The notes under the pieces were generated by a model. That model was not told where the DNA came from. It saw nothing but the letters and a program-made list of their open reading frames with translations, and did not search any database. Shown here piece after piece: positions 1 to 40,449 of a stretch of DNA of 40,449 bases. The position numbers and the translations under genes were made by a program. The stretch is from Ruminiclostridium sp. (lineage in GTDB: Bacteria; Bacillota; Clostridia; Oscillospirales; Ruminococcaceae): assembly GCA_017479645.1 (NCBI GenBank), contig JAFVBZ010000051.1, positions 1-40,449 on the forward strand, read 5' to 3'. How positions within the stretch are numbered: position 1 is the stretch's first letter; the number at the start of each line of letters is the position of its first letter.

Positions 1-342
1 ATAGATATTGATCCAGCCGATCATATCCTTGTTGATATTATAGTATTCCTCAAATGTCTTGGGGCTGCCGACTGAAGCAAAGTCTGTGTTCTCGGCAGGC
101 ACCTCGTCCGACATTACCGGCAGGGGAGCGGGGGTGGTAGTCGTAGTGGTGGTGACCAGCGGAACTTTTGATGTTTTCGCCTCGGTGGTGGATTCCTCGG
201 GAGCCGATGTTTCAACAGCGGACTCGGTGGAGTCGGAAGTCTGTTCCGGCTGATTGCTTTCACCGCAGGAACCTGCTGCCATTACCATGCTCACGGATGC
301 CGCAAGTGCCGCTATTCTCTTGAATTTACCTGATCTTGACAT
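1..342 (-). CDS. Class B sortase-like lipoprotein, cut by window edge
   Basis: The N-terminal 114 residues are present; the catalytic part lies beyond the left edge. The start at 342 has an AAGGAATG ribosome binding site. The protein begins with a short basic stretch, a hydrophobic segment and AAGSCG, which reads as a lipobox (signal peptidase II cleavage before Cys26). A long Ser/Thr/Glu linker with a poly-Thr run (VTTTTTTTPAPLPV) follows. The last visible residues, YNINKDMIGWINIY, match the first conserved block of class B sortases and resemble YSQNSDIVGWIHL in the complete sortase next door. Family knowledge: sortase B enzymes attach surface proteins to peptidoglycan or build pili. A lipid anchor instead of a transmembrane anchor is unusual. 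Whether the His/Cys/Arg triad is intact cannot be seen. It lies 110 bases downstream of the next sortase gene, probably in the same transcript. Confidence 0.8.
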   Translation of the reverse strand, partial: MSRSGKFKRIAALAASVSMVMAAGSCGESNQPEQTSDSTESAVETSAPEESTTEAKTSKVPLVTTTTTTTPAPLPVMSDEVPAENTDFASVGSPKTFEEYYNINKDMIGWINIY

Positions 343-452
343 AGTTTTTTCATTCCTTTATATATACTTGTTTCTTATCGGATATTCCGCCGCGGGTCAC
401 GCGCCGTCTGCCCTACACAGACCGGCTCCGGCTCCGCGCCGTTTTTCCGTTC

Positions 453-1766
453 TTAACCGTTATAGCTGAGCAGCTTTGAGCTGTCCCATTTGCGTCCGCC
501 CCACGAACCGCCCTTTACGCGGTACTCGTATGCGAACAGCAGCGGATCGGGGTTGCGCATAGCCTTTGATACATCGACTTCCGCGCTTTCGCCCTCTCTC
601 ACCTTTCTTGCGAACACTGCCACACGGGTATCGGCAGTCTCCTTGCCGTAAGGGTAGTAGCAGGTGGAAAGGGTGAGGATATTGTCGCCGTACTGCAGGT
701 CAACATCTGTCCACAGCACGCTTCTGTCCATTATATCGAGGATAAAGTTGTTGAACTGATCGGCATTTGCGAAATCGCGCACGTTGATGTACGGATATAC
801 TTCGCCGAGCTCCTCCTGAGTATTGAACAATACGCATGCAAAAACCTTCCAGTCCGCGTTGTTATACAGCGTATCGAACTCGATAGTCGGGTGATCACGG
901 TAGAACTGGAGCGGGTCGGTGGTCTCTTTGGGCTGGTAGTAACGGGAGAGCTTCGCAAACATCGTATCTCCGTTCCACATATTGTGACCGTAGAGGATAG
1001 TATTTCCGGAAAGCGTACCGTTATCGAACTTGTTGCGGTAATCCGCGAATATAGCGCCTCTCGGTGCGTCCTCACGCTTGAAGTTGTGGGTGAGGTAGTA
1101 GTCGTTGTCCTCCGCCTGCATTACCGGGTAGTCGATATTTACGATCGGATCGTCCTTGCTGCCGAGGTGTATCCAGCCGACGATATCGGAGTTCTGGGAG
1201 TAGAGTCCGAGGAAATCCGCCTGGATACCGGGCTTTTCCCTCTGGATATTCTCAACTTCTTCGTCGGAAATACCGATCTTTCCCTGTATTATCTTTATTT
1301 TTTCTTCCTCGGATTTCGGAGACTCGCCTTCTTCTCCAGCCGAAGCGACATCGTGGAGATCCGATATCTCCTTATCAACGATGATCACGTTTCCGGCTTC
1401 ATTCAGAACGTCTTTCAGAACCGAACCGCCGGTGATGATAAACGCGACTACGGCGATATCGAAGATGATCTTGCGGACCGACTCGCCCACGCCGTCGCCC
1501 TTTACGGGGAATATAGCGCGGAGAGCACGGACGAAGATGTTGGGCTTCTTCTTCTCCTCGAACTCGTCGTCGTCATCGTAGATAACGCGGCTCTTTGAAG
1601 CTTTCCGCCTTGTATCCGGCTCATCGTCGTCATCATCGTCCCCGAAAAGCCCCGGAGTTATATAGGTGACACTGTCCTCGTCCTTATCCTCGGGCATGTC
1701 GAACTTTTTCTCCTCATGGTGCTGACCGCTTGTCTTTCTGTGCGGTTTCTTTGAAAAGCCTGCCAT
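453..1766 (-). CDS. srtB: Class B sortase
   Basis: A 437-residue membrane-anchored transpeptidase. Residues 1-95 form a long charged cytoplasmic region with two poly-Asp runs (43-48 and 64-67). One transmembrane segment lies at about 100-117, and the sortase domain covers about 185-390. Catalytic residues are visible: His261 in YGHNM, Cys369 in LSTCYYPYG and Arg381 in DTRVAVFAR. The order, with Asp/Thr before Arg and GWI at 197-199, is typical of class B. The acidic N-terminal tail is longer than in most sortase B proteins. The start has AAAGGAG six bases upstream. It follows pncC by 20 bases and precedes a second, lipoprotein-type sortase, so the pair may share substrates. No LPXTG- or NPQTN-type substrate gene is in view. 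Confidence 0.93.
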   Translation of the reverse strand: MAGFSKKPHRKTSGQHHEEKKFDMPEDKDEDSVTYITPGLFGDDDDDDEPDTRRKASKSRVIYDDDDEFEEKKKPNIFVRALRAIFPVKGDGVGESVRKIIFDIAVVAFIITGGSVLKDVLNEAGNVIIVDKEISDLHDVASAGEEGESPKSEEEKIKIIQGKIGISDEEVENIQREKPGIQADFLGLYSQNSDIVGWIHLGSKDDPIVNIDYPVMQAEDNDYYLTHNFKREDAPRGAIFADYRNKFDNGTLSGNTILYGHNMWNGDTMFAKLSRYYQPKETTDPLQFYRDHPTIEFDTLYNNADWKVFACVLFNTQEELGEVYPYINVRDFANADQFNNFILDIMDRSVLWTDVDLQYGDNILTLSTCYYPYGKETADTRVAVFARKVREGESAEVDVSKAMRNPDPLLFAYEYRVKGGSWGGRKWDSSKLLSYNG

Positions 1767-1786
1767 AGCTTTCTCCTTTTATTCTA

Positions 1787-2299
1787 TCACATTGTTTCTG
1801 TTTCTTCTATTATCGTGTTCAGCGCTGTGTACGCTGTTTCAAACCTTACCGCCTCACGGCTGTCCGCGGCGTCGGGGAAGCCTTCCCCCGTGAACAGGTA
1901 TCTTTTCGCGTAAACGGTCTTGTCCGACGCAAAGCCGATATACACTGTTCCCACCGGCTTTTCGGGAGTTCCGCCGCCGGGACCCGCTATTCCGGTGACC
2001 GATACCGCGATATCCGCGCCGGAGAGCTTTCTTGCGCCTTCCGCCATCTGCACGGCAGTTTCTTCCGACACCGCGCCGACGCTTGCAAGAGTCTCTTCCT
2101 TAACGCCCAGCAGCTTCATTTTCGCTTCGTTGGCATAGGTGCATACCCCATACCCGAAAACCTCCGACGAACCGGATACCGAGGTTATCTCCGCGGAGAT
2201 AAGCCCGCCGGTGCAGCTTTCGGCTGTCGCAAGAGTAAAATGGCGCTCTTTCAGTAATTGTACTACATTTTGTGCTGTTTTGTCAAGTTTTGTTACCAT
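1787..2299 (-). CDS. pncC: Nicotinamide-nucleotide amidase (CinA C-terminal domain family)
   Basis: A 170-residue stand-alone CinA C-terminal domain. The family deamidates nicotinamide mononucleotide to nicotinate mononucleotide, recycling NMN made by NAD-dependent DNA ligase. Visible signatures are TAESCTGG (about residues 25-32) and [17 protein letters not shown] (about 103-119), the hallmark loops of the family. Length fits the single-domain form; the N-terminal MoaB-like CinA domain is absent. It lies 20 bases upstream of srtB and is probably cotranscribed with it, without an obvious functional link. Confidence 0.92.
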
Positions 2300-2365
2300 A
2301 TTGTAATATATTTCACTCCGGTTCCCGCAGATTTTAACACGGCTGTCATTTACTGCAATTTTTTA

Positions 2366-3529
2366 TCACACATTTTCCCCTGCCGGAGCTTTGTTTTCAT
2401 ATCTTACGCGCATGGGGTCTGACGCTATATTCTTCATCTGTCTCTTCTTGTGGTACATCTTGTCGTCCGCGTCCTTATATACCTCGGTGAATGACTGACC
2501 GCTTCCCCATTCGGCATAGCCGATAGCGCAGGAATATCCCGCTTCTTCCACAGCCTTGTACATCTCCGTTATCATAGCTTCCACAGCCTCGGACTTTTTA
2601 TGCAGGCATATCGCCGCAAACTCGTCGCCGCCTACACGGTAGGCAAAGCAGCCGGGCAGGCATGACCTTTCCAGTGCTTTTGCGATAGCTTTGAGCGCCT
2701 TGTCGCCCTCGCCGTGGCCGTAAGTATCGTTAAGCACCTTGAGGTTGTTGAGGTCAATGCTGAGTATGTGAGAAATGGCGCCGCTGCCGTACTTCTCGAC
2801 ATCAGCAATGAACGCGTCACGGTTGAAGATGCGGGTGAGGGCGTCAAAACGGAAATGCTCGATATGGAGATACAGGTAGTAGAACGTGATGTCCAGCGCT
2901 ACTACTCCTATCAGTATGCCCCGCAGCGCGAACAGGAATTCAGCCAGGAATCCCATTATCGTCAGCGTACCGCACAGAATAAGTATGCCCATTTCGTCGT
3001 GCCTGCCCTTTCTTTTGCACAGGAAACCGAGTGCAAAAAGGAAAAGCATATATACTGCCGACAGGATATGCGGTTCGTATGCGAGAGGACCGCGTCCGAC
3101 AGAGCCGTCCGGGTTGTAATAGAAGAACAGGTCAGTAAACAGGCAGGGCAGAAGTATTATAACATTCACAAGCGCCGGCAGATATGTCCAAAGCACCGTA
3201 TTCCTGCGGTCGATGAGCCTGTCCGCCGCAACCGAGATAAGGCTTGCCATAAGCGTTATGCGAAGATCGTAGCCGAGCATCGCCGCCGTTCTGTGCAGCA
3301 GATCTATCGCTCCGGTGACTTCCGCGGCGTCGTAGGCGTAGTAATCCACGTTATCCACCACTATCAGCGCCAGAAGAATGACCAGCGACGGTATGAACTT
3401 CTTCGTAAGGTCTTTTTCGTAAGTATAGTTTATCTTGAGAAAGAAGATCAGGAATAATATTATCAGTACCGGTATGCAGTTTATCTGCACGATGTTCTGA
3501 AGAAAATCGTTCTTTATCAATTCTTTCAC
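2366..3529 (-). CDS. Membrane diguanylate cyclase (GGDEF)
   Basis: A 387-residue protein with about six transmembrane helices over residues 18-222 and a C-terminal GGDEF domain (about 228-365). The active-site signature GGDEF is intact at 300-304, preceded by the phosphate-binding DLNNLKVLNDTYGHGEGD block, so an active cyclase making c-di-GMP is likely. The RxxD inhibitory I-site expected a few residues before GGDEF is not present (LPGCFAYRV instead), so product feedback inhibition is probably lost. The start is uncertain: 3529 is GTG with no clear ribosome binding site, while a TTG at 3520 follows AGGTGA by five bases and may be the true start. It lies 28 bases after thiI. Confidence 0.88.
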   Translation of the reverse strand: MKELIKNDFLQNIVQINCIPVLIILFLIFFLKINYTYEKDLTKKFIPSLVILLALIVVDNVDYYAYDAAEVTGAIDLLHRTAAMLGYDLRITLMASLISVAADRLIDRRNTVLWTYLPALVNVIILLPCLFTDLFFYYNPDGSVGRGPLAYEPHILSAVYMLFLFALGFLCKRKGRHDEMGILILCGTLTIMGFLAEFLFALRGILIGVVALDITFYYLYLHIEHFRFDALTRIFNRDAFIADVEKYGSGAISHILSIDLNNLKVLNDTYGHGEGDKALKAIAKALERSCLPGCFAYRVGGDEFAAICLHKKSEAVEAMITEMYKAVEEAGYSCAIGYAEWGSGQSFTEVYKDADDKMYHKKRQMKNIASDPMRVRYENKAPAGENV

Positions 3530-3557
3530 CTATGCACGGAATATGATCCGTACCCTT

Positions 3558-4742
3558 TTATTCTGTTGTTCCGAGCTTGAAATCCTTGACGGTTATGCCG
3601 TTTATCGCCTTTTCAATGAGCGGTTCGAAGTCAAAGCGCGCTTCCGCCTTTTCAACGTCCGCAAGCACCGGCTTTGTGCGGGGGTGCTTGGGAGTAAATA
3701 CGGTGCAGCAGTCCTCATAAGGCTGTATGGAAGTCTCGAATGTGCCGATCTTACGCGCGATCTCGGTTATCTCTTTCTTGTCCATTCCGATAACGGGACG
3801 AAAAACCGGGTATTCCGCAGCCTTGTCCGTGCAGCCCAGCGCCATTATCGTCTGGCTCGCCACCTGCCCGACGCTCTCGCCGGTGATGATAGCCTTGTAG
3901 TCGTGGGCGGTGCAGACACGGTTTGTGATCTTTATCATAAGCCTGCGCATTATTACCGTGAAATATTCCTCAGGGCAGTTGTCCCGCAGAGCTTCCTGTA
4001 TCTCAGTGAACGGCACGATGTAGAACCGTATATCCCCGCAGTAGGGAACAAGCTCCGTGCAAAGCTCCTCCACCTTCATAAGCGCACGCTCGGAGGTGTA
4101 GGGCGGACTCTGGAAATGAATAGCGTCAACGCCGATGCCGCGCTTCGCCATCATATAAGCGGCAACGGGGCTGTCGATACCGCCGGAGAGGAGGAGGAGC
4201 GCAGTGCCGCTGCTTCCGACGGGGATACCGCCGACGCCGATAATGCGCTGTGCGTTAAGGTATGCGTTTGTGTCGCGTATCTCGCACAGCACCGTAACAT
4301 CCGGGTCATGCACATCTACCGTGAGATGCGGGTACGCTTCGAGTATCGCGGCACCCAGCTCACGCTGGATATCCGGGGTTTTCAGAGGGAACTTCTTGTC
4401 CGAACGCTTTGCATCTACCTTGAATGTCTTTGCGCCGGAGAGCGCCTCCTCAAGATAGGGCATACCCTGCTTCACTATCTCGCCGAAATCCTTCGGGAGA
4501 ACGGCGGCACGCTGCACCGCGGCAACTCCGAAAGTCTTGGACACCCAGTCTATTGCCTTCTCCATATCCGCGCTTTCATTCTCCGGGGATATGTAGATCG
4601 TGGACTGGTTGCGGGTGATGTGAAACTCTCCGCAGTTCTTGATCCTGCGCTTTATATTGCGCACGAGAAGATCCTCAAAGGTGTTTTTGTTAAGACCTTT
4701 GAGCGCTATCTCGCCGTATTTTGCCATTATTACTTCCTGCAT
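3558..4742 (-). CDS. thiI: tRNA 4-thiouridine synthase ThiI
   Basis: A 394-residue ThiI of the short type, without the C-terminal rhodanese domain found in enterobacterial ThiI. An N-terminal ferredoxin-like plus THUMP region (about 1-165) is followed by the PP-loop ATP pyrophosphatase domain, with SGGIDS at 186-191. The enzyme adenylates U8 of tRNA and transfers sulfur to give s4U; in some bacteria it also feeds thiazole synthesis. Family knowledge: short ThiI proteins take sulfur from a dedicated cysteine desulfurase (the NifZ-ThiI pair in Bacillus subtilis), and one is encoded about 580 bases upstream here. The start at 4742 has GAAAGG 12 bases upstream, and the N-terminal MQEVIMAKYGEIALKG aligns with the family start. 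Confidence 0.95.
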   Translation of the reverse strand: MQEVIMAKYGEIALKGLNKNTFEDLLVRNIKRRIKNCGEFHITRNQSTIYISPENESADMEKAIDWVSKTFGVAAVQRAAVLPKDFGEIVKQGMPYLEEALSGAKTFKVDAKRSDKKFPLKTPDIQRELGAAILEAYPHLTVDVHDPDVTVLCEIRDTNAYLNAQRIIGVGGIPVGSSGTALLLLSGGIDSPVAAYMMAKRGIGVDAIHFQSPPYTSERALMKVEELCTELVPYCGDIRFYIVPFTEIQEALRDNCPEEYFTVIMRRLMIKITNRVCTAHDYKAIITGESVGQVASQTIMALGCTDKAAEYPVFRPVIGMDKKEITEIARKIGTFETSIQPYEDCCTVFTPKHPRTKPVLADVEKAEARFDFEPLIEKAINGITVKDFKLGTTE

Positions 4743-4761
4743 TATATCTTTTTCCTTTCGT

Positions 4762-5259
4762 TTATCCTAAATCGGGAAAATTCAGTCCGTTTATCATCAG
4801 GTCGAGAAATACATAAACGAACAAAGCCGTGATGTACACCGTCGGCAAAGACAAAAACGCTGTGAACCATTTCTGCACCCTTTTATCCTCATTCCGGAGC
4901 TTTACCCCGTAGACCACACCTGCGGCGACGTTAAGTGCAAGCGGTACAAATACCGGCACAGCAAAGATATACAAATCGCGGTCTCCATATATCCGGGCTC
5001 CGGAGACCAATATAAGCGAAACCACTATTATAGCCGCCGTTGCCGCAGTAAACAGCGCCTGCCATTTTATCAGCCGCGAAATGTCAGTCTTCAGCAGGCA
5101 CACCGAGAGGACGGGAAGCAGAGACGTGACCGCACAGGCGGCGGCGAATATCCTGTCGGAAATAGAGTTCAGGCTTAACGATGCTATGAACGCGAAATTT
5201 ACAACCGCAGCGCATATTATCGGGAATATAAGCGATCTCTTGCTGATTCTTTGTTTCAT
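4762..5259 (-). CDS. Small integral membrane protein, function unknown
   Basis: A 165-residue protein with four predicted transmembrane helices (about 10-30, 37-55, 66-88 and 98-118) and a fifth hydrophobic stretch at 131-152. It has Lys/Arg clusters at both loops. I recognise no family. It sits between the cysteine desulfurase and thiI genes on the same strand, with 62 and 19 bases of spacing, so it is likely cotranscribed with them. Only AGGAT is visible as a ribosome binding site, which is weak. A role linked to thiolation is not supported by anything in the protein. Confidence 0.7.
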   Translation of the reverse strand: MKQRISKRSLIFPIICAAVVNFAFIASLSLNSISDRIFAAACAVTSLLPVLSVCLLKTDISRLIKWQALFTAATAAIIVVSLILVSGARIYGDRDLYIFAVPVFVPLALNVAAGVVYGVKLRNEDKRVQKWFTAFLSLPTVYITALFVYVFLDLMINGLNFPDLG

Positions 5260-5321
5260 ATCCTATATCGCGGTGCAGCCGCGCTCCACAATTCTTAATT
5301 CTTAATTTGCATCCGGGGGAT

Positions 5322-6431
5322 CTATCGCCTGAATCTCACTATCCCGTCCGCTATACCGGTCACAAGCGCGTCAATGTCGCTCTCCGACGTGAACGGCGAC
5401 ATACTTACCCTTATCGCGCAGTCCGCGTCCCTGTCCGGAACTCCGAATTCCGCCAGCACCCCGCTTGTCTTGCCCTTTGAGCAGGCGGAACCGCTTGACA
5501 CATATATCTCCCGCTCTTCGAGGAAGTGCAGCATTATCTCGCTCCGAACTCCCCGTACCGAAAAGTTCAGTATATTCTTTGCATTGTTATAGCTGTTTAC
5601 TGCGATATCGGGCAGCTCCGCAAGCTTCCCGCACAGCCGTTCGTTCAGCGCCCCGTACTTTCCCGTGCAGTCCGGATAACTGCGCACCGCCTCGGCAAAT
5701 CCGGCTATCAGGTCTATCGGCTCCGTGCCGGAACGTAGGTTTTTCTGCTGACCTCCGCCGTACAGGAGAGGTTCAAAGCGCACGCCCTTTGCGCAGTACA
5801 GCGCGCCTACGCCCTTTGTGCCGTGTATCTTATGCGCCGAAAGGCTTATGAGATCGGCTTTAAGCCCCTTTGACGGGAGCTTGCAGAAGCCCTGCACAGC
5901 GTCGGCATGCACGATAGTTTTCGGGTTCCTGCGCTTTACAGCCGTGTATATCTTTGCGATATCGGTTATAAAACCGGTCTCGTTGTTCACCCACATAGCA
6001 CTGACCATGAGCGTGTTATCATCAACTGCGTCGATTATGCGCTGCTCGTAGTCCTGCGCCTCATCGCGCTTCGGCGGTTTTACGCGGACTATCTCATATC
6101 CCGCTTCTTCCAGCTTTTTCAGCGGGTTTGCAACGCTCGGATGCTCGAACGATGTGGTCACTATGCGCTTTCCGTTGTGGCGGTAGGCTTTCGGTATGCC
6201 GAAAAGCACGGTATTGTTGCTTTCCGTTGCTCCTGACGTAAAGTAAAGCTCTCCCTCTGCGGAAAGTCTGTCAAGTATCGTCTTTTTCGCTTCTTTAAGC
6301 GTTTTCTCAGCATTCACGCCCATACGGTGAAGCGAGGACGCATTTCCGAAATTGTCCGCCATATTGTCCGATACAGCCTTTATTACGCTGTCGAAGGGTC
6401 TTGTGGTGGACGAATTGTCAAGATATATCAT
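5322..6431 (-). CDS. Cysteine desulfurase (NifS/IscS family)
   Basis: A 369-residue PLP enzyme that converts cysteine to alanine and an enzyme-bound persulfide. The start is set at 6431 (MIYLDNSSTTRPF), the canonical family N-terminus, with GAGTGA just upstream; a longer in-frame extension is not credible. Visible signatures are the PLP lysine in SLSAHKIHGTKG and the catalytic-loop cysteine in SSGSACSKGK. It is class I-like. Position upstream of thiI suggests it is the sulfur donor for ThiI, like B. subtilis NifZ, rather than a general iron-sulfur IscS; no iscU is near. An extended -10 promoter (TGGTATAAT, minus strand, 6469-6477) lies about 45 bases upstream of the start. Confidence 0.93.
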   Translation of the reverse strand: MIYLDNSSTTRPFDSVIKAVSDNMADNFGNASSLHRMGVNAEKTLKEAKKTILDRLSAEGELYFTSGATESNNTVLFGIPKAYRHNGKRIVTTSFEHPSVANPLKKLEEAGYEIVRVKPPKRDEAQDYEQRIIDAVDDNTLMVSAMWVNNETGFITDIAKIYTAVKRRNPKTIVHADAVQGFCKLPSKGLKADLISLSAHKIHGTKGVGALYCAKGVRFEPLLYGGGQQKNLRSGTEPIDLIAGFAEAVRSYPDCTGKYGALNERLCGKLAELPDIAVNSYNNAKNILNFSVRGVRSEIMLHFLEEREIYVSSGSACSKGKTSGVLAEFGVPDRDADCAIRVSMSPFTSESDIDALVTGIADGIVRFRR

Positions 6432-6468
6432 TTTATCACTCGATATTAATATAGTATAATTATAGATA

Positions 6469-6477
6469 TTATACCAC
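6469..6477 (-). promoter_or_regulatory. Extended -10 promoter for cysteine desulfurase operon
   Basis: On the minus strand TGGTATAAT is present about 38 bases before the start codon. No good -35 lies 17 bases upstream, but extended -10 promoters do not need one. Confidence 0.55.
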
Positions 6478-6584
6478 ATTTTGTAAAAAAATTAAATAGC
6501 ATATTACCCGAAAATTTGCACAAAAATATCGGTAAGGAAATGCAAATAAGCATATCCTTGACCAAAATTGAAAGGATAATTGAA

Positions 6585-7928
6585 ATGGCAAATGTAACAA
6601 TGTCACGCCGCGCGCTTGCAAGACTACTCACCTTTGCGCTCGCGTTTATACTTGTGCTTTCGGTCGCCGCGATAAACAACGGCACCCGTGCCGATAAAGC
6701 AGAGAGAGCTGTCGAAAACAGCTATATGCACGCAATTGAGGAGCTTTCGCTCGACCTCGACAACATAAAGAACAACCTCCAGAAAGGAATGTACACCAAC
6801 AGCATATCAATGCTCTCCGACCTGTCCGAAAAGCTATGCAGCGATGCTTCCAACGCGAAGAATTCGCTGTCTCGCCTGCCGATAAAGGAGCTTGATCTCA
6901 CCGAGACCTACCGCTTCCTCTCACAGGTGGGCAATTACTCGAAATCCCTCGCGGAGAAGTGTGCCGAGGGCGGAAGCCTTACTGCCGATGAGCGGAAGAA
7001 CATCTCCGCTCTGCATTCCTACGCCCAGAAAATAAGCGGAAGTATGTGGGATATCGAGCGCAGGATCGGAAACGGCGAGATAACGCTTGCGGACACGGCT
7101 TACGCGGCATCGAACCTCGAAGCGGACGGACTTGTCAGCGTCACCGACGGCTTTACCGATCTTGCCGACAGCGACAGCACTTTCCCGACGCTGATATACG
7201 ACGGACCCTACTCCGATCATATAATGAACAAGTCTCCGCTTATGCTCAAAAACGAGAAGAAGATAGACCAGGCGGAAGCGCTCCGCAAAGCGAAGAAGCT
7301 TGCCGACGGGAATGAGCTGGAACTGCTCACACAGGAGGAAGGCAAGATGCCGTCCTACGTTTTCACTGACGGAAAGCGCACGATAGCTATAACAAAGGCG
7401 GGCGGAATGTATTCGTATATGCTGTCCTCACGCAACACCGGCAAGCAGACACTGACGGCGAAGGAAGCCGTTATCCGCGCCGAGGAATTTCTTGCAAAGC
7501 TCGGCATACGCGGTCTTACCGACTCTTACTATGAGATAAGGAACGGCATCTGCGTTGTGAACCTTGCGGCGGAGCAGAACGGGGTGACGATGTACACCGA
7601 TCTGATAAAAGTAGGGGTTGCGCTCGACAACGGGGAAGTGCTCTCATTCGATATGCGCGGCTATATCACGAACCACACTATCCGCGAACTTCCGCCTCCG
7701 AAGATATCCGGAGAATACGCAAAGACTCTTGTTTCCGACAGTCTCACGCCGATATCATCAAAGCTCTGCGTTATCCCCTCCAGCGGTCAGAACGAGGTGT
7801 TCTGCCATGAGGTGCGCTGCACCGGCTCCGAGGGCGAGAACATTCTCGTCTATCTCAATGCCGTAACCGGCAGAGAGGAGCAGATCTTGATATTAAAGAT
7901 CGGCTCCGGCGGCGTGCTTACAGTGTGA
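6585..7928 (+). CDS. ypeB: Spore germination protein YpeB
   Basis: A 447-residue protein with an N-terminal transmembrane/signal segment (about 9-31), a helical middle region and C-terminal PepSY-like YpeB domains. The sequence FPTLIYDGPYSDHI around residues 205-218 is a hallmark of YpeB. Family knowledge: YpeB is needed to stabilise and place the cortex-lytic enzyme SleB in spores, and sleB is usually its upstream neighbour. Here no sleB precedes it; the upstream gene is a divergent cysteine desulfurase. The start at 6585 has GAAAGG nine bases upstream; an upstream in-frame ATG at 6516 lacks a ribosome binding site. Presence implies spore-forming ancestry or ability. A modular repeat begins directly at its TGA stop. 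Confidence 0.9.
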   Translation: MANVTMSRRALARLLTFALAFILVLSVAAINNGTRADKAERAVENSYMHAIEELSLDLDNIKNNLQKGMYTNSISMLSDLSEKLCSDASNAKNSLSRLPIKELDLTETYRFLSQVGNYSKSLAEKCAEGGSLTADERKNISALHSYAQKISGSMWDIERRIGNGEITLADTAYAASNLEADGLVSVTDGFTDLADSDSTFPTLIYDGPYSDHIMNKSPLMLKNEKKIDQAEALRKAKKLADGNELELLTQEEGKMPSYVFTDGKRTIAITKAGGMYSYMLSSRNTGKQTLTAKEAVIRAEEFLAKLGIRGLTDSYYEIRNGICVVNLAAEQNGVTMYTDLIKVGVALDNGEVLSFDMRGYITNHTIRELPPPKISGEYAKTLVSDSLTPISSKLCVIPSSGQNEVFCHEVRCTGSEGENILVYLNAVTGREEQILILKIGSGGVLTV

Positions 7929-8042
7929 GAGTCTTGTGCTGCCGGCTGCTGCGCTGACGCGCTTGTCCTCCCGGACAGGGCCGGCTTACGCAGCCGGCTC
8001 GCGCAAGGGCAAAGCCCTTGACCCAAATGCCGTAACACGGAA
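7929..8042 (+). repeat. Gene-end repeat family 1, copy at ypeB
   Basis: Starts right after the ypeB stop. It carries CTTGTCCTCCCGGAC, then mini-hairpins GCCGGCttacgcAGCCGGC and AAGGGCaaaGCCCTT, and ends AATGCCGTAACACGGAA. The same ordered skeleton with different hairpin inserts follows the GH74 gene and fabZ. Confidence 0.8.
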
Positions 8043-8080
8043 CTTTAAAAGGCAGAAAACAGGATCGGAATACCCGCAAA

Positions 8081-8139
8081 TTACAAATTGTAATAAATTG
8101 CCAAAAATTGTAACCGCATTGTAACAGCATTGTAACCGG
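8081..8139 (+). repeat. Phased ATTGTAAC repeat array
   Basis: A 13-bp palindrome TTACAAaTTGTAA (8081-8093) leads into units beginning ATTG at 8087, 8097, 8107, 8118 and 8129, the last three being ATTGTAACMGS at an exact 11-base period. The array ends seven bases before the -35 of the candidate RNA promoter. One-turn spacing suggests an array of protein sites on one DNA face. Confidence 0.7.
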
Positions 8140-8146
8140 TTTGTTG

Positions 8147-8175
8147 TTGTATTGCGCCGGAAAACGTGATATAAT
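8147..8175 (+). promoter_or_regulatory. Sigma-A type promoter of candidate small RNA
   Basis: TTGTAT (8147-8152), 17-base spacer, TATAAT (8170-8175). Expected transcript start is near 8182. Confidence 0.75.
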
Positions 8176-8181
8176 ACAGAC

Positions 8182-8437
8182 AGAAAGAGGGAAACAGAGA
8201 AAAACAGAAGTAAACAGGCGAGTGAAGCGGCTTGACCGACCGAATAACGTTCAGATGTCTGTCAATGTCCTCCTTAAAGCCGGAACAACCCACCGGCTCA
8301 GTCAATGTCATTACCACGGTGTCCTCCCTTAACGGAAAAGCCGCTTCCCGCTTTTATATAAAAAACAGAAATATACCCTCCTTACCCCTTTCGCACGGCC
8401 TCAGTCAACGGCACAAAGACTGCGGCCGTTTATTTTT
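8182..8437 (+). ncRNA. Candidate small RNA with CCTCCTT motifs
   Basis: No credible ORF is present, yet the stretch has its own promoter and intrinsic terminator. A purine-rich 5' leader of about 36 bases is followed by a long-range stem GAAGCGGCTT (8224-8233) with AAGCCGCTTC (8338-8347), extended by GCG/CGC and followed by TTTT, which may be a first 3' end near 8355. Inside is a hairpin AGCCGG/CCGGCT (8278-8298). Two copies of GTCAATGTC (8261, 8301) and three C/U-rich motifs TGTCCTCCTTAA (8266), TGTCCTCCCTTAA (8320) and CCCTCCTTA (8376) resemble the anti-Shine-Dalgarno sequence. This suggests an RNA that pairs with ribosome binding sites. It does not look like SRP RNA, RNase P RNA or tmRNA. 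A known Rfam class not recognised by me remains possible. Confidence 0.65.
8395..8437 (+). terminator. Intrinsic terminator of candidate small RNA
   Basis: ACGGCC-TCAGTC pairs with GACTG-C-GGCCGT around an 11-base loop and is followed by TTTATTTTT. Confidence 0.8.
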
Positions 8438-8475
8438 GCATTCCTGCACATTCGGGAGAAAATTTTGTATGAATA

Positions 8476-8504
8476 TTGCATTTTTCCGGCGGTTATGGTA
8501 TAAT
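8476..8504 (+). promoter_or_regulatory. Promoter of phosphoglucomutase gene
   Basis: TTGCAT (8476-8481), 17 bases, TATAAT (8499-8504), with TGG directly before the -10. Confidence 0.75.
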
Positions 8505-8591
8505 AGAAATAATCGGTAAGCAACCGCTTATATCGGGTATTATGGCACCAAATGCCGTTGCCGGCTTTTCCCGGCGGAAAGGATAATTAAT

Positions 8592-10310
8592 ATGGACATC
8601 AATGCACTTTACCAGCTCTGGCTCGAAAAAGCAGTAAAAGACCCCGACCTCAAAAAGGAACTCGAATCCGTAAAGGGCAATACCGAAGAGATAAACGACA
8701 GATTCTACCGCGAACTTGAATTCGGTACAGGCGGTCTTCGCGGCGTTATCGGTGCCGGAACCAACCGCATGAACTACTATACAGTATGCAAGGCTACACA
8801 GGGTCTCGCTTCTTACCTTATGAAGATAAAGCCCGAGGGCGCCGCTGTTGCAGTTTCCTATGACAGCCGCATAAAGTCCGATTATTTTGCCGAATCCGTA
8901 GCAGGAGTCCTCTCCGCAAACGGCATACGCGTCTTTATCTATAAAGAGCTTATGCCTACGCCTATGCTTTCGTGGGCAGTAAGATATCACGGCTGTGATG
9001 CCGGTGTTATGGTGACCGCATCTCACAACCCCGCTAAATACAACGGATACAAGGTTTACGGATCCGACGGCTGCCAGCTCACTATCGACGCTGCGAACGC
9101 CGTACTCGCCGAGATCAACAAGACAGACGTATTTGAGGGGATCAGATCGATCTCCCTTGAAGAGGGCATCAAGAGCGGTCTTATCAAGTACATCGACGAC
9201 AAGTGCATCGATGACTATATGGCAGAAGTAAGAAAGCAGTCCCTCCACCCCGATATCTGCGCAAGCGCAGGGCTCAAAGTTGTATATACACCTCTTAACG
9301 GTACAGGAAACAAGCCTGTCCGCCGTATCCTCAAAGAGATCGGCATAAAGGAAGTCGTTGTTGTTCCGGAGCAGGAAAATCCCGACGGCAACTTCACCAC
9401 CTGCCCGTATCCGAACCCCGAATTCAAGGAAGCTCTCCAGAAAGGTCTTGAACTTTGCGCAAAGGAAAAGCCGGATCTTCTTCTTGCTACCGACCCCGAC
9501 TGCGACCGTGTGGGCATAGCTGTCCCCGACGGTGACGACTACGCGCTGTTCTCCGGTAATGAGACAGGCTGTCTGCTTCTCGACTACGTTGCACGCGAGA
9601 GAACAGCACTCGGTACGATGCCGAAGAACCCTGTTGCGGTAAAGACGATCGTTACTACCGATCTTACCCGCGCTATTGCCAAGAAGTACGGCATTGAGCT
9701 TATCGAAGTTCTCACCGGCTTCAAGTTCATCGGCGAGCAAATAGGATTCCTTGAGAAGAAGGGCGAGACTGACCGCTATATCTTTGGTTTTGAAGAGAGC
9801 TACGGCTATCTTGCAGGCGGTTATGTACGCGACAAGGACGCTGTCGTAGCATCTATGCTCATCTGCGAAATGGCTGCATTCTACCGCGCACAGGGCATTT
9901 CCCTTATCGAAGCAAGAAAGAGAATGTACGAGGAGTACGGCTGCTACTGCAACAAGCTTGACAACTTCGCTTTTGAGGGCGCAAGCGGTATGGCGAAGAT
10001 GCAGGAGATAATGACAAGCATACGCACCAATATCCCGAAGGACATCGCAGGCACAAAGGTCATAGCTTTTGCCGATTATGAGGCAAGCGAAAAGACCGAC
10101 ATTGTGACGGGTGCAAAGACAAAGATAGATCTTCCGAAGTCGAACGTTATCACGCTCTATCTTGAGGACAGCGCAACACTCGTTATCCGTCCTTCCGGCA
10201 CAGAACCCAAGATCAAGATCTACTACACCACTGTCGGCAAGTCCAACGATGAAGCTGCCGCTCTCCAGGCAAAGTACGCAGAAGCTTTCACAAAACTGGT
10301 AAAAGATTAA
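8592..10310 (+). CDS. pgcA: Alpha-phosphoglucomutase / phosphomannomutase
   Basis: A 572-residue member of the alpha-D-phosphohexomutase family that interconverts glucose-1-phosphate and glucose-6-phosphate. The length and the opening ELEFGTGGLRGVIG match the PgcA-type enzymes of Firmicutes. The active-site phosphoserine is Ser144 in VTASHNP; the metal loop is DPDCDR at 301-306; the sugar loop is GFEESYGYL near 401; the phosphate-binding loop is RPSGTEPKIK near 532. All four are intact. It joins central metabolism to UDP-glucose, glycogen and cell-surface glycan synthesis. It has its own promoter and an AAAGGA ribosome binding site; the next gene starts 33 bases after it. Confidence 0.95.
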   Translation: MDINALYQLWLEKAVKDPDLKKELESVKGNTEEINDRFYRELEFGTGGLRGVIGAGTNRMNYYTVCKATQGLASYLMKIKPEGAAVAVSYDSRIKSDYFAESVAGVLSANGIRVFIYKELMPTPMLSWAVRYHGCDAGVMVTASHNPAKYNGYKVYGSDGCQLTIDAANAVLAEINKTDVFEGIRSISLEEGIKSGLIKYIDDKCIDDYMAEVRKQSLHPDICASAGLKVVYTPLNGTGNKPVRRILKEIGIKEVVVVPEQENPDGNFTTCPYPNPEFKEALQKGLELCAKEKPDLLLATDPDCDRVGIAVPDGDDYALFSGNETGCLLLDYVARERTALGTMPKNPVAVKTIVTTDLTRAIAKKYGIELIEVLTGFKFIGEQIGFLEKKGETDRYIFGFEESYGYLAGGYVRDKDAVVASMLICEMAAFYRAQGISLIEARKRMYEEYGCYCNKLDNFAFEGASGMAKMQEIMTSIRTNIPKDIAGTKVIAFADYEASEKTDIVTGAKTKIDLPKSNVITLYLEDSATLVIRPSGTEPKIKIYYTTVGKSNDEAAALQAKYAEAFTKLVKD

Positions 10311-10343
10311 AAAAGGACGCGATCGTCGGAAAAGGGAGGCAGT

Positions 10344-10616
10344 ATGGCTGGCTTCGGGATAGCGGCATTGGGACTGACTGCAGCAATAGTTCTGAAATAT
10401 ATGCCGATACTGATAATTATTGCAGTCATCGGTTCGGCTGGGCTTGTATTACTGCCAATAGCGCTGATACGCAGGACAAATGCCGGGCGCGAAGGACGGA
10501 TCATACCGAAGAAAATGTATGTGATGAGCCTTACATTTATTGCCTTACCGCAGGCGGTCATAACTGTTTTTCTGTGGGTTTACGCTATTTTCCTGCTTAA
10601 TCAATATACCGGCTGA
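10344..10616 (+). CDS. Small membrane protein, function unknown
   Basis: A 90-residue protein with hydrophobic segments at about 5-20, 22-42 and 62-84, and a basic loop (RRTNAGREGRIIPKK) between the second and third. A good ribosome binding site (GGGAGG, seven bases before ATG) and a terminator right after the stop support it as real. No family is recognised. It lies 33 bases downstream of pgcA and is probably cotranscribed. Confidence 0.7.
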   Translation: MAGFGIAALGLTAAIVLKYMPILIIIAVIGSAGLVLLPIALIRRTNAGREGRIIPKKMYVMSLTFIALPQAVITVFLWVYAIFLLNQYTG

Positions 10617-10628
10617 AGTATAATAAAA

Positions 10629-10668
10629 CAACCGCTGAGTGCTAACACATTCAGCGGTTGTTTGTTTT
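10629..10668. terminator. Bidirectional intrinsic terminator
   Basis: CAACCGCTGA pairs perfectly with TCAGCGGTTG around a 12-base loop. TTTGTTTT follows on the plus strand and TTTTATT on the minus strand, serving the convergent genes on both sides. Confidence 0.85.
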
Positions 10669-10687
10669 ATGAAGTAAGTTTCTGATC

Positions 10688-10793
10688 TCCGTATTACGGT
10701 CATTGGGTCCAGCGTCACGCTGGCGCGATCCAGCCGCGCAGGCTGGTCCCGTCCGGAAGGACAAGGCGCGTCAGCGCTGCAGCACAGTCTCTC
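10688..10793 (-). repeat. Gene-end repeat family 1, copy at GH74 gene
   Basis: Read on the minus strand it begins at the TAA stop of the GH74 gene with GAGAGACTGTGCTGC, then GCCTTGTCCTTCCGGAC, hairpins CAGCCtgcgCGGCTG and CAGCGtgaCGCTG, and ends ACCGTAATACGGA. The order of parts is the same as the copy after ypeB, but the hairpin sequences differ. Confidence 0.8.
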
Positions 10794-13037
10794 TTACTTT
10801 CTGATCCTTCCCATGATGATACCGCGGCCGTTGGTGCCGAAATAGATCTGACCGTAGGTGCGCAGGTCTGCTGCGAGAGAACCGCCGATAGCGCCGAACT
10901 GGTGGCTGTCATCGTTTATGCGCTCCCAGGTGTCGCCGCTGTCCAGCGAACGCCATACCCCGGCAACATCGTCATTCGTGCCTATCGCATACAGCGTCAT
11001 AGGGCTGTTTTCGTCTTTTGCCGCTCCTATGGCAAACGCTTTCGCGGACTGTATGTTCTTGCGCTGGAGCGTTCCCTTGCCGCAGTCGGTGAGCAGGTAA
11101 ACACCGCCCATAGCCGTGTTCAGCCATACATCGCCCTCCTTTTCGGGGCTCGCTGTGGGAATGCAGCCGTCCGGTATGAACTGATCCGAATTCGAGAAAG
11201 TCTTGCCGCCGTCCGATGTCACATACATTCCCGTTCCCGTGTAAACGTACAGGATATCCTCGTTGAAGCAGTCCGCTGCCATTTTCGGGCTCGCAAACGC
11301 CTTTTCAAAGCGCTCCCATGTGTCGCCGTCGTCCTTCGTGTAGTATATCGCCGCAGCCGATGTGTTCGTCCAGTAGATGATATTGCCGTTGCAGCTAACC
11401 TCAACCGTTCCGCAGTCGCCGCCCACATCTTTCGGCTTCTTTACATCTTTCCATGTCTCGCCGCCGTCACGGGTTATTGAAATCGGGAGATTTCCTTCGC
11501 CTGTTCTCGCCGCAACTTCCGGAGCATTATACGCACAAGCTATGCTCAGTGTCTTTGTCATAAAACCGTTCCCGTTCATGTGGGACGGAGCCTTGTCAAC
11601 ATCGCGGTGAGTGAATCCGTCAATATCCCACATTCCCGAGTAAAGCCGTATCTCGTCAGAGTTCGCCGCCTTTACCACGTTCACCGCGGTCTCTTCAAGC
11701 CCCTCGCACTTCACCTCCACATTTATCGTCTCCTTGCCCCATTCGGTAAGGTTCGTGGTGTGGAAGATCGTTGCGCCGGTACCGTACATTATCTCGTTGC
11801 TGTCAAACGGGTTTATTTCAATATCGCCCATCATCCAGCCGAGCATAGCGTTCCCTCTGCCCCAGTCAAGCCACGGTGCAGCCGAGTAGTCAAGGCTGAA
11901 CAGGCGCTCGGTATCATCGGCTCCGCCGAATATGCCCTCCCATGTCGCTCCTCCGTCGGTGGAGCGGAAGATGTTGTCGTCCTCGTTAGCCTTATATCTG
12001 CCCATTGAGCTGACATACAGCGTGTCCGGATCCTTGGGGTCTATCGCGATATCGCCCCAGCCGTGTCCCGTGTCGTCAGGCGTGATGTCAGTCCATTCTC
12101 CGGTAACAGAATTATACTTCCTTATCGCTCCCTTTATAGGTCTGTAAGGGTTGGCTTCGCCGGTAAATGCAAAATAAACATTCTCGCCCTGCACATATAT
12201 ATGCGATGCAAGGAAAGACTTCGGCGCGCCTTCAAGCACTTCCCATGTCTCGCCCGCGTCATGCGTCACATACATCACCCTGTCGCCAGTGCCGACATAA
12301 ATCGTCCTGCAGGGTTCTCCGTCTGCCGAAGAAGCCGGATCAAACGCGATCGCCGTAACTCCGAAGGTGTAGCCGTCCTCGGAATAGCCCTTGCCGTCCG
12401 TGGGGAAGCTTGCCACCTTCGTGAAGGAAGCGCCGCTGTCACGGCTCACCCAAAGCCCGTCGTGACGGGAGCCGAGATACAGCACCGAGCTGTCATGGGG
12501 GTCAAGTTCAAGGCGGTTCGCCTGTCTGTGGGGCTCGTTTCCGCCCATATTGAATTCAAGGGGCGTTATGTTCCAGTGGTCGCCGTAATCATCGGAGCAG
12601 AGCACCGCAGCTTCCATATTGCTGTACATTCCCACCAGCGCATAGACTTTGTTCGGGGATTTCGCGTCCGTCGCTACGCCCTCGATGCCGTAGTAGCTGT
12701 AATGGTCGTTGCCGAACATATCGGTAAGCGGCTTCCACTTCCCGCCGGTGTTCTTATCCATCCGGTAAAGGCCGCCGATATCCGTCTTGGCATATACCAG
12801 CCCCTCTTCACCCTTGTTATAGATTATACCCGTAGTATATCCGCCGCCTACGATCTGAACGTTTCCCCATTCGTACTCGGCAGCCGCGCCGGAAAGCTCC
12901 GGCTCCTCTGTTTCGGCAGACTGTTCTGTTCCGCCGTTATCCTGCGTATCTGCGGGCGCCGGGCTTTCCGTATTCCCGCCGCAGCCCGACATCACCATTG
13001 CCGCTGCAAGCAGCGCCGCCAGCGTTCTTTTCTTCAT
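10794..13037 (-). CDS. GH74 xyloglucanase lipoprotein
   Basis: A 747-residue secreted enzyme of glycoside hydrolase family 74, which cleaves xyloglucan. The start at 13037 (MKKRTLAALL) has AAAGGAG six bases upstream; a longer ORF extends back over the upstream gene and is rejected. MSGCGG gives a lipobox with Cys19, so the enzyme should be tethered to the outer face of the membrane. A Glu/Pro/Ser linker follows to about residue 53. The GH74 opening WGNVQIVGGGYTTGIIY and KTDIGGLYR (Asp86) hold one catalytic Asp; MMGDIEINPFDSN holds the other. At least seven Asp-box (S/TxDxGxTW) motifs, such as STDGGATW and TRDGGETW, fit the double seven-bladed beta-propeller. No dockerin or carbohydrate-binding module is attached, unlike many cellulosomal GH74s. 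It starts 11 bases after the ThyX-like gene and is probably cotranscribed. Confidence 0.92.
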   Translation of the reverse strand: MKKRTLAALLAAAMVMSGCGGNTESPAPADTQDNGGTEQSAETEEPELSGAAAEYEWGNVQIVGGGYTTGIIYNKGEEGLVYAKTDIGGLYRMDKNTGGKWKPLTDMFGNDHYSYYGIEGVATDAKSPNKVYALVGMYSNMEAAVLCSDDYGDHWNITPLEFNMGGNEPHRQANRLELDPHDSSVLYLGSRHDGLWVSRDSGASFTKVASFPTDGKGYSEDGYTFGVTAIAFDPASSADGEPCRTIYVGTGDRVMYVTHDAGETWEVLEGAPKSFLASHIYVQGENVYFAFTGEANPYRPIKGAIRKYNSVTGEWTDITPDDTGHGWGDIAIDPKDPDTLYVSSMGRYKANEDDNIFRSTDGGATWEGIFGGADDTERLFSLDYSAAPWLDWGRGNAMLGWMMGDIEINPFDSNEIMYGTGATIFHTTNLTEWGKETINVEVKCEGLEETAVNVVKAANSDEIRLYSGMWDIDGFTHRDVDKAPSHMNGNGFMTKTLSIACAYNAPEVAARTGEGNLPISITRDGGETWKDVKKPKDVGGDCGTVEVSCNGNIIYWTNTSAAAIYYTKDDGDTWERFEKAFASPKMAADCFNEDILYVYTGTGMYVTSDGGKTFSNSDQFIPDGCIPTASPEKEGDVWLNTAMGGVYLLTDCGKGTLQRKNIQSAKAFAIGAAKDENSPMTLYAIGTNDDVAGVWRSLDSGDTWERINDDSHQFGAIGGSLAADLRTYGQIYFGTNGRGIIMGRIRK

Positions 13038-13048
13038 AAGCATCTCCT

Positions 13049-13633
13049 TTACTTGTCGGTTCCGGGTTCTTTCTGCTTTCCTACGATAAGTTCCTTCGCA
13101 TAGGGCAGCTTCTCTATCTCCTTGCAGAACTCTCTCCATTCCGGGAGCCTGTGGTTCTTCCGCTGTGAATAGATAGTTTTCAGCGCGCGGTAGTTGGTCG
13201 TAAGGCGCGCGGTAAGCTCAAATCCGCAGGGGTTGCTGTACAGCAGCCGCAAATAGTCCTCCGGATCCTGTGTCTCGTTGTACCTGTCTTTCAGCTCGTT
13301 CATTATCTCTATCATGCGCGGATCGACGTACTTGCAGTACTGCTTCGAGAGATCGAATTTAGCTATGCGGTGCATTGTTGACTGGCTGGAAACGAACTCG
13401 AGGAAGCGGTATCTTTCGGCTTCTGTCCATGCCTTTACCGTGAAAGTAAGGTCGAATGCGACGCGTATGCCGGTCATGAACTGGTCGTGACCTTCGCCCT
13501 TGCCGGACTGAGCAAGCTTTACTATACGCTCCGTAATATCTCCGTTCACCGCGTCGGTATCGACTGCCATGGGGTATTTGCTTGCCTTGAAGCTCTCTTC
13601 GAGGTCATATACTTTGATGTTTTCAAGCTTCAT
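13049..13633 (-). CDS. Degenerate ThyX-like (flavin-dependent thymidylate synthase fold) protein
   Basis: A 194-residue protein that looks like a divergent member of the ThyX superfamily. Around residues 60-100, FDLTFTVKAWTEAERYRFLE and SQSTMHRIAKFDLSKQY line up with the ThyX block containing RHRxxS...RY, but the signature reads MHRIAK: the first Arg is Met87 and the active-site Ser is Lys92. Near residues 146-166, TNYRALKTIYSQRKNHRLPEW resembles the ThyX TVNARSL...LRxxxHAQWE block and keeps an Arg (158). Loss of the signature suggests it does not make dTMP. It could be a nucleotide- or flavin-binding relative of unknown job. The ribosome binding site is GAAGGAG. It is followed after 11 bases by the GH74 gene. 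The ThyX assignment is my alignment by eye. Confidence 0.6.
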   Translation of the reverse strand: MKLENIKVYDLEESFKASKYPMAVDTDAVNGDITERIVKLAQSGKGEGHDQFMTGIRVAFDLTFTVKAWTEAERYRFLEFVSSQSTMHRIAKFDLSKQYCKYVDPRMIEIMNELKDRYNETQDPEDYLRLLYSNPCGFELTARLTTNYRALKTIYSQRKNHRLPEWREFCKEIEKLPYAKELIVGKQKEPGTDK

Positions 13634-13654
13634 TTTTATTCTCCTTCTACAAAT

Positions 13655-13720
13655 TTCCCCCGCCGTAAAGCGGGGGAATTATTATTTACATTGATCTTTT
13701 TCGGAGACCCCGTGATCTCC
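13655..13720 (-). other. Two hairpins between lysC and the ThyX-like gene
   Basis: CCCCCGC/GCGGGGG with a six-base loop and CGGAGA/TCTCCG lie in the 103-base gap. Neither is followed by a T-run on the minus strand, so they look like processing or pausing structures rather than terminators. Confidence 0.4.
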
Positions 13721-13736
13721 GCGGAACGTTCCCGGC

Positions 13737-15053
13737 TTATTCCTGCAGCATAAACATATCATAGATAACACGGATAGCTTCTTCAAAATCCTCTTCCCTG
13801 ATACCGATGATGATATTAAGCTCGGAGGAGCCCTGGTCGATCATCTTGATATTGATGTTGGCGTGGGAGAGAGCCGCGAAGATACGGGTAGCAGTACCCT
13901 TCGTCGCCTTCATTCCGCGTCCTACGACAGCTATCAGCGCAAGTCCTTCCTCGACTTCGATATGGTTCGGGTCCGATACTTCCTTTACGCGCTCAACAAA
14001 GTTCGGGTGAGCCTTGAGGTCATCGCTGTCGATGATGAGCGTCATCGTGTCGATTCCGGTCGGGATATGCTCAAAGTTTATCTTCTCAACGTCCATAAGG
14101 GTGAGTATGCGGCGGAGGAATCCTATCTCGCCGTTCATCTCGTCCTTTTCTATTGCTACGGCACTGAAATTCTTCTTGCCGGCGATACCTGTGATTATAT
14201 GCTCATTCTTGCCCTCGGGTGCTTCCGGAACGATCATCGTTCCCTTTGCCGACGGGTCATTTGTGTTCTTGATGTTGATCGGGATCTTCGCGTTTCTTAC
14301 CGGGAAGATAGCGTCCTGGTGCAGTACCGTCGCACCCATATAAGAAAGCTCGCGGAGCTCTCTGTATGTGATAACGTCGATGAACTGGGGATCCTTTACG
14401 ATACGCGGATCCGCAACGGCAAATCCCGGTACGTCCGTCCAGTTCTCGTAAAGCTCGGCACCGATAGCCTTTGCAACTACCGAGCCGGTGAAGTCGCTTC
14501 CGCCGCGGGAGAAAGTGCGGATAGAGCCGTCGGGATTGGCGCCGTAGAATCCGGGGATAACTGCGCAGTCATAGCCCTCAAGGATAGAAGCAAGCGTTGC
14601 ATCGGTAAGCTCCGCGTCAAATTCGCCGTTGGGCTTGAAGAAGATGCCCTTTGCAGCGTCAACGAAGTTGAAGCCGAGGTAGTTCGCAAGGATAATGCCG
14701 TTGAGGTACTCTCCGCGGCTTGCGGCATAGTCTCTGCCCGCACGCCTGGTGAAGTTGTCGGTGATCTCCTCGTATTCGCGGTCAAGCGAGATAGTGAGTC
14801 CGAGATCGGAAATGATGCCGTTGTAGCGCTCCGCGATCGGGAGGAATGCCGCTACCGCGTTTGCTCCTGCGCAAACATCGTCGTAGCACTTATACAGCAT
14901 ATCCGTTACCTTTGTGTCATCGGAGAAGCGCTTTCCGGGTGCGCTTGGAACCACATATCTGCGTTCCTTGTCGCTTCTGATTATCTCTGCGACTTTGCGG
15001 AACTGGTTTGCATCGGCGAGCGAGCTTCCTCCGAATTTTACTACTTTTGCCAT
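13737..15053 (-). CDS. lysC: Aspartate kinase
   Basis: A 438-residue monofunctional aspartokinase, the first step from aspartate to lysine, threonine and methionine. The N-terminal VVKFGGSSLAD is the kinase signature, with the amino-acid kinase fold to about residue 280. Two C-terminal ACT domains follow (about 295-355 and 370-430), the usual site of feedback inhibition. It resembles the longer aspartokinase III / YclM type rather than the short alpha-beta type. The ribosome binding site is GAAAGGAAC. It starts 26 bases after the HD-GYP gene and is probably in its transcript. I found no lysine riboswitch before it. Confidence 0.94.
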   Translation of the reverse strand: MAKVVKFGGSSLADANQFRKVAEIIRSDKERRYVVPSAPGKRFSDDTKVTDMLYKCYDDVCAGANAVAAFLPIAERYNGIISDLGLTISLDREYEEITDNFTRRAGRDYAASRGEYLNGIILANYLGFNFVDAAKGIFFKPNGEFDAELTDATLASILEGYDCAVIPGFYGANPDGSIRTFSRGGSDFTGSVVAKAIGAELYENWTDVPGFAVADPRIVKDPQFIDVITYRELRELSYMGATVLHQDAIFPVRNAKIPINIKNTNDPSAKGTMIVPEAPEGKNEHIITGIAGKKNFSAVAIEKDEMNGEIGFLRRILTLMDVEKINFEHIPTGIDTMTLIIDSDDLKAHPNFVERVKEVSDPNHIEVEEGLALIAVVGRGMKATKGTATRIFAALSHANINIKMIDQGSSELNIIIGIREEDFEEAIRVIYDMFMLQE

Positions 15054-15079
15054 TGTCTGTTGTTCCTTTCTATATATGT

Positions 15080-16183
15080 TTACTCATTTATACCGTCTTT
15101 ATCCAGCGACTTTATTGACAGCGTAAGGTACTTGAAATTGTTGTAGAGGTCTATCACTTCGTCGCCCTCGCCCTCGTCCGTAAGTCTTATCACCGGGCGC
15201 AGTACATTGGAGTTGTTGCTTATGACCACGGCGTGTCTGCCGTCGCTCAGTATCACCTTTTCGCCTACCGGATACGGCGCGAATGCGTTAAGGAACGCGG
15301 TGATTATATCGTAGTCAAAGTGGGTGTTTGCACCGCCCATCATGAACTCCTCGGCTTCGGCAACGCTCCACGGCTGGCGGTAGGGTCTGTTGGAAGTCAG
15401 AGCGTCATATACATCGGCGACTGTGATTATCCTTGCAAGATAGGTTATCTGCTCGCCTTTAAGACCGAGCGGATAGCCTGTGCCGTCGAACTTTTCATGG
15501 TGCATCAGCACGGCGTTCATTATCTCTTCCGAATATCCGCCGTTTTTGCGGAGAAGGATATAGCCGTTCTGGGGGTGCTTTTTTATAGCGGTGAACTCAT
15601 CATCGGTGAGCCGTCCGGGCTTTCTTATTATGTCGATATCTATGGTACGCTTGCCGATATCATGCAGGAGCGCCGCCTCACACAGATCGCGCATCTTGCT
15701 GCGCGGGAGATCAAGGCTTTTTCCTATTGTGACTGACATCATCGCCACACGCAGGCAGTGCTTGTATGTATAGTCGTCGTAAGACTGGAGCTGGTGCATT
15801 TTGAGCAGAATGTTGTCATCGGCGTACAGACTTGTTATAAGGTCATTTGCGACGTTGGAGATCTGTTTTGAAGCTTCTTTCGTGAATTCTTTCAGCGGCT
15901 TTTCATCGTCCGAGCCAAAGACATCTTTCAGCGTACTGAGCGACTGATGGATATCTATTTCGGCGCGCATCTCCGCGGAAATGGTGGAAGCGCTGAAATT
16001 CTTTCTGATAAGCACCTCGCCGACGTTGTAGCGCTCTTTGAGGTTGAAGATCATAACGCTGTCGAGGGTAGTTCCCTTGAGGAGAAGCACTCTGTCGGTA
16101 CCGGGCTCGATGACGTTATCGGCTGTGACCATACCGGACTCAAGTTCCTCGACTTTGATCTTCATGGAAGAAGATTCTGCCAT
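15080..16183 (-). CDS. HD-GYP domain c-di-GMP phosphodiesterase
   Basis: A 367-residue cytoplasmic protein. The start at 16183 (MAESSSMKIKV) has AAAGGAG nine bases upstream. The N-terminal about 140 residues are a DUF3391-like or unassigned regulatory region. The HD-GYP domain has HDIGKR, KHPQNGYILLRK and HHEKFDGTGYP with metal-ligand histidines intact, then ARIITVADVYDALTSNRPYR. Family knowledge: HD-GYP proteins hydrolyse c-di-GMP to pGpG/GMP, so it is a plausible counterpart to the GGDEF protein at 2.4-3.5 kb. No signal peptide or receiver domain is seen. Its promoter is GTGACA-17-TATAAT. Confidence 0.92.
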   Translation of the reverse strand: MAESSSMKIKVEELESGMVTADNVIEPGTDRVLLLKGTTLDSVMIFNLKERYNVGEVLIRKNFSASTISAEMRAEIDIHQSLSTLKDVFGSDDEKPLKEFTKEASKQISNVANDLITSLYADDNILLKMHQLQSYDDYTYKHCLRVAMMSVTIGKSLDLPRSKMRDLCEAALLHDIGKRTIDIDIIRKPGRLTDDEFTAIKKHPQNGYILLRKNGGYSEEIMNAVLMHHEKFDGTGYPLGLKGEQITYLARIITVADVYDALTSNRPYRQPWSVAEAEEFMMGGANTHFDYDIITAFLNAFAPYPVGEKVILSDGRHAVVISNNSNVLRPVIRLTDEGEGDEVIDLYNNFKYLTLSIKSLDKDGINE

Positions 16184-16221
16184 TAACGACACTCCTTTCC
16201 TGCGAAATATCAACACACTTC

Positions 16222-16250
16222 ATTATATCATATTTTTTTTGTTTTGTCAC
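16222..16250 (-). promoter_or_regulatory. Promoter of HD-GYP/lysC run
   Basis: On the minus strand GTGACA (16245-16250), 17 bases, TATAAT (16222-16227). Confidence 0.7.
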
Positions 16251-16282
16251 CTGTTTTCGCATAAATTTTTTCACGTCCTTGC

Positions 16283-16328
16283 AAAAAAAATGCCGTTCCT
16301 TCCGGCAACACTGCCTCAGGGAACGGCT
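16283..16328 (-). terminator. Intrinsic terminator after Nudix gene
   Basis: GCCGTTCC...GGAACGGC with an inner GCC..GGC step, followed by eight T on the minus strand. Confidence 0.88.
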
Positions 16329-16342
16329 GAACGGGCGGGTAC

Positions 16343-16756
16343 TCATTTCATAAGGGCAATGAAAGCGCGTGCTTTATGCGCTATGATCTTGTCGTTTTCG
16401 TATGTAAGGAACGAAGCGGCCTGATCTATCTCCACCCAGCGCATCTCGGAGATCTCATCGAGCTGGGGCTTTGCATCGCGGCTGATAGCCTTGCCTACGA
16501 AGTAAACGACGGTCTTGCTGGTGTCCTTGCGGGGACTGAAAGTTACAGTCTCACGGAAGCCGCTGTCGATAAGGACATCGATATTGGTTTCCTCCTTTAT
16601 TTCACGCTCGGCAGTTTCGATCTCGGTCTCGCCTTTTTCGACATGACCTTTCGGGAAAGACCAATATCCCGATTTGATATGGCGGATAAGCAGTATTTCG
16701 GTATTGCCGTGAAATTTCCTGTACACTACCGCGCCGCAGGATTTTTCGTAATTCAT
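16343..16756 (-). CDS. Nudix hydrolase, Ap4A-hydrolase-like
   Basis: A 137-residue single Nudix domain. The Nudix box reads GHVEKGETEIETAEREIKEE, with TNI following, so the usual Gly near the end is Asn. The opening KSCGAVVYRKFHGNTEILLI and GYWSFPKGHVEKGE resemble asymmetric diadenosine tetraphosphate hydrolases, which clear stress-made dinucleotides. Substrate cannot be fixed from sequence. It is monocistronic, with promoter GTGACA-17-TATAAT upstream and a terminator 15 bases past the stop. Confidence 0.88.
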   Translation of the reverse strand: MNYEKSCGAVVYRKFHGNTEILLIRHIKSGYWSFPKGHVEKGETEIETAEREIKEETNIDVLIDSGFRETVTFSPRKDTSKTVVYFVGKAISRDAKPQLDEISEMRWVEIDQAASFLTYENDKIIAHKARAFIALMK

Positions 16757-16824
16757 CGGTTCATCCTTTCAGAATAATGGGAGCAGCCGCGCCGATCACG
16801 CGCGTTCTGCTGTAAATTATATAT

Positions 16825-16853
16825 ATTATAACACATTTTCTCCGATTTGTCAC
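16825..16853 (-). promoter_or_regulatory. Promoter of Nudix gene
   Basis: On the minus strand GTGACA (16848-16853), 17 bases, TATAAT (16825-16830). It is divergent from and about 30 bases from the Abi promoter. Confidence 0.65.
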
Positions 16854-16883
16854 TACCTTTTTTGCATATTGCACGATATTTGA

Positions 16884-16912
16884 TTGACATCGCCCTCAAA
16901 AAGTAATATAAT
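16884..16912 (+). promoter_or_regulatory. Perfect consensus promoter of Abi gene
   Basis: TTGACA (16884-16889), 17 bases, TATAAT (16907-16912): an exact sigma-A consensus with optimal spacing. Confidence 0.85.
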
Positions 16913-16985
16913 AACAGTATAGCACCGTTCATAATGCCTCGCGGCGGACTTTACGGCGCATTCTCTTCCGAAAGGAATGATAGGA

Positions 16986-17891
16986 ATGGCTAACCGCACT
17001 GACCGGGATATCCGTGACACACAGGTACGACGGGTCAAGAGCCCGGCTACTGTCGAAGATCAGATAGAAAAACTGCGCAGCAGGGGCTGCATAATCGAGG
17101 ATATGGATCATGCGGTCTGCGCCCTGTCGAACATAAACTACTACCGGCTTGCGCACTATTTTGCGGTATTTCTTGAAACAAAGAGCAAGTACCGTGAGGG
17201 AACGAGCTTCGAGACGGTAATGCACATATACGATTTTGACAGGCTTCTGCGCTCGCTGCTTCTTACAGCACTGGAGGAAGTCGAGATAACCATGCGCGCG
17301 AATATATCCAACTACCATGCGCTGAAATACGGCGCGCTCGGCTATCTGAACGAGTCGGGCTTTGACGCCCGCCACAACCACAAGCAATTTCTGAAGAAGA
17401 TAGACCGCGTTATCGAGAACAATACAGGCGAGCAGCTTGTAACCCACCACATGAAGAAGTACGGCGGTGCATTCCCGCTCTGGGTTATTATGGAGCTGTT
17501 CAGCTTCGGGCTTCTCAACAGCTTTTACGGCGATCTGAAAACGGAGGACAAGCGCGCGATAGCGGAGAACGCATTCGGGCTGCCGTACCGGTGTGTCGAG
17601 AACTGGCTTATCTGCCTGTCCGAGCTGCGCAACCACTGTGCGCACTATAACAGACTTTATGCTAATAACATGACATCTGTGCCGAAGCAGCCGCCCGATC
17701 TTGCACGCCCTATCTCGAACACGCTGTTCGATTATGTGATCATACTCAAGAAACTCTACCCGCGCAGCGATGTGTGGAATACCGCCTTCGTCACCAAGCT
17801 GGAACTTCTCATCGCCGAGTACGACGAAGCCATAGACCTGTCCTATATTGGCTTCCCCCTCGATTGGCAGAGCTTTATCCGTGACCCGTAA
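16986..17891 (+). CDS. Abi_2 (AbiD/AbiF-type) abortive infection protein
   Basis: A 301-residue helical protein of the Abi_2 family, phage-exclusion proteins that act by cell shutdown. The N-terminal TVEDQIEKLRSRGCIIEDMD, NINYYRLAHYFAVF and IYDFDRLLRSLLLTALEEVE blocks are typical. SELRNHCAHYNRLY contains Arg215-x4-His220, the RNase motif of HEPN domains. Start 16986 sits ten bases after AAAGG; an ATG at 16977 is too close to it. The gene is alone, between a Nudix gene and gatCAB, with no mobile-element genes. The DNA around it is rich in repeats, and its perfect promoter suggests constant expression. No partner antitoxin ORF is seen nearby. Confidence 0.88.
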   Translation: MANRTDRDIRDTQVRRVKSPATVEDQIEKLRSRGCIIEDMDHAVCALSNINYYRLAHYFAVFLETKSKYREGTSFETVMHIYDFDRLLRSLLLTALEEVEITMRANISNYHALKYGALGYLNESGFDARHNHKQFLKKIDRVIENNTGEQLVTHHMKKYGGAFPLWVIMELFSFGLLNSFYGDLKTEDKRAIAENAFGLPYRCVENWLICLSELRNHCAHYNRLYANNMTSVPKQPPDLARPISNTLFDYVIILKKLYPRSDVWNTAFVTKLELLIAEYDEAIDLSYIGFPLDWQSFIRDP

Positions 17892-17973
17892 GAGAGAGTC
17901 GCGCACTGCGCTCGAGAGGGTCGCTTACGCTCGAGAAGAGTCGCTTGCGCTCGAGAGGGTCGCTTGCGCTCGA
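17892..17973 (+). repeat. Tandem 19-22 base array at abi stop codon
   Basis: Four units (17892, 17914, 17933, 17953) of the form GAGAGRGTCGCTTGCGCTC follow the TAA stop directly, then GAGACTTGGGGG. Each core is a small palindrome such as GCGCactGCGC. An equivalent array follows the fabH stop. Confidence 0.85.
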
Positions 17974-18133
17974 GACTTGGGGGAAACCTTTCTGAAGAAA
18001 GGTTCGTCTGTCGGTCAGCCCCTCTGTCACCTGACGGTGACACCTCCCCTCTGAAGGGGAGACACCCCAAACCCCTTTCCAAAGACTTTTAATCGCTCCG
18101 CAGTTAAGGGAGAGGGTAATCAGAACAGAATAA
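17974..18133 (+). repeat. Gene-end repeat family 2, body after abi
   Basis: Contains hairpin AACCTTTCTgaagAAAGGTT and a 43-base module at 18007-18049 that recurs with one mismatch at 28378-28420 (after the XRE gene). It ends with TTTAATCGCTCCGCAGTTAA, also found after fabH near 37997-38015. Confidence 0.75.
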
Positions 18134-18170
18134 AGACTGCTGAAACTAACGAATTTCAGCAGTCTTTTTT
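18134..18170 (+). terminator. Intrinsic terminator after abi
   Basis: AGACTGCTGAAA/TTTCAGCAGTCT perfect 12-bp stem, eight-base loop, then TTTTT. The same stem is reused at 28612. Confidence 0.9.
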
Positions 18171-18184
18171 GTATTCAGATCAAT

Positions 18185-18396
18185 ATAGCTAACCGTGGAG
18201 CTGCACCCGCCCATTGAAGAATGTCGCTACGCATTTCGCCGCGGCGCGTCCGCCGCCCCATCAGCCGAAGGCAGCAGGTACAGCAGAGACTTGTGTAAAG
18301 TCACGCAGGACGCGCCCATACAGAGCATCCGAAGCAGCGTCGCCTCTCAAAAACTCACTTTACATCTCTAAATCTCTTAAAACTCTCAAAAAAGAC
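18185..18396 (-). repeat. Orphan reverse copy of family 2 before gatC
   Basis: Read on the minus strand it starts TTTGAGAGTTTTAAGAGATT, passes through GCTGCTTCGGATGCTCTGTA and ends in the 39-base module at 18219-18257, which recurs at 24050-24088 after the flotillin gene. No minus-strand gene ends here, unlike all other copies. This fills the gap between the abi terminator and gatC. Confidence 0.7.
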
Positions 18397-18425
18397 TTGC
18401 ATTATTATGTATTTTATAGTATAAT
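18397..18425 (+). promoter_or_regulatory. Promoter of gatCAB-aspS
   Basis: TTGCAT (18397-18402), 17 bases, TATAAT (18420-18425); this rules out a gatC start at 18429. Confidence 0.75.
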
Positions 18426-18467
18426 AATATGGATAATGTAATAGCATACCAAGAAAGGACAAGAAGT

Positions 18468-18746
18468 ATGGACATAGCTACTCTCGACCATATCTGCAGG
18501 CTGTCGAAGCTGAACTTCACAGAAGAGGAACAGCAGAAGGCTCTTGCCGAGATGTCCGATATTATCGGGCTTATGGACACAATCAAAGAATACGATATAA
18601 CTTACGATGACACCAAGGATCACAACGAGATCCGCTACGACGATCTCCGGAAAGATATCCCCGAGCCGTCTTTCCCTACCGAAAAGCTCCAGCAGAATAC
18701 AACGCCGCGTGACAACTGCTACGTTGTGCCGAAAATGATGGAATAA
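18468..18746 (+). CDS. gatC: Asp/Glu-tRNA amidotransferase subunit C
   Basis: A 92-residue GatC, the small subunit that clamps GatA to GatB. Start 18468 (MDIATLDHICRLSKLNF) has GAAAGG upstream and matches the family N-terminus; an ATG at 18429 precedes the expected transcript start. The helical N-terminus with LSKLNFTEEE and the C-terminal DDLRKDIPEPSF...DNCYVVPKMME fit the family. First gene of gatC-gatA-gatB-aspS. Confidence 0.94.
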   Translation: MDIATLDHICRLSKLNFTEEEQQKALAEMSDIIGLMDTIKEYDITYDDTKDHNEIRYDDLRKDIPEPSFPTEKLQQNTTPRDNCYVVPKMME

Positions 18747-18758
18747 CGGAGGGATAAC

Positions 18759-20207
18759 ATGGATCTGAAAAATATTACCGCCGCAAAGCTGCGCGGAATG
18801 CTCGATTCCAAAGAGATAAGCGCCAAAGAAGCGGCTTCGGAGTTTCTCTCCGAGATAAAGAAAAATGACGGAAAAGTCCTCTCATACATCACCGTTACCG
18901 AGGACGAGGCTATGAAGAATGCAGAAGCAGCCCAGAAGCGCATCGACGCGGGTAATGCCGCACCGCTCACCGGTATCCCGATCGCGCTGAAAGATAACCT
19001 CTGCACCGACGGCATAAGAACCACCTGCTCCTCGAAGATGCTCGGCGATTTCGTACCGCCGTACAGCGCCACCGCCGTCGAAAGGCTCGCCGTGCAGGAC
19101 TACACCCTCCTCGGCAAGGTCTCCATGGACGAGTTCGCAATGGGCGGTTCCACGCAGACCAGCGCCTTCGCAAAGACAAAGAACCCCTATAATACAGACT
19201 GCGTTCCCGGAGGTTCCTCCGGCGGTTCCGCTGCCGCAGTCGCCGCCGGATTCTGCGCGGCTGCACTCGGAAGCGATACCGGAGGCTCTATCCGCCAGCC
19301 TGCGTCTTTCTGCGGTGTTACCGGTCTCAAGCCAACCTACGGGCGCGTTTCAAGATACGGTCTTGTCGCATTCGCCAGCTCCCTTGACCAGATCGGACCT
19401 ATCGCAAGATCTGCCGAGGACTGCGGTATTATTCTGAACGCTATCGCCGGAGCCGATCCGAAAGACGCTACAAGCAAGAATGTACCGTTCACCGACTTCA
19501 ATGAAAAGCTCGGACAGAGCATCAGCGGTATGAAGATCGCTATCCCGAAAGAGTTTTACGGCGATGCAGTTGACGAAGAAGTAAGAAATGCGGTAATGAA
19601 TGCCGCTCACGAATATGAGAAAATGGGAGCATCACTGGTTGACTGCTCGATAAGCACGCTTCGTTACGCGGTGCAGGCTTACTACCTCATCTCCTCTGCG
19701 GAAGCCGCTTCCAACCTCTCCCGCTACGACGGCATCAAGTACGGTCTGCGCGGTGAAGGTCACAGCTTCGACGAGATGATCCGCGACAGCCGCAACCGCG
19801 GTTTCGGCGCAGAAGTAAAGCGCCGTATCCTCCTCGGAAACTATGCGCTTTCAAGCGGCTACTACGATGCCTACTACCGCAAAGCTCTCGCGCTCAAGCA
19901 GAAGATAATCGAGGAATACAATGCCGTATTTGAGAATGCGGACGTTATCCTCACTCCCACAGCGCCCAGTGTTGCATACAGGATCGGCGTCCAGGACAAT
20001 GACCCCGTAAAGATGTACACCGCCGATATCTGCACCGTAACGGTGAATATAGCAGGGCTTCCCGCGATCAATACTACCTGCGGCTACAACGGCGACGGAA
20101 TGCCGATCGGTATGTCGATAGTAGGAAAGCGCTTCGATGAAGCAACGATCATACAGACTGCGGACGCGTTCGAGAAGACATTCTCGCCCGTTCGCTGCAC
20201 ATTATAA
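18759..20207 (+). CDS. gatA: Glu/Asp-tRNA amidotransferase subunit A
   Basis: A 482-residue amidase-signature glutaminase that frees ammonia from glutamine for GatB. The catalytic Ser-cisSer-Lys triad is visible as Lys78 (ALKDN), Ser153 (GGSSGGS) and Ser177 (GSDTGGS), at positions that match the family. Length is normal. Ribosome binding site GGAGGG; 12 bases after gatC. Confidence 0.97.
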   Translation: MDLKNITAAKLRGMLDSKEISAKEAASEFLSEIKKNDGKVLSYITVTEDEAMKNAEAAQKRIDAGNAAPLTGIPIALKDNLCTDGIRTTCSSKMLGDFVPPYSATAVERLAVQDYTLLGKVSMDEFAMGGSTQTSAFAKTKNPYNTDCVPGGSSGGSAAAVAAGFCAAALGSDTGGSIRQPASFCGVTGLKPTYGRVSRYGLVAFASSLDQIGPIARSAEDCGIILNAIAGADPKDATSKNVPFTDFNEKLGQSISGMKIAIPKEFYGDAVDEEVRNAVMNAAHEYEKMGASLVDCSISTLRYAVQAYYLISSAEAASNLSRYDGIKYGLRGEGHSFDEMIRDSRNRGFGAEVKRRILLGNYALSSGYYDAYYRKALALKQKIIEEYNAVFENADVILTPTAPSVAYRIGVQDNDPVKMYTADICTVTVNIAGLPAINTTCGYNGDGMPIGMSIVGKRFDEATIIQTADAFEKTFSPVRCTL

Positions 20208-20225
20208 GAAAGGAGCATCGGAAAA

Positions 20226-21659
20226 ATGTCTGATCTTTACCCCACGATAGGTCTGGAGATACACGCCGAGCTCCTGACAAAGTCCAAAGTATTCTGCACC
20301 TGTTCCGCGAAATTCGGCGGCGAACCGAATTCCCGCTGCTGCCCGGTATGCTCCGGTATGCCCGGAACTCTGCCGGTACTGAACCATACCGCCGTTGAAT
20401 ATATCATAAGAGCGGGTTATGTAACGAACTGCGAGATCTCGCGGTTCACAAAATGGGACAGAAAGAACTACTTCTATCCCGATCTCCCGAAGGCTTACCA
20501 GATCTCGCAGATGCCGAGACCCGTATGCCTTAACGGATATGTGGACATAATGGTGAACGGGCAGGAAAAACGTATCCGAGTAAACCGCATACACCTTGAA
20601 GAGGACGCAGGAAAGCTCGTCCATGACGAGGCTACCCGCTCCAGCCTTGCAGACTACAACCGCTGCGGAATACCGCTGATCGAAATGGTCACCGAGCCGG
20701 ATTTCCACAGCGCGGAAGAAGTCGTTGCTTATGTCGAGAAGATAAAGCTTCTCTATAAGTACGCCGGCATCTGCGACTGCAAAATGGAGCAGGGCTCCCT
20801 CAGATGCGATGTCAATATCTCCCTCGCGCCGAAGGGTTCGGACGTGCTCGGAACGCGTGCGGAGCTGAAAAACCTCAACTCCACAAAGGCGATAGTCCGC
20901 GCGATAGAGTATGAGATATACCGTCAGACGGAGATCATCGAGTCCGGCGGAAAGGTATTGCAGGAAACAAGGCGCTTCTCCGATTCCACGGGCGAGACCA
21001 CGGCGCTCCGCTCCAAAGAGGACGCCCACGACTACAGATATTTCCCCGATCCGGATATCCCGCCGATAATCTTCACCGAGGAAGAACTTGCCGCAATAAA
21101 GGAAGCTCTTCCGGAAATGCCCGAACAGCGCAGGGAGCGCTATATCTCCCAGTACGGACTTGCTCCCGCAGATGCGGACAACATCATAAACGACAAGGAT
21201 ATCTGCGACTTCTATGAAGCTGCAATAAAGGCTTACAACAAGCCCAAGACCGTTGCGAACTTCATTCTCGGCGAGTTCATGCGCCGCATAAATCTCGGCG
21301 AAATGTCAATGGACAGCCTGAAATTCGCGCCGGAGGATCTTGCAAGACTCATAGAGCTGGGCGATACCGACAAGATCAACAAGAACAACTACAAGACGAT
21401 CTTTGTCGAGATGATAAACACCGGCGACAAGCCCGATGCCGTATGTGACAGGCTTGACCTCTGGGTAAAGGAAGACAGCTCGGCTGTTGAAGCAGTAATC
21501 GACAAGCTCATCGCCGACAACCCCAAGCCCGTTGAGCAGTACCGCGCCGGCGAACAGAAAGTGTTCGGCTTCTTCATGGGTCAGGCAAACAAGGCTCTCA
21601 AGGGTCAGGCAACCCCGAATACGATCAAGGCAATTCTTGAACAGAAATTAAAAGGATAA
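20226..21659 (+). CDS. gatB: Asp/Glu-tRNA amidotransferase subunit B
   Basis: A 477-residue kinase and transamidase subunit that activates Glu-tRNA(Gln) or Asp-tRNA(Asn) and binds the tRNA. It opens with TIGLEIHAELLTKSKVFC, includes the zinc-type cysteines CTCSA...CCPVCSGMPG, and ends with the YqeY-like tail (TIKAILEQKL). Ribosome binding site AAAGGAG; 18 bases after gatA. Confidence 0.97.
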   Translation: MSDLYPTIGLEIHAELLTKSKVFCTCSAKFGGEPNSRCCPVCSGMPGTLPVLNHTAVEYIIRAGYVTNCEISRFTKWDRKNYFYPDLPKAYQISQMPRPVCLNGYVDIMVNGQEKRIRVNRIHLEEDAGKLVHDEATRSSLADYNRCGIPLIEMVTEPDFHSAEEVVAYVEKIKLLYKYAGICDCKMEQGSLRCDVNISLAPKGSDVLGTRAELKNLNSTKAIVRAIEYEIYRQTEIIESGGKVLQETRRFSDSTGETTALRSKEDAHDYRYFPDPDIPPIIFTEEELAAIKEALPEMPEQRRERYISQYGLAPADADNIINDKDICDFYEAAIKAYNKPKTVANFILGEFMRRINLGEMSMDSLKFAPEDLARLIELGDTDKINKNNYKTIFVEMINTGDKPDAVCDRLDLWVKEDSSAVEAVIDKLIADNPKPVEQYRAGEQKVFGFFMGQANKALKGQATPNTIKAILEQKLKG

Positions 21660-21677
21660 AGAAAGGAACATAAAACA

Positions 21678-23465
21678 ATGTTCACAGCAAACAAGTACCG
21701 TGACCACAACACGGCTATGATATCCGAAGCGGATATCGGAAAACAGGTCAGAGTCTCCGGCTGGGTGGAGAATATCAGAGATCACGGCGGTATCGAGTTC
21801 ATCGATCTCCGCGATCACTACGGAATGCTGCAGGTCACATTCCAGAACAACGAGAAACTTCTTGAGGGCATAAACAAGGAGTGCGCGATCTCTATCGCCG
21901 GCACGATCATCAAGCGTGACGAGAGCACCTACAACCCCAAGATCGCTACAGGTACAGTCGAGCTTGCCGCAGAGAGCGTGGATATACTCGGAAAGGTGAC
22001 AACACAGCTTCCTTTTGAGATTCCCACATCTCACGAGAACAACGAGGATATCCGTCTGCGCTACCGTTTCCTCGATATGAGAAACAGAAAGGTGCATGAG
22101 AACATCGTGTTCCGTTCGCAGGTAATGAGCTTCATGCGCGAGAAAATGACAGAGCTGGGATTCCTGGAGCTCCAGACTCCCATACTCTCCACATCGTCCC
22201 CCGAGGGCGCGAGAGACTACCTGATACCGAGCAGAAAGCACCACGGCAGATTTTATGCGCTGCCGCAGGCTCCGCAGATATTCAAACAGCTCTACATGGT
22301 TTCCGGCTTCGACAAGTACTTCCAGCTTGCACCATGCTTCCGTGACGAGGACGCGCGTGCAGACCGCACACCGGGCGAGTTCTATCAGCTCGATCTCGAA
22401 ATGAGCTTTGCTACCCAGGAGGACGTTTTCGCAGCCGCAGAGCAGGTATTCCCGGCTATCCTCGAAAAGTTCGGAAAGAAGCAGTACACCCATGCTCCTT
22501 TCCCGCGCATCACCTACGAGGAAGCAATGCTTAAATACGGCTCCGACAAGCCGGATCTCCGCAATCCGCTGTTTATAATCGACGTTTCCGATCTGTTCGT
22601 TGACAGCTCGTTCAAGCCGTTCTCGAACAAGACCGTCCGTGCAATACGCGTTCCGAAAATGGCAGAAAAGTCAAAGAGCTTCTTTGAGAAAATGGAGGAA
22701 TACGCGCTGTCAATAGGAATGAAGGGTCTCGGCTACTTCAAGGTAGAAGAGGGGCTCAAGTTCAACGGTCCTATCGACAAGTTCCTGCGTGAAGGCGACA
22801 GGGAAGAGCTTGCAAAGCGTGCCGGGCTTGAAGTAGGCGACGTACTCTACTTTATCGCTGACAACAAGAAGAATGCGGAGAAGTTCGCAGGTCAGATAAG
22901 AAATGAAGTTGCATCGAGAATGGGACTTATCGACGAGGACAGATTTGAGATCTGCTGGATAGTTGACTTCCCGATGTACGAGGAGGACGAGGAGACCGGA
23001 AAGCCGATCTTTACACACAACCCGTTCTCTATGCCCCAGGGTGAGCTGGAAGCGCTCAACACCAAGAACCCCTGCGACGTTCTCGCATACCAGTACGACG
23101 TTGTATGCAACGGCGTAGAGCTTGCGTCCGGCGCAGTCCGCAACCATGATATTGACGTTATGGTAAAGGCATTCGAGATAGCCGGATATACCGAGGAGGA
23201 CGTAAAGGAGAAGTTCGGTGCGCTTTACAGTGCATTCAAGTATGGCGCTCCGCCTCATGCAGGTATGGCATTCGGCATAGACAGAATGATAATGCTGCTT
23301 CTTGACGAGGACAGCATACGCGAGGTAATCGCATTCCCGCTGAACTCCAACGCACAGGATCTCCTGCTCGGCGCGCCTACCGAGGTTACGGAACAGCAGC
23401 TGCGTGAGGTTCATATCAAGGTGCGTCAGCGTCCGCAGGATATCAAGAACAACCAGCAGCAGTAA
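21678..23465 (+). CDS. aspS: Aspartyl-tRNA synthetase
   Basis: A 595-residue class IIb synthetase of bacterial type. It has an N-terminal OB anticodon-binding domain (about 15-105), motif 2 near FRDEDARADRTPGEFYQLD, the bacterial GAD insertion (about 290-420) and motif 3 GAPPHAGMAFGIDRM. Cotranscription with gatCAB suggests it is non-discriminating and also makes Asp-tRNA(Asn) for amidation; this is inference from context. It ends in a Gln/Asn tail. The ribosome binding site is GAAAGGAAC. Confidence 0.96.
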   Translation: MFTANKYRDHNTAMISEADIGKQVRVSGWVENIRDHGGIEFIDLRDHYGMLQVTFQNNEKLLEGINKECAISIAGTIIKRDESTYNPKIATGTVELAAESVDILGKVTTQLPFEIPTSHENNEDIRLRYRFLDMRNRKVHENIVFRSQVMSFMREKMTELGFLELQTPILSTSSPEGARDYLIPSRKHHGRFYALPQAPQIFKQLYMVSGFDKYFQLAPCFRDEDARADRTPGEFYQLDLEMSFATQEDVFAAAEQVFPAILEKFGKKQYTHAPFPRITYEEAMLKYGSDKPDLRNPLFIIDVSDLFVDSSFKPFSNKTVRAIRVPKMAEKSKSFFEKMEEYALSIGMKGLGYFKVEEGLKFNGPIDKFLREGDREELAKRAGLEVGDVLYFIADNKKNAEKFAGQIRNEVASRMGLIDEDRFEICWIVDFPMYEEDEETGKPIFTHNPFSMPQGELEALNTKNPCDVLAYQYDVVCNGVELASGAVRNHDIDVMVKAFEIAGYTEEDVKEKFGALYSAFKYGAPPHAGMAFGIDRMIMLLLDEDSIREVIAFPLNSNAQDLLLGAPTEVTEQQLREVHIKVRQRPQDIKNNQQQ

Positions 23466-23513
23466 TGCACGAATGATCCCGCATTGTCAAATATTTAGGA
23501 GGAAGATGATACT

Positions 23514-23789
23514 ATGGCTGAAGGATTTATAACATACAAGGGTTTCCCGCTGGTAAGAAAGGGAAACGAGATATATTACGGTAATATGAGCGACGAATAT
23601 GTGACGTATATGAATGTTGTATCTACACACGACGAAAACGGGATAGCGGCTGCCGATAAGATAAAGGTGTTTATGATGAAGACGGAAAAGGGTCTCGACC
23701 CTATCTCCGCTATCGTCAAGTCCAGCGACCGCACAAGCCTTTACGACGCACTGGATATCGCGAATATCTGGCTGTCGAGAGAGATGTGA
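23514..23789 (+). CDS. Small soluble protein of unknown function
   Basis: A 91-residue protein with an AGGAGG ribosome binding site. It begins MAEGFITYKGFPLVRKGNEI, suggesting a beta-hairpin fold, and ends in a helical DALDIANIWLSREM. No signal, membrane segment or metal motif is present. I do not recognise a named family. It follows aspS by 48 bases, probably in the same transcript. Its TGA stop is followed at once by a family 2 repeat. Confidence 0.75.
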   Translation: MAEGFITYKGFPLVRKGNEIYYGNMSDEYVTYMNVVSTHDENGIAAADKIKVFMMKTEKGLDPISAIVKSSDRTSLYDALDIANIWLSREM

Positions 23790-23963
23790 GTGAGAGATTT
23801 TGAGAGATTTTCAAGACGGGGCGCTGCCCCGGACCCCGCCAGCCCCCTTTGAAAAAGGGTGCTGGACACCCTAAATAAATGCAGTATTTCAGAGCGTACA
23901 GCTATGGGCGAATGCCGACTGAAACGCAGTGGGGTTGGCAAATACTCCATTCAGAAAATAACA
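23790..23963 (+). repeat. Gene-end repeat family 2, left arm of inverted pair
   Basis: Starts next to the stop with GAGAGATTTTGAGAGATTTT, then GACGGGGCgctGCCCCGGACC, CCAGCCCCCTTTGAAAAAGG and a 70-base tail ending in CCATTCAGAAAATAA. The reverse complement of 28667-28836 matches over about 170 bases with roughly a dozen differences by eye. Confidence 0.85.
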
Positions 23964-23967
23964 AGAA

Positions 23968-24003
23968 AACAGCTTGCAGAAACAATCACTGCAAGCTGTT
24001 TTT
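23968..24003 (+). terminator. Intrinsic terminator of aspS transcript
   Basis: AACAGCTTGCAG pairs with CTGCAAGCTGTT, nine-base loop, then TTT. It sits between two oppositely oriented repeat copies, midway between convergent genes. Confidence 0.8.
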
Positions 24004-24019
24004 AATCTGATGAGTATAA

Positions 24020-24224
24020 CTAACCGAGGTGGCGCACCCGTCAATAGAAGAATGTCGCTACGCATTTCGTCGCGGCGCGTCCGCCGCCCCCCTTTTTCAA
24101 AGGGGGCTGGCGGGGTCCGGGTCACGGCAGGAAGCCGTGAGTAGGCTGCCAAAAGGCACGCACGATGCGTGCATATAGAGCAGCCGAAGCAGCCCCCCGT
24201 CTTGAAAATCTCTCAAAATCTCTC
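24020..24224 (-). repeat. Gene-end repeat family 2, copy at flotillin gene
   Basis: Read on the minus strand it starts at the TGA of the flotillin gene with GAGAGATTTTGAGAGATTTT, then GGGGGGCTGCTTCGGCTGCTC, hairpin GCACGCatcGTGCGTGC, GGACCCCGCCAGCCCCCTTT, and ends with the module at 24050-24088 shared with the orphan copy before gatC. Confidence 0.8.
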
Positions 24225-25817
24225 TCAAGCCTCTGTGGGAGTCTCGTCTGCGGCAGAAGCTGTAACGGGTGTGCCGAGGTAGTCGGGAAGCTTCATGCCG
24301 GCCTGGTCGAACATCTCACCGAGGGGAGGAACAGACTTGAAAAGTCCGCTGATAAAGTCGGCAGTTGAGTTCTTGCCGTCGCCGCCCTTTGAACCGCCGT
24401 CCCAGACAGTGACCTTGTCGATCTTGATGTTCTTGATAGCGTCCACCTGAATGCGGAGAAGGTCTTCCATCTTGTCCGCAAGTATCAGCTTTACTGCGTC
24501 GTCCGCGGTTCCGGCTGTATTTACGAGTTCGCGCATACCTTCCGCCTGCTTCTGGAGCATCTCGCGCATACCGTTTGCCTGTGCTTCCATTTTCGCGTAA
24601 ATAGCGTCCGCTTCACCCTTTGCCTTGCGGCGGATAACCTCAGCTTCCGCTTCCGCAGCGATCTGAGCCTGTTCCTTGGCTATCTGCGCCTTTACAATTA
24701 TATCAGCCTGCTGGGTCGCCATTTCAAGCTGTGCACGCTGCTGCTCCGCGAGTTTCTGTGCAGCGTACGCTTCTTCGCGTGCCTTTGCAGCCTGTACCGC
24801 TTCCGCTGCAGTAGCAAGTTTCAGCGCTTCCGCTTCCTTCTCGCGTCTCTGTGCGTCGGACTGCGCTATCGCGATCTTAGCCGAGTTTTCACCCTCTACC
24901 GCCTTTGCGTTAGCAGCCGCAACTTCGATACGCTGCTCGCGCAGAGCGTTCGCCTGTCCGATCTCACCGTCTCTGCCGGTCTGCGCGATAGCGATCTTCG
25001 CGTCATTTGCAGCCTTTGCGTCAGCCTCAGCCTCGCGGAATCTTCTCGATGCCTCGGACTGTGCTACCTCTACCTTTGCCGCGTTCTCACCGTCAATTGC
25101 ACTTGCATTTGCAGCTGCTACCTGGATACGCTGGTCACGGTTCGCGTTAGCTTCACCGATCGCACCGTCACGGTTCTTCTCTGCAACGGATTTCTTCGCG
25201 TCGTTGATAGCCTTTGCAGCCGCTTCCTTACCGAGAGCCTCGATATATCCGGACTCGTCGCGGATATCGGTTACGTTTACATTGATAAGACGGAGTCCGA
25301 TCTTGCGAAGCTCGATCTCAACGTTCTTGGAAACTGCGATAAGGAACTTGTCACGGTCTGTGTTGATCTCCTCGATCTCCATTGTAGCAATTACAAGACG
25401 GAGCTGACCGAAGATGATATCCTTTGCAAGCTCCTGGATCTGCTGCATCTTAAGTCCGAGCAGTCTTTCCGCTGCGTTCTGCATTACGCCGGGCTCTGTG
25501 GAGATGCCGACAGTAAAGCTCGAAGGTACGTCAACACGGATATTCTGCTTCGACAGCGCGTTGCGCAGATCGACGTTTATCGATATAGGCGTAAGATCCA
25601 TGTACTGGTACGACTGGATTATCGGCACGATGAATGCCGCGCCTCCGTGAATGCAGCGTGCGCTGCGTGCCTGACCGCTCTTGTCGCTGCCGACCTTACC
25701 GTAGATAACGAGTATCTTGTCAGACGGGCATTTGCGGTACCGGGAGAGTATCCCTCCGAACAGCGCGAACAGTATTATCACGCCGACCGCTATTGCAACA
25801 ATAATGATAGGATCCAT
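24225..25817 (-). CDS. floT: Flotillin (SPFH/band 7 protein)
   Basis: A 530-residue membrane scaffold protein. A hydrophobic N-terminal hairpin or helix (3-23) precedes the SPFH domain (about 28-190). A long Ala/Glu-rich coiled coil follows (about 195-430), then a C-terminal segment ending PTEA. Family knowledge: FloT with an NfeD partner organises functional membrane microdomains; in B. subtilis yuaF-yuaG are adjacent, as nfeD and floT are here. Residues 215-270 and 281-336 are a clear internal duplication of period 66 (for example QRIQVAAANASAIDGENAAK and QRIEVAAANAKAVEGENSAK). The ribosome binding site is AAAGGAGG. It is the last of three genes transcribed from the promoter near 27.24 kb. 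Confidence 0.93.
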   Translation of the reverse strand: MDPIIIVAIAVGVIILFALFGGILSRYRKCPSDKILVIYGKVGSDKSGQARSARCIHGGAAFIVPIIQSYQYMDLTPISINVDLRNALSKQNIRVDVPSSFTVGISTEPGVMQNAAERLLGLKMQQIQELAKDIIFGQLRLVIATMEIEEINTDRDKFLIAVSKNVEIELRKIGLRLINVNVTDIRDESGYIEALGKEAAAKAINDAKKSVAEKNRDGAIGEANANRDQRIQVAAANASAIDGENAAKVEVAQSEASRRFREAEADAKAANDAKIAIAQTGRDGEIGQANALREQRIEVAAANAKAVEGENSAKIAIAQSDAQRREKEAEALKLATAAEAVQAAKAREEAYAAQKLAEQQRAQLEMATQQADIIVKAQIAKEQAQIAAEAEAEVIRRKAKGEADAIYAKMEAQANGMREMLQKQAEGMRELVNTAGTADDAVKLILADKMEDLLRIQVDAIKNIKIDKVTVWDGGSKGGDGKNSTADFISGLFKSVPPLGEMFDQAGMKLPDYLGTPVTASAADETPTEA

Positions 25818-25876
25818 AGTGTTTTCCTCCTTTGGATTTTCCCTTATATCTGTGCAGCTTTCGCCGCATTTTACCG

Positions 25877-26437
25877 TTATTTGTTCTCTGTGATCTTTAC
25901 ATCGCCTATCGACATAAGGATCAAGCCGAATATGGCGAGCTTTTCGTTTATTACTTTTTTGAGATGCTCCTCAAACACTGCTTTTTCCGCATTCTCGTCG
26001 TATTCCTTCATAGCTTCCGTAAGTGCAGCCGAGACTGTCTCGCTGACGGTTTCCTCAATTGCTTCGTGAGACGAGCCGTGGAATGTCGGCGCAAATATCT
26101 GGAGCTTGTCTTCGGGGAAATATACCGTAAGCATAGCCGCAGCACGGTAACTTCTGCCGTTCTTTCCCTCCGCTTCATCGCAGAAGGCTTCTGTATGGAA
26201 CGGTACCTTCTTTATATAGAAGAACTTGCTACGCAGGGAATAAACATTCTCGCCGTAACTTGCCTTTCGCGGACTTATCGAGTAGGCTCCGTCCCGGTAC
26301 TGTATGCGGTAGCAGTCGGCGGTCCGTTCCTCAAGGTCATGCTCCTTCGGCAGAAATACTATGAGGCAGCCTACACCTCCGATAACCACCAGAGCTATAA
26401 ATCCCCAGAAAATATAGTCTATCATCTGAAGCTCCAT
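25877..26437 (-). CDS. Minimal SPFH-like membrane protein
   Basis: A 186-residue protein with one N-terminal transmembrane helix (about 5-29). Start 26437 has GGAGG six bases upstream. The rest resembles a lone SPFH/PHB domain: YRAAAMLTVYFPEDKLQIF, a helical DENAEKAVFEEHLKKVINEK and a closing LAIFGLILMSIGDVKITENK parallel the flotillin segment ending RKIGLRLINVNVTDI. No coiled coil follows. It lies between nfeD (13 bases) and floT (59 bases), so a role in the same complex is likely. The SPFH assignment is by eye and could be wrong; otherwise it is a hypothetical membrane protein. Confidence 0.65.
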   Translation of the reverse strand: MELQMIDYIFWGFIALVVIGGVGCLIVFLPKEHDLEERTADCYRIQYRDGAYSISPRKASYGENVYSLRSKFFYIKKVPFHTEAFCDEAEGKNGRSYRAAAMLTVYFPEDKLQIFAPTFHGSSHEAIEETVSETVSAALTEAMKEYDENAEKAVFEEHLKKVINEKLAIFGLILMSIGDVKITENK

Positions 26438-26450
26438 GCTTCGCCTCCGT

Positions 26451-27155
26451 TCACACCTTTTCGACAACAAGCACGTTGTCGCTTCTTATGTCAATAACTC
26501 TTATCTGTGTACCGTCCGGGAGCGTTTCGTTCCCGTCAGTCATAGCGTCGTATTCCACAAGTCTTTCGCCGCTTGTCACATTTACTTTGCCTTTGCCCAT
26601 GCCGTTCGCCGGGATCACGAGATAAACAGTGCCGTTCGCACCGAGAAGATTTCTTACATTAAGAGTGCCGTTCTGTGCGAGTTTCCGGGAAAGCTGCATC
26701 AGCTTTGCAACTCCGTACATTGCCGCAAGTCCGAGCACGAATCCGACTACGACAGCTATTATGGCTATTTTAGTGAGCGTGTATGTAACTATGCCCGCCC
26801 AGCCGAACACGCAGAGGAATGTGATTATTCCCTGCACCGTGAAGAAATTCAGCGTTCCCACATCGGACGGGTTGCTTCCGTCGCCGTAGTCGATGTCAGA
26901 GGCATCGGAGCCGTCGGAACTGTCGAAGTCTCCGCCGCTCATATCTCCGTCTGCACCGCCGGCGTCGAAGTCCATATCTCCTCCGCCGTCAAATCCGGAA
27001 GTGTCGCTCGGGTTAACGCCCGCGCCGCTGTGTCCGAATCCGAGGATAAGCATTATCGTCTGTATCAGCAGTATCAGTGTCGCCGGTATTGCTACGCAGT
27101 ACATTATCTGCTCGAACAGCTCCAGTGTATTCCACCAGTTATTGAACCATTCCAT
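26451..27155 (-). CDS. NfeD-like membrane protein
   Basis: A 234-residue protein. Start 27155 (MEWFNNWW) has GAAAGGAAG upstream. It has a transmembrane helix at about 15-38, then an Asp/Gly/Ser-rich acidic loop of about 55 residues (FDGGGDMDFDAGGADGD and following). Two close helices come next (about 105-127 and 130-150), then a C-terminal OB-fold NfeD domain (LLGANGTVYLVIPANGMGKG to VLVVEKV). No ClpP-like protease domain is present, so it is the short YuaF type that works with flotillin. The acidic loop is unusual. First gene of nfeD, SPFH-like, floT. Confidence 0.87.
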   Translation of the reverse strand: MEWFNNWWNTLELFEQIMYCVAIPATLILLIQTIMLILGFGHSGAGVNPSDTSGFDGGGDMDFDAGGADGDMSGGDFDSSDGSDASDIDYGDGSNPSDVGTLNFFTVQGIITFLCVFGWAGIVTYTLTKIAIIAVVVGFVLGLAAMYGVAKLMQLSRKLAQNGTLNVRNLLGANGTVYLVIPANGMGKGKVNVTSGERLVEYDAMTDGNETLPDGTQIRVIDIRSDNVLVVEKV

Positions 27156-27217
27156 ATAAACACTTCCTTTCACGAAAATGAACGCATGGAACAATTGTGT
27201 AAATGTAATTTACTATA

Positions 27218-27245
27218 ATTATACCACATTTTCGCCCGGTGTCAA
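27218..27245 (-). promoter_or_regulatory. Promoter of nfeD-flotillin operon
   Basis: On the minus strand TTGACA (27240-27245), 16 bases, TATAAT (27218-27223) with TGG before it: near-perfect consensus. Confidence 0.85.
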
Positions 27246-27256
27246 TAATTAATCGA

Positions 27257-27274
27257 ACGATTTTTCAAAATCGT
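27257..27274. promoter_or_regulatory. Inverted repeat between divergent promoters
   Basis: ACGATTTT-tc-AAAATCGT, a perfect 8+8 palindrome 12 bases upstream of the nfeD -35 and about 70 bases upstream of the ybjQ -35. It is a possible operator for the nearby XRE regulator; this is inference from position only. Confidence 0.4.
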
Positions 27275-27342
27275 GATACTGCACAACACCGCTCTGCGAA
27301 ATTTAGCAATATGCCGAAAATGAAAAAATGCAGGGAAAACTA

Positions 27343-27371
27343 TTGATTTTTTGGTATTTATGTGATAAAAT
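27343..27371 (+). promoter_or_regulatory. Promoter of ybjQ-XRE
   Basis: TTGATT (27343-27348), 17 bases, TAAAAT (27366-27371). Confidence 0.65.
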
Positions 27372-27430
27372 CGTAAGTAAATAAGATTTACCTATTGTAA
27401 ATGAGTTTCAGACCGTGAAAGGAGTTTACT

Positions 27431-27745
27431 ATGCTTCTCGTAACTACAGAATTTATTGCAGGCGCGAATATCCAGATGCTCGGGCTTGTAAAGGGCAGCA
27501 CGATACAGACTGTGAATGCTATCCGCGATTTCGGTGCAAGCCTCAAGACTATCGTAGGCGGTGAGCTCAAGAACTACACCGAGATGATGGACACAGCCCG
27601 TGCGATAGCAACTGACCGCATGGTACAGGAAGCGGGAATGATGGGAGCTGACGCGATAGTAGGCGTGAGATACACCACTTCCGCGGTAATGGCGAGTGCG
27701 GCGGAGATAATGGCTTACGGAACTGCGGTAAGGATAGTAAAGTGA
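27431..27745 (+). CDS. YbjQ/UPF0145 family protein
   Basis: A 104-residue protein of the YbjQ (putative heavy-metal-binding, UPF0145) family, which forms pentameric beta-rich assemblies of unknown function. Family signatures are GLVKGSTIQTVNAIRDFGASLK, then MMDTARAIATDRMVQEA and ADAIVGVRYTTSAVM. Ribosome binding site GAAAGGAG. It is transcribed with the XRE gene 41 bases downstream. Confidence 0.9.
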   Translation: MLLVTTEFIAGANIQMLGLVKGSTIQTVNAIRDFGASLKTIVGGELKNYTEMMDTARAIATDRMVQEAGMMGADAIVGVRYTTSAVMASAAEIMAYGTAVRIVK

Positions 27746-27786
27746 CAAACCGCACGGTATTATAATACAGAAAGGAGACAGCGCCT

Positions 27787-28314
27787 ATGGATCCCGCGGA
27801 ACTCGGTAAAAGAATAAAGGAAGCCCGGCTTGCAAGGAAGATGACGCAGGCGGACGTAGTAGGTGATTTCATCACCAGAAATATGCTGAGCCAGATAGAG
27901 AGCGGTACGGCGAACCCGTCCGTGAAAACGCTCACTTATCTTGCGAAGGTATTGCAGCTCCCGGTGAACTATCTGCTTCCGGACGAGCTGGAGACATTTG
28001 ATGACAGCGAAAATGCCGCGGTCAAGGATCTCGACGCGCTTATCCGTATGAAGAGTGCTTTCAACCGCGGTGACTATGCTCTTGCGGCTGAACTTGCAAT
28101 GCCGTTCACGGAGAGCGGTAACATCGTGTATGATGAAGCATGCTCGGTGGCGGCGATGTCATATCTCGAACTCGCAAAAGCGGAGAGCGAGCCGAAAAAG
28201 GCGATAGAGCTTGCCCGGAATGCCGAGAAGTTCTCCGGACTGGGCATCTTCGCCAAGCGTGACGTCCGCGCGTCGGCTGTACTGCTTATCAGCGAATTGG
28301 CAGAGAGACTTTGA
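27787..28314 (+). CDS. XRE-family regulator with C-terminal helical repeats
   Basis: A 175-residue protein. Residues 5-60 are a Cro/CI-type helix-turn-helix (LGKRIKEARLARKMTQADVV, then NMLSQIESGTANPSVKTL). Residues 80-175 look like TPR-like helices (FNRGDYALAAELAMPF, AMSYLELAKAESEPKKAIEL). It resembles peptide- or ligand-sensing XRE regulators in shortened form. Ribosome binding site AAAGGAGA. Likely targets are its own promoter or the divergent nfeD operon. Its TGA stop overlaps a family 2 repeat. Confidence 0.85.
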   Translation: MDPAELGKRIKEARLARKMTQADVVGDFITRNMLSQIESGTANPSVKTLTYLAKVLQLPVNYLLPDELETFDDSENAAVKDLDALIRMKSAFNRGDYALAAELAMPFTESGNIVYDEACSVAAMSYLELAKAESEPKKAIELARNAEKFSGLGIFAKRDVRASAVLLISELAERL

Positions 28315-28480
28315 GAGAGATTTTGAGAGAATTTGAGATTTCAGAGAGGGGGCTCTGCCCCCCAACCCCCCGCAATGTCTGTCGGTCAGCCCCTCTGTCA
28401 CCTAACGGTGACACCTCCCCGTTTGCGGGGAGATTACCCTTTAAAAAAGGGGTCTTAACCCCCTAAACTAATGCGCCGCA
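28315..28480 (+). repeat. Gene-end repeat family 2, copy at XRE gene
   Basis: Begins TGAGAGAGATTTTGAGAG including the stop, then hairpin GGGGGGCtctGCCCCCC, the 43-base module 28378-28420 shared with 18007-18049, and hairpin CCCCgtttgcGGGG. The 130 bases after it, up to the terminator, hold nothing I can assign. Confidence 0.8.
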
Positions 28481-28611
28481 CAAGTGAAGTTTTATCTCAC
28501 ATCTTGCACAGGCGGCGACTCATTGACCGCTTTCAGACTATTTCATAGTTTTGATTCTACTATTCTGTATTCATCAATGGGGAGACAGATTCCGGAGTTT
28601 TGGTTCAAAAA

Positions 28612-28647
28612 AGACTGCTGAAAACTTATGCTTTCAGCAGTCTTTAT
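28612..28647 (+). terminator. Intrinsic terminator of ybjQ-XRE transcript
   Basis: AGACTGCTGAAA/TTTCAGCAGTCT stem identical to the one at 18134, different loop, then TTTATTT. It is about 300 bases past the XRE stop. Confidence 0.85.
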
Positions 28648-28666
28648 TTATTTCATAAGGTCTTTC

Positions 28667-28866
28667 TTATTTTCTGAATGGAGTCTTCGCCAACCCCACT
28701 GCGTTTCAGCCGATACCCGCCCATAGCTGTGCGCTCTGAAATACTGCATTAATTTAGGGTGTCCAGCACCCTTTTTTAAAGGGGGCTGGCGGGGTCCGGG
28801 GCAGCGCCCCGTCTCCAAAATCTCTCAAAATCTCTTAAAGTCTCTAAAAAGTCTCAACAAAATCTC
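28667..28866 (-). repeat. Gene-end repeat family 2, right arm of inverted pair
   Basis: Starts at the TGA of the rubrerythrin gene (GAGATTTTGTTGAGAC, then GAGATTTTGAGAGATTTT) and continues as a near copy, in reverse orientation, of 23790-23963. Confidence 0.85.
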
Positions 28867-29397
28867 TCAGACCGCTCTCTCGAAATACTCTTGCGGCTTC
28901 TTGCAGACGGGGCAGAACTCCGGCGCTTCCTTGCCGCAATGGAGGTGACCGCAGTTCCGACATCTCCACACGATCTCGCCGTCCTCGCTGAACACCTTGC
29001 CGCTGTCGATAAGCTCGATAAGACGGCGGTAGCGCGCTTCGTGCTCCTTTTCGATATTGCCGACCTGCTCAAAAAGCGAGGCGATATTGTCAAAGCCTTC
29101 CTCCCGCGCTACCTGCGCAAATCCCGCATACATATCCGTCCACTCGTAATGCTCGCCGCCCGCCGCGTTTTCAAGCGCCGCTTTCGTGTTCGCAGGAATA
29201 CCCTCGCTTATAAGCGACAGCCACAGCTCCGCATGCGCCCGCTCGTTGTCTGCTGTCATATCGAAAATGTCCGCTATCTCGCGGTTTCCCTCTTTACGCG
29301 CGATCTCACCGTATATGTTGTATTTCGTCCGCGCCTGCGCCTCCCCGGCAACCGCCGTTTTCAGATTCTCCAGCGTCCTTGAACCGTCTAACTGCAT
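28867..29397 (-). CDS. rbr: Rubrerythrin
   Basis: A 176-residue peroxide-scavenging diiron protein. The four-helix ferritin-like domain carries GEAQARTKY (Glu19), DNERAHAE (Glu52), AREEGFD (Glu99 or 100) and EKEHEARY (Glu117, His119) as diiron ligands. The C-terminal rubredoxin-like domain has Cys146-x2-Cys149 and Cys162-x2-Cys165. It reduces hydrogen peroxide in the cytoplasm of anaerobes. Start 29397 ([12 protein letters not shown]) is the family start with AGAGG upstream; the ORF extends further but without support. A TGTATAAT (minus strand, near 29450) may be its -10. Confidence 0.95.
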
Positions 29398-29450
29398 AAT
29401 ATCAGCCTCTTTCCTTTGTTTTGGTGATATTATGTGCATCTTGAGACGGA

Positions 29451-29999
29451 TTATACATGGAAAGTCTCTGAATATCCGTTTATTGCGGGGATAAGGCACA
29501 CTGCGGTAAGTACAGCAAGTGGAATAAGCCATAGGAATGATCTGCCAGTAAAAAGCTTGTTCGGCATAGCAAGAAACTCCGCATAGTGCTTCCTTTTTAT
29601 TAGTATGATATGAATTATCGCTCCGATAAGTATCAGAAATGAAACTCCGCCACATATCACACAGAAAATCTCCCGCGGTATCCGGGACAATCCGCTGAAC
29701 GCCCAGCCGGACGGCGGGTTCAGCTCATCATAAATAATACCGGCTGCACAGGCGGCAAGCGGTATTCCGACAGTGATCGGCATAGCTTTCAGCCGCTTGA
29801 ACCTCGTTTCGGTACAGATCCCGATAAATCCCGCAAGTATCGGCAGCCAGACCCCCGCAAATAAAGTTATCGCAAAAAAGCTAACATGATCGAAAGCGCT
29901 GTCGGGCGGACTGCTTATAAATATCAGTAATTCAAGAAGCGCCGTTATCGCTTCCGCGATTGTGGCAGCTATAAACAACGGTTTTATTCTTTTATTCAT
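29451..29999 (-). CDS. Integral membrane protein, function unknown
   Basis: A 182-residue protein with about five hydrophobic segments (7-29, 39-62, 73-90, 112-133 and 155-172). No motif is recognised. Start 29999 (ATG) lacks a good ribosome binding site; a TTG at 30014 is an alternative. It begins only 16 bases beyond the acpP terminator, so either it is read through or transcription begins from TATAAT on the minus strand near 30049-30054, inside the acpP 3' region. It precedes rbr by 53 bases. Confidence 0.65.
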
Positions 30000-30014
30000 T
30001 TTTCTGTTGATCAA

Positions 30015-30041
30015 ACAAAAACCCCGCCGTTGCCGGCGGGG
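30015..30041 (-). terminator. Intrinsic terminator after acpP
   Basis: CCCCGCCG-gcaa-CGGCGGGG followed by TTTTTG on the minus strand; a very stable hairpin. Confidence 0.9.
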
Positions 30042-30060
30042 TATTCTTCCATTATATAAA

Positions 30061-30294
30061 TCAGCCCTCTGTGTTCTCCTCGATGTACTTTACTACATCG
30101 CCGACAGTCTTTATGTTCTCGACCTGATCGTCAGGGATCTCAAGATCAAACTCGTCCTCAAAGCTCATAACGAGATCAACGATATCGAGAGAATCTGCAC
30201 CGAGATCGTCCTGAATGTTAGCGTTAAGAGTTACCTTATCCTCATCAACATCGAGCTGGTCAACGATAATGCTCTTTACCTTGTCAAAAATCAT
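30061..30294 (-). CDS. acpP: Acyl carrier protein
   Basis: A 77-residue acidic carrier of growing acyl chains. Phosphopantetheine attaches at Ser35 in GADSLD. Start 30294 ([16 protein letters not shown]) has GGAGG seven bases upstream. It has its own promoter and terminator, so it is transcribed separately from the acc/fab genes ahead of it. In many Clostridia acpP lies between fabH and fabK; here it is at the far end of the cluster. Confidence 0.96.
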
Positions 30295-30330
30295 AATATA
30301 GCCTCCGTTTATTTTTATTACTGTATCACC

Positions 30331-30359
30331 ATTATAAATGATAGTATTCAAAAAATCAA
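30331..30359 (-). promoter_or_regulatory. Promoter of acpP
   Basis: On the minus strand TTGATT (30354-30359), 17 bases, TATAAT (30331-30336). Confidence 0.75.
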
Positions 30360-30377
30360 TAGCTTTTTTTATTTTTT

Positions 30378-30409
30378 AAAAAATTGGCAATTTTTAACAA
30401 ACGATTGCC
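30378..30409 (-). terminator. Terminator after accA
   Basis: GGCAAT/ATTGCC six-base stem with a 12-base loop, then AATTTTTT on the minus strand. Weak stem but good T-tract. Confidence 0.6.
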
Positions 30410-30441
30410 TTATATTTAAGCATTTTGCCGAATGCACTGTC

Positions 30442-31248
30442 TCACTCTTCCGCGAAAACGCCTATTTTACGGAACTTGTCATATCTGCGGGCAAGAAGTG
30501 TTTCGGTATCGAGTGCCTTTAACCGCGGTATCGCATCGGCAAGGTAATCGCCGATACTCTCCGCTGTAAGATCGGGCGCGGTCTGCGCACCGCCGTCCGG
30601 CTCATCTATGATATGCTCGCATACGCCGAAGCGGACAAGATCTTCCGCGGTTATCTTCATAAGCTCTGCCGCTTCCGATTCACGGGAAGCGTCCTTCCAG
30701 AGTATGGAAGCGAATCCTCTCGGGGAAATGACCGAGTAGAGCGCATTCTCAAGCATCGCCAGCTCGTCGCATACCGCAAGGGCAAGTGCTCCGCCGCTTC
30801 CGCCCTCTCCGAGAACAATGGAGATTATCGGTGTGCGCAGGGTCATAAATTCCATAAGGTTACGGGCGATAGCTTCACCCTGTCCGCGCTTCTCTGCTTC
30901 AATGCCGCAGAATGCGCCGGGCGTGTCAACAAGGCATATCACCGGTCTGTGGAACTTTTCCGCCTGCTTTGCAAGACGGAGCGCCTTGCGGTAACCCTCC
31001 GGGTGCGGCATTGAGAAGTTGGACTGCTTGTTTTCTTCGAGGTTGCGTCCCTTTACCTGTGCAAGCACGGTAACAGGCTTTCCCGCAAACATACCCACAC
31101 CGCCGATTATCGCGGCATCGTCTCCGAAATGCCTGTCTCCATGGAGCTCAAGGAAGTTCGTGAAAAGCGCGGGGATATAATCCCTTACCGTGGGTCTGCC
31201 CTTTTCGCGGATAAGCGCGAGTCTTTGTGTAGCCGTAAGATCGCTCAT
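30442..31248 (-). CDS. accA: Acetyl-CoA carboxylase carboxyltransferase subunit alpha
   Basis: A 268-residue carboxyltransferase alpha subunit, crotonase fold. It has [16 protein letters not shown] and the acyl-CoA carboxylase block [26 protein letters not shown], then [15 protein letters not shown]. With AccD it moves CO2 from biotin to acetyl-CoA, giving malonyl-CoA. ATGA overlap with accD suggests translational coupling. Confidence 0.96.
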
Positions 31249-32159
31249 GCTCCCGCACCTCCCTTGTATTCTTCCGCCCGGGTGTAGTTGTGGGTGCGGA
31301 AGATCTTTGAAAGCGTCGGGCGAAGATATTTCCTCTCGACGATCATATCAACGAATCCGTTCTCAAGCATAAACTCTGCGGACTGGAAATCATCCGGAAG
31401 CTTCTGCTTTATGGTGCCTTCTATGACGCGTCTTCCGGCAAATCCGATAAGCACTTTCGGCTCGGCGATTATGATGTCGCCGAGGCTTGCGAACGAAGCG
31501 GTCACGCCGCCGGTAGTGGGGTCTGTCATTACGGTGACGTAGAGCTGACCTGCTTCACTGTGGCGTGCGATAGCTCCGGAAGTCTTTGCCATCTGCATGA
31601 GGGATATGATGCCCTCCTGCATTCTCGCTCCTCCCGACGCTGTAAAAAGCACTACCGGCAGCTTATGCTCTGTGGCGTACTCGAATGCGCGGGTGATCTT
31701 CTCGCCCACTACGCTGCCCATGCTCGCCATCATGAAGTTACTGTCCATAATGCCGATGACCGCGTTGTACTTGTGTATCTTGCAGGTGCCGGTTATGACA
31801 GCCTCTTTCATGCCGCAGCTTGCCTGAAGCTCCGCGATCTTGTCCTCGTAGCCGGGGAACTCGATAGGATTGAGCGATGCGAGACCCGGATCGAGCTCGA
31901 CGAACGTTCCCTTGTCAACGGTCATTTCAAGCCTTTCGCGGTAGCCTATGCGTGCATGGTAATTGCAGGAGGAACAGACCGACTTATTGCGCTCGAAATC
32001 GTCTCTGTAAACAACTGTGCCGCATCTCGGACACTTGAAAAGCAGCCCCTTGGGTATTTCAACACCCGCTGCGGGCTTTTTTGTTTTTGCATCGGTCTTG
32101 GGTTTGGTATCAGCCTTTGACCTGTCTTTCACGACTTTGAAAAGATCTTCCAGAGCCAT
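31245..32159 (-). CDS. accD: Acetyl-CoA carboxylase carboxyltransferase subunit beta
   Basis: A 304-residue partner of AccA. Start 32159 ([10 protein letters not shown]) has AGAGGTGAT upstream; an upstream GTG is part of that site. The N-terminal zinc ribbon has Cys43-x2-Cys46 and Cys62-x2-Cys65. The carboxyltransferase core includes [22 protein letters not shown] and [16 protein letters not shown]. The Lys/Ala/Pro-rich stretch before the zinc ribbon (about 10-36) is a flexible N-terminal extension. Confidence 0.96.
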
Positions 32160-32221
32160 GCTTTTTATCACCTCTGAATACTGCCTGTGCCTGCTTTACG
32201 CGGACAGGTGGTTGTCGGTTG

Positions 32222-33565
32222 TCACGAAAAATCCTTGCGGTTAAGGAAGCCTATATCGAACCTTCCGCTGCGGAACTCCTTGTCACGCAGCAGATTCAGC
32301 TGGTAGTCGATATTCGTCTGCACGCCCTCGATCAGCATTTCGCCCAGCGCAACGCGCATCTTCGTTATAGCTTCTTCTCTGTCCTGACCGTGAACTATCA
32401 GCTTCGCGATCATGTTGTCGTAATACTGGGGGATCTCATAGCCCTGATAAACGGCGGTATCTATTCTCACGCCAAAACCGCCGGGGCAGTGTACAGACTC
32501 GATCCTGCCGGGGCAGGGACGAAATCCGTTCTTCGGGTCCTCCGCGTTGATACGGCATTCTATGGTATGACCGCAGAGCTTTACATCTTCCTGCTTAATG
32601 CCGAGTGGCATACCGTCTGCGATCATTATCTGCTGTTTTATAAGGTCTATCCCTGTCTCCATTTCGGTAACGGGGTGCTCGACCTGGATACGCGCGTTCA
32701 TCTCCATAAAGTAGAAGTTCCTGTCGTTATCCACAAGAAATTCCACTGTTCCGGCGTTCTGATATCCGCACGCCTTCGCCGCTTTTACCGCGGCCTCTCC
32801 CATTCTTTCCCGCAGCTCCGGCGTCATTATCGGGCTCGGAGATTCTTCCAGCACCTTCTGATTGCGGCGCTGGCAGGAGCAGTCGCGTTCACCGAGATGT
32901 ATCACGTTCCCGTGCTCGTCGGCGAGTATCTGTATCTCGACGTGGCGCGGATTTACGATAAACTTCTCTATGTAAACATCGTCGTTGCCGAAAAAGCGGA
33001 GCGCCTCCTGTTTTGCGGCAGTGAGTGCGCTTTCAAGGTCTTTTTCGCTGTCGGCACGTCTTATCCCGCGTCCGCCGCCGCCCGCACTTGCCTTTACAAG
33101 AACCGGGTAGCCTATTTCCGCGGAAATGCGCTTTGCTTCGTCAAGGTCTGCCACAACCCCGTCGGAACCGCGCACTACCGGGACTCCCGCCTTTATCATA
33201 GTCGCCTTAGCATTCGCCTTGTCGCCCATAGCTTCCATAGCTTCCGCTCCGGGACCTATCCACTTTATGCCGCACCTGTCACAGAGCCGCACGAACCTGC
33301 TGCTCTCGGAAAGGAATCCGAAACCGGGGTGTATGGCTCTTGCGCCGGTTATCTCGCAGGCGGCAAGTATAGCGCGGGTATTGAGGTAGCTGTCGGTGCT
33401 TCTCGCGCCGCCGATACATACCGAGCGATCGGCGATCTGCGCGTGGAGCGCGTTTTTGTCCGCGGTGGAATATACCGCCACGGTCTCTATTCCGAGCTCG
33501 CGGCAGGCTCTTATGATACGGAGCGCTATCTCGCCGCGGTTTGCTATAAGTATCTTATCAATCAT
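32222..33565 (-). CDS. accC: Biotin carboxylase
   Basis: A 447-residue ATP-grasp enzyme that carboxylates biotin on AccB. Start 33565 (MIDKILIANRGEIALRIIRA) is the canonical N-terminus; the 49 extra codons of the open frame upstream are read-in through a repeat. The ATP-binding Gly-rich loop ASAGGGGRGIRR, MEMNARIQVEHPVTEM and GHTIECRINAEDP are present. The ribosome binding site is weak and distant (AGAGAAGAG about 15 bases upstream), perhaps because repeat DNA lies between it and fabZ. Confidence 0.96.
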   Translation of the reverse strand: MIDKILIANRGEIALRIIRACRELGIETVAVYSTADKNALHAQIADRSVCIGGARSTDSYLNTRAILAACEITGARAIHPGFGFLSESSRFVRLCDRCGIKWIGPGAEAMEAMGDKANAKATMIKAGVPVVRGSDGVVADLDEAKRISAEIGYPVLVKASAGGGGRGIRRADSEKDLESALTAAKQEALRFFGNDDVYIEKFIVNPRHVEIQILADEHGNVIHLGERDCSCQRRNQKVLEESPSPIMTPELRERMGEAAVKAAKACGYQNAGTVEFLVDNDRNFYFMEMNARIQVEHPVTEMETGIDLIKQQIMIADGMPLGIKQEDVKLCGHTIECRINAEDPKNGFRPCPGRIESVHCPGGFGVRIDTAVYQGYEIPQYYDNMIAKLIVHGQDREEAITKMRVALGEMLIEGVQTNIDYQLNLLRDKEFRSGRFDIGFLNRKDFS

Positions 33566-33607
33566 CGGTATATAGTGTCTCTTCTCTTTGTTCAGTATCT
33601 TTTCAAT

Positions 33608-33736
33608 TTCCGTGTTACGGTCATTCGCCGCGGGGCGTTCCCCGCCGCCGTCCGCGCAATGCAGGAGGCATTGACAGCGGTCACCGAAAGCGCGCACGAT
33701 GCGCGCATACAAAGTGACCGCAAAAGGACAAGCGCG
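33608..33736 (-). repeat. Gene-end repeat family 1, copy inside FAS operon
   Basis: Read on the minus strand it begins at the TAG of fabZ with CGCGCTTGTCCTTTTGCGG, has hairpins GCGCGCatcGTGCGCGC nested within GGTCAC/GTGACC-type arms and GGGGAacgCCCC, and ends AATGACCGTAACACGGAA. It occupies most of the fabZ-accC gap. Confidence 0.8.
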
Positions 33737-34162
33737 CTATTTGATCGCGAATGTGATCTCTGCTGTGCAGGCTTTTTCGCCGTTTACGGTAGCGATGCCC
33801 TTGCCGACACCTACGGGACCCTTTACCTTTATGATCTCTACTTCAAGGCGGAGGGTATCGCCGGGAGCTACCTGACGGCGGAACTTGGCTTCCTTTACAC
33901 CGCCGAAGAAGCCGATCTTTCCCTTGTTTTCGGGAAGCATCAGCATCGCAACAGCGCCCGCCTGCGCCATCATCTCAAGGATAAGCACGCCGGGAACCAC
34001 CGGGTAATTGGGGAAATGACCCTTGAACCAGAAATCGTCGGGCTTGATGTGCTTGAGCGCAACTACCCGCTTTCCTTCCTCGATCTCCTCGATCTCGTCT
34101 ATGAGAAGGAACGGATCGCGGTGGGGGATTATCTCCTTTATCTGCTCGATATCCATTTTCAT
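33737..34162 (-). CDS. fabZ: 3-hydroxyacyl-ACP dehydratase FabZ
   Basis: A 141-residue hot-dog-fold dehydratase. Start 34162 has AAGGTG six bases before it; an upstream GTG is part of that site. The catalytic His49 lies in [11 protein letters not shown] and Glu64 in LILEMMAQ. It removes water from 3-hydroxyacyl-ACP. No fabA or fabM is in view, so unsaturated fatty acid synthesis must be handled elsewhere. Confidence 0.96.
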
Positions 34163-34172
34163 ATCTTTCACC

Positions 34173-34646
34173 TTACTCTATGCGCATTATCGGCTCGCCG
34201 AATTCAACAGCCTCGCCGTCGTCAACAAGTATCTCGGCAACTACGCCGTCATACTCGCTCGTAACCTCGTTCATCAGCTTCATGCTCTCGATTATAAAGA
34301 GCACATCGCCTTTATGTACCTGCTTGCCTACCGTAACATAGGGCGGCTTCTCCGGCGAGGGAGCCGCGTAGAATGTGCCGACTATCGGCGAACTTACAAT
34401 ATTACCGCTCTTCGAGCATTCCGCGCTCGGAGCAGGTATGGAAGCCTGCTGTACCGTCGGCATCTGTCCCATAGCCGGAAACGGTATCTGCATCGGAGGA
34501 GGCGGGGGAGCCATAGGAGGCTGCTTCTCACCCAGCTCTATCTCAAACTTGTCGTTCTTTATGCGGAAATAGCCGAGCCCGCTTTCCTTCATAAGCCCGA
34601 TATATTCCTTTGCTGCACCGAGCAGCTCACCATGTTCGTACTGCAT
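34173..34646 (-). CDS. accB: Biotin carboxyl carrier protein
   Basis: A 157-residue BCCP. N-terminal helical part, a Pro/Met/Gln/Ala linker with a PPPPPM run (47-75), and the biotinyl domain (about 83-157) with ESMKLMNEV; Lys123 is the biotin site. It carries carboxybiotin between AccC and AccA/AccD. It starts 12 bases after fabF. Confidence 0.96.
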
Positions 34647-34658
34647 AAAACCTCCGTA

Positions 34659-35891
34659 TTACTCAACAGGCAGGAAGCACAGCGTTGCGTTGTGTCCGCC
34701 GAAGCCGAGAGAATTGCTTATCGCACCGGTAATCTTCATGTCCCTCGCACTGCCCTTGCAGCAGTCGAGATCGCATTCCTCATCATCTACGCTCAGTCCG
34801 ACAGTTGCGTGTACAAATCCGTACTTCATCTGAAGTGCGACTGCCACAGCTTCAAGTCCGCCCGCCGCACCGAGAAGATGCCCGGTCATGGATTTGGTGG
34901 AGTTCACCGCCATTTTGTACGCGTGGTCACCAAAGACTGTCTTGAGCGCCGCAGTCTCGGTGGAATCGTTTAACTTCGTGGACGTGCCGTGAGCGTTGCA
35001 GTAGTTAATCGTCTCCGGAGCAACTCCGGCTTCCGCTACCGCAAATTCCATCGCCTTCGCACCGGCTGTGCCTGCCGGGTCGGGACTTGTCTCATGGTAT
35101 GCGTCGCAGGTCGCGCCGTAACCGGCGATCTCCGCATATATCTTCGCACCGCGCTTTACCGCATGCTCGTATTCTTCGAGGATTACCGCTCCAGCGCCTT
35201 CGCCGAGCACGAATCCGGAACGCTCCTTGTCGAACGGTATCGAAGCTCTGTCGGGATCGGTGCTTCTTGTGACAGCGTGCATATTATTGAATCCTGCCAT
35301 TGCGAATCCTATGCTGCACGCCTCGGCTCCGCCCGCGATTGCGCAGTCAAGGTAGCCGTGCTTTACCATTCTGAATGCTTCGCCTATGGCATGCGTAGAT
35401 GAAGCGCAAGCCGAAACGATCGTGTAGTTCGCACCTTTGAAGCCGGTCTTTATCGCAACTTCGCCGGGAGCCATATTGCTTATCATCATCGGGATAGTGA
35501 ACACGGAAACTCTTCCGTTGCCCTTGTTGTGGTAGTTGAGTATCTGCTCCTCGGTGGTCTGTATGCCGCCGATACCGGAAGCTATGATAACACCGCGCCT
35601 GTAAGGGTCTATATCGGAGAAGTCCGTCCCCGCGTCCTCAAGCGCCTTTTTTGCAGCATACACTGCGTACTGCGTCACAGGGTCGGTGCGCCGCGCTTCT
35701 TTTCTGTCTATATACTCGGAAACATCGAAATCCTTTATCTTTGCAACTACGTTCTTTTCCTCTGTCTGTCCCGGGAACCACGATTCAAGCGTAAAGCCGT
35801 GCTTTCCGGCTTTCAGGCTCTCACAGAAAGCTTCTACGGTGTTTCCCGTCGGGCTTAAAACGCCGAGTCCGGTTATAACAACTCTTCTCAT
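34659..35891 (-). CDS. fabF: 3-oxoacyl-ACP synthase II
   Basis: A 410-residue elongating condensing enzyme. The Cys-His-His triad is visible: Cys162 in VSACASSTHA, His in NAHGTST and His in KSMTGHLLGAAG. Normal length. The gap before it (35893-36163) is filled by an AT-rich repeat element, not a gene. Confidence 0.97.
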   Translation of the reverse strand: MRRVVITGLGVLSPTGNTVEAFCESLKAGKHGFTLESWFPGQTEEKNVVAKIKDFDVSEYIDRKEARRTDPVTQYAVYAAKKALEDAGTDFSDIDPYRRGVIIASGIGGIQTTEEQILNYHNKGNGRVSVFTIPMMISNMAPGEVAIKTGFKGANYTIVSACASSTHAIGEAFRMVKHGYLDCAIAGGAEACSIGFAMAGFNNMHAVTRSTDPDRASIPFDKERSGFVLGEGAGAVILEEYEHAVKRGAKIYAEIAGYGATCDAYHETSPDPAGTAGAKAMEFAVAEAGVAPETINYCNAHGTSTKLNDSTETAALKTVFGDHAYKMAVNSTKSMTGHLLGAAGGLEAVAVALQMKYGFVHATVGLSVDDEECDLDCCKGSARDMKITGAISNSLGFGGHNATLCFLPVE

Positions 35892-35904
35892 ATTATCTCC
35901 TTTT

Positions 35905-36163
35905 TTGAAAATTCACAATTTTTGAAAATGCACAATTTTTGAAAATGCACAATTTACAATGCACAATTCACAATTAAGGTGCGTGCTTCGCACGCGAATT
36001 TAAATCGTGACGGGATTTGAAATAATATTCTCCCGCCTGCACAATTCATAAAAGGATATGATCAATGTTTAGTTTTGCTCAATTCAGATATATCCGCGAA
36101 GCGGATACCATAATTGTGCATTGTGAATTGTGAATTGTGCATTAATGCAAACGGCAAAGCCGT
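35905..36163. repeat. AT-rich inverted element between fabG and fabF
   Basis: The left part has three tandem TTTTTGAAAATGCACAA-like units, then CACAATTCACAATTA. The right part (36110-36145) is its inverse (TAATTGTGCATTGTGAATTG and following). Between them lie mini-hairpins GCGTGCttcGCACGC and TATCCGCttcGCGGATA. AAACGGCaaaGCCGTTT abuts the fabG stop. It looks like a small palindromic, MITE-like or REP-like element without coding capacity. Confidence 0.65.
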
Positions 36164-36904
36164 TTACATTGACAGTCCGCCGCTTATCTCTATTGTCTGA
36201 CCGGTGATATATGAAGCGCTGTCGGAGAGAAGGAACGCCACTACCGACGCTATCTCCTCAACTTCACCAAATCTGCGGAGCGCTATCTGATCGAATATCT
36301 TCGCCTTCTGCTCATCTGTAAGCACATCGGTCATGGGGGTCTTTATAAGTCCCGGAGCTACCGCGTTCACGCGGATATTTCTTGCTCCGACTTCTTTCGC
36401 CGCGGTCATGGTCATACCGATTATAGCCGCCTTGGAAGCGGAGTAGTTGAACTGACCGGCATTACCGTAAAGACCCGCAACAGATGCCATATTTACGATC
36501 GCGCCGTGCTTCTGCTTCATCATGACTTTGACCACAGGCTTCATCATATTGAAAACAGACTTCTGGTTGACCGCGATGACCTGATCGTACTGCTCTTCGC
36601 TCATAAGTGTCAGCAGGGTATCTTTCGTAATGCCCGCATTATTCACAAGCGCGTCGATCGACCCAAAGGCGTCCTTGACAGCCTTTACCATATCCGCGCA
36701 CTGGCTGAAATCCGAAACGTCAGCCGCAAAGATCTCCGCCTTTACGCCGACAGTACGGCATTCCTCCGCCACTGCTTCAGCCTTAGCCTTGTCTCCGTCG
36801 GAGGGGTAGTGGTTTATCGCTATGTCCCAGCCGTCCTTCGCAAGTCTCTTCGCTATGCAGGCTCCTATGCCCTGCGATGCTCCTGTTATAAGTGCAACTG
36901 CCAT
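36164..36904 (-). CDS. fabG: 3-oxoacyl-ACP reductase
   Basis: A 246-residue short-chain dehydrogenase that reduces 3-oxoacyl-ACP with NADPH. It has the Rossmann motif GASQGIG, NNAG at 88-91, and the catalytic Ser141, Tyr154 and Lys158 (YSASK). Ribosome binding site GAAAGGAG. Standard length. Confidence 0.96.
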   Translation of the reverse strand: MAVALITGASQGIGACIAKRLAKDGWDIAINHYPSDGDKAKAEAVAEECRTVGVKAEIFAADVSDFSQCADMVKAVKDAFGSIDALVNNAGITKDTLLTLMSEEQYDQVIAVNQKSVFNMMKPVVKVMMKQKHGAIVNMASVAGLYGNAGQFNYSASKAAIIGMTMTAAKEVGARNIRVNAVAPGLIKTPMTDVLTDEQKAKIFDQIALRRFGEVEEIASVVAFLLSDSASYITGQTIEISGGLSM

Positions 36905-36944
36905 ATTATGTGCTCCTTTCGTCTCCGCTCACGCGGACGAGATC

Positions 36945-37001
36945 GGGACTCCGTCCCTCTCCCGAGCTCCCGCCCTGCTTCCTTTCGTCCGCGAAAGGAA
37001 G
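36945..37001 (-). other. Strong hairpins in fabK-fabG gap
   Basis: CTTCCTTTCG-tccg-CGAAAGGAAG (36978-37001) is a perfect 10-bp stem. GGGACtccGTCCC (36945-36957) is a smaller one. No T-tract follows, so these are likely mRNA processing or stabilising structures. Confidence 0.5.
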
Positions 37002-37016
37002 CGAAAGCGAATGTCT

Positions 37017-37940
37017 TTATCTGCCAAGCAGCTTCTCCGCCTGCGCAAACATCTCTTCGATTATGTCCTTGCAGGGCTTAATCTCGTTTATCATACCGGC
37101 TATTGCTCCGCACATGAACGAGCCGTTTTCAAGGTCGCCGTCCACAACCGCTTTCCGGAGCGAACCTGCCGAGATCTGCTCAAATTCTTCGGGAGTGCCG
37201 CCGTCCTTCTCGAATGTCTGGAGCTTCTTTGCAAGCTTCGACTTTACGTTGCGGCAGGGGTGACCGGTAAATCTTCCGGTAACGATGCTGTCCGTATCTT
37301 TCGCGCCGAGAACGAGTTCTTTGTAGTTTGCGTGTATCCGGCACTCTTCGCTTGCAAGGAACCTTGTGCCTACCTGGACACCCTCCGCGCCGAGCATAAA
37401 CGATGCCGCGACACCGCGTCCGTCAGCTATACCGCCGGCCGCAAGGACGGGTATCTCTACTGCGTCAACCACCTGCGGAACAAGGCACATTGTCGTGTTC
37501 TCACCGATATGTCCGCCGCTTTCGGTGCCTTCCGCGATGACCGCATCTGCGCCGGAACGCTCCATTCTCTTTGCGAGAGCAACAGAGGGAACGACCGGTA
37601 TTACCTTTATCCCTGCGCCTTTCCAGCCTTCCATATACTTTCCGGGGTTTCCCGCGCCTGTAGTAACAAACGCCACTTTCTCATCTATAACGAGCTGTGC
37701 AAGATCCTCCGCGTTGGGGCTCATAAGCATAACATTCACGCCGAAAGGCTTGTCGGTAAGCGATTTTGCCCTGCGTATCTGATCTCTCAGATAGTCTATG
37801 GGAGCCGCGCCGCCTGCGATTATTCCGGCACCGCCGGCATTTGAAACTGCCGCCGCAAGGGTGCTTTCAGCCACCCAAGCCATACCGCCCTGCAATATCG
37901 GGTATTTTATCCCCAGGAGTTCTGTAATTCTTGTATTCAT
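37017..37940 (-). CDS. fabK: Enoyl-ACP reductase II FabK
   Basis: A 307-residue FMN-dependent enoyl-ACP reductase, the last step of the elongation cycle. Family signatures are TRITELLGIKYPILQGGMAW at the start, GAGNPGKYM, AEGTESGGHIGE and AAGGIADGRGVAA (flavin phosphate loop). It replaces FabI, which makes such bacteria resistant to triclosan (family knowledge). Start 37940 is chosen by homology; the adjacent ATG at 37943 shares the GAAAGG site. The very long upstream open frame is read-in through repeat DNA. Confidence 0.95.
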   Translation of the reverse strand: MNTRITELLGIKYPILQGGMAWVAESTLAAAVSNAGGAGIIAGGAAPIDYLRDQIRRAKSLTDKPFGVNVMLMSPNAEDLAQLVIDEKVAFVTTGAGNPGKYMEGWKGAGIKVIPVVPSVALAKRMERSGADAVIAEGTESGGHIGENTTMCLVPQVVDAVEIPVLAAGGIADGRGVAASFMLGAEGVQVGTRFLASEECRIHANYKELVLGAKDTDSIVTGRFTGHPCRNVKSKLAKKLQTFEKDGGTPEEFEQISAGSLRKAVVDGDLENGSFMCGAIAGMINEIKPCKDIIEEMFAQAEKLLGR

Positions 37941-37989
37941 CATTCTATCCTTTCTCGCTTTATCTTCAAGCTGTTCGGAAGACCCGCCG

Positions 37990-38209
37990 CTTAACTGCAG
38001 AGCGATTAAAGTTTTTTGAGGAGGGGGTCTGTCGAAGGTTTCTCTTATTGCCGCGTCCTTGCGGCATTTTGGAAACCTTCTGTACGACTTCCTGTCGTAG
38101 GGGAAACCCCTTTTGCACCGCACGGAAGCGGTGAGAAGTTTTCCAAAAGCGCGCACGATGCGCGCTATACAGAAAACTTCGATTCACAAAAAGGGGTGCC
38201 CCCAGTCTC
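37990..38209 (-). repeat. Gene-end repeat family 2, body after fabH
   Basis: Fills the fabH-fabK gap together with the tandem array. It has GAGACTGGGGGCACCCC next to the array, hairpin GCGCGCatcgTGCGCGC, a CGACAGGAAGTCG hairpin, arms GGTTTCC/GGAAACC, and CTTTAATCGCTCTGCAGTTA at the distal end (shared with 18090-18108). Confidence 0.7.
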
Positions 38210-38273
38210 AAGCGCTGTGCGCGCCACTCTCACGCGCCGTGCGCGTCCTTCTCGCGCGCTGTGCGCGCTCGTC
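38210..38273 (-). repeat. Tandem 20-22 base array at fabH stop codon
   Basis: On the minus strand three units of type GAGARNGNCGCGCACRGCGC follow the TAA directly and lead into GAGACTGGGGG, the same plan as the array after abi. Confidence 0.8.
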
Positions 38274-39272
38274 TTACTGCTCGAACACTATGGCACCGCT
38301 GGTGAGACCGGCGCCGAAGCCTACGAGGCAGATCTTCATTCCGTCCTTCAAGCGTCCGGCTTCGCCGAGTTCGGCAAGACAGGTGGGAATGCAGGCACTG
38401 GAAGTGTTGCCGCGTTTTTCGAGGTTCACATAGACCTTTTCTTCCGGCAAGCCAAGCCCCTTTACCGCGCTTTCTATTATGCGCGCATTCGCCTGATGCG
38501 GTATATAAAGATCAATATCTTCCTTCGTGAGCCCCGACTTTTCAAGCACCTTTGTTACCGCTGTCTGCATCGCGTCAACCGCAAACTTATATACAGCCTT
38601 TCCGTTCATCTGGAGTGTGTGCGTCTTTGCTTCGCTGTCTATCAGCCCCTCGGGAACCGTGTCCTCCTTCAGCAGCGGGCAGTTGGAGCGGCTCTGATCT
38701 ACCTTGCAGTAAAGCGCGTTGAAATAATCGCCCTTTGCATTAAGATATGACCACATCGGCTTGTTGTTCTTCGTAACTACTGCCGCACCCGCGCCGTCTC
38801 CGAAGAGAATGCTCGCGCTCCTGTCGGTATAGTCGCAGTGCGGTGCAAGTCTCTCGCTCGCCACAATGAGGATATTCCTGTAATCGCTGTCCTCAAGGAA
38901 TCTTGATGCCGTATCAAGCGCGTTTATGAAGCCGGTGCAGGCGGAATTGATGTCGAACGCCGCCGCGTTCACCGCACCGACTGTGTGCTGCACAAGGCAG
39001 GAGAGAGCCGGATAAAAGAAATCCGGCGAACAGGTAGCTGCAAGTACAAGGTCTATCTCCGACGGGTCAATGCCGCTGTTCTTCACCGCGGCAAGTGACG
39101 CCTGCTCCGCCATGTAGAAGTTCGGCTTGTCTGTGGATATGCGGCGCTCCCTTATCCCTGTCCTTGAATATATCCATTCGTCGTTCGTATCGAGTATTGT
39201 GGAAAGCCAGTCATTGCTTGCCACAGTATCGGGAACGTACATTCCCGTACCGATAATTCTTATTCCTCGCAT
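38274..39272 (-). CDS. fabH: 3-oxoacyl-ACP synthase III
   Basis: A 332-residue initiating condensing enzyme that joins acetyl-CoA (or branched primers) to malonyl-ACP. Cys112 in NSACTGF, His in PHQANARI and Asn in KRGNTSSA form the triad. First gene of the minus-strand FAS operon. Ribosome binding site GGAGAG. The leader is about 86 bases if transcription starts near 39358. Confidence 0.96.
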   Translation of the reverse strand: MRGIRIIGTGMYVPDTVASNDWLSTILDTNDEWIYSRTGIRERRISTDKPNFYMAEQASLAAVKNSGIDPSEIDLVLAATCSPDFFYPALSCLVQHTVGAVNAAAFDINSACTGFINALDTASRFLEDSDYRNILIVASERLAPHCDYTDRSASILFGDGAGAAVVTKNNKPMWSYLNAKGDYFNALYCKVDQSRSNCPLLKEDTVPEGLIDSEAKTHTLQMNGKAVYKFAVDAMQTAVTKVLEKSGLTKEDIDLYIPHQANARIIESAVKGLGLPEEKVYVNLEKRGNTSSACIPTCLAELGEAGRLKDGMKICLVGFGAGLTSGAIVFEQ

Positions 39273-39290
39273 TTTTCTCTCCGATTGCTG

Positions 39291-39319
39291 TTGATTTTAT
39301 TATAAAAATGTTATATAAT
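39291..39319 (+). promoter_or_regulatory. Promoter of fabD
   Basis: TTGATT (39291-39296), 17 bases, TATAAT (39314-39319); transcript start near 39326, leader about 130 bases. Confidence 0.65.
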
Positions 39320-39332
39320 AGTAGATGTGAAA

Positions 39333-39354
39333 ATGTGCGGGTCCGCCCGTACAT
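39333..39354. promoter_or_regulatory. Inverted repeat between face-to-face fab promoters
   Basis: Half-sites ATGTGCGGG and CCCGTACAT (one mismatch in the arms) around a four-base centre. It lies between the two predicted transcript starts and nearly equidistant from both -10 boxes. Candidate shared operator; it does not match the FapR or FabT consensus I know. Confidence 0.6.
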
Positions 39355-39364
39355 ACATATTAAT

Positions 39365-39393
39365 ATTATAACAGTACAGCCCGTTTTTGTCAA
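39365..39393 (-). promoter_or_regulatory. Consensus promoter of fabH operon
   Basis: On the minus strand TTGACA (39388-39393), 17 bases, TATAAT (39365-39370): exact sigma-A consensus. Confidence 0.85.
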
Positions 39394-39457
39394 TATCGCA
39401 CAAAGAAAAAAATGAAATTTCGGATAAACTGTATGACAAAAAGAAAGGATTTTTACT

Positions 39458-40357
39458 ATGGCAACTGCACTTTTATTCTCCGGACAAGGTTCCCAGTACA
39501 GCGGAATGGGCAGGAAATTATATGACGAAAATCCCTCCGCCTATGATGAGATATTCTCTGTCGGCTCGGAGATCCTCGGATTCGATGTGAAGAAAACAAT
39601 GTTTGAGGGTACAGCCGAGGAGCTCGCCGTCACAAGCGTTTCCCAGCCCGCTATCTTCACGATGTCGCTTATGTGCGCAAAGAAGTATGCGCTTGACGGA
39701 AAGGAGTTTGCGGCCGTCGCGGGTCATTCTCTCGGTGAATACGCGGCTCTTGTTACAGCAGGAGCTGTCGATCTTACCACAGGGTTCACGCTTATAAAGC
39801 ACCGCGCTGCCTGCATGGACAAGGCGGCGAAGAAGAACGGCGGAAAAATGGCTGCGATCATAGGGCTTCCGTCCGATGTCATAGAGACTGTATGTGCCGA
39901 GGTGAACGGCAGCGGAGATTACGTTGTTCCGGTAAACTACAACACCTCGGTCCAGACTGTCATCGCGGGCAGCGAAGCCGGCGTCGCAAAGGCAGCGGAA
40001 CTGCTGAAAGCAAAAGGCGCGAAACGCGCCGTTCCGCTGGCGGTGGCGGCGGCTTTCCACAGCGATTACATGAAGGAAGCCGGGCTCGAATTCAAGGAGC
40101 TCATCAAGGACATCGACATAGCGAAGCCGCAGAAAGCCTTTTATTCCAACGTTACCGGCGCCCGGCTCGACGATTTCTCCGACATACACGACATACTCTC
40201 CCGCCATATCTATTCCCCCGTGCGCTTCACCTCGGAGCTTGCCGCAATGCAGGCGGACGGCATAGACAGCTTCGTTGAGTGCGGTCCCGGCAAAGCCCTC
40301 ACCGGTATGGTGAAGAAGACGCTCGAAGGCATAACGGCAGAAGCCACCGATCTATGA
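39458..40357 (+). CDS. fabD: Malonyl-CoA:ACP transacylase
   Basis: A 299-residue transacylase that loads malonate on ACP. FSGQGSQYSGMG opens the fold; Ser91 in GHSLGEYAA and His201 in AAFHSDYM are catalytic. Ribosome binding site AAAGGA. It is transcribed away from the rest of the fab cluster, whereas in many Clostridia fabD is inside it between fabK and fabG. Confidence 0.96.
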   Translation: MATALLFSGQGSQYSGMGRKLYDENPSAYDEIFSVGSEILGFDVKKTMFEGTAEELAVTSVSQPAIFTMSLMCAKKYALDGKEFAAVAGHSLGEYAALVTAGAVDLTTGFTLIKHRAACMDKAAKKNGGKMAAIIGLPSDVIETVCAEVNGSGDYVVPVNYNTSVQTVIAGSEAGVAKAAELLKAKGAKRAVPLAVAAAFHSDYMKEAGLEFKELIKDIDIAKPQKAFYSNVTGARLDDFSDIHDILSRHIYSPVRFTSELAAMQADGIDSFVECGPGKALTGMVKKTLEGITAEATDL

Positions 40358-40420
40358 TCTGCGCCTCCGGAAGTCCCTCACCCAAAAGAACTTTATTATT
40401 GATTTAAGAAAGGCAGAAAA

Positions 40421-40449
40421 ATGAAAAAGTACGCACTTATCGGGCATCC
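40421..40449 (+). CDS. aroE: Probable shikimate dehydrogenase, first codons only
   Basis: An AGAAAGG ribosome binding site precedes ATG and nine codons reading MKKYALIGH with CC following (Pro). This is how AroE-type shikimate dehydrogenases begin (IGHP, usually followed by LxHSxSP). Only 29 bases are visible, so the call rests on this short match. Confidence 0.5.

Follow-up and report, generated by a model that had tools for sequence, protein, structure and literature searches.

The window analysed here, a stretch of 40,449 nucleotides from Ruminiclostridium sp. (contig JAFVBZ010000051.1), contains two copies of a repeat, elements 1 and 2 (23790-24224 and 28303-28866), each of which takes up the full convergent gap between two stop codons. 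According to the gene calls, element 1 lies between the gene for a 91-residue protein without a Pfam match (23514..23789, plus strand; TGA stop at 23787-23789) and a flotillin gene (24225..25817, minus strand; TGA stop), and element 2 between an XRE gene (27787..28314, plus strand; Pfam HTH_3) and a rubrerythrin gene (28867..29397, minus strand; Pfam PF02915). The gene calls and the motif positions bear out the sequence-only reading in that copies follow these four genes. The repeat is a dispersed composite intergenic element, mostly 0.2-0.5 kb long, that consists of an array of GAGAGATTTT units, GC hairpins, an exchangeable arm, often a two-way terminator, and then the mirror image of these parts. 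The end array (E) is made up of C-poor, GAGAGATTTT-like units and contains TGA in all three frames within about 30 nt. The motif GAGAGATTTTGAGAG occurs exactly at 23792 (plus), 24210 (minus) and 28315 (plus); when up to two mismatches are allowed, there are seven matches in the window against 0.12 expected.

The plus-strand half of element 1 begins with an array E of GAGAGATTTT units (23790..23816) that adjoins the stop of the 91-residue protein gene, followed by the hairpins H1 (GGGGC gct GCCCC; 23817..23831) and H2 (CCAGCCCCC...GGGTGCTGG; 23839..23865) and the arm module M1 (23877..23952), of which an inverted copy lies inside 28664-28835 (repeat I1). A bidirectional terminator of type A (AAACAGCTTGCAG...CTGCAAGCTGTTT; 23966..24004), homologous across many copies, separates M1 from the arm module M2 (24013..24088, plus strand), which, like M1, comes from the module search and has an 85% copy at 18168-18259 (repeat D1). 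On the minus strand follow the mirror hairpin H2' with the beginning of H1' (24090..24124; inverted repeat I4, 97%), the palindromic module M3 inserted within H1' (24119..24188), and the array E' (24198..24224; inverted repeat I2, 93%) that adjoins the flotillin stop; a 64-bp module related to M3 is found in the genomes G002 and G011, mostly at 82-83%. Element 2 comprises an array E over and after the XRE stop (28303..28346, plus strand), the inserted module M4 (28377..28433, plus strand; 89% copy at 18006-18062, repeat D3; more copies in G007, G011 and G024), a bidirectional terminator of type B (AAAGACTGCTGAAA...TTTCAGCAGTCTTT; 28606..28648; inverted repeat I3), a minus-strand mirror half with M1', H2', H1' and E' (28664..28835; I1, 92% to 23793-23964), and the outer part of E' (28836..28866, minus strand), which reaches the rubrerythrin stop.

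A related element behind abi (17892..18400, plus strand) consists of a CTCGAG-type hairpin array, M4, terminator B, M2 and a far end array that faces the start of the next gene. The related copies previously noticed behind abi and fabH are indeed present, but they come after TAA stops and begin with different arrays (CTCGAG-type, 22-bp GC units). Of the four cases in which the TGA stop had been placed inside the motif, this is clear for XRE, where the last codons GAG AGA CTT TGA coincide with an array unit, and for rubrerythrin, whereas the stops of flotillin and the 91-residue protein gene are merely adjacent to the array. The identical orientation of the copies relative to each gene holds, although largely because the element has the same end on both sides. 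A cargo role for the flanking genes was rejected since Pfam analysis of 10 neighbouring proteins identified ordinary genes, among them an HlyD-like protein, a deacetylase, a D-Ala carboxypeptidase and a homocysteine methyltransferase.

In its fold, terminator A has a stem of 15 bp and a loop of 9 nt; a consensus terminator scan that admits only loops of 3-8 did not call it. The possibility that the central terminator is a remnant of each gene's own gap was rejected given that two homologous types recur across copies. The termination role proposed earlier fits the presence of these hairpins, which were seen in sequence only; together, the terminators and hairpins may function in termination and as 3'-end structures.

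In the genome to which the window belongs (G000; 3.31 Mb in 275 contigs), GAGAGATTTTGAGAG with at most one mismatch has 49 matches, compared to 7 for the reversed control, and a search with element 1 gives 115 at E <= 0.001. The 55 gaps with an element in the fetched loci include 27 convergent, 20 tandem and 7 contig-edge gaps and a single divergent one; by comparison, 20 sampled stretches contain 160 pairs of neighbouring genes, 19 of them convergent and 23 divergent. The divergent copy is accounted for by an inversion on contig C6 (see below). Motif clusters in the fetched loci are linked to a sense stop in 35 of 47 cases (34 distinct stops), with 3 of the 35 located 73-150 bp off the stop; 9 clusters face the start codon of an adjacent gene, two are farther from gene ends (L107, with a sense stop 229 bp away, and L100, with a start about 585 bp away), and the only one inside a coding sequence is probably a chance match. 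Dozens of unrelated genes carry the repeat right behind the stop codon, and the preference for stops and orientation, the absence of which would have refuted the earlier reading, was found genome-wide in G000 and, in weaker form, in another species.

The most plausible explanation, which we favour with some confidence, is that BIME/BOX-like repeats write over 3' flanks that are free of selection and come to a halt at the stop codon, where selection acts. Under this scenario, repeated overwriting of unselected intergenic DNA would go as far as selection allows, which on 3' sides is up to the stop codon and on 5' sides typically to some 120 bp before the next gene, at its promoter region. The element ends that face stops have a median distance of 3 bp (n=80), and those that face starts a median of 121 bp (n=23). 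Several observations count against overwriting, namely, the 20 of 80 stop-facing ends that are more than 40 bp from the stop, the 6 of 23 start-facing ends that are no more than 20 bp away from the start, the presence of terminator A or B in only 7 of the 20 tandem gaps, and MnmE (L101), where an arm module rather than the array is found at the stop.

Another such observation is that GAG occupies exactly position +1 after the stop in 25 of the 35 stop-linked clusters (24 of 34 distinct stops), which is tighter than a pure selection boundary requires; among 169 control genes, from 20 stretches chosen without the motif plus the window, this is the case in 9, of which 6 are the window's own genes. 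This bias would be expected if some enzyme inserted the element at or just behind stops, recognizing the stop or the GAG that follows. At 10.3-10.8 kb of the window, two different families occupy the same native stop in G000 and in the close relative UBA3215, each beginning with GAGAG, and at the empty sites in G011 and G002 that correspond to contig C208 the junction falls at the native stop, a few bases before the start-side sequence. Nevertheless, stop-targeted insertion appears unlikely: the 9 clusters that face start codons and a C6 element at 8.4 kb, the array end of which is away from the stop, do not conform to it, no target duplication is legible at two aligned empty sites, and the only Y1 transposase match, the one family sought, has none of the tested modules in its 3.35-kb locus. 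Between the two alternatives offered previously, that the repeat targets stops or is selected there, the latter fits better because of the like ends, the median of 121 bp between far tandem ends and starts, and the off-stop C6 element.

The edge of the repeat coincides with stop codons, yet the C-termini are essentially native. The comparison with orthologues lacking the element, suggested by the earlier reading, yielded six sets that end at or near the same residue (the 91-residue protein, rubrerythrin, XRE, RecR, the C6 gene at 15794-16648 and a C208 gene), which indicates that the stops are native. Six relatives of the 91-residue protein end 0-3 residues past a common WL(S/A/T)R, compared to 2 here, and the three XRE relatives all end at the identical residue. 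Rubrerythrin ends YFER|AV*, whereas the two nearest relatives end KRS* and four others extend 4-9 residues beyond the same R; it is 1 residue shorter than the former and 2-7 shorter than the latter, which counts against overwriting. The stop codon is TGA in 29 of the 35 motif-linked cases, compared to 90 of the 169 control genes. For flotillin, all 8 of 8 relatives have TAA where TGA stands here, as do 2 of 2 for RecR, and the C6 gene has TAA or TAG in its relatives. According to the overwriting scenario, a TGA-filled array could adjoin or replace the native stop with no lengthening of the protein; in the C208 gene, however, the stop changed from TGA to TAG and not to TGA. Random insertions could have truncated the genes, with the array merely providing the first stop encountered; TGA is present in all three frames, so any frame entering the array ends at once, and rubrerythrin is slightly short. 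The six orthologue sets and the NCBIfam matches that extend to the C-terminal end of GroEL, RecR and MnmE make such an artefact highly implausible, and it appears largely refuted for the genes tested.

The array could also be maintained for a function in the mRNA, as a C-poor landing strip on which the terminating ribosome stays away from hairpins that protect or terminate the transcript. With the first GGGG taken as a proxy for H1, 33 of 34 cases have a distance of at least 13 nt between it and the stop, and the exception involves a GGGG within the array; the stretch in between contains 7.7% C. When the 5' half of element 1 is folded as RNA, the z-score is -5.9, and ribosomes of E. coli are stalled by REPs that lie within 15 nt of a stop (cited in PMC12306157). 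We nevertheless consider this function quite improbable: the predicted fold pairs the array itself instead of leaving it open, which weakens the case, and identical arrays are present at far ends facing start codons, so the spacing may be a by-product.

Several copies mark chromosomal flips and reshuffles. Compared to G011 and G002, the 20450-40449 segment of the window shows only two order breaks, one at element 1 and one at element 2; UBA3215 keeps the order of the window across element 1, so the join there is not an error of a single assembly. Two inversions carry elements at both breakpoints, with the caveat that draft assemblies may misjoin at repeats. On C6, the segment 12337-15323, which has an element at each end, is inverted relative to G011 and G002, and the arrangement of G000 is also present in UBA3215. 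On C204, a segment of 3.2 kb is inverted relative to UBA3215 (95.7% identity), and both genomes have element sequence at its two ends, the second breakpoint being only half visible in G000, where the contig stops inside the element. Among 17 gaps common to G000 and UBA3215, 3 have a flipped interior, 4 clearly different module content, 2 an extra M2, and 8 the same order. The swapped modules and variable numbers of array units in the aligned pairs support the earlier description of the bodies as mosaics of interchangeable modules. The repeat is tied to the breakpoints of inversions and to interiors flipped in place when close genomes are compared. The copies would recombine both in place and across the chromosome, changing array length, swapping modules, flipping interiors and inverting gene blocks, with general homologous recombination and deletion as the probable agents. 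Two observations count against recombination: in an order test on seven elements, two are collinear in relatives (C6 at 8.4 kb and C208 at 19.2-19.6 kb), and C208 also shows order breaks without an element. The suggested mobility is supported as recombination, in the form of order breaks, inversions and flips; no transposase was linked to the repeat in a search for the Y1 family.

Together, overwriting and recombination offer a testable explanation for the close fit of intergenic repeats to gene ends and for the way in which they could reshuffle a chromosome and leave it undamaged. Speculatively, the copies might act as chromosomal snap joints, recombining to join gene blocks tail to tail, unharmed, in an integron-like reshuffling of operons; the harmlessness would follow from copies that end at stops, contain stops in all frames and often carry a two-way terminator. 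If so, this lineage would reshuffle operons freely by ordinary recombination. The genome G015, of the same genus, has the same layout in different letters, which under this reading would mean a favoured design and not just one repeat family. The string TTTTGAGAGATTTTGAGAGA is found exactly in 23 stretches of named genomes, 5 of these from UBA3215; the layout of the element is absent from the 11 stretches examined among the other 18. No earlier report on this repeat was found among the matches listed from open-licence PMC papers, and two sequence strings of the repeat and the name UBA3215 had no match in such papers.

A new kind of gene-end element, as initially proposed, is too strong a claim: according to PMC3733652, REPs of the GTAG and CGTC families are palindromes of intergenic DNA that often occur in pairs and mostly between genes that converge or run in the same direction; in the two species analysed, the convergent ones mostly lie less than 20 bp from 3' ends, and the GTAG feet often supply the TAG stop. 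The present repeat likewise forms high-copy palindromes outside genes but is a much longer composite than REPs and BIMEs, has a tandem array at its ends and often includes a terminator; the stop it supplies is mostly a TGA of the array instead of a TAG in the foot of a palindrome. Inspection by eye showed in H1 and H2 no GTAG or CGTC foot of the kind that marks the 20-40 bp REP unit, and M2 contains GTAGCGAC, with no tagged palindrome established. No RAYT (Y1 transposase) gene flanked by the repeat was found: a pattern search of the 3.35-kb locus with the single PF01797 match in G000 revealed no E, M3, CTCGAG unit, H1 or H2, and a Y1 transposase was rejected as the mover. Like MITEs, the element has terminal inverted repeats (I1, I2, I4), a length of mostly 0.2-0.5 kb, compared to 50-500 bp for MITEs, and no transposase gene; a target-site duplication is not legible at the two empty sites aligned, and the parent transposon was sought via PF01797 only. 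A search of the window against Rfam gave no match at gathering score. As described in the accessible portions of PMC3049150 and PMC10969869, BOX of Streptococcus pneumoniae is a modular composite with a variable tandem part and nested repeats, enriched between convergent genes, all of which resembles the present element, and SPRITE of the same species is terminator-like; by these descriptions, the element differs in having an array at both ends, ends that abut stops, and some copies that mark inversions. The G-rich heptamers of Xanthomonas and Nostoc are, like the array, short tandem repeats at stops (within 50 bp of or overlapping them, on the sense strand), with a different unit, of the G-quadruplex type, and the excerpt of PMC4692102 describes no composite body of hairpins and terminator.

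Integron attC sites, too, lie right behind stop codons in a fixed orientation and are used for recombination; here, in contrast, the genes are ordinary chromosomal ones and the ends of the element are paired and inverted.

The sequence-only reading had placed repeat copies behind the genes for a 91-residue protein, flotillin (minus strand), an XRE protein and rubrerythrin (minus strand), and gene calls from our own codon model, trained on the fetched loci, put both elements of the window there: element 1 (23790-24224) lies between the 91-residue protein gene (stop 23789) and the flotillin gene (stop 24225, minus), and element 2 (28303-28866) between the XRE gene (stop 28314) and the rubrerythrin gene (stop 28867, minus). 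The two have in common a 172-nt inverted repeat, 92% complementary. Exact matches of GAGAGATTTTGAGAG start at 23792 (+), 24210 (-) and 28315 (+); with up to 2 mismatches, the window holds 7 matches versus 0.12 expected. The window is an entire contig of the 3.31-Mb draft genome G000.

From the stop inwards, an element comprises an end array (E), hairpins H1 and H2, an arm and, often, a terminator hairpin, followed by the mirror image. The array consists of units of ~10 nt resembling GAGAGATTTT, with TGA repeated in all three frames and a C content of 7.7% from the stop to the first GGGG. H1 is GGGGC-GCT-GCCCC or a variant, with modules M3 and M4 as extras nested inside it; the arm next to H2 holds module M1, reversed M2 and others. 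The terminator hairpin has an A-run before it and a T-run after it, and comes in two homologous types; one of them occurs in 22 of 27 convergent, 7 of 20 tandem and 4 of 7 contig-edge gaps and in the single divergent gap. Hairpins and arrays may act on mRNA; in the predicted fold, the array itself is paired.

In G000, GAGAGATTTTGAGAG has 49 matches at up to 1 mismatch versus 7 for the reversed control, and element 1 as a query yields 115; the surrounding stretches were fetched blind to gene ends. The suggested preference for stop codons holds genome-wide: a sense stop is associated with 35 of 47 motif clusters (34 different stops; 3 clusters at 73-150 bp), 9 clusters point to a neighbouring gene's start, 2 (L107, L100) are farther from any gene end, and one (L106) falls within a coding sequence, probably by chance. 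Stop-facing element ends (n=80) lie at a median of 3 bp, 55 within 20 bp and 20 beyond 40 bp, versus 121 bp for start-facing ends (n=23; 6 within 20 bp; Mann-Whitney p ~1e-6). The linked stops are TGA in 29 clusters and TAA and TAG in 3 each. GAG begins at +1 in 25 of the 35 clusters (24 of 34 distinct stops) versus 9 of 169 control genes, 6 of these 9 being window genes; the controls, sorted into three gap classes, came from 200 genes called in 20 sampled stretches and the window. The 55 gaps holding an element are convergent (27), tandem (20), at a contig edge (7) or divergent (1), while the sampled stretches contain 19 convergent, 23 divergent and 118 tandem neighbour pairs, with ~4 times as much DNA in divergent as in convergent gaps; a sampled convergent gap has a median of 58 bp and typically one terminator.

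Comparison with orthologues lacking the repeat, as had been proposed, put the C-termini at or near the same residue, so that the stops are essentially native where tested. The 91-residue protein extends 2 residues beyond a conserved arginine, against 0-3 among six relatives. Rubrerythrin lacks 1 residue compared with its two nearest relatives and 2-7 compared with four others, XRE ends at the identical residue in 3 of 3 relatives, and flotillin tails vary among eight. As read across the printed joins, the C-terminus of RecR is ENRNEL in G000 and in the relatives' genomes G011 and G002 alike, and the gene at 15794-16648 of contig C6 has one residue more than in both. The gene before the element at 19.2 kb on contig C208 ends at an equal length in G011 and G002, where the gaps lack the element. 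NCBIfam matches of GroEL, RecR and MnmE extend to the C-terminal end. The stop codons differ: flotillin has TGA versus TAA in 8 of 8 relatives, RecR TGA versus TAA in both G011 and G002, and the C208 gene TAG versus TGA in both. At L101 (2788), MnmE ends in CVGK, to our knowledge its universal C-terminal motif, and arm module M2 directly follows the TGA, with no array between.

Element copies probably overwrite intergenic DNA until selection sets the boundary. Such bounded overwriting accounts for the tight spacing to stops, the usually wider spacing to starts, the scarcity of elements in divergent gaps and the preference for TGA. The placing of GAG at exactly +1 is only partly accounted for, and targeting or microhomology may contribute to it; the native final codons of XRE are similar to an array unit.

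A scan of named genomes found a close relative, UBA3215 (Ruminococcaceae bacterium; Oscillospiraceae in the NCBI taxonomy), ~95-97% identical to G000 over the compared loci. Aligned element pairs differ in array unit number, with H1 swapped and modules missing. We paired 17 gaps and compared their interiors by M1-M3 and the two terminators; 13 more had one or no flank among the G000 loci (two may be one place), and one, with odd flanks, is an inversion on contig C204. Order is kept in 8 of the 17, one additional M2 is present in 2 (L086, L082), the interior is flipped in 3 (L089, L065 and L061; in L061 the terminator has changed too) and clearly different in 4 (L064, L066, L084 and window 10.3-10.8 kb, a gap filled by this element in UBA3215 and by another family plus a 90-residue ORF in G000).

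Seven elements were tested for gene order: 4 lie clearly at breaks, 1 weakly and 2 not. Against G011 and G002, window 20450-40449 splits into three collinear blocks, each on a different contig, with elements 1 and 2 as the joins; in G011 (30 contigs) all three lie at least 13 kb from contig ends. The more fragmented relative G007 agrees at the first join and has no rubrerythrin match. Across element 1, gene order in UBA3215 is collinear with that of the window. C6 12337-15323, with RecR (NCBIfam match) and presumably ffs and dnaX, is inverted relative to G011 and G002; its breakpoints are the sole divergent element and a convergent one, and the joins in both relatives contain no element. The element at 8.4 kb on C6 is collinear in the relatives. 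On C208, one element is at a break, a weak case because the left block is a multi-copy gene, and one is not; further breaks lack an element. The C204 inversion relative to UBA3215 (3.2 kb, 95.7% identical) is bounded on each side by element sequence, in UBA3215 and G000 alike; in G000, the contig stops inside the second element.

Other repeats were noted in G000 and elsewhere. Hairpin units with GTCGCTTGCGCTCGAG form a second family that lies directly behind stops in G000 (window 17892-17978; L138 12357) and G007 (flotillin, L184), and three 22-bp GC hairpin units with GAG spacers directly follow the TAA of fabH (window 38206-38277). AT-rich inverted repeats resembling AATTGTGCATTGTGAATTGTGAATT (window 35944-36143) have similar strings in L066, L138 and near the G011 rubrerythrin gene, which suggests another dispersed family. 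An M3-like 64-bp module has many stand-alone copies in G002 and G011 (L108, L110-L112, L114-L121), which lack the whole element. The same TTTTGAGAGA array occurs within a repeated stretch of a genome from candidate division WOR-3 (L256, L263, L269, L271, L272); one copy of the stretch lies 5 bp behind a stop.

In a second species of the genus (G015), the element has a common layout in different letters. The pattern of its own H2-arm core has 75 exact matches (reversed control, 0). The 30 loci read are element ends, several in pairs from one element: 17 have an upstream sense stop, 12 face a gene start and 1 has no upstream gene. GAG occurs within 15 nt after the stop in 14 of the 17. It stands at +1 in 8 of 17, compared with 7 of 44 among other G015 genes, so that the effect is less marked than in G000.

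Among the matches listed from open-licence PMC literature, we found neither this element, nor an array-to-stop layout at both element ends, nor a link between element and inversion. REP families likewise adjoin 3' ends, within 20 bp, and can provide the stop (PMC3733652), and BOX and SPRITE, like this element, are modular, nested and commoner between convergent genes (PMC3049150, PMC10969869).
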